Source of the DNA: Brachionus manjavacas
Taxonomy: Eukaryota; Rotifera; Eurotatoria; Ploima; Brachionidae
Assembly: GCA_019054805.1 (NCBI GenBank)
Contig: JAHQIY010000005.1
Span: forward strand, 348,501-412,500
DNA length: 64,000 nt
Direction of reading: 5' to 3'
Shown one piece after another: positions 1 through 64,000 of this stretch. The translations under genes were made by a program, and so were the position numbers. Below the pieces are notes generated by a model that saw nothing but the letters and a program-made list of their open reading frames with translations, was not told where the DNA came from and searched no databases. The stretch's first letter is position 1. Each line of letters begins with the position of its first letter.

Positions 1-3000
1 AATAACAAACCTCTCCCTGAATCCAAAAAATTTCCGACAGTCTCTGACGTCCCAATAGAATATTAAACATAAATAGATGATATTCGGGATTACTTAATTT
101 TTCTATAGTCAAATCTTCGCAACTAAGCTGTGAAAGAAACTTTTCAAAATCATCGCTGGTAAATTCGTGCCTGAATAAGTTATCGACCAATTTTTGGATG
201 CACTCTCCAATAGATTTAAAATCAATGGAATCAAAGTGGATGTTTGTGTCTTTGTTCAAAAGTTTACGGAAAAGTTTGGTAATAAGACTGTCTTGTGATA
301 ATTTTCTTGCGAAAAGCTTAATAAATCGGCTATATGTCAAAAAATTTTTCAAACTAAAACCATTCTCTAGCAGAAGATTAACGAATTCAACTTGATTGTT
401 TAACAAAGCATTGAACATCAAATCTTGGTACATGTCCATCTGTAAAAATAAAAAAAAGTTTTAAATTTTAAATATAAAAATAACAAAATCTGTTAAAATA
501 CATTATCAGGTATTTCATCATTGAATAGTGCTAGTCTTGCTATGTCACATCGATTCCATGACAAACATAGCTCAGCTACTTTATGCTTTGGATTTGCCTT
601 TAAAAAAATGTTCAATATTTTGAAGTTACGGCTCTTTTGTTGCAAAGCTCTGGGATCAAATTCCAAAATTGAAACAGATTCACGGTTATTTTTTTCCAAA
701 ATTCGAGAAATATCTTTTTTTAAAGCATCAAATGAGTTGGCTTTTTCAGGGCTGTCCAGTTGTTTTAAAGAATAGCATAAACTAGACGTTTTCTGAAAAA
801 ATTGAATTAATATTTTGATTTTTCAAGAGTCAATTCAAAACTATAGAAGAAGCTTATCTTTCTCACATTAATCAATTTATTGAGATACGATAATCCGCTA
901 TATCAACAATAAACTGATTAATATTAAATGTTCAACTTTTTATTTTACTACGACTAGGACTTTTTTTTTTAGTTTAATAACTTGTTTAACAATTTTTACA
1001 TTAAGTTCCAGAAATTCATAAATTAAAGTGAATTTCTAATTTTTGAGGTTAGAGGCTATAGCTGATTTAGAGGTTCAAAAAAAATTAAATTTTAAAAAAT
1101 AATTTACATTAAAATTATTAGGGTTAGTATAAAAGTTAATTTTTAATTTTTTTTTGCTATCTGAATTTCAAATTTTCGACTTGAAATTAGTAATATTCGT
1201 CCTGTGAAACCCTAAATTTCATATTTTTTGGTAGGTTCAAAAAATTAAATTTTTTGCTAAATGAAAAAACATGATTTATTTGTATAAAATAAAGCTAAAA
1301 TTCAAAAAAATAAAATCTTAGATTTGTTCAGAATTTTGTCTAGTATATTTAAGAGAAGAAAAAATTTTAGTTCTTTAAGGAATATACGATTTAAGTGAAA
1401 AAAAGTGTTATTTTTGAAGTATAGACAATGAAAATATTTAAAGTAAAAATCCTTTCTGTACTTTCTGTACTTTTTCTAATTATTTTATTTGGCCCTGTAC
1501 CTTTTTGTACTTTTTGTACTTTTTCAGAATATTATTTTATTTGGCCCTGTTCCTTTTTGTACTTTCTGTACTTTTTGTTCTTAATAGTAATAAAAAAACC
1601 TTTTATAAATCAATATTTTAAATATAAATTTTATATTTAACTAATATTTTTCTTACCTTCAGCATACCCGAATCCGACCCCGTTTAAGTTTTAATAAAAT
1701 GATTAAAATTAAACTTAATCATAGAAAGTACAAAAAGGAACAGGGCCAAACAAAATAATTAGAAAAAGTACAAAAAGTACAGAAATTACAAAAAGGAACA
1801 GGACCAAATTAAATAATTAGAAAAAGTACAAAAAGTACAAATTGAAAAATGTTTTTTTAAAAGTTTGATCTCATTGTCTATCCAAGTTATTTTTGGCTAA
1901 TTTTCATTAATTAAATGAGCACACTAATTTTTTAAAATATATACCAAAGTGTAGAAAATTTTACTCTTTTTTAGATTATATATAATTTTAATAAATATTA
2001 TCAATGAATATCTCGGTCTGAAATAACTAAAACATTTTAAAAAACACGTTTTAATTCACCTCTGGGTATAAAATTTAATTTTTTTCGAACCTATAAAAAA
2101 TTTTGAAATTTTTGGGTTTCCCAGGACGTAGATCACGAATTTCAAGTCAAAAATTAGAAATTAAGATAGCAATTAAGTTTTAAGTTTCTGGAATTTTATT
2201 TATATAATTAATAACTCATATTTTTGCTTGACAACCTTATATAGTGCCACTATTTTTGGAGTGGAGCTGAGCAAGTAGTCGGATAATCGGCCTCCTCCAT
2301 AAAAAAAATCAACTTATATGTTTTTAAAAAAAGGATACTTGACAATTTGTTTTTAAAAAAAGAATACTTGACAATTTGTTTTTAAAATAAGTCATAAAAA
2401 TTTTTTTCTTTTTTTCGTTATTATAATAAAATTCGATGTGTTGATAAAAACATTTTTTTTAAAGTCATTTTTCCAAAATACAATTACTTTAAATATTCTA
2501 AAGAACCTTTAGGATAAAATTAGGGAAATTTGAATTTGATAATAAAATTTAAAAAAAAGTCTAAATAATTTTTAGTATTTCGATTAAAATATTTTAAAAA
2601 ATGGCTTCCATTTTTTAAAAGCTGACCTAAATTGGTAAAATCTTTAAATGATAACATTTAAAAATTTTTAACAATTTTTTAACAGTTCTATTAACATACA
2701 GCAACAACAAAGAAAGCATGTCCAACAGTCTCAACTTTTATTTAACTTAAATGCGTTGTTGTTAAATTTTTTCAAATTAACTATTAGATCAATTACACTA
2801 TTCAATTTTTTATAATTTTAACATTTTATCAATAATGAATTTAATAAATTAAATGTTAATCAGTCTCATGAGGCATGGGCACTAGCCTATTGATTAACAT
2901 TGAAATTGAGGAAAAAATATATTTTGCAAAATTCCCCATTTAATTTTATACTTTTATTTATACAGTCGAACCTGGTTAGTTCGGTTCTACATTATTCGAA

Positions 3001-6000
3001 AAACTCGATTTCCGAGTGATTTTTTAATTTTCCATTCCATATTAAATATTTGTCTTTAATCTCTTTAAAACTGTTTATCTCATTTATTCTTTTTAATATT
3101 TTTTTAACATCGCCTTAAAGGCGTTCACTGAAATAAATAATAATAACAATAATAATTAAATCCTTTTTCATTATTTCCATTATTCCGAAATTTTATACTC
3201 CGTTAGGAATTGCTATTCCTGATCGAGCCTGACTAAAGAGAGTCGACTGTAAAGATGTAATTTCAAGAATAAAAAAAGAAAAAATAAGGACCCGTGGAGT
3301 TAAACTTATAATATTTTTTGATAAAAAATTAAAGTAATTCTTGATCGGTCTCCCTTTTTACAGCAAATTCAGTTCTAGAAAGGATTTCAAAAATCTTAAT
3401 AGTGCATCAAAAAAAAACAGCACATCCCTCTTGAAAACTCATCAGAATTTAAGGGGAAAAAAAATTTTGTTGATGAAAATGAATATTTATTGAATTTTTA
3501 TTAAAACTTATTAATGTAAATAATATATAATCTGAGAATAAGGTGTTTTGTTTTTCAAGTTCTTCATTTACTTACTCTGAAGAACTTGAAAAACAAAACA
3601 GAATTTGGTAATAAGCAAAAAATGCTTTGGTAACTTTATGATTTTTATATTTTATAATTAACCTGATAACACTATAAATTTGATGAATTAATTAATAAAA
3701 TGTAAAACTAATATGTTTTTGGTTCGATGCTCTATTAAGATTTTTTGATCACCACTGTATATTCTTAATTAATAACAGTTAATTAAAAAGAATGGAAAAC
3801 CAAGTAAAAAGAATTATAACTTTGACTTTGGATTTTTCTGAATTTTTTGTTTTGTTACATTACTAAATCAAAAAATCGTCAAGCTGAAAAAAATAAAAGT
3901 TAAAAAAGTCCTAAAATTCCAAGTTGGATTTGACATGAATTGACTTTATTAAGATTCATTATATTTACATCTAACACAATGAGATTTTTTTTCATCTTGA
4001 ACGCTTCGATAACAAGCAGCTCGTCCTTTTCTTCACCACGTAAAATTCCATTTGGTGACAAAACAATGTTCTCGTTAGCCAACTCTTGGAATATTTCAAA
4101 CTAAATTTTAAAAAAACAGTTTTCAAGCCTTAAAATTCTTGAAAATAATTTTACATTTTGAGCTTGATTTCCAGTATTTAGAAGATATTTGTCTTCGAGT
4201 TTTCCTTCAATAAAAATACTTAACTCAGCCTTTTTTGGTTTTGAGTAAGATTTTGAAAAAGCTTTCAAAATAGCTTCATCTAGATCACTGTCTTTTTTGG
4301 TTGGATTCAAATCGAATATTGTTAGCAATTGACGCTTTGAAGGCTGAAAAATTTCCTCAATCTGATCAGTAATTTCTACGAAATTCTTGTTTCGACCTTT
4401 GTAATAATCTTCTAATTTTTCATAGATATAACTTCGAAATTTATCATCAAATCTAAATCTATAAATATTATTCAGCAATAAAATCGTCTGATTTAAAATT
4501 TAAAATTTAAAATACTTTTCTTCTTCTTTGGAAAAGTCGAGATTGATTCCAGAGTTTTTATTTTCTTTTTCTAACTTTCGGTATATATAAGACAACAAAT
4601 CGGCCATTTTACCCGAATTCTTAAAAAATTTAAATAAAAAATCTAAAAAATTGAATTTAAACAGAGATCAAAAATTGTCAATTCAGCTGACAACTCAAAA
4701 CAATGATGGTTCAATCCGAGTCTTGCATGAATTTAATTTTCTAATTTTTTTCACCATTTCGAAGTTCAGCTATCTAATTATTGTATTTTTTAGACCAAAA
4801 TTAGAATTATCAAAATATTGGGACACTCTTGGTTAGAATAAGGGATTTAAGTATAAATTTTTATTTTAAAAATTAGACTCAGACTGAACTTACAAAAAAA
4901 ATTGACAATTTTACAAATTTACAAAAAAAATTCATTTCCTGAATGTTATATATGTTATATCTTAATTATTTTGTTGACCATCCTTCAAAATTTTCCAATT
5001 AAAAAACCTTTGAAAAATTTTTTAAATCAATTTCACATAATTCTTTTTGAGTTTTCATTTACTCAATAGACCAAGGATCGCAGTATAACTCAAATAAAAG
5101 TTTCAAGAAGTTTATTGTAAGAAACAGTACAAAACAATAAAAAAAAGAATTTTTATTTTTTTATTAGTGTAACATGGTGAACATCTTAAATACATTTTCA
5201 TTAATCCTTCAATTGAAAAAAAAAACATCACATATTAAGTTCATTTTAATTTTTAAATTAGCTAATTATTTAAATTAATTAAATTATATTTTCTTGTTTT
5301 TTAGTGTTTTTTTAAAAAGATATCAAAATAAAAATTAGATCATAAAAGTAAATAATTTTTATTAAAAGGAAGATTTAAAAAACTTATAATTAATATTTTT
5401 GATTTTCCTTTGTTTGATTTACTAAATTTTAGTTTTAATTTTTTTCAAATTTATTGTTATTTGTATTATCATTTATTTCAATGAACGACTTAAAGGCGAT
5501 GAAAAAAATTAAAACTTTTAAATAAATTTGAAAAAAAAAAAAATAAGAAAAAAAAAAAAAATTTGTACAAATTACGAAAATATTTGATTCGATTGAAACT
5601 ATTATTCAGCCTGAACCTAAGTTTTTACTAAGATTTTTTATATTTTTGACTAATGGCATTTAATTTTGATTTTTAAAAATTTTAAAAATATTAATGGTTT
5701 CTTTTACGATTTTATTTCCATAGATTCTTAGGTTCAGACCCTTTTCCTTCTTAAATTTTAAAAATGTTATTAAACAAGACTTTTTTACTGATATCTCCAT
5801 GTTCCACTTGCCAAGCCAGTGTTTTAGTTTCTCTGTAATGACTTTATTTTCTATATTACCTGATAAGATAAAAAAAGTTAAAAAGAAATGAAAATGATTT
5901 GTTTTATTTGTTTTAGGAATATTATTAATAAATAAACTGAAAAAAAGTGGACTAATTACTGAGCCCTGCGGTTATTGAAAATTCCTCGCTAAAAAGGCCA

Positions 6001-7444
6001 TTTACTTTTTATTTTGAATTTCCTAGAGTAAAGAAAAAAATTTTGTTCACTTTTTTTTAATTATTAAAACTACTTAACACGGGGCTGAAAGGGAGGTTAA
6101 TTACCTTTCCAAACTGCCCGGGTCCTCCCCAACTGTTATTTTAAAAAATAAAAAATAATTTTTAGGGTTTTTCTTTCTTAAAGATTTATTGAAATATGTA
6201 AAATAGAAAAAAAATCTAATATAGTTTTACATCTCCACAATGGTGGCAGCTCAAATAAATAATGATACTAATTATTTATTTTATTATTTTTAAATATTAT
6301 TATTATTAAAAAAATCTTATTTAAATCTCTTCCGAAATCGATCCTAATAATTTTTTTTTTTGATTACCTGACCTTAGACTCTAGTTGAAATTTGTTTTAA
6401 AAATTTAAAAAAACGTGAGACTAATTTTTTTATAATTCAGTCTAACTTACATCAATTATTACGCATGGTATACTCTTTTTTAATGATTCCAGTACCGTAG
6501 CAGCTGTATTCGGTCCACCTTCAACCACTACCAAAATGATGGGTATTTTCTTTATTTTGGATATTTCTGATTCTAGTTTAGCTCTGAACTTAATTTCTCC
6601 ACCAAAAGTGTTGTACTTAGAGTCGTCCACTAAAATAAAATGCGTATGATTCGGTTCCAAGTATTGAGACTTTGCGAATCGTAGTTTTTCATTATTTATC
6701 CTATATATTACAGGTGCATCCTCATTTTGAGATATTAAGTCTTCATTTCTGGAAGTGGTTGTCCAACTTGCAATACCAAGTAGAGTTACTTTTGAGCGAC
6801 TGAGTCTAACAGTTTCACCAACATGCTTCATTATGCCAGTATTAGTTCCTCCAGTTGTAATCCAGCCATCTTTAAAATAATCACTAAATTTAAAACATTT
6901 TAAAAAGACTTTTGTTTACCTGTTGAACTAGCAGCTTTGACCAAGCCTTTACACAAAATGTCGCGAACTAACTCTGACACTGCTACTTGAGCTCCTCCTG
7001 TGACAGAAATTAGAAGTTTGGGAGACTTCATGTGCCAATATGGTTTGCCAAATAACAATGAAATCATTTTGTCCATTTCAGTTCTATAGTAGACTCTAAT
7101 GTATTGGGAAATTTCATTTTTATCAGCAAAACGGATTCCACCGTATGCATTTGTGATGCCACCAGGTCGAGTGCATGTGTCTCTAGTCCAATTCTGCTCA
7201 GAATTTACCAAAGATTGTGTATGCTCTCTTTTAGTCAGTCCACATTGGCATCTTTTCAAGAAATTTTAAAAATAATTCAATTAAATCAAAAGCAAATCTA
7301 ACTCATCCGGTTTTGCTGAAGGTACGAATTGATAGCACTCAGATTTTGTGATTCCAAGATTCTTAAGCTGTGAAAAAAGTTATCGATGTTCAATCAAGTG
7401 CAAAAAATTACTTTATCAAATAAATTTATCCCTGTTCGAGACAT
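1..7444 (-). CDS. TRPM-family cation channel, N-terminal part (9 exons, continues off the left edge)
   Basis: Exons in coding order: 7444-7412, 7367-7303, 7251-6920, 6869-6451, 4619-4516, 4458-4155, 4100-3969, 792-502, 439-1. Each junction has GT/AG ends and phases agree throughout, giving about 706 residues before the edge. Exons 3-5 encode the TRPM N-terminal SLOG/LSDAT domain: CQCG start, PKLLISVTGGAQ, TTGGTNTGIMKHVGE, HFILVDD and VVEGGPNT, then IPCVIID continuing as NSGKMADLLSYIY. Exons 6-9 carry the melastatin homology repeats (LLTIFDLNP, LSWNRCDIARLALF, VEFVNLLLENGFSL). The transmembrane pore lies outside the window. The start is the first in-frame ATG of an 11-codon exon. Odd points are about 130 unrecognised residues between the LLTIF block and the WNRCDIA block, and two large introns (3.2 and 1.8 kb) holding repeats. 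The subfamily (TRPM2/8-like or TRPM1/3/6/7-like) cannot be told from here. Confidence 0.9.
1003..2215. repeat. Palindromic element with tandem GTACTTTTT arrays, in a TRPM intron
   Basis: The left half (about 1150-1255 and 1425-1600) reappears inverted in the right half (about 2050-2200 and 1715-1875). Shared landmarks are GACTTGAAATT, GTCCTG.GAAACCC, ATAGACAATGA, and two to three tandem units of about 63 bp. Each unit carries CCCTGTTCCTTTTTGTAC and TACTTTTTGTAC. The centre (about 1600-1710) is unique and AT-rich. No coding capacity is visible, so it looks like a non-autonomous foldback or long-TIR transposon. The superfamily is unknown. Confidence 0.7.
2963..3249. mobile_element. TA-flanked MITE-like element (Tc1/mariner or pogo type ends)
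   Basis: The element begins TA-CAGTCGAACC and ends with the inverted form AGTCGACTG-TA. The outer 7 bp of the ends match exactly, followed by looser similarity. TA on both sides matches the target site of the Tc1/mariner/pogo superfamily. No transposase is present. An internal block at about 3103-3165 (CATCGCCTTAAAGGCGTTC then an AATAA-rich tail) resembles a LINE 3' end also seen inverted at 5475-5515. Confidence 0.55.
3544..3600. repeat. Perfect 23-bp inverted repeat with 11-nt loop
   Basis: The arms at 3544-3566 and 3578-3600 are exact reverse complements, starting TGTTTTGTTTTTCAAG, with loop TTTACTTACTC. It lies in a large TRPM intron and has no coding potential. It could be a recent foldback insertion or a template-switch product. 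Confidence 0.8.
5475..5990 (-). mobile_element. Non-LTR retrotransposon 3' fragment (decayed reverse transcriptase)
   Basis: The minus strand, read across frame breaks, gives GSVISP-like, SVYL and YINDIP-like blocks, then LKHWLGKWNMEISVKKSCL and LRIYGNKIV. These match the post-catalytic part of the reverse transcriptase seen more cleanly at 24.2-25.1 kb and 8.9-9.5 kb. Frameshifts and stops make it a fossil. The 3' end near 5475-5515 holds the block CATCGCCTTTAAGTCGTTC, also present in the 2963-3249 element. It lies in a TRPM intron. Confidence 0.65.
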
Positions 7445-8160
7445 AATTATCAAAGTATTAACGAAAATTTAGAAAAAAAACTTGAATCTTATTCCAAGAT
7501 TAGATGTTGATGTTATGGCAACTAATAAAATTATATTATTAGTTTAAAATTGTGACAAAATGCATGAAATATGCATTTATAATTTATTTGTACTTTTTGA
7601 ACATATATTTTGTTTCTAATTCATAAAATTTTTAAAACGGTCTTAATTTAAATTTTCAGGTTTCAAGAAATCATGTAGCAACGCGATGCTCCAAGCAATT
7701 TGTTTAAATATCATTCTTGCATAATCTTGCATCTATTTGAAATGATGGCCAAAGCAAAAATTGATCAAAAACTTTTGAATACTCCTATTAAAGAAAAATA
7801 ATGGGCGCAAAATTAAAATGTGAACTGGTGAACTGACGTTTTCGTGATCTTCAGTTCACTTGGAAAAAATGTGTGAACTGTGGATCACAAAAATAAAATA
7901 TTTATTTTAGATGTCAAAAATATATAAAGTTAATTTTTTTCAATTAATTAATCAATTTTATTTGTTTCTTTTATGAGCTTTGCTTTGTGTAACATTAGAT
8001 CCCATTCACCCTTGCACTTTTTCCTCAATGCCTTTAGCCAAGCATAAATCGCAAATTAGGTCTTCACCCACCACTGCCAAAATTTCATCAACTTTTCTGT
8101 TCGCTTCTTGAGTAATGGGCACATTTTCAAACTATTTTTTTTGAATCAGTAATGATTGAA
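7445..8160. other. Upstream flank of the TRPM gene with one unrecognised coding-like scrap
   Basis: This is mostly AT-rich non-coding DNA and includes whatever promoter the TRPM gene has; no clear TATA box was found. On the minus strand about 7955-8135 reads well in two overlapping frames. One contains EANRKVDEILAVVGEDLIC and the other KKCKGEWDLMLHKAKLIKET followed by a stop. It looks like a broken terminal exon or transposon remnant. I do not recognise the family. Confidence 0.35.
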
Positions 8161-8161
8161 A

Positions 8162-8325
8162 TTTATTTATTTATTTGTTTTCTGTACCGAGCTAGAGCTC
8201 CTTCAAAATAAGTTAAAAATAAAATTAAAGTTAATGAAATTAGATTAAAAAAAAAAAGAATCAAAATAGAGTAAATAAGCTAAAAAAATGAAAGTTGAAA
8301 AGACATAAATTGGAAAAGAAACTTC
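8162..8325 (-). mobile_element. Solo 3' end of LINE family A
   Basis: On the minus strand this reads as the family A 3' UTR (with AAAGTTGAAAAGACATAAAT on the plus strand) through to the terminal hairpin GAGCTCTAGCTC (8189-8200), CGGTACAGAAAAC and an AAATA tail. It matches 48240-48430 and, without the hairpin, 24030-24135. It is severely 5'-truncated, with no coding sequence left. Confidence 0.75.
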
Positions 8326-8429
8326 ACGCCATTGCTAATATTTCTCATAATTAGTTTTAGCTGCATTGCCATCTTTTCAAATTAATCACAAATTTCTTTA
8401 TTTTCCATTTTTAAAATTATTAGCAAATT

Positions 8430-10345
8430 AACTAATTATATAATAGCAATTAAGAAAATATTATATGAGATAATAGATCTTTTCAACGTTAGTCTCAAAG
8501 AAGGTACAGTTCCTAAAGCTTGGAAAAGTGCCAATATCACAATGATACCTAAGAAATCTTCTCCTACACAAGACCCTTCTAATTATCGACCAATTAGTAT
8601 TACTAGCTGTCTGGGTAAACTGCATGAACGTATTATTTCTTCAAGATTATATGATTTCTTTGAGAAAAATTCGTTGCTAATCCAGGAACAATCTGGTTTT
8701 AGAAAATATCGAAGAACAGCAGATAATTTAGTTTTCCTTATCCATAAAGTTGTCGAATCATTTGATAGAAAGAAAAAAGTATGTTGATTATTTTTTGACA
8801 TTTCCAAAGCTTTCGACAAGGTTTGGCATGAAGGTATAATTTATAAGCTTATAAAGATAAATATACCTGCCTATTTAATTTATTGGATTAAATCATTTCT
8901 TAGTTGTAGAACATTTTAGGTAAATATAAATGATCACATTAGTGATGAATTCAAAATATCTGCTGGCGTTCCTCAAGGATCAGTTATTAGTCTTTTATTA
9001 GTATATTTATTAATGATATTCCTAAAAGAAATAAATCTAATAATGAATATTCACTTCTCTTTGCAGACGATCTTGTCACTTTTTTTATTTTAAAAAAAAA
9101 TGGAAATCTAAAAAGTAAAATGAATAAGTACTTAGTTGAATTAGAAAAGTGGCTTTTCAAGTGGAAAATGAAGATTTCGGTAGAAAAATCTTGCTCAATG
9201 ATTTTTAGTAAAAACAATAAAGAAAATTCTGAGTTTGAGTTAAGGATTTATGGGAATAGAATCGTAAGCTTAAAAGAAATTAAGTTCTTAGGAATTAAAT
9301 TTGATTCTAAATTAACCTTTTCTTCAATGATAAATGCAATTAAAGAACGTTGCAAGTCAAGGCTAATTTTAGTAAAAATCTTGTCGAATAAAAAATGGGG
9401 CCTTGACTTAAACACTTTAGGAAACCTTTATAAGTCTTTGATTGGATCTATTCTAGATTATTCTTTTCCTTGTCTGAACTCTCTTTCAGAAACTAATATA
9501 AAAAGGTTAGAAGTAATACAGAATTCAGCAGTTCGTTCTATACTAAAATTAAGATATGATACTCCTTCCAACTAATTACATCATGAGGCATATAATAAAC
9601 TTAAACTACTAACAGTCTCAAATCGACTTTTTGAGTTAAGTGAGAGATTTGTTAGGGCAGGGCTGAGCCACTCTGTTCCACTGGTTGTCAGACTGGTGGA
9701 AGAATATAAAAAGGTTTCGAATCAAGAAATATCGAGTACCCAACTCCATTGTGTAATTGCTACCTTACTATTTCTTTTTTTCCTGAACCATCAAATGTTT
9801 AAAAAATGTATTCTGTAACTCTCTATCTTTATCATTTCTTAGTAGTAGTAGTAGTAGTAATTTATACTGCGACCCTGACGGGTTAAGCTCTATAGAGCCA
9901 TGGCAGTAACTTAAGCTATATCTTTACATTGTTTGATAACCATTCATCCAATCTAGCCTTAAAACTATTTATAGACGTTGCATCGATTACGACTTGAGGT
10001 AAAGAGTTCCATTCATTCACTACGCGGTTTGTTAAGAAGAAGTAGCGTTGCATACAATTTTTTACATTCTCTTTGACAATACACTTTGAATGCCTTCTTA
10101 AATTATAACTTCGATTATTTGCCTTGAAAATATCGTTACATAAATCCACTTGTTCAAAACCATTTGCTATCTTGAATATTTCTTTATTTATTTTTAATTT
10201 TAATATTTTCCTATTTTTTAACTTATATTATTTTTACTTTTATTCTATTCTATTTAACTTTATTTTGATTTTTAATTTATTTTTATGTTTTTTAAAATCT
10301 GAAGGAGCTTAAGCTCGATACAGAAATACAAATAAATAATAATAA
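8430..10345 (+). mobile_element. Non-LTR retrotransposon (APE/jockey-CR1-like), 5'-truncated, split by a later insertion
   Basis: The reverse transcriptase is readable across two main frames: NYRPISI, LGKLHERIISSRL, EQSGFRK, then FDISKAFDKVWHEG (motif A), GVPQGSVIS, FADDLVT (catalytic DD), EKSCSMIF, FLGIKFDSKL and SILDYSFPCLNSL. In-frame stops near 8787 and 8919 and a frameshift near 9000 kill it. The C-terminal end has VEEYK and the TPLC region near 9700-9760. Its 3' UTR resumes at about 10178 after the opposite-strand insertion, ending with hairpin GAGCTTAAGCTC (10305-10316) and an AAATAAATAATAAT tail. Full-length relatives would also have ORF1 and an endonuclease, missing here. Confidence 0.85.
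9841..10177 (-). mobile_element. Second LINE family, C-terminal fragment inserted in the 8.4-10.3 kb LINE
   Basis: The minus-strand frame 10149-9916 (77 residues) has RSYNLRRHSKCI and FFLTNRVVNEWNSLPQ followed by SFKARLDEWL. This is the characteristic C-terminus of many CR1/L2/RTE-like reverse transcriptase ORFs. It ends in a 3' UTR with GGCTCTATAGAGC and a (TAC)n tail (seen as AGT repeats at 9841-9858). The flanking ATTTCTT at 9834-9840 and 10178-10184 is a candidate 7-bp target duplication. Confidence 0.75.
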
Positions 10346-10500
10346 TAATTAATTAGTTCACATAAATAAAGCGCACAAAAAAAAGTGATAGGCATTTGAC
10401 AATATCTTATTTACTTTTTCTCCCAGAGACTCTTGAATTAGACGATAAAAAGACCTCCGACTTACCTTTATCATCAGGGGCACTATACAACTTAATCATA

Positions 10501-10903
10501 CAGTCGATCCTCGATATGATGAGCAAGTCGGGCGAAAATTTTCCTGATCATTAAATCGAAACTCGTTGTATCGAAACCCCATTCAAAAAAGATGGAAAAT
10601 AAAATATTTCAAAAAACTTAGTTTGTTTAATAATATTAAAAAAACTTCGTTTTTTTTTTATTATTTAAATGTGAAATTAAAAATTTTCTTGCTCGTTATC
10701 GGAGATTAATTTTTAAATTCAAATTTTTTATTCTTTCTTTTTATATTATATGTGAAAAAATTTTTTCGAGTTCTTTATAAAAGGTTTCTTTTCTTAGGAA
10801 AAAAATTGAGCGGTTTTTCGAAATCAGTTCGTTCTATCAAGTTTTCGTTATTTCGAAACTCGTTTCTAATGGTATCTAATATTCTTATTTAGCGCATCGA
10901 CTT
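10501..10903. mobile_element. Possible Tc1/pogo-type MITE
   Basis: The left end TA-CAGTCGATCCTCGATATG resembles the ends at 2963 and 12010. The right end GCGCATCGACTT is an imperfect inversion. Both halves also contain inverted forms of CGAAACTCGTT. No transposase is seen. The right boundary is uncertain and TA is not clear there. Confidence 0.4.
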
Positions 10904-11785
10904 CTATAAGAATTAGCAAAAAAAAATAAAGATAAAAATACTCAGCTATTTTTGCCCTGTATCCTTTAATTAAATTTTCAAAAATTCATATAGTTTTTTA
11001 CTTTTTTAAATTTTTAAATTTTTCAATACCTTCCATACTTTTCAATTTTATACCTTTTGACGTCCTAATTGTATTATTTTAACTAGCTGTTTTTAAAGAC
11101 AAATTATATAAACATAATTCTGAAGCTTCGGTTACAAAGTTTTCAGTTCCATAACCAAAAAAATTGTTAAATTAAAATTTTAAATACCTTATTTTTCAAC
11201 ATTACTAATTTGGACCTCTGCTGTAAGATTATCTGTATTTAGTAAAATATTTTATATTAGAACTTTTTAAAATCTTGAGAGGTAAATAAAAAACTTGACC
11301 AAACTGAAACACTCTAGGCTATTCCATATTTAGCAAATTTTTTAGCTTTCAGCCTTTCAGTTCTCGTGGTTTTAGGAATGTTTGAAGTTTCTTTAAAGAT
11401 TCTTTGAAAAATCTTTATAAATTGAGCTATTTTGAAGAAAAATTAGAGATAAATAAAATTCATTAATTTAAATTAAAAAATCTTTATTTTTTCTCTATAT
11501 CCTCTTTAAAATGTTAAATCTGTTCTACCAGTCAAAACGTTTTAGAGATTTTTTGTAGTTTCTTTACAGATTTTTTAAAAAATCTTTAGCGAATAAATCT
11601 TTAAGGAAAATTTTGAGATATTTTTGAGAAGAGACTATTTATCAAATTGTCTCATTCTATATTTTTTAATTTGGTTTAAGTTTTATTTTTTAACAAAATA
11701 TTCTTTTAGTTATTTTTTTTTATGATTTAATATTACTTTTCAATAGTTTCAATAGTTTATTTAATGATTTTAAAAGACTTGAGCT
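10904..11785. other. AT-rich intergenic DNA, no gene seen
   Basis: No coding-like stretch was found. Several short motifs of the TCTTTAAAGATTCTTT type at 11270-11650 recur loosely at 12880-13130, 19040-19170 and 26400-26540, perhaps a degraded dispersed repeat. Confidence 0.4.
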
Positions 11786-12009
11786 GAGTCCTTTTGCCTT
11801 CCGGTTACTGGATTTTTAAAATAAAAAGTTTTTGTTTTATTGCACCTTGGGGAACCCCTTATTCAAAATTCTGAAAAGCATTTTCATGATTGACAAAAAA
11901 TTTTCTGTTTGCAAGAAAATTTTTGATCCAGAATCCGATTTTTTTTGGAATACCAATTTTGCTCATTTTTTATAAAAGCCCATCGTGCCAAACTTCGTCA
12001 AAAGCTTTA

Positions 12010-12814
12010 CAGTGCACTCGTGCTACAACGAATGAGCGGGACTTTATAATGTCATTCGTTATATGAAAAATCGTTATTATCAAATTTTCCATGTTAATTG
12101 ATTGGTGTTAAAAAAAAAATGTGTAATTGGGCGGTTGATAGATTTTTTTAGTTATTTTTTAGCTTTTGTGTCTCTGAACCACATATCCAGGTATTTTTCA
12201 AGCTCTTTGTACTCAGGCTCTCTCAATCTCTTAGCTTTTTTAATGTCACGCATGGACTCAGATGCTTTTTTGATCGCTTCTTGATTCTTAACGATTCTTG
12301 AGATAGTCGAAGCTGCTAATCCATACTTGCGGGATAGTTCAGTTGGAGTTGCTTTATTATTGTAATCCTCTATTATCTCAAGCTTTAAGCTTATCTCAGG
12401 ACTCTTTCTTTTTTTACTTTCCATTTTTGAAACAATAAAAAAACACCAATAAAAATTTACTATTAAACAAACAAAAGTTTATATAATAATTTTTGATTGG
12501 CTGGTTTCTTTTTATTTTGTCATTATTTTTCAGGAGTTTACACATACAGATTAAAATTTCATTGATAAACAAAAATTATAACGAATGTGCTTAAAAAAGA
12601 TTGTATTCGTTAAAGAAAGTGACAATTAACGTTGTTAAGTATGAAAATGGGCTTTGATTTCCCATTCGCAGTAGCGAATTTTTCATAATTTCATATTCGT
12701 AATATGATATTTTGTTAGCCATTGATTTGAATGGAGAGGAAATCGGGGCTTATACATCATTCGCTGTAGCGCGATATTCGTAATAAAGCGAATCGTTATA
12801 GCGCGAGTGCACTG
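12010..12814. mobile_element. Tigger/pogo-like DNA transposon, internally deleted
   Basis: Terminal inverted repeats: the left is CAGTGCACTCGTGCTACAAC and the right (inverted) CAGTGCACTCGCGCTATAAC. TA follows each end (12008-12009 and 12815-12816), the duplication expected for Tc1/mariner/pogo elements. Subterminal blocks repeat ATTCGTTATA-type words. At 805 bp it is too short for a complete element and keeps only the N-terminal DNA-binding region of the transposase. Confidence 0.85.
12152..12424 (-). pseudogene. Pogo/CENP-B-type transposase, N-terminal helix-turn-helix only
   Basis: This is a 90-residue frame. Residues 1-50 form a CENP-B/pogo N-terminal HTH: a KRKSPEISLKLEIIEDYNN start, then TELSRKYGLAASTISRIVKN. 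It continues into LREPEYKELEKYLDMWF, the start of the second HTH (CENPB-type DNA-binding) domain, then stops. The DDE catalytic domain is absent. It lies within the 12010-12814 element, read right to left. The retained domain could still bind the element's ends; whether it is expressed is unknown. Confidence 0.8.
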
Positions 12815-12854
12815 TATGAATGTCAAATCCCATAAATTAATTCTTATCTAAAAT

Positions 12855-13605
12855 CTTTTATGTTAATGTAAGAAACAGATACTCAATAAGTTCTTAGGAA
12901 ATCTTTAACAAAAGACTCCTCTAGATAAAGAAACTTGAAAAATATTTTGTAAAATTCTTAAATATACTCTTAATAAAAAAAAACTTTAAGAAAAAAAATT
13001 AGATTCCAGTACGAAAACATTTAAGATTATTGTAAAGAAACTCAGTAAACCTTTGTTTAGGTTTTTTAGTAAGATCTTTTTTAAATCTTAATAAGGATCT
13101 CTAGAAATTTCTTTTATAAGATTTAGTATGATTTATTTTTTTTGTATGTTTTTCGTATCCATTAAAAATTAATTATTAGTTTTTTCACATAAAAAAAACA
13201 TTATAAAAATATTATTCATTTCTCATTTTTTGAATTGATTCCAGAAGTCTAATACCTGAATTATGTAAAATAGTATTGGTTTTTTAATTATACGTAATAT
13301 GGCAAGATAAACACTTTTGGATCCAAACTATTAGACATTCTTTTTGCAAAAGAAGAGTTAACTCAAGGGACAGTCGAATCATCAAAAAACTCCCTCTTTG
13401 GAAAGAAGAAAAGTTAATCAAAAGTAACTATTAATTAGATTTTATTTTAATTTGAATAATTGCTTTTTTTATTTTGCTTCTAAAAAGTTGAAAACAATTG
13501 AATCTTTTTAATGAATTTTGGCCATTTATTGTTCGTTCTTTAAACCAAAATGTTTTCATCTATTGACAGTAAAAAAAAAATCCAAAAACTTTTTATCTTT
13601 TAAAA
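12855..13605. other. AT-rich intergenic DNA, no gene seen
   Basis: No frame with recognisable homology was found. Short AAATCTTTAA/AAGATTT-type words recur at 12880-13130. Confidence 0.4.
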
Positions 13606-13922
13606 ACTAGAAAAAAGAATGTACTTTTTGTAATATTTGTCAAAGAACCCAAATACTATAAAGTCTCATTGTTCTCTTAAAAAAAGAATGTACTTTTTGT
13701 ACTTTTTGACAAACCACATTACGAAAGCATCTGTAAATTGAAAAGTTATAAGACAAAAAAATCTTTTAATCTTTATTTTACATAAATTTGAATGAATAAA
13801 TTTTAGCATAAATTAAAATTGTTTATGTATTCTTGATCTAACATCTTAAGACGCTTCTTTTTTCAATCGAATGATTTTTTTAAGAATATATTTGTTCTCT
13901 TAAATAAGATAAAATTTTTGAA

Positions 13923-16017
13923 AATGAATTTTGAAAAACCCATGGACTTGATCGATATTTGCCATAATGTCAAACCAGAAAATGTTTTCGATCCGGAAAA
14001 AGAGCAATTTTTAGCCCTTGTAAGGTATAAGATCGCTTTATAAACTACAGAGAGCTTAAGTAAATTAAAAATTAATGGTTTTAAAAGCATTGTAAATGGG
14101 ATTGGAAAAGAATTCTCATTAGCACCATTGATTTGTACGATTTCTCACCTAATGACATAAAATTATAAATATATATAATATCACTTAATGACAAACCATT
14201 AACGAATCTAGATTCTGTTTCCGAAACATTGAAAAATTCTTCAACTTTTTAAATAGATCTTTTGATCATATTCAAAACCGAACTCTTGCCTGTAGCTGCA
14301 TTGTCGAGAATTCCTGAATAGATGACACACCCTTCTTCAAGAGTCTCAGAGCTTTTATTTTTGATGTGGCCATTAAATGAGAAATTGTTCAAATCAATCA
14401 AAAAATCTATTCAAAAAGTTGAAGAATTTTTAAATGTTTCGGAAACAGAATCTAGATTCGTTAATGGTTTGTTTCTTTTTGCTTCAATGAAGTAAAAATA
14501 CAAAGCACTTAAACTTTTTAAGCTGCGACGGTCGAAGGACTCCTTTTTTATTTAAACAAGCTTCAATTTGTTCTTAGCTTGTGGAACGAGTCATCGACTT
14601 TTTTAAACTCATTTGGTTTGTACAAGGAACAAAATTCGTCGTCCTACGACAGGTTAATCTAGAATGACCTTTACAATGCCCCCTCTTTCTACCGACGAAA
14701 CACTGCAAATTCAAGGCAGGTCTTAAAAGAGCCTAGGTTGAACATTTGTGTGTTAGGTAATTTAATTTTTAAATAACTTCAATGTTTTCTTTTTAAAATA
14801 TATTGTAAATTTAGGTCATCCACCAACCTTTATTGAATTAATCAAAAATGAGGTAAACTCAAAAGATGACGGTCTCATTCAAAGATTTCATTTTTGCGCC
14901 CCTGACCCCGAATTTATAGATGACAAAATGAATATGAGTGCACAGCAACCAGCATGCTCACTCGAAGTTCTGTTTTGTATCATTTGTAAATTAAATGAAG
15001 GCGGAGTCACATATACTTTGTCCAAACAAGGAAAATCCGCATTTAACAACATTTATTCAAAGTTCAAAGAATTTATTAAAAAAGTATACAAAAAAGGGTT
15101 AGGGTTAATTGTTTTTCGAATATATTATTTTAAAATTCTCTTTTTCATTTTCAGTGCTTTATGTGAGAAAGCAGCTTCACAAGTTCTACGCCTCTCAATG
15201 GTTTTGAATATGCTTGAAACGCCTTACAAAATACTATTTTTGCCTTAAGACTTTTTTCGAATTGACAAATACATTATCGACCAAAATTTAATAAATCTAT
15301 GCGAGAAGATTCTTCAAGAGAACACAAAAATTCATGAAGTTGTTGAAGATACTGATACAGACATTTACTTTAAAATTATCAATATTAAAACAATACAGCA
15401 ATCTCTCGAAATTTTGAGCTCCTTTTGTAGGCACAAGCTTATCCTTGCAAACTATCAAGTGTCCGATTGGAGTAAAAGTTTATATGTGGTGCTTGATGAG
15501 TTAATTCAAACATGTAGAAATCAAGAAATGACTTCGAAACTTGACGAGTTGGATCTCAAATTGATTGAAAAAGTCCTTCGATATAATCAAAAAGTTTTTA
15601 AGCTTAACGATTTTAACCTAAGTACGTCTCTTGGAAACGCTGCTGACGTTAAAAGAGTTTTTTATCTTATTGAGGATATGGGACTTGGAATTGTAAAAGT
15701 GAAAGGAAAAAAAGTTGGTTTTTTTATCCATAAGGGAAGTCAAGAATCGAATAAATCATTTTTGTTTTAGAATTTTATTTCTCGAAAATCGATCCTGAAA
15801 AATTTAACGAAGACTTTAATTTGATCTACAAATTATCTAAATATAAATGCACTTTAGCTGAATATTTCAGTTTCGAAGGTAAAAATAAAAACTTATTAAT
15901 TTAATTAAGTTAATTATTAGGATTTTAATTTTAGGCGATTCAGCATTCACTTCTGTTCCTGATTTGAACAAACAACTGATGCCGATCGCGAATAAAATTG
16001 TCATTTTTTTTCTTACC
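13923..16017 (+). pseudogene. DUF3987 (primase/helicase-like) protein gene, disrupted
   Basis: Coding-like blocks in order: 13923-14040 (NFEKPMDLIDICHNVKPENV, FDPEKEQFLALV); about 14050-14160 (GIGKEFSLAPLI); a Walker-A segment that is inverted (see 14188-14474); 14520-14757 (AATVEGLLFYLNKL, LWNESSTFLNSFG, LKEPRLNICVLG). After a short intron comes HPPTFIELI, DDGLIQRFHFCAPDP, then FKEFIKK. A second intron (about 15083-15153) leads into LCEKAASQVLRLSMVLNML and the C-terminal part to 15770 or beyond. The order and the E-P-R-L-N-I-C/G-H-P and GLIQRF motifs match DUF3987, a family of P-loop proteins tied to replication or phage/plasmid primases. The usual DE is WNE here. There are stops near 14665 and 15247. 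A terminal exon near 15953 (DSAFTSVPDLNKQL) is uncertain. Confidence 0.65.
14188..14474. repeat. Inverted duplication flanking a flipped Walker-A segment
   Basis: The arms, about 14188-14252 and 14407-14474, are inverted copies, including AACGAATCTAGATTCTG with its inversion and TTCCGAAACATT. The segment between them, read on the minus strand, encodes GCVIYSGILDNAATGKSSVL (P-loop) followed by NMIKRS and the arm-encoded VEEFFNVSETESRFVNG. The same VEEFLNVSETESRFVNG occurs on the plus strand in the right arm. So the ATP-binding segment points against the rest of the DUF3987 gene. Confidence 0.75.
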
Positions 16018-16109
16018 ATAGCTTAAATCTGTCAGAACTCTGTTATTTTATTTTAGTTTTAACCTCTGAAAATGTAACTTAACCTCATATTGTTGTTACG
16101 AATTCTCAA

Positions 16110-16641
16110 ATGGCCCCCAAAAATAATATTGTAATTGAAGTTCATGCACCCGAATCAAATTCCAAAAGGAATTTTACCACTGCGAGTGTTCCTGAAAACG
16201 CCAAGCGTATAAACAATGGAAATATACACCATAATTTAATGAACTTTAGCATTGATGAGAACGACATGTTTACAAATGACAACGATTTGCAACGACCTTT
16301 ATCTAGCACTCATATTGCAGTTGATATTCCATATATCAGTATTCTTAACAATTCAGATGTAACGAATAGAGTCATGTCGGATAGAGTCAAAAACCCAACC
16401 TTCTAAATCAACAATTTGTGATCCAGCAAAACGAGGAGTTAAAGATGGAGGCCAAACGACAAAAGAATCTGTTAGAAAAAATGGTCAAAAAAAGAAAGGA
16501 AAAGGAGGTCGAGGCGGAAAGCGGGGAGGAAAAAACTCGCGAAACATGGATAAAAACCTCGAGATCCATGATATCGGAACCGATGATGAAGCATTAGAGG
16601 AAGAAGAGCTTAGAGAGACAATAAACCCCAACTATTTATAG
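16110..16641 (+). pseudogene. Basic, RGG/Lys-rich protein of the KDZ-like element
   Basis: The first frame, 16110-16406, starts MAPKNNIVIEVHAPESNS. A shift near 16390 leads into a second frame to the stop at 16639-16641. That frame has KKKGKGGRGGKRGGKN at its centre and an acidic tail, DDEALEEEELRE. The RGG/Lys-rich stretch suggests nucleic-acid binding. I do not recognise a domain. It lies between the DUF3987 gene and the transposase, same strand. Either an intron is missed or the frame is broken. Confidence 0.45.
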
Positions 16642-16838
16642 GACTTTCCTAAAAAATTCTTTTCAAGTAAAATTATTTATCGATCTATTTTGTTTGTTTT
16701 TTTAGTATCCTTAGCCTGTTAATCTTAAAAATTAGCAATTATGATTTTAGAAATTAATCACTAAAAAGAATTTTTAATTGTCATTTTTTCGATTATCAAT
16801 CCAAACCATTATTTTAATTCTTTTTTAACAGCAATAAA

Positions 16839-16885
16839 CTATGGAACATTTTAAAGTGCTGGCAGCACTTTAAAATGTTCCATAG
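16839..16885. repeat. Perfect 23-bp hairpin between two genes of the KDZ-like element
   Basis: Arms 16839-16861 and 16863-16885 are exact reverse complements (CTATGGAACATTTTAAAGTG start) with a single-base loop. It sits about 200 nt after the basic protein and just before the transposase remnant. It could be a processing or termination signal, or a fold-back replication product. Confidence 0.85.
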
Positions 16886-16974
16886 CTTTATCCGATAAAG
16901 CCATTCGAAAGAATGGACTCTATGTTATTCGGTATTGAAATACTCGAACGACTAAAACATTAACAATTTTCAAG

Positions 16975-18500
16975 TAAATGTTCTGAATCACTTTCTTCGG
17001 TCAAAATATTCAATTGATGACATTGAAAGTTTTAAATTTAAGAAGAAATTTTACAAAGACCTGTCTCCATCAGACTTCTCTGTACAAAAAAACCGAATTA
17101 AAAGATTTTTACAAAAGAATTATGGGCCACTTGTAAAAAAACATTTCACATATCAAGGAACAAATTGTAGTTTTTGTAATAATCAAATAGTTTTTTTTTA
17201 AAATATAGACTGCTTTTATTACTCATTTTGTAAAAGATCCTGTAAAGGATCCTGTAAAGGAAAGATTTTTTTATAATAATGTACTTTTTAATGACATTTT
17301 ATCTATTACAAATGAGACTGTTGTTGAGATTAAACTTTTGGACTCTTTAAAATCCGATATTGTTTACAAGCAAAGTCCTTTTTTGGCATTTACTAATGCC
17401 TACAATTATCTATTTTGCTCAAAATTTAAAAACCCTCAGACTGTCAGGTATCGATTAGAAGAAAAAAGACTAATTATGCCGAAACGACAACTGTAGTAAA
17501 CTTTTACTTAAGACGGAAACCAAAAGGTTACCAGATTTAAATGTTTATCGAAGAAGAGTGACCTTACTTTAAACGAGTTTGGTAAGTTTATAAGCTAAGA
17601 GTATTCAAGAATTATTTTAATTAAAAGTATTTTGAAAAGGTCTAATTCCTGTCGGTTGTATCAATAACACAGAATAAGGTAGCTATTATTGTTCAAAACA
17701 TAAACAGGAAGATCCTCAACTTCAATTTTCATATGGAAAATTTTCATATAAATGTAGACTTAGTCAAATTAAACTCAAACAAGTCGGTCCATTGGCAAGG
17801 TTAAGTGAAATCGAAATTAATGACCGATTTCAAATCTCAGACATGGGTGTTTAATACCTTGTTGATTACAAAGATAATCAACTGTTTTAGGCAAGTGAAA
17901 AACAGCTAAATGAAAGGTAAGTAAACTATAAGAGTAGTGATGAACAAATTAAAAATTCAACTAAAAAAGACTTGATCGAACTGTGCAATTAAAAATCAAA
18001 AACAGAGGGTGTTTTTCTTAGTGTCTATACTTGTAACGTAATCGCGAGTTTTAGAGAGATTTTTCAAAGATAATCAATTAGTTATGTGGCTGTTTTTTGC
18101 TTGGATACATTCGATAATATGATATATTCTCCTGATATCATTATTTATGACTTGGGTTGTCGTTTAAAACGATATATAGAAAATAACGAAAAAATTATTA
18201 ACGAAACTGACGGATTAAATTCGTTTAAAAAAAAACGAATTCTTGTCGATAGATTTCATTTAAAAAAAACATTCTAAAAATGATTAGTTTTGTGTAGAAA
18301 ATTGTGACGTAAATCATTACGATGATCTAAATGATGTGAATCCGTCTAGTTTCGAAGAAATCAATTTCTTGTTTTCAAAATATAAACACATTAAAAAGCA
18401 TATGAGAAAGACAAGACAATTTTTTTATTTATACAATATTTTAGATGAGTACAATTTTACCTATTTGATTCAAAAATTAAATGAACAAAATTTTTTGTAA
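16975..18500 (+). pseudogene. KDZ (Kyakuja-Dileera-Zisupton)-like transposase, decayed
   Basis: Reading across frameshifts gives a cysteine-containing N-terminal half: TYQGTNCSFCNNQ near 17150, CRNDNCSKLLLKTE near 17480 and YYCSKHKQEDPQ near 17690. An intron at about 17582-17640 splits this half. The C-terminal half has GVFLSVYTCNVIASFREIF, IIIYDLGCRLKRYIENN, ILVDRFHLKKH, then FCVENCDVNHYDDLNDVNP and INFLFSKYKHIKKHM. The order YD-x-x-C, then DRFHxxxH, then Cys and a late Glu block followed by aromatic helices is the KDZ transposase pattern. Several stops and shifts make it inactive. Family assignment rests on pattern memory. Confidence 0.55.
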
Positions 18501-18612
18501 AAGCTATCAATAAAAAGTACATTCTTTTTTGGGAGAACCTACATTTGACTTTATCTTAAAATAAAAAGTACAAAAAGTCCATTCTTTTTTGGGTAGAACC
18601 AACATTTGACTT

Positions 18613-19145
18613 TGATTAAAATATATATATATATATTTTTAAGACATTTATTTATTGAGTAATTTACAAGACGAGGGATTTATGTAAGAAAAAGAAAATG
18701 AATTGTGTATGAGGCAGAAAAATCATGAAGCGAGTGCTACAAGAGAAGAAGACTCGATTGACGAATATGAAGAAAGACCAATTGTACGTGGCCAAACAAT
18801 GATCTCAATTAATTTTATTTATTTTAAAAATTAAAAAAATATAGCATAATAAAATTAATCAGTAAATTTGAAATTTTTTTTAAGTACTATTTTTAATTAA
18901 TTTAGTCTTTTAGTGAGTATTTTTTGATAATTTTAGATCTAAATCGATATAAATCAACAAAATATTTAATTAAGAGTCTTCAAATTTCTTTTTAGTTGAT
19001 ATTAGAATCCATATTTTTTTTAATATTATTTTGGCTTACTAGAATCTTAAAGGATCGTTTACTGATCTTAAAAAAAAAGTGAACTGAACTCATAAAGATT
19101 CTTAAAAAGAAAATGTTAAGTAACAAGCCAAGATTCTTGATAAGA
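18613..19145. other. AT-rich spacer, no gene seen
   Basis: It contains an (AT)n run at 18619-18637 and, at 18660-18790, a weakly coding-like stretch (KENELCMRQKNHEASATREE) without recognisable homology. The rest is low-complexity. Confidence 0.35.
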
Positions 19146-19149
19146 TCTT

Positions 19150-20130
19150 GTCTAAGATCCTTCCTAGAATTAAGTCATTGGATACTACTCCACAAACCTT
19201 TTCATTGCCATCAAAAGCTTCTAGTGTCTTTTGGCAAAAGTAAATGATGTTTTCAGTCGTTTGGCGTCTTGGACTGAACCCTGATTGTTTGTAGACTATT
19301 TATTTATATTTTTCAATATATTCAAGGAGTTTATTTTGTACAGGTCGTTCTATAAGCTTAACAATTGAATTTTTAACACTAATTGGTCTTTATTTACTCG
19401 GGTTATTATGATCATTTTTATATTTTTGAATCATTGTAATTTTTGCGATTTTCCAATCATCCAAAACTAAATGTTCATTCCACGACCAGTTAATCATCTT
19501 AAGCATCAGAATCTTACCTGTCTCTGGTAGACTGTACAAGTGTCTATTTGCAATTTTGTCTGGACCAGGTGTCGATTTAATATTAAGTGCTCAATTTAGC
19601 TCAAATATATTAAATTCTTCATCAAAATACGAGTCAATTGGTTTTGTATGAACAGTTCACAATTTATATTACTTAAATAATTTTCTACCAAATCTTTGTT
19701 TTCGTAATTAAAACGGATAACATTTTCTTCGGAAAATATCATACTTAAAATGCTCCCAAATCAGGATTATAACGGATAATTTGGTCACCTAATTTCAGAT
19801 CAGGGATTTTATTCTTGGTATTTTAATTGTATTCAAATGTGCTGATTTGTTTAATTTTCCTCCAATATTCAGCAGAGTAACTTTTGGATTTTTCAATATT
19901 TTCACAAAATTTTAACCACTTTTTCTCTTGTATCGCTTTTATTTCCAATTTAATCGTCTTTGTAAGCGAGTAGTATAATTTTCTAAGCTCAAGGGCACTT
20001 TTGTTTTTTCCTAGTTAATTGAAGACATTTTATCTCGCCTTAATAATTTCAACCAAGTACGATAGACTTGTATATTAGTTAGATAGACTTGTATATTTAT
20101 TTTTTCTAGTGGTTGTAATTGATGAGTTTG
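19150..20130 (-). pseudogene. LINE linker plus reverse transcriptase N-terminal half
   Basis: Minus strand: LYYSLTKTIKLEIKAIQEKKW and YSAEYWRKIKQIS (linker), then STPGPDKIANRHLY, WKIAKITMIQKYKND, RPISVKNSIVKLIERP, QSGFSPRRQTTENI and FCQKTLEAFDGNEKVCG. These are the canonical RT blocks before motif A. Stops are scattered through it. The GPDKI, RPIS and QSGF-type motifs are diagnostic of APE-clade LINE reverse transcriptases. Confidence 0.8.
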
Positions 20131-20563
20131 CATCAGATAATTTTATAAATTTATTGAGGCAAATTGATGTTTATGATCAAATGTAAATTTCAGATCAAAA
20201 TTTTTAGTTTTTGATTTTAAAAAAAAGTTATTTTTTATCATTTATTTAGATACTAAATTTTTAAACTATATTAAACATGATTTGATTAATCTTTAATTGG
20301 GAAGAAGATCATATGAATTTTTTTCTGAAGTAAAATAAATTTTAAATCAATATTTTTAAATTTTGCAATTCATAATTTAACTTTGTTGCGCTGTAATATA
20401 TTTTATTTAATATTGAAATAACATTTGAAGCCATAATTTGAATGCTTTAATATGGATTTTAAATTTGTCTTAAAAATTTTCAAATGGATATTTTATAAAA
20501 ATCAATTATAGATCAATTGAAAAAAAAAGTTTTTATTTTAATTTATTTAAAAAAATGAGATAA

Positions 20564-22258
20564 TATTTAAACTAAAGAAAAACATTTCTTATTTAAAGTA
20601 AAACTTATCTTTAATTAAGTATTCCATTTTTTTTTAAAGAAAAAAAAACTCTCAAATAAAGTGAAACTATTTTTTCATAAAGAAAATTCTGCTCTCATAA
20701 AGAAAAGTATTTTATTCTAAAGTAAAATAATTGTAATATATAGCCAAAAAAATCTAAAATAAAGTAATTTCATACAATTCTAAAGTTTTACTAATAAATG
20801 GACGAAAACAAATGGACTATATTAGAAGAAGAAATGAGTATACAAGAGCTAAAAAACTTTGTGACATATAGCTTACCAAAGTCACTTGCTTATCAAACAA
20901 ATCGTGATACATATTGCGGTTACTGTTTTAACAATGAACTGCAAAGGCATAAAGCAAAGCAGCGTAAATGTGACGCCGATGTTAATTGTACAGTAAAATA
21001 CCGTTCTATTATATGCGAGACTAAAAATGTATGTTCGATTGCACAAAAATACGAACATTGCCATGATATATATGATAGCTAAAGTAACGAAAACGGCTTG
21101 TCAGACAAAATAAAAACAATTATTATCGACCTCTTAGCACACAATCCGAAACTTTATCCAAGGCAAATAGGGTCACATTTAAATAATAATAGGAAAAAGT
21201 TAAACATAGAGGATATAACACTAATCGATTCCCAAATATCTGGGTTTGTCAATCGTCATCGTAATAAAATTTCTCCAAAAGAAAATAAAGTAGAACATGT
21301 CGAAGCATTTATCGTTGACTACCTTTATTTTCCAACAATCGACGAGAGAAAACCTTTCTTTTTAAGATTCAAAATTAATGACAACCACCCAAATATAGGA
21401 AACAGTTATACGTCTATCTTCAGCAAGTCATACGTCTATCTTCTGTACGACATTAAAGTTACTCAGACTCAATTGTGATACTTCAAACCAAAATTTTTCT
21501 TTATTTCACGTATACGGGACTTATAAGATAACTAAAGAGGGATATCTTTTATTAGTTTTCGGCCGATCTAACCCAATAAAAAAATATACCGAACTGTATT
21601 TGGAATAGTATCACATGAAGAGACTACGGATTTTGTTCATTTCTTCGACTCCATTAAACAAATATGCAATTTTTTTCAAATTAATTTTCAACTTAGATAT
21701 TTGATGCAGACAACAAACCTTAGTATAGCTCAAAAAAATTTTGATCTGACTATAAAAACAGAAAATGTACTGATCACCGAGTCAGATAACCTTACATTGT
21801 TGGATTTTAATATAATAGACAAGAATTCGGCTTATCGTGTATATGATAACATAAACAAGTATTTTATTTCATTAAGGCCAAAGTATTGCAGTTGCGTTTA
21901 TTATCTTGAGCATGGGATTTGTAAGCATTTTGTAGCTTTAAGTCGACTGACTTATACTCCATTAGAAGATGATGTTAGAGAATTTGTATGTGTACGAAAG
22001 CGTGGAAGACCACCGAAATCCAACAATGGAGCATTATCAAAAAAATAATTTATTGACTATTTAAATTAGATAAATTTTACTTTAGATAGGATTTATTTTA
22101 CTTTGGAAAAGAATAATTTACTTTAATGAAAAACAGTTTCCTTTGTTTAAGATTAATTTTACTTTAACTTAATTATATTTGTCTTTATTTAAAAAATAAA
22201 CTATTCAATTTCGTAATTTTTTACTTTAAATATGAAATGTTTTTCTTTAGTTTAAATA
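20564..22258 (+). mobile_element. MULE DNA transposon with 40-bp terminal inverted repeats
   Basis: Left end TATTTAAACTAAAGAAAAAC (20564 on) and right end inverted (to 22258) match over about 40 bp with one mismatch. Both subterminal regions hold several copies of AAAGTAAA-like words, direct on the left and inverted on the right. The coding region in between is a MULE transposase lacking its catalytic core. The element interrupts a minus-strand LINE. No target duplication is obvious beside the ends. Confidence 0.85.
20798..22048 (+). pseudogene. MULE transposase, core deleted, SWIM zinc finger kept
   Basis: Three frames in sequence: 20798-21082 with a Cys/His-rich N-terminus (YCGYCFNNELQRHK, KCDADVNCTVKYRS, EHCHD), a WRKY/FLYWCH-like zinc domain; 21098-21478 (DKIKTIIIDLLAHNPKLYPRQ); and 21701-22048 with a SWIM finger, YCSCVYYLEHGICKHFVAL, ending VRKRGRPPKSNN (AT-hook-like). 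About 21580-21670 shows a broken MULE block, FGIVSHEETTDFVHFFDSI. Most of the DDE domain is missing, so it cannot be active. A SWIM finger C-terminal to the catalytic core is standard for MULEs. Confidence 0.8.
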
Positions 22259-22344
22259 GTAAGCCTAAAATAATAAACATTTTGTGTTTAATTAAAAAGT
22301 ATTTAAAAAAAGCTTTTTACATCATTTATATTAACATTTTAATC

Positions 22345-23262
22345 TATTAAGTTTTGATAATGTGATCATGATCATGAACTTCAAGTTGCCATTTATTGAA
22401 TGTTTCATATATTTTGTGTAGATTTTGTTCTTGTTCAAACAAAGGCTCATTCAAAATAAATTGCTAGTCTAGCTTTTCTTTAAAAAAAGCCCAATTTTAC
22501 TTTTTAATAAATTTAATTTCCCCATTTTTTAAACGATTAAATCTGATATTAAAGGTAATTTTTATCGGAAAATGATCACTGGTTATATTGTCAAAATGGA
22601 TCTTAAGGTAGTTGAATTTATCAGACAAGTCGTTCGAAATTATAATAAGATCAATTACACTATTGGAAATGGTTTTTGTATTTGTTATTTTTGGATATTT
22701 GGAGTTTAAAATATTAAAGTCGAACTTCTCGATTAAATCAGCTAGTTGTTTGCCTTTTGGGGTGGTGTTAATACAAAACCATTTGTTAGAATGACAGTTT
22801 AAATTCCCACATAAAACAAATGGTATATATCTATTGAGCTCTCTTCAGGTATTCCATTAACAGCTTTATTTGAGTTTTTATCTGGTAGAAGATACCAGCT
22901 AATAATATTTAATGTAGAGTTTAGAAGTTTAATTTTTATTGCGACTACTTCTCTATTAAATTTATCAAATGAATCATTTATTTCAAATTCGATGCCTTTT
23001 TTAACTAATTTACCAAATCCACCAGCACACCTTTTTCGATTTTTACCAATAAAGTTAAATGTTTGTATATTTAAAGTTTGATTTTCTGATAATCTAGTTT
23101 CATTTAAAAAATATTTTTTTTTCCTTATTCACTCCTTGTGGAGCATAGGGTCATATTTAAAAGATATACATCAAATTTATTCTCTAAAAAAAAATTTTCT
23201 AGTAGCAACTTTTTGTTTTTAGACGATCGGCAATTCCAATGACCTATAGAAAGTTTTCATTT
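22345..23262 (-). pseudogene. LINE AP-type endonuclease domain
   Basis: Minus strand from 23262: KTFYRSLELPIV in one frame and IGHWNCRSSKNKKLLLENFF in the next, with the WNCRS start of LINE APE endonucleases. Then come YFLNETRLSENQTLNIQTF (catalytic E region), GKNRKRCAGGFGKLVKKGI, NREVVAIKIKLLNSTLNII and WYLLPD. Downstream the domain decays. It directly follows ORF1, as expected. Confidence 0.75.
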
Positions 23263-23265
23263 TAA

Positions 23266-23971
23266 TTAGATTCTTGATACATATTCATTGAAATTTAAGT
23301 TATAATCTGATATATCTTGATTTAGTCCTGTAAAGTTTAGCTCTGGTCTGATTTCATATTCAATGAGCTGGTTAAATCTACTTCTTAGTTCGGATTTGAG
23401 TCTTGGGTCAGCTATTGCTTCTGTTAGTAATTCAAATTGATAGATATTCGAATCGGTCATTTTATTAAGTAACCGGTTATTCGTCTTATCTTTATCGTCT
23501 TTTATTTGGATTACTCTTTAAAATGATGCTGTTATTTGCGTATCTTGTTCTATCTGGAAATCTCAATTTTATCGATTCTCGATAACAATTTATCAAATGA
23601 GTCTAATTTTTTGTTTAGTCTATCTATTTTTTCTGTTAAACTATTTAGCTCAGATTTGTAAATTGTTTGCTGATATTCAACAGATTTAGCGCTTCCAAGT
23701 GGGCTTTTCTGGATTACTGACATGACAGTTGTAATATTCTGGTCTCTTCTTACATAAAACTCATTTAATTTTTTTTTAAATATGGACACCCAGCATATGT
23801 GGCTGAATGTTTACTTTTACAGTTCGGACAAATTAAGTTTTCAAAATCTTTATTTTCTTTAAATGGGCAATTATCACCTGTATAGCTTAAATCAGAGCAT
23901 CTTGAACATATTGATTTGTTTTTGCATGTTACTGCTTTGTGTCCAGTTAGGCAGCATTTGTAACATATCAA
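23266..23971 (-). pseudogene. LINE ORF1: zinc knuckle, coiled-coil region
   Basis: Three minus-strand frames in order. 23971-23765 has two knuckle-like units, CYKCCLTGHKAVTC and CPNCKSKHSATYAGCP, around CSRCSDLSYTGDNC. 23789-23550 has a heptad-like helix, LNSLTEKIDRLNKKLDSFDKL. 23460-23266 is a charged C-terminus ending NLNFNEYVSRI. CCHC-type knuckles in ORF1 are typical of jockey/CR1-like LINEs and bind the element RNA. Frameshifts separate the pieces. Confidence 0.75.
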
Positions 23972-24029
23972 TAGTTTTGGTTTACATACGAATTTTTCAA
24001 TTGAATTTCGAATATAATCGATTTTAAGG

Positions 24030-25195
24030 TAACGTTGTTAAAGTTAATAAAATTAGATAAAAAAAAGAATCAAAATAGAGTAAATAAGCTAAAAAAATGA
24101 AAGTTGAAAAGACATAAATTGGAAAAGATTGTTACATGTGGCACATGTTTAAATAGTTCAAGTTTCAGGAAAAAAAGAAGAAATAGTAAGGTAGCAATTA
24201 CACAGTGGAGTTGGGTATTCAATATATCTTGATTCAAAACCTTCTTTGTATTCTTTCACCAGTCTTTCAACCAACGGAATAGAATGACTCAGTCCTGTCC
24301 CAACATATTTCTCACTCAACTCAAAAAGACGATTCGAGACTGTTAGTAATTTTAGTTTATTTAAAGCTTCATGTTGCACGATGTTGGAGGGAGTATCATA
24401 TTTTAACTTAAGAATAGATTTTACTGCTGTGTTCTGAATTGCTTGTAGTTTTTTGATATTATTTTCTGAAAATGAATTTAAGCAAGGAAAAAAATAGTCT
24501 AAAATTGATCCGAATAAAGATTTATATAAATTTCCTAGTGTGTTTTGATTGAGACCCCATTTTTTATTAGACAATATCTTAATAATATTTAGCCTTTTAT
24601 TGCAGTGTTCTTTAATTTCGTCTACTAGTATATTAAAGTTTAACTTAGAATCAAATTTAATACCAAAAAACTTGGTATTAAATTTCTTTTTTATTTCTTT
24701 TTGGCTCATTATTCTGTTTGCATAAATTTTTAAGTTTAGATTATCACTCTCTTTTTTGTACCTAGAGAAGACTACTGAACACGACTTTTCAACTGATATC
24801 TTCATTTTCCATTTAATAAGCCATTGTTCTAGTGCGTTGGTGTATTTATTTATCTTATTTTCAAGGTTCCCCTTTTTGTTATAAATGAAGAATGTAACTA
24901 GATCATCTGCGAAAAGCAGAGAGTATTCTTTATTTGTTTTGTTTCGTTTGGGGATGTCATTAATATATATACTAAATAAAAGAGGACTAATTACTGAGCC
25001 TTGAGGAACACTTGCAGTTATTATATATTCTTCGCTCAGATGATCATTCACATTTACCTTAAATGTCCTACTATCTAAAAAGGATCTAATCCAGTTAGTC
25101 AAGTAATGAGGTGGATTCATTTTAATCAATTTAAAAAGTAGACCTTCATGCCAAACCCTATCAAAGGCTTTAGAAATATCAAAAAAAAGGCTGTG
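24030..25195 (-). mobile_element. LINE family A copy with the longest open reverse transcriptase frame
   Basis: A 323-residue minus-strand frame, 25129-24158: MIKMNPPHYLTNWIRSFLDS, VPQGSVISPLLFSIYINDIP, LLFADDLVTFF (catalytic YADD/FADD), KWKMKISVEKSCSVVFSR, FFGIKFDSKLNFN, FLYKSL-type helix and C-terminal LVKEYKEGF with TPLCNCYLTI. Just upstream, 25195-25130 still reads LFFDISKAFDRVWHEGLLF. It is 5'-truncated there. The 3' UTR (24135-24030) matches 48240-48330 but stops before the terminal hairpin and tail. It is the best preserved RT sequence in the window. Confidence 0.85.
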
Positions 25196-25199
25196 AGAA

Positions 25200-27240
25200 A
25201 AAAGTTTTTAAACGAAGAATAATATTTTAGTTAAAAATTTGAAAGGTCGGAAGGATAAAACTTTTAGCGATGTAACCATTCCTAATTAAATCAAAAAGCT
25301 ATTTAATTTTTACCTAATTGATAAAATGTTCTAATTGAATAATGCTGTACGCCAATTTGCTTACGGAATTGATAGCGGTTACTTTTTTTTATTGATAGGT
25401 GCCACAATTCACTTAATTATCCCATCTTTACTTTTCTTTTCAAGATACAGTTAAATTATCGACAAGCAAGCTCTCCCATTTAGAAGACAATAATTAAATC
25501 ATTATGCGTACTCTTTAAAGGTCATAAGTTCAAACTAAAGAAATACAATCTACTTTTAGCAATTCTAATTAACGTTTATTTTTTATTTACATCAAAATTT
25601 TAATTAAAGTAATAAGGAAATTTTCTTCTTTTTAATATAATTGTTAAAAAGTCATAAGTTAAAAAGTCAAGTTAAAGTCCGAACTTAAAATTTTTTTTTT
25701 AAATTGCGTACTTGGACTTTAATTTTAGCTTTGTCTTCAAATTTAGCGCCAAAATAACTCCCTGAAACTGCAAAAAAATTTATGAGACCGCGATCATGAC
25801 TGATGAATTATCGTTCTTATTAATTATTTTAACGCCCTATTTTAAGTCATAGTCACTGAAATTAATGTCCAAGCCAGTCTTTGAGTTGTCTTAAGACCTG
25901 TGAGTTTTAAACTACTCTTCTTTTTAATTTTTTCTTGAAATTGTTTAACTTTTTGTTCATTTCTTGATTTTTAGATTTTTAAATGAAAAAAATATTAATT
26001 TAACGTTTAGACATCATAACTCTTAATTTATCCCGAACCACAACAAAATTAGTGCTAATTACTTTATGGTCATACAAAAAATCATTGTACATTTATCATC
26101 TGTTTTTAATTTTTAAGGATTTGGAAAGTGATAATCAAAAGATTTTATTACTTTATTTGAATTGCCTATTATACATTTTCTTTATATTATAAACAATAGA
26201 ATAATATTATTTTTTACTGTACATCTAGCTTTATGGCAGCTTTAGTGATCATGATTTTGATTTTTGCATTTAGATCCTTGAAAATTTTCTGAGGCACAAA
26301 ATCATGTTTATTAACCTTAATTAATAAATGTATACCGCTTACTGATTAAAAAAATTGAAAAATTGAAAAAAATCTTAATTGAAAAAAATTTGAAGACTTT
26401 TTAGAGATAAATAAAAGAAACTTCAAAAGATATTTTACAGAAATCTAAAAGAAATTTTTAAAGTTATTCTAGAAAAAAATGTACGATAACCTGTAAAAAA
26501 ACTCTACAAATTTCTCTAAAATTTCTTTAAAGATCCTTTAAATATAGTTGACTGGGTGATTACTGTTTTTTTTAAAGGATGATCATTGTACAATCGAAAT
26601 GTATAAAATTATTGGCAAAATTTTTTTAAAATTAAGGACAGTAAGTTATCTGTTGGTCAATTTGGTATACATCTAAACTTAAAAAAATTTCCTTCTATTG
26701 ACTAAAATTTTTTTTTAATTTTTAATCAATTTTGACAGTCGAAATTATACCATGTGCACTATTTTTGGTAAAATAGACTCAATAGTTGTTTTTCGATTTC
26801 TATTTTTGGTGGTAAATTAAAAATAGAAATTATTATTTTGTCATTCCTAATAATAATATAACTAATTCTATTTTCGATATAATTACATTTTTAATTACAA
26901 ACTTAAATTTTGAAGAGTATAAACAACAATTAGTTATCTAAATAGTAGAAAAAATATGAAATATAAACAGCGATATCAGTAGTTATTCATGTGGTTGATT
27001 TCTTTTGATTTTTCAGAATTAAATGTATTTGATTTTTTTTATAAATATTAATTTTATTAATTATACGAATTATAAAGAAACTTAAATTTAATGTCTAAAA
27101 AGTTTTTGGAAGATGCCGAAGGCACTTGTTTGATATTACAACTTTTTTGGATAATTTTTAAGATTTTTATTGCACTTAAAAAAAATTAGTCGTTATTATT
27201 AGATTTACTAGACTAAAAATTTGAAGAACTTAAAAAAATT
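25200..27240. other. AT-rich intergenic DNA, no gene seen
   Basis: No coding-like frame was found on either strand. It contains degraded words of the TCTTTAAAGAT class (26400-26540) and AAGTCAAG-type words (25640-25700) that recur at 28630, 32380 and 34380. Confidence 0.4.
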
Positions 27241-27270
27241 TATTAAAAAAATTATAATATTAAAATAAAA

Positions 27271-27498
27271 TCAATAATAATATCTTTGATATCCTGAGAA
27301 TGGATGGCTTAAAGCAAATTCAGCATAATTCAACCGACCATCACCATTTATGTCTGCCATATCAAATCTCAAGTCCGAATAATATCCTCCAGTGATAAAA
27401 TTTAAGAAAGGATGCTTCATTCGTGAATAAATTTGATACTCATATCTATCCATTGAATTGTCAAAACCAGCAAAATCTCTAAAAAGTGAATATGACAT
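27271..27498 (-). CDS. Small single EF-hand protein (75 residues)
   Basis: An intronless frame from ATG to stop. Residues 49-60 form a canonical EF-hand calcium loop, DINGDGRLNYAE: Asp1, Asn3, Asp5, Gly6, hydrophobic 8 and Glu12. The N-terminal part has FRDFAGFDNSMDRYEYQIYS, and the protein ends GYQRYYY. EF-hands usually come in pairs; only one loop is seen, so it may dimerise or bind a partner. A TATA-like box and start-like element lie at a suitable distance upstream. There is no signal peptide. The family is not recognised beyond the EF-hand. Confidence 0.75.
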   Translation of the reverse strand: MSYSLFRDFAGFDNSMDRYEYQIYSRMKHPFLNFITGGYYSDLRFDMADINGDGRLNYAEFALSHPFSGYQRYYY

Positions 27499-27524
27499 TT
27501 TTATTTTTTTCTTGAAAATCGTTT

Positions 27525-27559
27525 AGCGAAATAAGACTGAATTCTGATGCATTTATAGT
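27525..27559 (-). promoter_or_regulatory. Putative TATA box and initiator of the EF-hand gene
   Basis: Reading the minus strand, CTATAAATG (27559-27551) is followed about 20-30 nt later by an initiator-like TCAGAATTCAGTCTT. The ATG lies about 55 nt downstream of the TATA-like box. The spacing fits a TATA promoter with a short leader. Confidence 0.5.
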
Positions 27560-28369
27560 GAATAATTACATATTAATTTGTAACCATTCTCACGTAAGAA
27601 AGACTCCTGACAGATGCTTAAATTTTTTCCAGTTCATTGCGTAAGTATTTCAAATAGAAATAAATGTAAAAATGTAATTAAAAGCAATTTATTTTTGTTC
27701 AAAGTAATTAAAGTTTATTTTCAATTAAAGTTTTTAAAAGTCATTTAAGTTGCTTTATTTAAGAAAAAATAAAACTCTAATAAAATTTGTCAAAATAGTG
27801 CCAAAATTAAAGTTGGGTAGACTTAAAAAAAAATAAAAATAAAATACCGTAAATCCTTGCAATATCTGGAGTGGAATAACTTTGGATTCTTGGGTTTTAG
27901 TGGGCATAAGTAATTTAAACAAAATAATTAAAAAATAAAAAATTTGATACTAAATTTTGGTGCAGGATTTAAATTGACCTTTCTGATGTTGTGTTATCAA
28001 TGAAGGTTTGAGAATCCATTCTTAAAGACCCATAGTTTTTAAAGACCCTTTTTATGCTTATTTTGCCCCTTGCTTTATATATTTAATCTTTTTGACAAAT
28101 TGTCTTTCATCAAATCTAAAAAAAACAGGTGGCAAAAATACCTTTACTCAAGGAAGCTAACGTATCAAAGCGTTTAAGAAAAATAGAAACAAACAATTTA
28201 AAAATCTGCCGAATATTCTCAACGGTGGTTTAAATAATAAAATCACCGAGTTTATGCAGTATCACGTGAAGAAGCTGACAAAAAAGGATATATAGAAAAA
28301 TTTTATTTTGTATTCAAGATTTAATATTTTATTTTTTATTTTTTTTAAAATAGACTTTTGGAATATCAA

Positions 28370-28635
28370 AATTTCCTCTCTCTGTAATGATGTGGATATG
28401 GTTTACAAAAGGTGCTTCTGAACCATTCTTTATTGAAAAATACAGATTTAAATTAAAATTAAATAATTGCCTTTAAATAAAATTTAGATGAAATAATAAA
28501 TTCGATATATCAACGTCGAATTCTACCATTTGCCAAGAGAGAAGGTGAAAGAAGGTGTTTTTAGTACAAATCGATGGGTCTTTCAACAGGATCGTGCTTA
28601 ACCTCATACATCAAATCAGAGTTGGTCAAAAATTA
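28370..28635 (+). pseudogene. Tc1/mariner-type transposase fragment
   Basis: Across frames: FGISKFPLSVMMWIWFTKG and FFIEKYRFK, then ILPFAKREGE and WVFQQDRA followed by PHTSN. The sequence SVMMW..(x)..KG and then FQQDRA-PHTSN is the second-Asp region of Tc1/mariner DD(E/D) transposases. A stop and frameshift lie between the blocks. The sequence upstream (28140-28300) may be its N-terminal part but is too decayed to assign. Confidence 0.65.
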
Positions 28636-28899
28636 AAGTGAAGTCTGGACTTTGACTTTAAATTTTATTTTTTTTGAATTTAATTTAAAACTAAAATTCT
28701 TTTTTAAAATTTTTTGTTTTAAATAAAATTTAGTTCTCGAATTTCAATGTTTTTAAATTACATTTTATCATTGATAATTTTTCTGTAATTTGGTGTTAAT
28801 ATAGAACGATGAGGTCAAATATCATAGCCTGAAAATAATTAAGTTGACTTGAGTGGACTTTGATCCAAAAATAATCTCAAACAAAATGTATACTATGTT

Positions 28900-29320
28900 A
28901 AAAAAACATTGAAAAAGTGCGATGTTTCAAATATTTTTTTCAGCTTCAAAAAAAAAAAAAAATTTAATAATAATTCTAGCATTTTCATTTTCGAAATTAA
29001 ATTATTTGGTGAAATATAATGAGTTTAATTTTTTTTTGGAAATTTGAAAAAAATATTGAAAATTCTTTTATAACTAAAGAACAATTCATTTATTTATTTT
29101 CTACCGAGCAAATTCTCCTTTAGAGTATGAAAAAACTAAAAATAAGTTAAATAATTTAAAATAAAATAAAATATGAATAAAAAGAAAAAAATACATAAAA
29201 ATTTCATTAGATTTAAAATTATAATCAATCGTTGAAAAAATGGGTCTAGTCGGTTGGGTGAACCATAATTCACTTATTATCCGAAAAATTCTTGTTCTCA
29301 GGCTTTTGCAGATCCAAAAA
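28900..29320 (+). repeat. Truncated copy of the Pax6-intron inverted-repeat family
   Basis: Very similar to 55240-55670: GAAAAAGTGCGATGTTTCAA, the block TGAGTTTAATTTTT, the hairpin GAGCAAATTCTC (29106-29117, partly unpaired), and the run TCTAGTCGGTTGGGTGAACC with TTGTTCTCAGG. It is one-sided here, with no inverted partner seen nearby. Confidence 0.7.
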
Positions 29321-30030
29321 GGTCCAAGATTCGAAAAGTTATTCATTGGGGAAACTTGCAAGTGTTTGCCAAGGACTCAGTTTTCAAGTAACTGCAGAAC
29401 GGTCAATTTTTTAGATACGATAATGATCAAGCTCAAATTCAAAAGCGCAAAATTCAAAAAGTTCTACATGATTCAATTTACAGAATACCAAAAAGTAAAA
29501 ATAACAAGAAATTAGGCGACTTCGAAAAAGAGAAAAAACAATTTTTTTTCAGTTTTCAAAAAGGTTTTATGCAATCAATTTTTCGAATTTTGGAAAACCG
29601 AAGTTACCAATAGATATATCTTGAAATTTTTTTGACTTTGGCTTTTACTGATCCAAAAGAGGTCCATGATTCGATAAGTTATGCACATTCTAAACTAAAA
29701 AGTGTTTGCAAAGGATAAAGTTTTCATGTCCGTGCAGAATGGTTAATATTTTAGCTACGATAATGATTAAAAGTTCTACATGATACAATTAACATTATAC
29801 AATTTATTTTTTTTGCTATTTTAATTAGTGTTAGCACTTTTTTTTGTTCAATTAACCTGGCTATCTTAAATATTGCTTTTTTAAGTGACTCCCGTTTTAA
29901 TGATCGAAAAAAGCTCAAAGATAAGTAAAGTTTTTCTAATGGGATACTTAGACGTGTTGGCAGAATCATTGAATTTTCATGTGACGTCAGAAAGGTTCAT
30001 TTTTTAGCTACAAAAGTTATTAAGTGCTCA
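29305..30030. repeat. Diverged tandem repeat, period about 338 bp
   Basis: The block around 29312 (AGGTCCAAGATTCGAAAAG, later CAGAACGGTCAATTTTTTAG, GATACGATAATGATCA and AAAAGTTCTACATGAT) recurs about 338 bp on (29650: AGGTCCATGATTCGATAAG, CAGAATGGTTAATATTTTAG, CTACGATAATGATTA). A weaker third partial copy is near 29970-30020. It does not code. Confidence 0.65.
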
Positions 30031-30258
30031 GATGTAAGGAACTTATCACATTCTAAAATCATTCAGTTTTCATGTGTTCTTAGTAATTTAACACGCAATT
30101 TACTTCGTAAATTTGATGATTCAGAATTTTTTGTGTTAATTTTTTCTACTTTGACCAAATTTGTTTTGTACCACTTTTTTCTTATTCTTTACTAGATAAA
30201 AATTGAGAATGATTTAATTTTATTAGAAAAAGCCTAGCTATAAAAAATCAATTAAAAT

Positions 30259-31176
30259 TTATATTTTAGAAATAATTTTTTTTTTTTCAATCAAATATTT
30301 TCTATACAATATATAAGATGCAAATCGAATTATTTCTAAATATTCATTAGCTGTTTTCGAATTTAAATAATGATTATCTTCAATTTTAAAATTAAATTGA
30401 GATTCATTTTGAGTTATTAAAATAACAAACAAAAAAACTGTCGCATTTATTCCATACAACACTGTATTTGCTGGTAGTTTATTCGGTTCAAATAATCCAT
30501 CATCTAATTTTAAAAAAATACGGTATATAAACCCATTTAAAACTTCAAACCTTTTTAAAATTAATTTCTTCATTTTATTGAGCGTTTTGGGCCATTCGAA
30601 TGGAACTTTTAACACGAAAATTCTTTCTTTTGTAAAATTCTGGTCTAAAATGTATGAGAATGGGACATAAAAAATGCTCTCAACCTCGAATGAATTTGGC
30701 TTTAGAGAATTAACAATCTCAAAAGTTTCTTCGTACGGCTCCTCGTCTGAATCTTTTTTTAGAATGCAAATAAATGGCACCAAGTAATGACCAACCGGAG
30801 AAACAAAAGGACATAGTTGACAAACAAGATCAAGATTTTTTTTTGACAAGCCAATTTCTTCATATGTTTCCCTGAATGCCGTGTCCTCTAAATCTCGATC
30901 TTGTGAAGCATCGAATTTACCACCCGGAAAACATATTTCGCCAGGATACGCTCTCAACAGTGAACTGCGAATTGTAAACAAAATATTAAATTCATTATTC
31001 TTACGAAAAAGAATTATCAAAACTGCACACTTGTTTAGTCTATCTACATTTATACCTAGCTGGCAATGTGGAAAGCCATCCAATGTTACTGGTCCTTTTT
31101 GATCAATTCTCAAATGGTTGGTTTTACAATCGAAATTGGAAAATTTTTGCTTAAGACTCTGGTATAAATTAATCAT
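30259..31176 (-). CDS. Nudix CoA diphosphatase, NUDT7/NUDT8 type, with C-terminal SKI
   Basis: A single open frame of 305 residues with ATG at 31176. The CoA-hydrolase signature is LFTIRSSLLRAYPGEICFPG at residues 66-85, then GGKFD and FRETYEEIGL (residues 101-110) of the Nudix box. The first box acidic residue falls at a shifted place, as in other CoA pyrophosphatases. These enzymes cleave CoA or acyl-CoA to a phosphopantetheine product and 3',5'-ADP. The last three residues, Ser-Lys-Ile, resemble the peroxisomal PTS1 signal, and mammalian NUDT7 is peroxisomal. A hydrophobic stretch (INATVFLFVILI) lies around residue 250. No introns. It lies downstream of NAD kinase on the same strand, 235 nt away. 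Confidence 0.85.
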   Translation of the reverse strand: MINLYQSLKQKFSNFDCKTNHLRIDQKGPVTLDGFPHCQLGINVDRLNKCAVLIILFRKNNEFNILFTIRSSLLRAYPGEICFPGGKFDASQDRDLEDTAFRETYEEIGLSKKNLDLVCQLCPFVSPVGHYLVPFICILKKDSDEEPYEETFEIVNSLKPNSFEVESIFYVPFSYILDQNFTKERIFVLKVPFEWPKTLNKMKKLILKRFEVLNGFIYRIFLKLDDGLFEPNKLPANTVLYGINATVFLFVILITQNESQFNFKIEDNHYLNSKTANEYLEIIRFASYILYRKYLIEKKKIISKI

Positions 31177-31411
31177 TTTTTATAATGATAAAATAAAACT
31201 AATTCATGTTATTTTATTTTTAATTTTTTAAAATAATTTTATAAATCAAGAGTTTGAATTCTTGCTAAATGATTTCTAATGAGTTAATTTAACACTTTTT
31301 TATTTTTAAGCAAAAAAATAAAGGTAAAATTTTCAAATTAGGTTTAATTTAAAATATTGAAAAAAAAATTAAAAAAATGTTTCAAAATAAAAGATCAGTT
31401 ACACTTATACA

Positions 31412-34400
31412 TTAGATTTCATCTGACTCATTTTTGGTCTTTAAAGAAGTGCTCGAAGAGGATCTGGATGGAACTTTGGAATTTTGTGTGTAACATGAAT
31501 TTAGTGGAAGTTGTTTTTGCCTTTGGTTCCAGTGCAAACAAGTGGCTAGGCCCTCGAACCAGTCATTTAGCTGATCACTGCGGGAAATAGTTGGCAGTGG
31601 ATATTCCGAAGTAGTTATAGAAATGTAAAAGCCTTGCTTAAGCTCAGTGGTGTTTCTGCCGTCGACCGAAAACCATGCAGTGTGTCTTGAATCGGGACTA
31701 AGAGCTACTTTCAAATCGCATCCAGCTGGAACCACTATTGGCCTGAAACTTAACGAGTGAGGACAAATCGGAGCAATAATTAGGGACTGAACACTTGGAT
31801 GACACATGGATGCTCCGGCAGCCATTGCATAAGCTGTAGATCCTGTTGGCGATGAGATAATTAAGCCGTCGCCTTGTACTGTAGTAATCAAATAGTCATT
31901 CACATACAAATCTAAATTGGACAAAAAAGGACTGCAACCTCGTCCGACTACAACTTCGTTCAAGCATAGAAGATCGGTGGGAGCAGAGTCTTGTTGATCT
32001 TTACTTGGTGACGATTCATTGCTTTGAGATAAACAACCATTGGTATCGTTTAGCTTTTGGAGCATATCTGAGGATTTTTCGAGCTTACATTTTAGCCGAT
32101 TGCGTAATAACAATGGAACACCACCTTTGATTACACAGTTAATGTATTTTCGGTGATTATCGAAATCAAATGGACACAAAAATCCTAATGATCCCATGTG
32201 AATAGAAAGAATTGGCGGACAACTTTGCTTTAAATTTTTTTTTAGATTTTTTTAAGTCAAAATTGAAGATTTAAAATAATAAAGTTGAACATAAGTGTAA
32301 GCATTTTACAGAACCAAATTATCTCTTTTAGTCAGAGTTGCTCCTCAAGTCACTATTTTTCAAGTCTTTCGACCAAAAAGTCAAGTCAAGTCTAAACTTG
32401 ACTTTAATTTTTTTTATTAATTTTGAAAATTCTTAGCATTAAAATCAAAAGAAAGATTGATTTTAATAGAGTTATTATCAGGTCAGAGACATGAAAAGAT
32501 CTGATAATAACTCTATTATTATTATATAGTAATAATATTAATTTTTATTATTACCACGAAAAAAATTATTTTTGCTTTATTATTAAAAATAAAATAAAAA
32601 ATATTTAACTTTTTATTTTGATCATTTGATATTGATTTCAAAGTTTAATTTGTTCGTAAATTAGCCTTCTAATAAATGTTTTATTTTGAGTTTCAAGTTT
32701 TAAAAAAGATTGCCTTTTTTTGAGTCAATTATATTTTAAAAATATTAAAATTATTTATCAAACTTTTTCTGTATTTAATTAATTTATCGTAAATTTAATT
32801 TTTTTTTTTTTAATAAAGCTCATTTGCATAACATGAAAAAATTGAAAAATAAAATTAGTTTAAAATATATTGTTTTTATGGCTTTTAATTGATTTTGCGA
32901 AGTTTCAAAATTTATTAACACTCGTTAGTTCATATAGTTAAAAAATATATTTCTCTGACCAAAATTGCAATTATTTATATATTGAATAATTTTCATTTTT
33001 GATTCATAAAGAAAGTTAAGTTTCAAAGATAATCATTTCCTTTTTACTTTTGTACTATAATGTAAATTTAAATAATGTCTATTGATTCTAAAAACTAAAA
33101 TATTCTTCTATCTCTGTAATTTTTTTCCTTGTATAGCGCAATGTGCTTTCCTACGACGGCCTCCTAGTAGGACGACGGCGCAAGCCAGCCTTCCGTAGCA
33201 TTTTTATAATTATTATTGAGTTTCAAAGATTGCATAAAAAGTGAATCTTATTAAGTTAATATTAACAAGATAAACTTATATTATTGTTTAAAAAAAAGTT
33301 AATATGAAATTAGACGAAAATTTCTTCTTATATCATTAGAAAATTAAATTATAATTTTTATAATTTAAAAAAATTTAACAAAATCTTTTTCAAAATATTT
33401 TCGTTTAGGTGCATAAAATGCCGAGAGAAAAATACGCTAAACAAAAATTAAACAGCTTTCAAAAAAATAAAAAAAATTATTCCTAAAAAATAACCCTAAT
33501 TCGAGAAATTTTGCTTACTTTTAATTTTCTTTTTATATTAATCACTTTTTTATTTTTTAAATCTTTTACGGAGAGGAGAGTAAGGTTACTTGAAAAAGGC
33601 CGGATGCGTGCAGCAAGGTTCCGTCACCACCAACACAAATCAAAAAATCAATCTTATTTCGATCATTTTTTTCTAGTGTTTTGCATTCATTGATGCAAAA
33701 TTTTCGCAACGAAGGCTTCGTATTAGTTCCAAAAGGTTTCATTGCATCCTTTAACTTTTCATCTTTCAAAACAAATTCACTGTCATAATCTTTTTCTTCA
33801 ATAAACGTAATTAACTTGTGATCCTATTAAAAACAAAACAAATCTTTAAACTCAAAATAAAAATATTTTTTTTAAATTTTACAAATATTAAAAATTTAAG
33901 AATGTCATTAAAAGGCTTGTAAAGTTCATCGCACATTTTTTTGATTACCAACACATATAGAGGAGGGTTGGTCCATGACAACTGCTGCGATAATGGGTCT
34001 TGTACAAGTCTAGAATAAAAAAATTTTGACAACTTTTTCAAAATAATATGAAAATATTTATACATGACAAATTTCATTATTACAAAACAATGAAAATGTG
34101 AACAAAAATGTTCCAAAATAATTCTCTAATTTAATAACCAAGTCTTGGTTGATATGGAAAATAATTTAAAATTATTTATCTTTTTCATGTTTTAGAAAAT
34201 TTCGAGATTTAAATATTTTAAATTACGGTTTAAAGTTTAAATTATTATGTCATTTGCAGACAAATAAAATCGAATTTTTACCGTGCCATGCGGTTATGAT
34301 TGCGGTCACATTAATTTTGTTCAGCACAAAGGGAAAAAATTAAATTGAGAATTGACTTTTAAAAATTAAAACAATAAGTCAAGATTTGACGTAAAAGAAA

Positions 34401-34925
34401 AATTTTAAAATAGCCAAGTCATTGACTTGACTTAGCTCGAATAAATATGATTTTTTTTTATTTTTATTAATTCAAAATTGAAACGAGTTTGCCAAGTATT
34501 ACAGATAGATTTTAAAAGTAAAAAAAAATATTTTATTTTGAATTGAAGTTTGAACGAGTGAAATTAATTGATTTAATTAAATTTAAAAAAAAATCTTACA
34601 ATAAATATTCATCAGTGACTGTTTTAAGAGTAGCTTTTGGACCATAATTCTTTTGCATTGAAGGATAAACTGATCGATGACGTCTGTAGAGAAAAAAAAT
34701 TATATAATTTTAAAATTTTGAGATAACATACTTTTTAGATTTAGTTTTACCATTTAATTCATTATTTGAACTAGATGATTCATTTGTGTTTCCATTTAGT
34801 GTTAGCGACACTCGTTTTGTAAGCTGAGTATTAACCGGTTTATCGGTATCAGCGCTTTTATTCACGGACATTTTTTTAGATAGTCTGTTAGATAGATCAT
34901 CAACAAAGTTATTTGATTGAGGCAT
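31412..34925 (-). CDS. NADK: NAD kinase (5 exons)
   Basis: Exons: 34925-34732, 34683-34600, 34009-33883, 33823-33590, 32227-31412; all phases fit, total 484 residues. It phosphorylates NAD to NADP. Diagnostic motifs: ICVGGDGTLLHASGLFQ (GGDGT, ATP/NAD binding), HMGSLGFL across the exon 4/5 join, LNEVVVGRG, TTVQGDGLIISSPTGSTAYA (the catalytic loop) and PICPHSLSFRPIVVP, then SVDGR and WFEGLATCLHWN. Exon 3 has DPLSQQLSW and LYVLVIKKM as in animal cytosolic NADK. The first 100 residues are Ser/Asn-rich and low in homology; an upstream exon cannot be excluded. Intron 4 is 1.36 kb, the others 48-590 nt. The C-terminal tail after CLHWN is Ser-rich. Confidence 0.93.
32464..32518. repeat. 18-bp perfect inverted repeat in NADK intron 4
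   Basis: Arms 32464-32481 and 32501-32518 (TAATAGAGTTATTATCAG and its complement) around a 19-nt loop. The flanks are AT-rich. Nearby, 33130-33205 is an unusually GC-rich island with CCTACGACGGCCTCCTAGTAG, possibly a short interspersed element, with an ATTATTATT tail. Confidence 0.7.
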
Positions 34926-35810
34926 AAAACCCTGTTTCGATTCTAATTATATAATTTCTAGGGTATTATGATATTCAAGATATTATGAAATTTTTAATGT
35001 TAAAAAAATAGCAAAAGTTAGTTCGTCGCTATTTGAACGAAATTCTTTAAAAATTTATTATATTTAGCAGATCTAATTTCACAAACAAGCATTTATAAGC
35101 AGATTTTGATAGATTTCTAAAGCTTCTAGAATTTTATATGACAAAAAATAATTTTTGCCTGAAATAATAATGACTATTGCATTTTTTGAAGGAATTTTTT
35201 ATTCAAAATGCTGAAATATGCTGATACGATTGCGGATAAGTCTTTAATATCACTATAAATTATCATGGTTTGATTTAAAATTTTTTATTGAATCCTTTAA
35301 AATTCGATTCTAATTAAAGTTAGTTATAATACTTTAAAAATATCTTCTATTTTTTCCTTTATTAAAACAAGTGTTCATTTTTATAAAACCATATCTAAGA
35401 TACCTAAGCAACGAAACACTCTTTGTCATTACTTAAATCTTTTTCTCTAAAATTCTTTGAATTTGATCCTATATTTAACATGATTAGTTAGTTTAACAAT
35501 CATTTTTCTTTTTGCTCTTGAAATCATGAACGAAAGATCCAAGTTGGTGGACTAATTAAGTTGATAGTGAAAAAGGTATTGCTTTTTAATTTGCTAAATA
35601 GATGTAATTTTTTTCTTTAAATGTTTATTTAAATTTGAAATGGCTTTGAGTAATAAAACTCCTTCTGCCATTAGATAAGTAAAAAATAGAATTTTAAAAT
35701 GAATAAAGTAAACATAAAAAATTTTTTTGAAAAATAAAGTACAAAAAGAATGAACTGGAAAACGATAGCAAGTTTTTTTTTTTAATTTTAGTGTAAGATT
35801 GAAAATCAGA
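34926..35810. other. Intergenic DNA upstream of NADK, no gene seen
   Basis: AT-rich. No frame with homology was found. It presumably contains the NADK promoter; no TATA-like box at a convincing distance was recognised. Confidence 0.35.
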
Positions 35811-35814
35811 GAGA

Positions 35815-36420
35815 TAATCCCTTATCATTTAACCATTCACTGAATTCATTCCATATATTACATAGTGGTGTTTTTTTCTTACAAGATCTTGGGCTATTAA
35901 CAAAAGCACTGACATAGTCTTTGATTAATTCAATAGTAAGTGTATTTTTGAAAATAACGCTATTTTTGAGATATTTTATAAATAGCTTATTTAAACGAAC
36001 TTCAATGTTATCTAGCTTTAAGTCATCTAGGAAATTTATCAGTAGATCCGATGGAGTATCTTAAAGAAAATTATAACTGTACTTAATTGAAATATTTTGG
36101 AAAACTTGTAGCCTAGAGTGGTTGGTCTTTGAGACTAGAATAGGAATGAAGAAACTATAATCAATAATAGAGCCAATTAATGATTTATATATATTAACCA
36201 AAGTATTGTGATTAAGTTTCCAAGACTTTTGTGCCAAAATTTTTTGTAAGGTCAATGCATCTTGATCTAATAAAGCCTACATGCGAGTCGAAGCTAAGGT
36301 TTTCATCGAAAGTGATGCCTAGAAATAAAGGCTTTTTTTCATGCGGTATATTTTTTCCGAAAAGTTTTAAAGTAAGAGATTGGTTTTTACCTGGATTTCC
36401 GGAGAAAATGGTATGATTAC
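35815..36420 (-). mobile_element. LINE reverse transcriptase C-terminal fragment (third family)
   Basis: The minus strand reads [70 protein letters not shown], then SAFVNSPRSCKK and WNEFSEWLND near the end. It aligns with the post-catalytic part of the other LINEs but with distinct residues. Frameshifts near 36255 and 36060. It sits between the 3' end of NPC1 and the 5' end of NADK. Confidence 0.75.
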
Positions 36421-36745
36421 ACTTTCAAGTATTGATTCTGACTTTCCTTTTCAATTAAAACTGATTATGATAAAATTCAGTTTTTTCAAACAGAAATTTT
36501 AAAGAAACAGACTTGGTTTTGGCAAAATTGTCAATTTTTTTGTGTAATTTTCAGAAGATTGAAGATTAATGATTTTTGATCATATTTAATTCTGGAATTA
36601 TTAGCAAATTTTTTCAAGATTTTTTATTAAAAAATAAAATAAAAACTACATAATTTATTAACATGAAAAACATTTTTAGCTGATAAATAAACTCTGAAAA
36701 TATCAAAAAGTCTTATATAAATAATTGAACACTAAATTAAAAATT

Positions 36746-39700
36746 CTAAGATTCATCTTCATTATCAAATGTTTGATAATTTGCTTTTGTTTGACTCAAA
36801 TTCTTTTGTGGTCTAGTAAAAGATGGACCTTGAAATGGTCGAGTTTATTTTCAATCCAATTAAAATATACAAAAAAAACCTACCAATATAGCTTAATAGA
36901 ACTGGAAGCAATATCAAACCATGCGATGCACCAATTATCACAACACTCAAATACATTCTAAAATAGAATACTTGGAATAGTTGTGAGTGCGAAAATGCCA
37001 ATATGACGATTCCAAGTATCTTAGTTAGCGTAATTCCACTAAAAACCTAGAATGGAAGATTTTTAATTTTTTTAATTTTTTTTCTAATTTTCTTACTGAA
37101 CTTCCCATATGAGCTACTGCATATTTAGCTCGATTCACTTTCGAACCACAATGGCGGAATGAAAACTCTCTTGCTATGTGAGCACAAAATTCTACCGAAA
37201 TTCCGATAGTCTAGTTAGTAGATTTTTTTCAATTTATTTTTAATTTTTTATAGTAAAAACTTACCATAACCAAATTAACAAGTGACACAGCATTTAGTTC
37301 GATGTTAAATAAATACATGGCACCAAACATGTCAATAATAATCATCACGATAGTCAGACAAATTAGAAATGAAGTATAAAAATCAATTCCAAGAAGAATA
37401 CCACATACCAAAAAGATAGCAAAAATGGATACACCCAAATGGACAGCTGTGTCTTTCCAAATTGTCAAATATTGCTCATAAAATACATAAGGATAACTGT
37501 ATGGTACTACCTCCATACTGGCGTTTGAGTTCGCTTTTTGTAGCATTTGACTGATATTTTTTGATATTTTATTTGCATGCCTCAATGATTCAATGAAGTC
37601 TTTGGAAGTCAGACCAACCGAATGATAAGCCATGAAAAAACTTGAGCCGATTTCATAGCTGTTATTTGTTGGTATCATTTCTATGGCTTCTCCATATGCT
37701 GCATGTCCTCCTTTGGCACATTTTAGACCAGGATTATCATGAATGAAAAATTGGAAGTATTTGTAAAAATCCTCTTTTGTCGGTCTTGTAGTTCCATTTT
37801 GGTAATGAACTTTGCAAGGCACACAATTCTTGTCCTCAAGACTTGATGGACAAAATTTACTTGTGTCATTTGAAAACACTCGGCAGCAGTCGCCCGAGGA
37901 CAACCAGTCGAAATAATCATCTAGCCAAGAGTTGGCCGCAATTGAAATGTAAGAATAATTGGACTGTAAAGACGCTTGATTAATTTGGTTCAGCATTGAG
38001 TCAATATTGCAACCAGATGTGGAACAAATTAAATTCTGAGTTTTTACTGAAGAGTAGTCGTCGACATTTTTTAGCACAAAGTAAACTGGCACGCCGACAG
38101 AAAGATATTTTTCCAAAGCTTCAAAATAGTCCAACACATAGGAGTCTTTGGGCATTGATAACTTTTGGTCAAGGCCTGTTTCAACTTTTCCCACAAATGA
38201 AACACTTGTGAAGAATATTGCAAAAAATACAATAATTACCAATGGACGAGTGTACTTTTTCATTAAAAAAGGTGCATGTTTATTTTTAAAAAAGTCAAAT
38301 AAAAAACTATTATTGTCGGCTTCAATTTTACTTTCTTCATTTAAAGAAGAAGTATTTGCTAAGCACCAAATCAAGTCATAGCGTTTTGATAGTTCTCTTT
38401 TGCAATCCAAAGTCATAAATGACACAAAAACAGTTATTTGTAGAATAAAGTCAATTAAAACAGCCAAGCTGGCGTATAATGAAAATATTCTGACTGCTGG
38501 CATTGGTGTTAGGGCGCCTAGAAAAAAAGCCAACGATTCGGCACTGCTTGTTAGCAGCATACTCGGACCAACTTTGCCAACTATTCTTGATATCTGTTCT
38601 TCTAAAGTTTCTTGATCAAGGCGAATATCGCGTTGATAGCTTTGCACCAGAATAAATATGTTGTCAACTCCGACTGCTAGCACCAAAAATGGAATCACCT
38701 CAAATATAATCAAAGTTGCTTTGACATGAAAATAAGAAAAAAGACCAATAGATGAAGCAACTGAGAGCATTACAATAATAACACCTACCATGCCAAGTGA
38801 AAATTTCATATCAACCAAAAATTGCTGGCACTCTTTTAAAATCCAACTAAAGTAACTTTCAGTTTGGTTTCGTTTGACCAATTTATAATTTCCCAAAGTT
38901 AAAGTAATGTACAAAAACATTGCCATGTAACTGATAAAAATGGTAGATACATCAGACTTTGATTCTCTATCTAACTCATCTTGAATAGACCTTTCAGCCC
39001 TGAACGAAATACTCATATTTTCATTTGTGTAATTTTTTAAAAATTCAATTACACTTTTTTCCCATGCCATTGCCGCCAAATTTTCACTTTGATTCTTGTG
39101 ATTGTTGATGATAAAAGTGAGAATCAAAGCCGAAGCGTTACCATATTGTTGAGTTTTTTTCAATTGTGGATATCCACCCATAGCCACAAACGGTGACACA
39201 ATTCCACCATATGTGCCCAAACAACTCAAACCAAGAGTATCATTTACACTTGTTGGCGACTTGGTGCATGTTTCGAAATGGGTAATGTAGTCTGCATTGG
39301 TAATGCCAAAATCTGGATCAACAATTGTTTTATCCAGTAGGTCAGGATCATTTTGCCAATAGTTTAAAATTGACTGAATTGTACAATTTGAATTGTCTGG
39401 CTTCAATGGTGCAAAGCAAATATCTTTCAATTTCACTGTTTTGTTCAATCTGAGCCCTTTGTCATCTTCCAGCTGTCCTTCAAGAGAGCTTATTTTATTT
39501 TGAAGTTCTAAAACTTGATGTAAAAAGTCCAATTTCAAAGCACTGCTATATTGTACAGGTCCAAAATCATCAAATATTTCATGTATCCAAGGTGTTTGGT
39601 CGGTTGGTCGAATTATGATTTGAGTGGCGCGATAAAAAGGTCTAAAATGAGAATCATAATAATCTTTATTAATTCGTGTGTCACTATTTTCTGGCGACCA

Positions 39701-41912
39701 GAGCTCAACCGGATCGGTCAAGACACTAAAATACATGAAACCACCTGAGCATACCAAGCATAGCACTAATCCAAGTAAAATAACTTTAACTGGATTCGAA
39801 GCACACAAAAATCCTAATTTTTTAAAAAAATTTCCAATACACCTGTCCGTAAAGACACTGAACATTTGTATTTTAGACGCTCTTTCGGCTAGCTGGCCTT
39901 GTAAAAAAGGTTTCGACTCTTCCTGACCATGTTCGCTATCATTATTTTGGCACAATTGCTTGTTTCCATTAGCTGATCTAGAAACAAAAATTACCAAGAG
40001 AAAAGTTGTGGTAAATACAATGAACAATGTTATTGCGAACACATCGCCACAAGTTAGGGCAAATATTTTGCACGGTTCTTCGATGGGTGGAGGCACTGGA
40101 ACTGGACACGAATCTTCGCAGTCTGAACAACCGCATGCTGAAGCGTTAAAATTTTCGGTTGTCACTGGCTTTGAGCATTCGTACATTGTGGTGTTTTTTG
40201 GCTTGATGTGAAGAGTTGAATTAAAATCGTATTCATTTTCAGTGATATTCATATTGAAAATAAAAGGAGTTTGAGAATTGTGGCCAAGATAATTTACAAA
40301 TATTTCAGGCGAACAGCTATCTGCCGATGTACCACAAAGTAGGTCCATAACTTTTTGATTACTAGCTGCATATTGCACATCTCTTTGGACAACAAAATTT
40401 TAAAAATCATTTCTATTTTTTATGGACTTGGAAAATTTAAAAGTTTTTGATCTAATTGGATTCAAATTAATTAAAAAAATTATTTCTTGAATATACAATT
40501 TTAACGAGAGAATTTTTTTACTAATTTAATTAATCTAAAAATATATTTTCTCAATTCATTAATAAAAATCGATTTTGAAATTTAAATGTATTAATTTATC
40601 TTTTGTAAATTATTTAAATTTTTTTTTTAATTTTCTGTATCTAGTACACAAAATTAAATTTTAAAATGAAATTGCAAATAAGTAGCATAATCTCGCGGAA
40701 AAAACTATGTAAAGCATGTTATATAAATTATTTAAATTAATTAAAAGATTAATTTCAATATCTAATAATAAGCTCTTTGAATTGAAATAATATTTTGAAT
40801 TGACAACTTCAAGATGCCCTTGATTTTAAGTTATTTCATCGTGATTTGAAAAAGGTTCTGATAAAATGATGCTTAAACAATGCAGATATTGCTGGTGAAG
40901 CTAATTTTTTTTTTTTAATTAAAAAAAAATATTTCACAGCCTTAATTAAGATAAATTAACAAATAGATGACGGTAAATTAAAGGAAATTTTTTTGTGAAG
41001 AATCATTTTGTAAAAAATGTGAAAAAAATTTATTCAGAAATGACACAGAGCAAATTTTTCTAACCCGAGATTATTATTAATAATTATATGATTTAATTAT
41101 TATTAAAATTATAAAGCTAGCGGTGCAAATTATTTCTAAAGAGTTTAAAAATAATAACTTGATATTTTCTTTTGGTACACTAAAATTTCCGTTTTATTTC
41201 AAAATATAAAAACAATCAATTATCAATTAAATTTTTAATATTATTTTTATTATTTGAACTTTTCTAATTTTATGATAGATGTCTTATTCATCTTATTCAT
41301 GTTTCTTCAACCCCATCATTTACTAACTTATCTTTTTTAATGATTATTATTAAAAACAAAAAGCATGATTAATATTAGTGTCAATTTTTGGTAAAAGGAA
41401 ACGTTAAATACTTAAAATTACCTGCACGATTTATAAAGAGCTTCAACAGAGTAATTAGTTATATGATAAGTGAGTTCGACCACTTCAATTTTCGTTTCGT
41501 TTTGACTCGGGTGATATTCATCCTCTTTGGTTATCAGCATGAATTCGCTTTGAGTGGGACTGCAAGTAAAATCACACAAAAAAGCTTTAAAGTTTTTAAA
41601 ACAAGAGGGGCAACGAGATAACAATTGTCTGGGGACTGATAAGTTATCATAAAATGTGATTAACTGCTCGTAATCACAACATGTACGTATGTCCTCATTT
41701 TCTTTATACATATGAGGACAAAGATTTTTGAAAATTTCAATGAATGTGTCATTTGTTTGAATTTTTGGTTCACCAGTGTATTTGCAGTTGTACCGACCAT
41801 CGACACCATGTTGTGATGGTCCGCATTGTCCATACCAAATACAATCAGACTTGGCGTGCTTAAAGCTCAAATAGAGAGTAAGAAAAATTTGAAAAATAAA
41901 GTCCAGCTTCAT
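36746..41912 (-). CDS. NPC1: NPC1 intracellular cholesterol transporter (5 exons)
   Basis: Exons: 41912-41422, 40382-37265, 37210-37097, 37046-36884, 36828-36746; phases all fit, total 1322 residues (human about 1278). It moves unesterified cholesterol out of lysosomes. A signal peptide covers residues 1-22. The Cys-rich N-terminal domain starts CIWYGQCG. Then come a TM helix, the middle luminal domain ([14 protein letters not shown]) and a sterol-sensing domain at about residues 600-780 ([17 protein letters not shown]). The Cys-rich C-terminal luminal domain has [16 protein letters not shown]. The last helices are [29 protein letters not shown] and [19 protein letters not shown]. The tail ends NEDES; the dileucine LLNF of vertebrate NPC1 is not seen. 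The 1 kb intron 1 has no evident gene. Confidence 0.95.
40383..41421. other. NPC1 intron 1, no gene seen
   Basis: About 1.04 kb of AT-rich DNA between the signal-peptide/Cys-rich exon and the main exon. No mobile element or coding stretch was recognised. Confidence 0.6.
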
Positions 41913-42369
41913 GACAATCGCAATATATATTTAAAACATAAAATCCTGATTAATAATTAACAATTAATGTTGCTATAAATTATTCTTTTTAAATTACATA
42001 CAAAAAGAAGTTTCATTGCATTTTAATTTTTAAAATAAATAATGATTTTAAAATTGTCTTATAATAAAAAGGAATTATAATATTTAGATATTTTATTAAA
42101 TTAAAAGACCGTTTATCGATCAACCCTTGCTTCAGAAGAAGCACAACACACTAATAAATAAAGTGTATTGTTAACTAATCAAAAATCAGTAAAAACATTC
42201 TTTTAGATAAAATTTAGGTCCAAAGAGTCAGTTTACACACAAAAATATAAAAAAGAAGAGAAAACTTGTCGTAAAAAAATAAGAAATTAATAGAAATAAA
42301 AAATTAATGTTTATTTAAATGATAAATGTTTATGTAGAATTAAGGCAGCAAAAAAAATGAAAAAATAAG

Positions 42370-43165
42370 TGTTAGCTAGATTTTAGAACTTGAATTTGAT
42401 AAAGTCAAATAATTTAGTTGGAATTTCATGTCTTTTCATGAAATGAATAACCTCCTTCACACGCACATACTCATCATTACAAGGCTTTTTAGCATCTATA
42501 TTCGCATTTAAAATATATCTGACGGCATCATTTCTTTCACTAAATTGGTTTGGTAAAAGAGGATCATCATACTACTCTAAAAGTTTAAATATTTCTGACT
42601 TCAAGTCCTTCTCCAACGTGATAGCTTTTGTTCCCTCTATAATTAAATTTCTATAGGAATTCTTCAAGAGTCTTCGATAAAATTCTAGTTTGATTAGAGC
42701 AATATGCTCATAGACTGGAGTTATATTCAGTGCCAATTGTAGTGACGTTGACCTACATCGAGTTTGAACCATAAACATTTTTTTGAGTATGGTTCCATGT
42801 ACTCTCTTTATTTGATTAAGTTTGGATTTGTGTAGGTTTACGTGTGTTTACTAAAGTGCTGGTCTAATAAAAATATTGAAAAGTTGTCCCTTCATGAATG
42901 AACATAGATACTTGGTGTTTATGCCAAGAAAATTGAGTTTTGAAAGTGATGCAAAAGCCCCTTGTTTACCTTTGATGTTCATCAGTAAATTCCAAGTCTA
43001 GAATGAAGCCTAAATATTTAGTTTGTACAACTTCATTTATTTTTTGATCACCGAGTATGAGGTCTTGTTTCCATATGTCTTGAATACTTGAGAGCTGATC
43101 TCTTTTAATGTCCTTTTTGAAAACCATGAGCACTGTTTTGCGCGGATTGTACATTTTATTTTATT
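42370..43165 (-). mobile_element. LINE-type reverse transcriptase C-terminal fragment (clade distinct from family A)
   Basis: Minus strand: MYNPRKTVLMVFKKDI, INEVVQTKYLGFILDLEFT (LG motif after the palm), then TRCRSTSLQLALNITPVYEH and LEFYRRLLKNSYRN. The end, after several breaks, is near 42370. It is related to the 43330-44275 fragment in style but from the region after it. Stops throughout. Confidence 0.6.
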
Positions 43166-43329
43166 TTATTAAAAAAATAATTTAGGAAAAGTTTTTTCCA
43201 GGGCAGTTCCGAATGGCAGAGCCTTCTTTTCAGCCCACATGGTTGCAATATGATTAAGATATGTATTAATTATATGTGTATAATTAATATCTAGATTATA
43301 TATAAATTGTTAAATTAAATTTTTGCTAA

Positions 43330-44275
43330 GAGTTTGGCGTGTTAACGATTGAATCAAAGGGTGTTTTGTAAATTGTTTCTGGAGGAGTTTTGAAGCAGAA
43401 AGTCCTGGATCTCCTGAGCTATTATTTCATGGATTTGCCTTGTGGTGATAAATTTAGAAAAAAGCTTGTTTGCTCTGTCATCAATCAAGTCGATTCTTAG
43501 CTCTTTATGGATTGTTTTGATACTTGTCTTTAGTGGAAAATACTTTATGATTCGCAACACTCGATTTTGCATTTTTTGCATTTCGGCTCTTATGTTCTGA
43601 GTGCCTGACTGAAGTATTTTAAAACAGTAGTCGAATAATGATCGTATGAGCGACATGTATAAAATTCTGTTGATTTTAAAAGATGATCTCCATTTAAAAC
43701 TTTTAATTTTCCTGATTAGGTTTATTTTGGAGATTTGTTTTGAATTGATAATTTTCAAATGTTCTTTGTAGTTGATTTGGGATCTAGTTTAATACCAAGG
43801 AATGTTGGATTTGGGTCAAGAGGAATATGTGAGTTCCCAATTTTTATTTTCATTCCATATCTTTTCTCATAATTTTTTCGAATTGTACATGATGTCAAGC
43901 TAAACTCCATATCTTTCTACAATATTCAGCTGATTTTGTAGACCTCTTTTAGTGGTGTTATCAGCAGAATGTCATCGGCATACACAATCGTGTCGAACTT
44001 TAGTTTTCCTATTATGAGTTCTTGTTTACTCTCTGATAGTCTAATAATTAGATCATTTAAATGTAAAACAATTTCGGAGAAGAAACTCCACCCTGTTTTA
44101 CATCAACAAGCGTCTTGAACATATTCGAATAGTCACTATTGTTTGATATCATCATTAATAAAGACTCATAGTAATGAATAAACGACATGACGATAGCGTG
44201 CGGAGTTCTATTACGTATTAACTCAGACCACAATTTGCTTCTTACCACTTTGTCAAAAATTTTTGATTTTTTATT
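43330..44275 (-). mobile_element. LINE reverse transcriptase with YADD motif (second fragment)
   Basis: Minus strand: FDKVVRSKLWSELIRN, SMFKTLVDVKQGGVSSPKLF-like block (44248-44057), then DTIVYADDILLITPL (catalytic YADD) near 43975, IPW/LGT-type block near 43800, and SLIRSLFDYCFKILQSGTQN with MQNRVLRIIKYFPLKTS (43758-43354). It differs from the FADD-type family A. The 5' end is broken by the 44276-44910 element. A frameshift lies between about 44060 and 43760. Confidence 0.7.
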
Positions 44276-44910
44276 AAGTAAATTCTGTTCGAGCCAAGGC
44301 TCCTTCAGAAAAAAAAAGAATAAAATGTTTCTGTGAGCTATTTATACTTTTAATATATGGTCATTTAACGAATGTTAATAATTAGTTGTTGAGAAGTTAG
44401 TGAGAATGAAATTTTCAAGTAAATTCAGGGTAAGGAAAAAATTCATCAATTAGGAGGTATAGACCACACAATGGAGTTGCAAGATTGCATATTTCTCTAG
44501 AGCTAATTCCAGCTTTATATTCTTTTACTAGTCTAGTAACCAGAGGTACTGAGTTTTTTAGAGTTAATAGTTTATCCAAGGCTAGATGGTGAAGTTGTTC
44601 TAGGGGAGTTTCCATTTTCAGTTTTAATATTGAACGTATAGCTGTATTTTGAATAACTTGAAGTTTCCTATTAGACTCATTTGAAAGTAGATTTTAGCAT
44701 GGAAATGAGAAGTCAATGATTGATCCGATTAGGGTTTTATAAAGTGTACTTAGGGTGAATTTAATAAGTCCCCAACTTTTGTTAGATAGTATTATAATTA
44801 AGTTTAATCTTGAGTTACATTTCTTCTATATAGTTTATTGTCCAAATTATACGTAAGAATTTGATTTTATTGGTACACGGGAGATAATGATTAAATAAAT
44901 TTAGTTTTAG
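44276..44910 (-). mobile_element. LINE family D copy, 3' end, with 54-64 nt internal deletion
   Basis: Minus strand: IIDFSFPC-stop-NLLSNESNRKLQVIQNTA, RSILKLKMETPLEQLHHLAL, then NSVPLVTRLVKEYKAGISSR and LATPLCGLYLLIDEFFPYPEF. It matches the plus-strand copy at 48935-49372 closely, including the same in-frame TAA after SFPC. It ends with the hairpin GAGCC-TT-GGCTC (44291-44302) and a TTTACTTAATAAA tail, next to the 43330-44275 reverse transcriptase. Confidence 0.8.
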
Positions 44911-45424
44911 GTTAAGTTTTTTTTTGCTTTTAGAGAAAATTTTGTACGAGGATTTGGTGTACGAGGCTTCGATTTAATTTTTCCTAAACTCCTCAATGCT
45001 TAGTTATCTTAATTATCTAATCTAGCCTTTAAAAAATGAGATTAAGGTAAATAAATAGCTCCTATCTTAATAGCCCGGTAATAAGGAATCTATCGCCAGT
45101 TTATTTTATTTCCATTTTTTTATCGCCAGGAATCTAGCGCCAAAAAATTCTATCGCCAAAAATAAAATAAGAAACTATCTCAAAAAATTTCTATCGCCAA
45201 TAAAAATAAATTACGAATTTATCGCCAGTTTTTTAATGTCAATTTTGAAATAGGAATTTAAAGCAAAAAAAAAATCCAAAAAAAATAAGAACTTATTGAA
45301 AAAAATTTTATTTATCATTACTTTATTATTTAAAAAAGAGTAATTATTTATAAAATTAGGTTAACAAAAATGGATAAAAAAAATTTTAGTAATTAGGTAA
45401 AAAAACTTATATTTAACTTAAAAA

Positions 45425-47603
45425 AACTTATAGCCTTGAAAATTATAACGATTCAAAAACTCTAAATGTTTATTTAAATCTTCTTCTTCGCGTATTTTCT
45501 CAATTAACCGTTTTTTAGCAAAATCACGATCTGTTTTCGATATCCTTGATCTATCATTTCGTTTTCGTTGCTTTCGTTTTTTTCCAGTAACGTTTTACCT
45601 CTTCATCGATATCATTTTTAGAAATTATCTTGTAGACGAGCTTGGATTGCATTTTCGACTTTTTCTTTCTCTTGCCTCTTCGCTTCTCTCATTCTCCGCA
45701 ACGGTGATCTATCTACGATGGATTCAACATAATTAAACGTGTCGGAATCAATTTCGTGGTAAAAATTAGGATCTGAAGCAATTATCGAAGCTAAAGGTAT
45801 TCGTCTATTAACTTGCTCATTATTGATATCGTTTACAGGCGAATTGTTAAAGGCGACAGTTTCCAGATTAATTGACGAACTTAAAGCGTCTAATTGATTG
45901 AAAACCATTGTATTGATTTCTTCGTTGTAATGGGTTATCATTTTGACTATTATCGCCAGCCCTTTCGATTAAATACTCTTCGAGGTTTTGTTCGTCGAAC
46001 CAATACTCGTACGGATATTGAATAAATTGGCACAAACTTTGCAAAAACTCTTTAACATTCGGACTGTTTTTGTGTTCAATTTTTATCAATTCTAATTGGA
46101 ATTCTTTGGTTTGTTCCTTTTTTGACTTCTTTTTTACCACTTGAGCTTGCTTTAAACGTTTGTATTCAATTGAATTACTTAACTGTTGTTGCTTGAGAAA
46201 ATTGATTAACTGAAAAACATTTGGATGATCTGAAATCTGGACTTATCAGGGGACAACTACAACGCTTGTAGTCATTTGTATTTGATTTTCAATCAATTGA
46301 TAAAACGAGACTTAGAAGAACGTTTAAAAGATAGGAAATTTTATAATTTGAAATTAATAATAGAATCGATGTTAATGAAGTTAAAAGAGTATTGGGAAAA
46401 AATTAAGCCAATGGCTTTAATTTGTAGCATTCTAGATCCTCGTTTTAGAAAGATTTTTTAGAGAAAAACGATAAAAAAATAGGTGTAAAGTTCTTAGAAA
46501 ATTTGCTGAAAGAATACAAACAAAAATATCCAGAAACTGAACAAGAAAGTTCATCGAATTTGAAAGGTTTGTTGTTTTTCAAATTCTTTCCTAAACTTTT
46601 ATTTTATTTTATTTTATTTTAAGATAAGCCTTTGTCGATGTTGGATAGAATTTTTAAGAATAAAAATAGTGTTTCTGAGAGTAGATCGTCTACTGAACTC
46701 GTTCAATATTTAAATGCACCAAGAGTTGATAATATACCTGGCTTTGATGCAATTTTATGGTTGTCAAAATCGAGCTTTCATTATTTAAAGAAAATTTCTA
46801 AAGATTACTTAGGTGTAACTCCTTCTAGTGTTCCTTCTGAACAGACTTTTTCAGCAGCTGGGCTAACAATAATAAAAGATAGAACTTCTTTAAGTTCAAA
46901 CAGTGTAAAAAACTTAATGTGTTTGAATTCTTGGATAAATAAATTGTAAAATCTTTCTTTATTTTCAATTAATGGTTTGTTTCTAATAAAAATTTTGAAT
47001 TTAAATTTGTTAATTTTATGCTAATTCAATATGTTGTTATATGATAAACATTTATAACTGAGACTGACTTGAATTTATGGCATATAGTCTACCTAACAGA
47101 CTTCACGCTCTTGTAGCGTTGCCTTATATTACTCCTACTACTAAAATTTGAATTAATTTAAGTGTAATTGAATTGAAATTAAAACGGCTGAGCCGGCTTC
47201 ATTTTTAAAATCGGCTTTAAAACTGGCTTTAATTTAAAGCCGGTTTTAATAAAAAACCGAATTGAAGCCGGTTTCATGGAGCCGGTCTACCAGCCCTAGT
47301 CGCATCATTATTGACAATGCTTAAACTTTTGACAAGAGCGTGAATCGTGAAAAGCTGCATCATTTGTTTAGGGGCCGACTTGATTGTACCATCCATAAAC
47401 CACTCTTCCGATTCTGAAAGAATTTTGAGTGAATTATCGTCAACAAATATAATAATACGATTTGAGCTCGATTGATTGTCGAATCGTAAAAATGGTTCAC
47501 CGCTTGTTGTAATCGCGTGTTTCCCAATTATAACTAAACTTGAAAAATATTTTGGAATCGTAGGCATTAATTTCGTTCGGCTTTTTTGTAAACCAAAGGA
47601 CAT
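45425..47603 (-). pseudogene. MULE transposase, both ends kept, core replaced by hAT
   Basis: N-terminal part at 47603-47299: SRTKLMPTIPKYFSSLVI, SGEPFLRFDN, NRIIIFVDDNSLKILSESEE and WFMDGTIKSAPKQMMQLFTI, with IHALV. This is the start of a FLYWCH-associated MULE domain including the first catalytic Asp (MDGT). The reading resumes left of the hAT at about 46245: DHPNVFQLINFLKQQQ, then KKKSKKEQTKEFQLELIKIE, FLQSLCQFIQYPYEYWF, and after a frameshift SPLRRMREAKRQEKE and KTDRDFAKKRLIEKIREEE to near 45425. The HPN..FL..Q block is typical of MULE C-termini. The tail is long and charged. Confidence 0.65.
46255..47298 (+). mobile_element. hAT transposon fragment with right terminal repeat
   Basis: The coding part is two exon-like blocks. 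46262-46565 has LKDRKFYNLKLIIESML, KLKEYWEKIKPMALICSILD and PRFRKIF, with a frame shift near 46460. After a 57-nt intron, 46623-46949 has SMLDRIFKNKNSVSESRSST, WLSKSSFHYLKKISKDYLGV, TPSSVPSEQTFSAAGL and LMCLNSWINKL. This is the hAT C-terminal dimerisation domain. The right end, inverted, is CTAGGGCTGGTAGACCGGCT, a typical hAT terminus, preceded by AAGCCGGTTT-type subterminal repeats. The left end is missing or unclear. It interrupts a MULE transposase. Confidence 0.85.
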
Positions 47604-47761
47604 TTGTTTATTTTAAAGAGGGGAGTTTTGCTGCAATTATTCGGGCCAGAACTTTACATTTTATTAAATTCTCTTTTATTTCTTTGTAGTGAGTTGAAAT
47701 TGATTTGGATAAGTCATTTGTTACCGCTTTTTTTAGGTTCAGTTGTACCAAATATACTTAT

Positions 47762-48430
47762 TATTTTATTTTTTTATTTATTTGTTTTCTGTACTGAGCA
47801 AGAGCTCCTTCAGAATAAGTAAAAAATAAAATAAAAAAATAAAATAAAAATAAAATTAAAGTTAATAAAATTAGATAAAAAAAATAAAAAATAAAAGTTT
47901 TTTGATAAAAATTTTCAGAAAATAATATCAAAAAACTACAAGCAATTCAGAATACAGCAGTAAGATCTATCCTTTAGTTAAAATATGATACTCCCTCCAA
48001 CATCGTGCAACATGAAGCTTTTAATAAACTTAAATTACTAACAGTCTCGAATCGTCTTTTTGAGTTGAGTGAGAAATATGTTGGGACAGGACTGAGTCAT
48101 TCTATTCCGTTGGTTGAAAGACTGGTGAAAGAATACAAAGAAGGTTTCGAATCAAGATATATTGAATACCCAACTCCATTGTGTAATTGTTACCTAACTT
48201 TTTCTTCTTTTTATCCTGAAACTTGAACTATTTAAGCATGTGTCACATGTAACAATCTTTTCCAATTTATGTCTTTTCAACTTTCATTTTTTTAGCTTAT
48301 TTACTCTATTTTGATTCTTTTTTTTTATCTAATTTTATTAACTTTAATTTTATTTTTATTTTAATTTTTTATTTTATTTTTAACTTATTCTGAAGGAGCT
48401 CTAGCTCGGTACAGAAAACAAATAAATAAA
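47762..48430. mobile_element. Two LINE A ends in inverted, outward-facing arrangement
   Basis: Left piece, 47762 to about 47890, minus strand: tail AAATAAATAAA, hairpin GAGCTCTTGCTC (47796-47807 region) and the A-family 3' UTR. Right piece, about 47915-48430, plus strand: C-terminus QAIQNTAVRSIL, KYDTPSNIVQHEA, LFELSEKYVGTGLSHSIPLV and TPLCNCYLTFSSF, then the complete 3' UTR, hairpin GAGCTCTAGCTC (48396-48407), CGGTACAGAAAAC and an AAATAAATAAA tail. Both 3' tails point outward, so this is an inverted dimer or two opposite insertions at one site. Confidence 0.8.
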
Positions 48431-48934
48431 AATCTTTATTTTGATTTTTGGCGATTGATTCTTATTTAAGAAAATGGCAATAAGATAATTGGCATTACAT
48501 TTTTGGCGATAGAAAAAACTGGCGATAGATTACTATAAATCAATGCCCCTAACCCATAATAAAAATAAGAATGTCATAAAGTTTTTTTTTATTATAAAAA
48601 CATTAAATATTAGAAACTTTATATAAATATAAAATTTAAAAAAAATAGTATTATTAATAATTAATAAATAATTATTAAAAAAATTAGTTTGGATTACTTA
48701 ATTATGTCGCAAAAATTCCAAGGCTTTCCTTTGATTTTCTTCAAATGTAATTTTACTGAAGAAACTTGCTTTTGCTTACTCTAGGTCAATTTTCAATACA
48801 GTGCACTCATTAATTAATTAAATAATTTTTACACATTTGGAAACATGCGTTTATTAGTCCGACAATTATGGTGATTACCATAAGAATGATTTGTCCGATT
48901 TATATAGGAGAATAATGGTAACAAATCTTTTCCG

Positions 48935-49372
48935 GTTCCTCTTTTGAGCAACAGCGATCAATCATTGACTACTCATTTCCATGCTAAAATCTACTTTCAA
49001 ATGAGTCTAATAGGAAACTTCAAGTTATTCAAAATACAGCTATACGTTCAATATTAAAACTGAAAATGGAAACTCCCCTAGAACAACTTCACCATCTAGC
49101 CTTGAATAAACTAAAAACTCAAAGGATTGACAATCATCTTTTTGATCTCAGTGAGAACTATATCAGATGTGGTCTAAAAAACTCAGTACCTCTGGTTACT
49201 AGACTAGTAAAAGAATATAAAGCTGGAATTAGCTCTAGAGAAATATGCAATCTTGCAACTCCATTGTGTGGTCTATACCTCCTAATTGATGAATTTTTTC
49301 CTTACCCTGAATTTACTTGAAAATTTCATTCTCACTAACTTCTCAACAACTAATTATTAACATTCGTTAACT
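48935..49372 (+). mobile_element. LINE family D copy, plus strand
   Basis: Contains SIIDYSFPC followed by an in-frame TAA, NLLSNESNRKLQVIQNTA, METPLEQLHHLALNKLKTQR, DNHLFDLSENYIRCGLKNSV, TRLVKEYKAGISSREICNLA and TPLCGLYLLIDEFF. The 84-residue C-terminal frame is open (49066-49320). Unlike the 44.3-44.9 kb copy it retains the stretch encoding LFDLSENYIRC. The 3' UTR matches that copy up to ATTCGTTAA (about 49370), then diverges with no hairpin. Confidence 0.8.
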
Positions 49373-49784
49373 GACAGTCATCCGTAGCTTATTATTATTA
49401 CTTCTATTTGACCCTATCTGACTTATAGATTTTCGTCAAATTTTTCTTTTCCTCCGTTGAAATTAGTGTTTATTAAAATCGAGTAAGCAGGTTAGACTCG
49501 CTGGAATTTCAAATAATGATTGGCTTAACATTTGAGTAAATATGAAATCTAAAATCTAAAATAAATATTTATTTATAAATGTTTTTTTATTAACCAATAA
49601 TATAAAAATCCATCCTACATTTAAAATTAAAAACTGTCCGGTAATCATTTCGTGCTTAATTTAAAAAAAAATCTTCCTAATTGATATTTAAAGATCCGGC
49701 AAATTTCAGCCAGTCATGACAAAATATTAAATTACTTAGATATAAAATAGTAAAAAAAATTGACCAAATAAAATTGGCAAAAAA

Positions 49785-51300
49785 ATGAAATCAAAAATAA
49801 ATTTTCAAGAAAAGCTTTTCAAGTGGTGTGAGAGAACATCATTTCATGCAGTGCCGAACATAGCCACTAACGAGCACATAGTCCTCAAGTGTATGTGGTC
49901 AATATGTCTTTTGGCATCTCTAGGCTATTGCTGTCGTATTCTAACATCAAGCATAAAAGATTTCTATGAATACAATGTTCTCACCACTTATGAGATAGTC
50001 CAAGAATCTTCCTCCCTATTTCCGGTCATCACCATCTGTAATCTAAATGAATACGACCTGAGCAAAAATCTGCAACTTCTCAATTTATCCAATTATTTAC
50101 TGGACAATGCTGACACGTCACTGCATCCACGTGACGCAATGGAGCAAGTTCAGAAAAATTTCTTAAAACTGACCAACATCAGTGAGCTAGAAGACACAAG
50201 ATTTGATTTGAATGACATGCTACTCAGCTGCCATTACAACGAACTAGCATGTTCAGTGGCAGATTTTAGCATGATTAAAAATGAGCTTTATGGAAATTGC
50301 TATTCTTTCAACATGGCCAAAAACAACTCTATGAGAACCACTTCAAAATACGGTCCCAAATACGGCCTGCAGATGGAATTGTACATCGGAAATGCGGACA
50401 GCAGCTCGCCAATGAGTCTGACCACCGGAGTCATTGTGTTCATCAACAATCAAACCAGTCCTGTTCGCATCACAGACCCTGGCATAGAGTTGTCTCCCGG
50501 AACACAAACAAACATTGCTGTTAATAGAATGTTCATCTATAAGCTACCACAGCCTTACAGTAATTGTGTGGAGAACACGGCTGAGTCAAACGAACGCTAC
50601 AAGGATAATTTGGTACAAATGACTTTCGAAATGAACCAGAACTATACTCAAAGTTTCTGTCTTGAGCTTTGCTATGAAAGCTATCTGCTGAATGAGTGCA
50701 ATTGTTCGGATGGAGACATTACAGACTTGATTGGTAACTACTCAGATCCATGCCATGCAGATAAGCAAAGTTTGCTGTGTTTCTATGATATGAAGAGCAA
50801 ATTTTTTGACTGGAACTTCAATGAAAATTGTAAGATGTCATGTCCTATTGAGTGCGAAAGAGTGACTTTTAAAGTAGCTTCGTTGTCCACCGCAGTCTTT
50901 CCGTCTTTATTTTACGAGAAAATTTTGCTCAACAATTCATTTATCAAGCAAAAGTTTAAAATAGACTCCAAAAGCTTAAACCAAGACTACGATGATGAAT
51001 CGGCTGACCACTATGAAGATTTCAAAAGGAGTCTTCTATCAGTCAACATCTATTATGATACGGATACTTATGAGAAGGTCACAGAAACACCAGAGACAAG
51101 CTTTGGCACATTGTTGGCAAATTTAGGAGGACAATTTGGACTTTTTTTGGGTAAATTTGAACCCAATTTTGAGTATTGTTTGATTTTTTCTAAATTGTCT
51201 AATTTTAGGTATATCTCTGCTCAGCTTTTTAGAACTAATCGAATTGTTCGCTTGGCTATTAATCTATTTATATCACAAAATATTAATATTATTTAATTAA
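49785..51300 (+). CDS. DEG/ENaC sodium channel subunit (2 exons)
   Basis: Exons 49785-51150 and 51209-51300 joined across a 58-nt intron give 485 residues. The N-terminal cytosolic SFHAVPNIA corresponds to the conserved His-Gly gating motif, with Ala for Gly. TM1 is about residues 31-53, followed by SLFPVITICNLNEYD (the FPAVTICN motif). The large extracellular domain is rich in Cys and N-glycosylation sites (CLELCYESYLLNECNCSD, YDMKSKFFDWNFNENCKMSC). Before TM2 is LGGQFGLFLG. The splice joins the pore segment GIS (the G-x-S selectivity filter), and TM2 is SLLSFLELIELFAWLLIYLY. Closest to FMRFamide-gated/pickpocket-type channels by pattern. A TATAAAA at 49741 is close upstream of the ATG. Confidence 0.92.
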
Positions 51301-52002
51301 ATTTTGCTTTTGAATAAATTAAAAAAATTCTGTTTATGATTAATAGAAAAAATTTAATATGTATTTTTATCCTTTAATCTTATCAATTGTCTATAATTAA
51401 AATTGTAGTTGATTTTTTAAATTTGTATTTTAATTTCATTGTCAAATATGATTTTGTTTTGATTTAATTGATAAATTTTGATTATTTCTAGCAGAATAGG
51501 CTGAATAAAAAGAACACAGAGAATTTGAGTTTAAAGTCAAGCGAAAAATTTATTTTGTCAAACATTTATGACCGTAAATTTAATGCAACTGGAATATTCT
51601 TTTGACAAAACGCTGCTGAAAAAAAAAACTATTTGAAATTTATCCCTATTATTCACAGTCTAATTAATTATTTAATTAAAAATCATTAAATACATCTAAT
51701 TCTTAAATCAAGAAATTAATTAAAGATTTTCCATTGATACGTCTTAAGAAATCTTTTGAATATTTGCATGCTATTTAACTGGAATCCGATTTTTCGAATT
51801 AGAATCTTATTTCCTTTCGTCTCTATTGTTACACTTAGCCGATCTCATGCTGAGTTCTCTATTTAGTAGAATTTTTAATTAAAACTAACTTATCTACCTG
51901 CTGATTAAAAACCATTAAAATTTAAACAAATAACTGATCTTTTAATTTTCTAAACTCGTTTAAGAAATTTTTTTTTTTTGCTTAGTAAATTCTAATAGCC
52001 AA
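51301..52002. other. Intergenic spacer between the channel gene and Pax6
   Basis: AT-rich, with no frame of interest. It would include the Pax6 promoter if the 52003 start is right. A CTTAG just before 51985 could be an acceptor for an upstream non-coding exon. Confidence 0.35.
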
Positions 52003-55000
52003 ATGGAAACGAATAAAAGTCAAAAACAATCGAAGATAAAAATTATACTTGCAGGTAATTATCTTTTACTAATTTTTATTAAAATATCAAGTCACATTTT
52101 TTGATAAATTTTAGTTTATTAAGCTGAAAGAAATAAAAAATAATTTTTCAAATCATTCGTTTTAGCACACTTAGTAAGCAAAAAATAAACTCTTCAAAAT
52201 TTTTAAAAATTTCTATAATAAAAAGATTTAAATTGTAAAATTAAAGTTAAAAGTAAAACATATTAGTTAAATAATCTTTAAACTTGTGTACTTTGTAATT
52301 TTTTAGAAATCAAAACTAATTATTGAATAAAATCCTAGAATAGATTCAATGTAAATATCAATTTTTTATATCAGAAATTCTAAATCAAAATTGAAAGCTA
52401 ATATTTTTCCCATCAAGGTTTTACTTATGATTTACAATTGTAGAAAATTCTAAATTTTTCAAATTTTCAATTATTCTTATTTATAAAAACAAAAAAATTT
52501 TTTTTAATGATAAAGAGAAATTTTCTTGGATTGAGAAATCATATACAAAAAATCTATGATTAATTCAAATAACCACAGTGGTCAAGCGATATAATGCATA
52601 AACCGTTTTTGTGTAAGTTTTACGTAATTTTATGCAAATCCCAGAAATAGTTAGATTGAAGCAATGTCCGTTTTTGAGCTATTTTTTTTCAATAATAAAA
52701 CAACCAAAAATTGAATAAATTCTCACACCTTCAGTTTTTTTTTCTACTAATTTAGTAATAAAATAGTTAAACGGGGTAAAACCGTGAATTCTAATATTTT
52801 TTTCAGTCTTGAATAAAAAAAAATAATTTCAAGTTAATATTGCAGGAATGGAAAATATTGTTTTATTTTCATAAATTTTGACTCTGGAATTGTGATATGA
52901 TGATCCTTAAGATAATATTTGTAGTTTAAAAAACTATTTAGGCTATATTTTCCATTTTATATAAATTGATTTTTTGTTAAAATGCATCGAACAAACGTAA
53001 ATTATCACTTTAGTGAATAATTTAAAGAAAAAATTTTTCAGGACCAAAAAAAAAAACAACTTTTTTAACTAATCTTTTTTAAAAAGTTCATCTATTTAGA
53101 AAAAAAGTAAAATGTAATATTAAAAAATAAGATTAAAAAAATAATTAGATTAAAATTTAAAAGCTGGTCGGAGTAGGTAAAATATGTGAAATAGATGAAT
53201 CTATGTTCCCCCAAGTCAAACATTTGAAGGGTGAAAAATTAATTTTAATTTTATTTTATTTTTTTATTTATATTTAAATGCAAAGATTTAAGTAGAGAGT
53301 GCATTTGAGTATTTACGATTTTTGAAAGGGTCCAGATCAACCAGATCAGAGGATCAAACGAGTTTTTCTACAATTGAAAATAAATTTTAATCTACATGAA
53401 TTATTTTTCTTTTTTTTCTTATTATTTAATTTCTTTATTATTTCATCTAAATTTAACTATAATTTCAATTTTTTAAATTCTGAAGGAGCATTAGCTCGGT
53501 ACAGATAAACAAATAAATAAATAAATAAATTATCTAAAAATTAAAAAAAAATCTCAATACTTTTTTTCAAATTTCTAAATAAAAATTAAACTCTTTTTAT
53601 TTCACTAAAGAGTTTAATTTCAAATATGAAAATGCTTGCAATATTAACTTAAAATTATCTTTTTTATTTGAGACTGAAAAAAATAATTTGAAACATCGCA
53701 TTTTTTCAATGTAATTTCAACATTGGATACATTTTGTAATTCAAACACAAAAAATCAAACCATATTGTTGTTAATTTAAAATAAAAGAACGGTTCAAAAG
53801 ATATAGTTAAAATAAAAAAGATATTTCATTAACGTTTCAACCCTTACATTGGGGTTACATTTATTCAAACAATTATTAATTATTAATGGAAGAAAATATA
53901 TTTATGCTATTTTTAAATTAAAATTCTTAATCAGCATCAAAAAATACATAAAATAGTGTTCTTTTTTCAAATTTTTACCAATTATCAAGAATATTTTTTT
54001 TGAAGATCGAAATTTTCTTTTAAATAGCGAAGATTAGGCGTTTAAATGAAATTAAAAAAAAATTCTTTTTATTTGTTGTTTTTTTAACAAAGATGTTCTT
54101 CAAATGGTTTATTTATTTAAGAAGAATTCACGGTTTTATCCCATTAACAGTTCAACCCCGAATAAATATACCTTAAATTGAAAAAAATAGTCATAATATG
54201 ACTTATTTACTACTTTAACTTATATTTTTTTTTTAAATTTTTGTTAATATACTAGATTTTTTTGATTGTTTCCTATACTCAAAAAATGCAAACAAATGCT
54301 AATTCACCTTATTTTTTATCAAATTCATACTTTTCTTTATATTTCTTTGGGTAAAAAAAAAATTTATTTGAATTAATTTTAATTACAAAAAACCAAAAAA
54401 CCAAGAAGTAGATTAAGTCATCATTATTTTAAAAAATTTAAATTTTAAATAGCTGAATAATTGAATAAGTTAAAAAAATTAAAAACTTGTAAAATATAAG
54501 TTGTATAAAATAAATTATTGTCCATGAATGATATATTGTAAGGAAATGAATCATATTACCAAAATCTTATTATTTTCTCCAGCATTACCTTGTTCAAATC
54601 AGAACAAAAAAAGATCTAAAGATTAAATTAAGGTATGTTATTGAGCAAAATAGTTGATGAAGAACCTGCTCGGTATTCATCGGCCATTATGATAATAAAT
54701 TGAGTTTCTCTTTTAATGAGAATGGTTACCATTAAAAATTTATAGAAATTAATCGAACATCTTTTGTTGTGAATGTCTAAAAGAGTCACATTTTTTCTCT
54801 TATCTATTCCAGCTATGACTTCTTAACATTAACATTTTGAATAACTTTTTTAAAAAAATTTAAAAATTCGATTCTGATTGAAGTTTGTTTATGATACGAC
54901 AATTTGAAACAAATAATAAGTGTTTAGCTCTTGCAAATTCCACTTAACATTCAACATGGCTTTTTTTATTTGAGAGTCCTCTTTTAAACACCAGTTTAGC

Positions 55001-58000
55001 TGATTTCTTATCACTAGTGTGAAAAACCGTTCATCAAAGAGATTTTAATTTAGTTTAGTGCACTTTTCAATATATTTTCTTCCACTAATAATTAATAATT
55101 GTTTGAATAAATGTAACCCCAATGTAAGGGATGAAACATTAATGAAACATCTTTTTTTATTTTAAATAAAGTTTTATTTTAAATAAACAACAATATGGTT
55201 TGATTTTTTGTATTTGAATTACAAAATGTATCCAATGTTGAAATTACATTGAAAAAGTGCGATGTTTCAAATTATTTTTTACAGTCTCAAATAAAAAATA
55301 TAATTTTAATTTAATATTGCAAGCATTTTCATATTTGAAATTAAACTCTTTAGTGAAATAGAATGAGTTTAATTTTTATTTTAAAATCCGTAAAAAATAT
55401 TGAAAATTCTTCTTTAATTTTTGAATAATTCATTTATTTATTTTTTTCCGAGCAAATGCTCATTCAGACTAGAAACATATGAAAAAACTAAAATTATAGT
55501 TAAATAATATAAAATTAAATAAATAAAAAGAATAAAAATGAGAATTAAAAAGAAAAAAAATTGATAAATAATTCATTTTGATTAAATTTTCAGTCATTAA
55601 AAAACTGGATCTAGTCGGTTTGGTGAACCATAGTTCACTTATTATCCGAAATATTTTGTTCTCAGGTTTTGTGAACTATTGGTTCACCCAATTTTTTTGT
55701 TCAAATTAGGATAAGACGAAAGAGTTTTAGAATATGCGAACAAATTGAATAAAGCTCAAAATTTAATATAATGCCTTATTCTCGAAACTGAAATAAAAAT
55801 TAGTTAATAGTTTTTTAGGTTTTTTTTTGGAGGAGCTTTTGAAATAGTATTTGCTATGATCTGGTTGACTTGGTATTACTCTTTCCATAATCCCAAATAC
55901 CTAAATGCGCTCTCTTCTTAAATCTTTGCCTTTCAGCATAAATTAGGTAAACTAATAGTTCATAAAACCTGAGAACAAGAATCGTTCCAGTAGCAGGTGA
56001 ACCATAGTTTACCTAACGGACTAGACACGAAAAACATTGTTTTCTTCTTATAAAATTTTGACAAAAGTGATAATTTACTTTCGTTTGGTGCTTTTTAACA
56101 AATATTCAATTGATAAAAATGGAAAACAGGGCGTAGATAGTTTTTAAACTACAAATATTATCTTAAAAATGATCATATCACAAACCTAAAGTCAAAATTC
56201 ATAAAAAAACACCAAATTTTTCATGGTTGCAATTTTGGCTTAAAATTATTTTTTTTTTGAAACTGAAAAAATTTTTAGAAACATCGCACTTTTTCCATGT
56301 AATTTCAACATTGGATACATTTTGTAATTCAAACACAAAAATTAAACCATCTAGACCTTAAAATTTATGGTAAAAATTTAAATCATGAGGAAAATATGAA
56401 TTCCTAGGCATCAAAAAATCAAAATTTACATTTAGTGGATGATTTAAAAAGGCACTGTAATTCAAGACTTAAAATAATAATACATCTATCAAATAAGAAA
56501 TGGGACCTAAAACCCAAAACATTAGGAAGCCTTTACAAATCTTTAATAGGATCAATTTAGAGTATTCTTATCCTTGTTTAAATTCATTTTCAGAAACTAG
56601 CATTTAAAATATACAAGAAATTCAAAATTCAGCAGTCCGATCTAACCTAAAATTTGATGCTCCCTCCAACATAATGCATCACGAGGTCTTTAATGAACTT
56701 AAACTAGTAACAGTCTCGAATCGACTTTTTGAAATGACTGAAAGACATGTCAGGGCAGGACTGAGTCATTCTGTTCCATTCGTCGTCAGACTGGTGGAAG
56801 AATATAAAGAAGGTTTTGAATCAAGATATATCGAATATCCGACTCCATTGTGTCATTGCTATGTTACCATTTCTTGTTTTTTTTTCCTGAATCGTCAAAT
56901 ATTTAAGCAAGCGTAACCTGTTACTCTCTATTTCAACATTTATTTTTTAATTTTCCTTTATTTGATTTTATATTTTATATCTTAATTTTGAGGAGCTTAA
57001 GCTCGGTCCAGATAAACGAATAAATAGTAACTTTCCACTAGACATATTTTCTGGTTGATGATGTCACTGTATTTTTTTAACTCACCTTAATAATGAAAAA
57101 TTAAATTTCACATTAATTTAAAAAAGAATTGATGATTCAGGCATAATGCATTAAGAGCAATTTTAGCTTTTGAATTAAAAGAGATGTTGATCGAAAATCT
57201 ATAGAATAAAATTATTTTCCTAATTTATCCCAAGTCTTATTTTGAAAAAAAATTAATTGTTTTTAGCTAACTCTATCTAGAAAAATTTTATTAAATAAAT
57301 GATCTCTAAATGCTGTTATTATGTAATTTTATTTAATTATTTTTAGTTAAAAAAATTTTTAAATAAAATTATTTAATTTTTTTTGTTTAAAATTAATTAG
57401 TAAAAAAATTGATTTATTTTAGAAAAAATCCAAAAAACAGAAATATAAGTTTTAAATTATTTTTTTTGATATTCTTCTTTCAAAAAATAAATTTTTCAGA
57501 GAATTAATTTTCTTAATCGAAGCGTAAATAACCTAAAAGCTTTTTGAAAAAAAAATTAACTTTCAAAAATCAAAATTTTTAATTAAAACTAATATAATTA
57601 TTAATTGAATTCTACTCTAATTTTTTTCAATTAATTTTTTTTTGTGATTAAATTTTAAACTTTTTAAAATAAATCAATTTCTTTTAATTTTTAGAAATAG
57701 TAAAATAAACTTGAACTTTTAATAGAAAAAGTTTTTTTTAAACTAATTTTCTTAAATTTACAGCTAATAATTAAGTCATATCTAATTTTTCTATAAATAG
57801 CTAAATATTATTAGAACTAATTTTTTTTATTAAAAAAATTAATCAAAATTTTTTAATTATCTAAACTAAAATATTTATGACTTAAAGGCCACAGTGGAGT
57901 AAATCAACTTGGCGGAGTATTTGTAAACGGGCGTCCATTGCCGGACTCAATGCGGCAAAAAATTGTTGAGCTAGCTCACCAGGGCTCACGGCCTTGTGAA

Positions 58001-60819
58001 ATATCGCGTCTTTTACAGGTATCCAATGGTTGTGTGAGCAAAATACTGAGCCGATATTACGAAACAGGTTCAATCAAGCCTCGTGCAATTGGCGGCAGTA
58101 AACCTCGAGTGGCAACTCCATCAATAGTCGAGCAGATTAGACACTACAAAAAAGAAAATCCCTCTATATTTGCTTGGGAGATTCGCGAAAAACTGTTAAA
58201 AACCAAAATCTGCAATCACCACAACATACCAAGCGTAAGCCTGAAGCACATTTTTTCCAAAAATTAATCCAAAATCTTGATTAAAGATTTCATCGATAAA
58301 CCGAGTCTTGAGAAATTTGACTTCGACACAAATTTCAAGTGATAGTGATCATAACAGTGAGCCGAAAGTGGAGTTATGTAATTCACCAGAGATAGAGAGT
58401 GTAATTATTGAAAAAGGACCTTGTGGTGATTCTTTGTTGGTGGCTAAAAAAAGCCGGGATCTGAAAGAATTCGAAAGTCTGAATGCTTGTGGAAAAGAGA
58501 TTAGTCAAAACATAATAATGGCACCAACAAATCATCCAAAACAGGCTAAACTAAATGATTCCAAAGCCAATTCAAGTGTTGATAGTTTAAATTATTGGCA
58601 ATCGTTTTTGGCTAGTAAACTTGGATCAATTGGTATATTTTCTAAATTATCTTGATTTATCTGATTGAGAGAATAGAAGATAAGGCTTGAGTCAATAATC
58701 AAGCTGTCCAAAAAAGTACAATTTTCATCTCACTTTGTTTATCAAAATTAAATCTTGTCCAATTTAGTCAAGTCTCTAACTGAACTTAAATCTGAACATG
58801 TAATTTAGATATTAGCTCCATTTTTTTGCCTTTAGGATTTAATTTTGAGGCTTAAATTTGAATTTTTTTTCTCTTTCTTAATCTCTAATCTGTTTTGACA
58901 AGGAGCGAAAAAATTGGTAAAAAAAGAGCTTTAATTCATGGTCAAATTTTTCCTCTGCTGGAAATTTTTTTTCAATCTTTGCTATCTCTAATTTTTGGAT
59001 TTCCAATTTTCAGCTGACGCAGATGAGCATAGAAATAAATGTTTGGTAAACAGGAGAAAAAGCTTTCTAAAATTTTGATAAATTGTCTTTAGAAATTGCA
59101 CAAAGCATTCAAAATTGAATGTAGACTTGAACATGAAATTGTTCAAGCAAGCTTTTATTTCCAAGAATCATCGCTCCAAAGACATGCATAATTTCCATTC
59201 TTTGTTTTATTTTTTTCCATAAAGCCTTATTTGTATTGACTGAACAAAATAAAATATTGAGTAATTTATCTGTGTAAGATCTTATTGTTTCAGTATTGTT
59301 TCTTATTGCCTCTATTCTCTTCACATATTCAGTGCTCACACAACCGCGACTCAATTAAGCATTTATTTGTCTAATTGAAAAATCTATTCAATCTTATTCG
59401 TTCCTTAAAATACCTTGCCAAAGCCAATATTCTAAGCTTAACACCACAAATTTGATAATATTGCGGTAATAATTTCTAAAAATTTTAATTCATATTAGAA
59501 ACAATGATTGACGGCTATTATAATTATCAATTAAAATTATCCTCTCAATCAGGTAGAAGTTAAATTTAAAAATTTTTCACTAATTTTCACCTTTTTTTTA
59601 TTTTAGTCGAGGATTACAATCGACATTGCGTTAACTTGCAGAATTCGAGTCAGCTAAGTGGACCGATGGTGTCGCCCAAGGTTCACTTGCCACATCAGTC
59701 AAACCTTGGCCAGTCTGACAACTCGTTCAGCTTTCAGAAAAATTTGAACGATTCACCTAGTGAATTTTTTGCATACAACCACTTGCCCTCTGTTCACCAT
59801 CAGCAAAATCACAGTCCCAGCGAAGTGCATGGCCACTATCCAGCTCCGCCAAACTTTTACTCAGCCGAATCGCTCTCTTCAATTTCCTCGTCATCTTCAT
59901 CCAACAATTTTCAAAATCTTCCTAGTCAGATGCATTTTCCAGGCATGGCTCAGTACCCAGTTGAAATTAAGCAAGAAAAATTGTTCATGAATCATCAGGA
60001 GCATAGAATTGACCCTGCCGAAGGTCAATTGCTGCCCAAAACAGAGTCAGAGAGCTACCAGGATTTATCAAAGCTAAAGAAAAAAATGCAGCGCAATCGA
60101 ACATCATTCAGCCAGCATCAGATTGAAATTTTGGAAAGCGGTAAATTGGACTAGAAGCAAGAGTCCCTTGGAAAAAATTTAAAATTTTGACCAAATTTGC
60201 CAGGGACCTAGTTAAAATAGAAGAGTAAAATAATTTTTTTTTTAGAATTTGAGAGAACCCACTACCCTGATGCGTATTCTCGGGAGCAATTGTCGAAAAA
60301 AATTCGCTTGCCCGAGACCAAAATCCAAGTCTGGTTCTCTAATAGACGCGCCAAGTGGAGACGTGAAGAAAAACTTCTTGGCAAAAATCCATCGCCATCG
60401 GTCTTGTCCATTTCCTCAGCTTCTTCAAATAGTAACAAAAAGTTGCCACAAAAAGAAAACAACAAAAATCCACAATCTAAAATTGTTTCACCAACAAATG
60501 GCAATGCGGATTTTGATTTGAAAAAGACCACTTCTCAATTGAACAATTCGCTGTCGTCATCTGAGTCGACTCGCGCACAGTCGCCCATGATTCAAAACGG
60601 ATTTCCTCATTTGTACAATTCTCTAGTCGGTCCTCGCGACACCAATGGTCCAAGCCAAAACCGCATCGAGCATAACTCTTTTGTAGACGAATCCAAGTTC
60701 TTTTTGCCAAGTAAGAATTTTTCCCAAACATTTGTCATACGATATTAAATTAACCAAAGAATATATAATTTACAGATATTTGCCAAGTGATGACATGTCA
60801 ACATCTATCGTATGACTAA
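52003..60819 (+). CDS. PAX6: Pax6/eyeless-type paired-homeodomain transcription factor (6 exons)
   Basis: Exons: 52003-52054, 57888-58234, 58287-58632, 59607-60140, 60246-60710, 60776-60819; phases all fit, 595 residues. Paired domain at about residues 18-146: [36 protein letters not shown] (Gln44 and Asn47 are the Pax6-type specificity residues; Leu replaces Ile42), [17 protein letters not shown] and, across a 52-nt intron, [11 protein letters not shown]. The linker is Ser/Asn-rich. Homeodomain at about 409-468: [17 protein letters not shown], intron, [20 protein letters not shown], then [19 protein letters not shown] with Ser at position 50. The Ser/Pro-rich C-terminus ends CQHLSYD. Exon 1 (17 codons plus one base, METNKSQ start) is a prediction by phase and splice sites, since a short first exon is usual in Pax6. 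The rest is certain. In animals the gene governs eye and brain development. Confidence 0.93.
53478..55472. repeat. Long inverted repeat, arms about 420 bp, in Pax6 intron 1
   Basis: Left arm 53478-53905 and right arm 55062-55472 are inverted copies, roughly 85-90 percent alike by eye. Each arm begins at its outer side with a LINE-like hairpin (left GAGCATTAGCTC at 53486-53497; right inverted GAGCATTTGCTC at 55450-55461) and an AAATAAATAAA tail. Then come AAATTAAACTC, TATGAAAATGCTTGCAATAT, TTTGAAACATCGCA, TTCAACATTGGATACATTTT and CCTTACATTGGGGTTACATT. The 1.15 kb spacer has no gene. Relatives are at 28900-29320 and 56200-56345. Confidence 0.85.
55608..56027. mobile_element. MITE with about 80-bp terminal inverted repeats
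   Basis: Left GATCTAGTCGGTTTGGTGAAC and on through TTGTTCTCAGGTTTTGTGAA (55608-55690). Right inverted TCTAGTCCGTTAGGTAAAC and on through CCTGAGAACAAGAATCG (55941-56027). The interior is AT-rich and non-coding. The left half recurs alone at about 29245-29310. The superfamily is unknown. Confidence 0.65.
56347..57030 (+). mobile_element. LINE family A-related copy, 3' end, in Pax6 intron 1
   Basis: Across frameshifts: [15 protein letters not shown], then [20 protein letters not shown], then [13 protein letters not shown], and the 80-residue frame at 56674-56916 with [40 protein letters not shown] and PLCHCYVTI. The 3' UTR ends with hairpin GAGCTTAAGCTC (56993-57004), CGGTCCAGATAAAC and GAATAAATAG. 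It is 5'-truncated. It has the same transcription direction as Pax6. Confidence 0.8.
58633..59606. other. Pax6 intron 3
   Basis: 974 nt between the linker exons. A minus-strand frame of 81 residues at 59354-59109 is open but has no recognised homology and is not supported as a gene. Confidence 0.5.
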
Positions 60820-60945
60820 ATTTTCGATTTTTATCGTTATTTTTTTAAGATGGTAAGGTCGAACAATTAAACATGAAATTTTGTCCATCTCAATCGGCAT
60901 GTATTCAATTAAAACAGGACGAAAGTAAACATTCAATTCAATTCA

Positions 60946-60951
60946 AATAAA
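60946..60951 (+). promoter_or_regulatory. Polyadenylation signal AATAAA after Pax6
   Basis: AATAAA about 127 nt after the Pax6 stop codon. Position and sequence fit; the cleavage site itself is not visible. Confidence 0.55.
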
Positions 60952-62104
60952 GACAATTTTGATAAAAAAGACATTAAATGTCTGTTTTCTTTTAATTTGG
61001 CCTAAGTTTTGCTTGAATATTTTTAATTCTTTAAATTTATTTTGTATAAAAGTGTAAATTAAACACAGGTTCATTCCCTTCTGTTTCATTTATCTTAATA
61101 TTTATTGAAATTTATATTTTTGACCAAAAAAATTCTTTAGAAATTATTTTTAATTGCATTTAAGGCTTTATGTATTAGAGTTTTGCTTTTTATTTTGATT
61201 ATGTTTGTTTATTTTGTTAAAATATTAAAGATATTATTAAATTTCTATTAAAATAAAATAAGAAGCTTGCAAAACACTTTTTTAAAATTTGTCGAAAATT
61301 TTATTTACTTAAAAAATGCTTTTCTAAAATGAAATTCGATGAAAATAAATTTTAATTGAGCTGAATCATGCGGAATTAATAATATTAATGAAACTAAACT
61401 TGACTAATAATTTTATTTTTAATTGAGATTGAGAGTTTTTATTTTAAATTATATTTAAAGAAAAAAAAATATTAAAAACAGAATTAAATAAATAAAATTT
61501 TTTCAATTTAAAAAAAAAAAAAATATTGATTTAATTTTTTAAAATTACATTTTCAATTTTAATTTAATTTTCTAATTTGAGGGTAAATTAAACAAAAAAA
61601 GAATAATCAATACAGATATTGAATATTTATAGCTTAAATAGCCCTTAAATTTTATTTTTAATTTTCTAAAGTTAAAAAAGTGCCAAATTTTTTTAAAAAG
61701 ATAAAATAGATTACCTACAATCCATCGATGTTTTCTGAATCTGGACCGCTAAAATAAAAAAAGTTGTTTCCAATAATTGAAGATTATAAATTAAATAATG
61801 AGCTCAACTAGCTTTTTTATTTTTTTTCAAATAATTTTAAGAAAACTCAAGATTTAGAGAAAGCCGAAATAGCTTTAGTTTTAGCACTCATGCTTGCTTT
61901 ATAATGGATTTTACAAAATTAAATTATCTAATAAAATTCATAACATAAATTTTACAATTAATAAAATAAAATATTTGAAAAAATTCTATGAAGGATACAA
62001 ATTCTAGATAGAAAGTTATGTTTAAAAAATTTCGGATTTTTATCGAAAAATTGCAGTTTTTTGAAAAATTTTTTGTTAAATTTATTAAGAGAAAAATAAA
62101 TACT

Positions 62105-62255
62105 TTTTTAAAAATAAGATTAAAAAGAATGAAATGTTTCTTTTTATTATTTGTTACCTTTTGATCAAAATTTACGTTATTTTTATTATTTTTGGTCAAA
62201 ACAAGTAAAAAATAGTAAAAAGAAACATTTCAATCTTTCTAATCTTATTTGTAAA
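62105..62255. repeat. Foldback repeat, arms about 48 bp
   Basis: Left arm about 62109-62156 (AAATAAGATTAAAAAGAATG, then AAATGTTTCTTTTTATTATT) and right arm about 62203-62250, inverted. The centre is also symmetric (TTTTGATCAAAA and TTTTGGTCAAAA). No coding. It could be a small MITE. Confidence 0.7.
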
Positions 62256-62617
62256 AAAGAAATGTAGTTTAACAAAATATGTAAGAAACAAAAAAACACA
62301 AAAAAAAATACATATACATAGTGGTTAACAAAACAATAGAAATAAATATATCACAGCTAAATTAGGGAGACCTTTTTAAAATTTTTGATCTAAAATAATT
62401 TTTAAATTCGATCAAAACATTTAAATTTCATCGAAAATTTTTGAAAGATTTAAAAACTTTTTTTTTAAACTTTTTTTATGAAAAAATTAAAACAAAATAT
62501 ATTTATTTATTAATCTGAAAATGTTCAATAAAAATTCTCACTTTTTATCTAATTATTAAAGATCTACGTAACTTTATCCTTATGTCAATCTTTAACTGAA
62601 GAAATCCCTTATAGTAA

Positions 62618-63170
62618 GATGGGGCAATTATTTAATGTGTGAATGGGGTGACAACTTTTAAATTTCGTTTTTTTCTAGCTGAAAACTAATAAATTTTCCT
62701 AAGATTTTATATTTTTTATATTTTTCAGGAGCCAAAATTTATAAAAAACGATCCTTTTTTCATTGATTATTTTATCTTAGCCTCCAAATTTAGACTCAAA
62801 AATTAATTTTGTCAAAAGGGGTGATTTTGGAACAAATTATGTATTTGGGAGAATTGGTCAAAGCTGGTGAATTTTATTTATTCCAAATTACCTATTTAGC
62901 CTATAAGTTCCAAAGAGAATCAAGAACGTCACCCTAAAATTTGAATAAGATTGATAAAAAATAACATGAGTTCTTTTTTGGTGTGAATTTCAGGGGCAAA
63001 TGGGTTAACCCCGTTAACCTAATTGCCCCTCACCCTATTAACCCCATGTACTAATGGGGTGACCCGAAAATTTCGGTCTAATTGGGTGAACGAATTTCGC
63101 ATTTTTATGCAAAACTGTGTCGATAGACAAAAAATAAAAAAAATAGGTCACCCGGTCAGGCCATGTTACT
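62618..63170. repeat. G-rich block with repeated ATGGGGTGAC and inverted GGGGCAATTA words
   Basis: GGGGCAATTA at 62620 reappears inverted at about 63020 (TAATTGCCCC). ATGGGGTGAC occurs at about 62644 and 63053. GGGTTAACCCCGTTAACC near 63002 is a local palindrome. The boundaries are unclear. It may be a degraded transposon; its base composition differs from the flanks. Confidence 0.4.
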
Positions 63171-64000
63171 ATATATCATTTAACAGGATATAAAGACTTT
63201 GGAACTTAATTCTAAGAGAAAACTAAATAAAGAGGCTAAACCTTAGCTTTTGCAAAAAATTCAGAACTTCAAATTCATTTCTTCATTTTTTTTAGCTTTT
63301 TAGATGCCAAAAATTAAATAAATATTTTTTTTAACAAATATTAATAATGTTATTTTTAAAAATTTCAAAAAAATCTAAAATTTTTAAATTGATATATTAA
63401 AGTCGATAAAATTTTAGCACCGGTCTTAATTTTTAAAATTTTTATTAGTTAAAGAATAAAATACTCAAAAAATAATTTTTCCATAGAGAAATTTTGAACG
63501 TTTGATTCGAGATCTTTTATTTATTTGAAAAATATCCAGCATTCTATAAGTTTTTTTAATTAAAAAAAGTCTTTTCACTAACACCTGAAAACGTCTGTCT
63601 CTTAAAAAACTTCTCACTCATCGGGCTTTGGTGATGAAGAGAATTTTTTAGGAATTGTAAGTGTTAAAATAATACTTAAAGTCCCTCATGCTCCAGAAAA
63701 TCTACCCTGTCTACGATTTAGATGAAAAAAATTTTTAAATATCATTGAGAAAATTTTGAGAAAAATTCCTAGTCATCAAATTGAAATTTATTTTTCACAG
63801 ATAAATAAACAGTTAAAAAAATTATCAATTACTATAAAACCTTTAAAAAAAATAACACCCCAAATGCTACACATGAATTTAAATGCCACTTGGCATGAAA
63901 TTTTTTCAACATTTGTTTAACATTATCATTGGTGTTGCTTTAGTTTCTTTTAAACGACTATAAAAGCCCACATCAAAATGAAAAATTTAAAAACTAAAAA

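Follow-up and report, generated by a model that had tools for sequence, protein, structure and literature searches.

The window, the whole stretch of 64,000 nt analyzed here (Brachionus manjavacas, GCA_019054805.1, contig JAHQIY010000005.1, positions 348,501-412,500, forward strand), contains a degraded KDZ (Kyakuja-Dileera-Zisupton) superfamily DNA transposon together with a short derivative (MITE). A Wnt match in the genome (E = 6e-114) marks it as animal. Their features are listed below by window position; C3a, C5b and similar names denote related copies or loci in the same genome.

1416..1886: 471-bp MITE with C18-type ends; target duplication (TSD) TTATTTTT at 1408-1415 and 1887-1894
13557..13575, + strand: outer 5′ terminal motif CATCTATTGACAGT..., the true 5′ end, from homology to the second copy C5b
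13611..13707, + strand: 5′ subterminal array, two units with AAAAAAGAATGTACTTTTT at 69-bp spacing
13924..14040, + strand: possible first DUF3987 exon (MNFEKPMDLIDICHNVKPEN...), open from ATG and positioned as the first exon of C3a; by eye
14095..14166, + strand: DUF3987 exon 2, N-terminal piece; tblastn to C3a helicase E = 0.003
14195..14344, − strand: DUF3987 P-loop (Walker A) piece, in opposite orientation to the rest of the gene; tblastn to C3a E = 1e-10
14516..14755, + strand: DUF3987 Walker B exon, LWNESSTF; tblastn E = 5e-16
14856..15083, + strand: DUF3987 exon with DDGLIQRF; tblastn E = 2e-16
15147..15722, + strand: DUF3987 C-terminal exon, its end winged-helix-like by eye; tblastn E = 7e-15
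16083..16641, + strand: middle ORFs 16083-16406 and 16363-16641, from the ORF list
16836..16888: 26-bp hairpin, 96% complementary, between the middle ORFs and the transposase
16974..17583, + strand: KDZ transposase N-terminal exons, with the cysteine-cluster region and DGN with the first catalytic D; tblastn to C3a transposase E = 4e-14 and 0.006
17639..18488, + strand: KDZ core with YDLGC (second D), DRFH and late E; Pfam KDZ E = 8e-4 (below cut-off), tblastn E = 2e-41 and 4e-15
18512..18593, − strand: 3′ subterminal array, two inverted units at 60-bp spacing

The 19-nt motif AAAAAAGAATGTACTTTTT lies on the + strand at 13611-13629 and 13680-13698, and inverted at 18512-18530 (exact) and 18572-18590 (one mismatch). 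Four matches with up to two mismatches were present in the window against a shuffle mean of 0.11, and none of 100 shuffles reached four, which bears out the doubled, inverted motifs described by the first-pass annotation. That annotation had taken them for the element ends; they are subterminal units, and the true 5′ end is 54 bp further out, at the motif CATCTATTGACAGT, which also begins C5b and C4 and there abuts an 8-bp TSD (7/8 and 8/8 matching, respectively). For the outer 3′ end, no convincing candidate was found in 18501-20500, where a loose search returned three weak matches (19643, 20024 and 20169); a loose search of 18551-19300 for the 5′ flanking 8-mer gave two places, neither adjoining an end motif.

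Same-strand coding exons are present between the motifs (ORF list, tblastn), as had been annotated. The copy is broken by stops and frame breaks: the KDZ core holds stops and one frame break. The P-loop piece is inverted and flanked by 76-bp inverted arms (14191-14266 and 14397-14472), and the Walker B D of C3a and C4 is N in this copy. The possible first exon had no significant match to C3a. The middle ORFs, of which the second (16363-16641) is basic and of low complexity, had no Pfam match and could be a separate small protein or the N-terminus of the transposase. The in-frame stops had prompted us to consider the ciliate code (TAA/TAG = Gln); this was ruled out, because the exons of C3a are open in the standard code, and decay rather than an altered code explains the stops. 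In the 471-bp MITE the longest open stretch is at most 71 aa; the MITE has 232 genome matches, several per place.

The family assignment was settled by the best relative, C3a, whose protein strings are exon pieces joined by eye. C3a scored 79.9 bits for DUF3987, 35.2 for KDZ and 38.5 for CxC5 (PF18718), against Pfam cut-offs of 27, 26.6 and 26.9; the CxC5 result covers C3a, and a single C3a exon alone gave 34 bits with KDZ (PF18758). Both domain calls of the first-pass annotation are thereby upheld in the relative, whereas the window copy falls under both thresholds (KDZ 19.6 bits, E = 8e-4; DUF3987 13.2 bits, E = 0.05). Among the genome matches listed for DUF3987 (PF13148), nine of 11 were above cut-off.

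Nine long insertions with related ends were found (eight independent). In five, the DUF3987 gene lies upstream of the KDZ transposase and both are near their full extent; C4 and C18 have both genes with one truncated (KDZ core undetectable in C4, DUF3987 partial in C18), C5b retains the 3′ part of the helicase gene, and C10 is a deletion derivative that keeps both ends, the KDZ gene and a perfect TSD and has lost the helicase. No copy was established as fully intact, with a frame break in the helicase of C3a and another in the transposase of C3b; the C3a transposase exons assemble to 580 aa, the gene start and the middle ORFs not being fixed.

Eleven independent insertions were examined for target duplications: eight were flanked by perfect 8-bp TSDs and two by TSDs matching at 7/8, and in the remaining one, the window element, the TSD was unreadable. 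For random 8-mers the expectation is 1.75e-4 (8/8) and 2.1e-3 (7/8 or better). Homology plus TSD fixed the ends in C4, C18, C5b and the window MITE to within a base or two. The outer ends of the related copies are short, with a core of about WATTGACA or WATAGACA, and inverted subterminal arrays of ~50-93-bp units occur in the C3a family, in C4 and in the 2.4-kb derivative C2na. One C4-type array, near a contig end, appears to be ~12 kb or longer. C3a and C3b have different TSDs, and their interior non-coding alignment (4,143 bases) gives an identity of 1.0 to three decimals; a pair of almost identical 9.6-kb copies lies at separate sites, and therefore both genes moved together recently.

After loci had been collapsed by hand, a DUF3987 match was found upstream and on the same strand within 15 kb in 14 of the 36 KDZ loci, and within 6 kb in 12; chance pairing within 15 kb would give 0.08, with a maximum of two in 5000 random placements. 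No partner was detected within 15 kb at 22 of the 36 KDZ loci or at 17 of the 31 DUF3987 loci. Two of these 22 were fetched, namely C10 and C5b. Five of the 17 (C9, C1b, C1c, C1d and C2d) were considered as additional pairs and rejected, since the stretches fetched for them contained nothing matching KDZ at E ≤ 1. The ORF adjoining C9, presumably hAT-like, matched no Pfam family above cut-off and is absent from C1b.

It is thus very probable that these are composite KDZ elements with three parts on one strand: first a helicase-like P-loop ATPase of the DUF3987 family, next small middle ORFs, and last a DDE transposase with CxC5 and KDZ; this confidence covers the composite element, and the role of the helicase is graded apart. 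The first-pass annotation had named one-gene copies, ends not coinciding with the motifs and sub-threshold HMM scores as counting against it. Taken literally the outcome is mixed, given C10, the unpaired KDZ loci, the position of the outer end beyond the motifs and the scores of the window copy, and the reading still stands because bounded copies enclose both genes. The proposed new transposon type, expected to be unusual in its gene combination, is better termed a variant within KDZ. Our reading is that this KDZ lineage comes with a replication-type helicase of its own, a pairing with no earlier description that we could find in the searchable literature.

The closest known elements are those of the Zisupton/Dileera branch, which share the KDZ DDE domain, the CxC5 cysteine cluster, several exons, inverted ends and the 8-bp TSD (reported for Zisupton and Dileera; PMC12730594); the element described here adds the DUF3987 gene. 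Kyakuja, with a 7-bp TSD, 5′-CA..TG-3′ ends and no TIR (PMC12730594), was rejected as its branch, given the 8-bp TSDs and the inverted related ends. The assembled transposase of ~580 aa compares with up to 1300-1400 aa in other KDZ elements (PMC12477816, PMC9297572), which are reported among the largest eukaryotic DNA transposons (PMC12477816), and the portions of the KDZ descriptions available to us make no mention of subterminal tandem arrays. Fungal TET/JBP-carrying KDZ transposons likewise combine the transposase with an accessory enzyme gene, there a DNA-base dioxygenase and here a helicase-like ATPase (PMC12730594).

The DUF3987 protein is a predicted helicase. STGKS (Walker A) and DE (Walker B) are invariant in C3a, C4 and C9, and DDGLIQRF is invariant also in four bacterial relatives; identity to the seven bacterial loci found is 25-34%. 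Sequence searches gave no match in phage records at E ≤ 0.01, no confirmed relative among 125 pattern-fitting stretches in viral_contigs and no credible match among solved structures; the AlphaFold model of a bacterial DUF3987 relative (4 sequences) had a mean pLDDT of 52, with 250 of 514 residues below 50. The PrimQH and All3500 proteins of bacterial mobile elements (PMC5862659) have the DUF3987 domain in common with our protein, and their typical C-terminal winged helix is suspected here by eye; in contrast, the gene here shows no fused primase and is a multi-exon gene in an animal transposon.

In the mechanism that we favor, the transposase would make cuts staggered by 8 bp at the outer ends, and the subterminal units would be binding sites for element proteins. 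The DUF3987 protein may be an ATP-driven helicase or remodeller loaded at these units, helping end opening or assembly, or the copying of the excised element. The claim that the element carries its own replication helper holds insofar as the gene lies inside the same bounded insertions as the KDZ gene, and we consider the chances of any role in transposition to be about even. To our knowledge, DNA handling by KDZ elements has been little studied.

A rather unlikely alternative is that the helicase, instead of acting at the ends, copies the element once excised, in circular or linear episomal form, or aids replicative transposition. In bacterial mobile elements, DUF3987 proteins are predicted helicases located next to primases (PMC5862659), and the element proteins match PHROG models for DNA helicase (3/3, best 4e-12) and primase (1/3). 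Against this, Pfam gives DUF3987 alone, with no primase domain, in the C3a helicase string (first exon outside the scan), where the ATPase has only a short stretch ahead of it, so the "primase" part of the earlier label was dropped, and 8-bp TSDs suit ordinary cut and paste.

That the gene is cargo, serving the host or countering rivals and doing nothing for transposition, we consider unlikely. KDZ elements elsewhere bear unrelated accessory genes (PMC12730594, PMC12477816), and the state of C10 means that a helicase-less copy may have moved, at least in trans, unless the gene was lost after insertion. However, the DUF3987 gene is found in both deep element groups, the identity tables of both genes mostly setting C3a, C1a and C18 apart from C4 and C5 (for KDZ, C4 and C5w share only 35% identity over 96 positions). 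Moreover, its between-family dN/dS, with dS near saturation, is equal to or below that of the transposase: 0.07, 0.09 and 0.30 against 0.23, 0.23 and 0.30 for C1a, C18 and C4 (198 and 177 DUF3987 codons for C1a and C18; 195 KDZ codons for C4). These ratios indicate purifying selection on both genes at the between-family level. Between near-identical copies (C10, C1a and C18 left out) the ratios for DUF3987/KDZ are closer to neutral (C2a 0.43/0.39, C2b 0.65/0.84), with changes too few for a verdict.

Chance adjacency or nesting of a KDZ element and an unrelated DUF3987 gene, to which the unpaired DUF3987 loci might point, is highly improbable, refuted by C3a, C3b, C2a and C2b, by several independent insertions whose TSD-bounded ends enclose both genes and by the excess of loci sharing order and strand. 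Equally improbable is that segmental duplication spread a locus belonging to the host: C2b and C2c have flanks and TSD in common, and one is therefore a segmental duplicate, but C3a, C3b, C2a, C2b and C4 all differ in flanks and TSDs.

Some bacterial transposons pair a DDE transposase with a P-loop ATPase in one element, as here: Tn7 with TnsC, Mu with MuB and IS21 with IstB. Those ATPases are AAA+ regulators, whereas the DUF3987 family is predicted to comprise replication helicases. With somewhat less than even confidence, we propose an animal cut-and-paste lineage in which a core replication-type helicase, descended from bacteria or phages, would be loaded on subterminal arrays to power the opening of the ends or copying. 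Such a lineage would be the eukaryotic equivalent of the ATPase-partnered bacterial transposons, and its arrays would also seed satellite-like DNA. Because it offers a helicase-like gene under apparent purifying selection, defined ends, 8-bp TSDs, recent near-identical copies and abundant short derivatives, the lineage is a ready system for testing the part of a helicase in eukaryotic cut-and-paste transposition, and it would represent a replication helicase of prokaryotic type that functions in an animal genome.

The window element C5w (13605-18612 in the first-pass annotation) has one other closely related copy in the genome (114 Mb, 61 contigs), C5b at C5:4629845-4633689. C5b is 90-94% identical to C5w in the matched long pieces and has an internal deletion. 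The doubled motif described in the first-pass annotation was recovered at each end of C5w, in inverted orientation; the whole window has four matches, where 0.11 would be expected. These motifs are not the outermost end: comparison with C5b placed the outer 5' end at 13557, 54 bp beyond the first motif, and a search of 18501-20500 gave no convincing outer 3' end. Read through stops, the transposase stretch scored 19.6 bits for KDZ (Kyakuja-Dileera-Zisupton) and the helicase stretch 13.2 bits for DUF3987. Both values are below cut-off and would be a weak basis for a call from C5w alone. The minus strand carries the P-loop piece, flanked by 76-bp inverted arms. A 26-bp hairpin occurs at 16836-16888. 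Other window ORFs with Pfam matches above cut-off are the following:

24158-25207, RVT_1 reverse transcriptase
30259-31179, NUDIX
31412-32251, NAD kinase C-terminal domain
37229-40399, NPC1/Patched-like sterol-sensing protein
49764-51296, amiloride-sensitive sodium channel (ASC)

Profile searches of the genome gave 2 matches for PF18758 (KDZ), 1 of them above cut-off, and 11 for PF13148 (DUF3987), 9 of them above cut-off. The top KDZ match and one DUF3987 match lie ~6 kb apart on contig C3, in the best-preserved relative, C3a. This element is 9,625 bp long; a 61-bp repeat forms an array at either end, one of ~10.5 copies and the other of ~9.4, in inverted orientation. Its exon pieces, joined by eye before scoring, exceeded the Pfam cut-offs for DUF3987 (2.8e-22), CxC5 (1.5e-9), and KDZ (1.3e-8); the two-family assignment proposed for C5w holds by score in C3a and not in C5w itself. 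The C3a helicase has one reading-frame change and a frame change is present in the transposase of a second copy, C3b; no copy was shown to be intact. On the transposase side of C3a, a 29-bp tandem unit bearing a short palindrome, the latter found by eye, lies beside the array (L024 2569-2803).

A PHROG DNA helicase model was matched by 3/3 element proteins (best 3.7e-12). The element DUF3987 proteins matched seven bacterial loci at 25-34% identity, and no phage or viral relatives were matched at the search sensitivity used. In bacterial mobile elements, DUF3987 is predicted to be a helicase that adjoins primases (Kazlauskas et al., PMC5862659). A scan of the C3a helicase detected no primase, and the "primase" part of the first-pass label is not supported.

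Eleven independent insertions were examined (C3a, C3b, C2a, C2b, C10, C4, C2na, the window MITE, C18, C5b, and C5w); C2c, a segmental duplicate of C2b, was counted with it. The 8-bp target duplications (TSDs) to be looked for at other genomic copies were found: they were perfect in 8/11 insertions, matched at 7/8 positions in C18 and C5b (2/11), and were unreadable in C5w (1/11). Random 8-mers match at 8/8 with a probability of 1.75e-4, and at 7/8 or better with 2.1e-3. The outer ends are related (GAGCAATAGACAATG / CATGGATTGACAATG; CATCTATTGACA / GACCTATTGACA). Inside them lie inverted tandem subterminal arrays in the C3a family, C4, and the 2.4-kb derivative C2na, and two subterminal units per end in C5w; C18 and C5b had no subterminal array above the score limit.

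Our results showed bounded elements with 8-bp duplications and both genes inside. The two genes are full or near-full in C3a, C3b, C2a, C2b, and C2c. C10 retains both ends, the TSD, and the KDZ gene, with DUF3987 absent. C4 has DUF3987 and a transposase truncated to its N-terminal part, and a search for its KDZ core found none. C18 has both genes, with a partial DUF3987 match that lacks the P-loop and later exons. In C5b the transposase remains, and of the helicase the 3' part. C2na has no open stretch >100 aa.

The window MITE (1416-1886; 471 bp) has C18-type ends, inverted short arrays, a perfect 8-bp TSD (TTATTTTT), and no open stretch >71 aa. It had at least 232 genome matches, several per place (40 of 483 candidate places scored); therefore, the family is abundant. 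A C4-type terminus at C4:8896134 leads into tandem copies of its 92-bp subterminal unit, which appear to run to at least 8910000; they fill the read stretches C4:8896222-8897000 and 8908000-8910000, with motif matches listed between, ~10 kb from the contig end. This array seems to be a transposon end grown into satellite-like DNA. A terminal-type motif also occurs at C4:2099615, 2108812, and 2118015 (~9.2-kb spacing).

Genome-wide, 77 KDZ and 75 DUF3987 matches were hand-collapsed to 36 and 31 loci. DUF3987 lay within 15 kb at 14 of the 36 KDZ loci and within 6 kb at 12, each time upstream on the same strand; at the C2b locus, the DUF3987 gene of the next copy also lies downstream. When loci were placed at random and the same strand and order were required, the mean count was 0.08, and the largest among 5000 placements was 2. 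No partner was detected at 22/36 KDZ loci (2 of the 22 fetched) or at 17/31 DUF3987 loci (5 of the 17 fetched). DUF3987 genes with no KDZ partner detected in the fetched stretches include C9:3382212-3383539, C1:9312000-9312700, C1:4840873-4841316, and C2:4076857-4077308; these form two more divergent groups. KDZ matches at four places in C1:8021955-8058422 (~12 kb spacing) suggest a large tandem repeat including a KDZ fragment.

C3a and C3b are 99.4% identical over their whole length, gaps counted, with an interior non-coding identity of 1.0 (three decimals; 4,143 aligned bases), and one synonymous difference and five gapped codons among the compared codons. Their near identity and different TSDs show that both genes moved together recently. 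Selection on both genes was shown between families, where dS is near saturation and C5w DUF3987 has no ratio: dN/dS against C3a was 0.07 (C1a), 0.09 (C18), and 0.30 (C4) for DUF3987, and 0.23, 0.23, and 0.30 for KDZ. The near-identical copies, with few changes, had higher DUF3987/KDZ ratios (C2a, 0.43/0.39; C2b, 0.65/0.84). Pairwise identity tables for both genes mostly separated C3a, C1a, and C18 from C4 and C5 (KDZ: C4-C5b 49% over 202 positions, C4-C3a 35%; DUF3987: C4-C5w 48%, C4-C3a 40%), the exception being KDZ C4-C5w (35% over 96 positions).

According to PMC12730594, the TSD is 8 bp in Zisupton and Dileera, as in the present elements, and 7 in Kyakuja, and fungal KDZ elements have TET/JBP accessory genes. 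Giant brown-algal KDZ elements carry accessory genes of mostly unknown function (PMC12477816). In nematode Zisupton no TSD was detected, and the main text does not use the word helicase (PMC9297572). Among the open-access papers searched, we found none with KDZ transposase and DUF3987 together; in the same set, DUF3987, transposase, helicase, and eukaryotic co-occurred in PMC5862659 only. Given these known accessory genes, an undescribed helicase may be present in other KDZ elements.

A composite KDZ + DUF3987 element is well supported. The DDE transposase would cut at the outer ends, and the subterminal arrays are putative binding sites on which the DUF3987 ATPase may be loaded, opening or assembling the ends. 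Alternatively, the ATPase could copy the excised element, and the evidence fits either version. The role of the helicase is the testable part of the composite element story.
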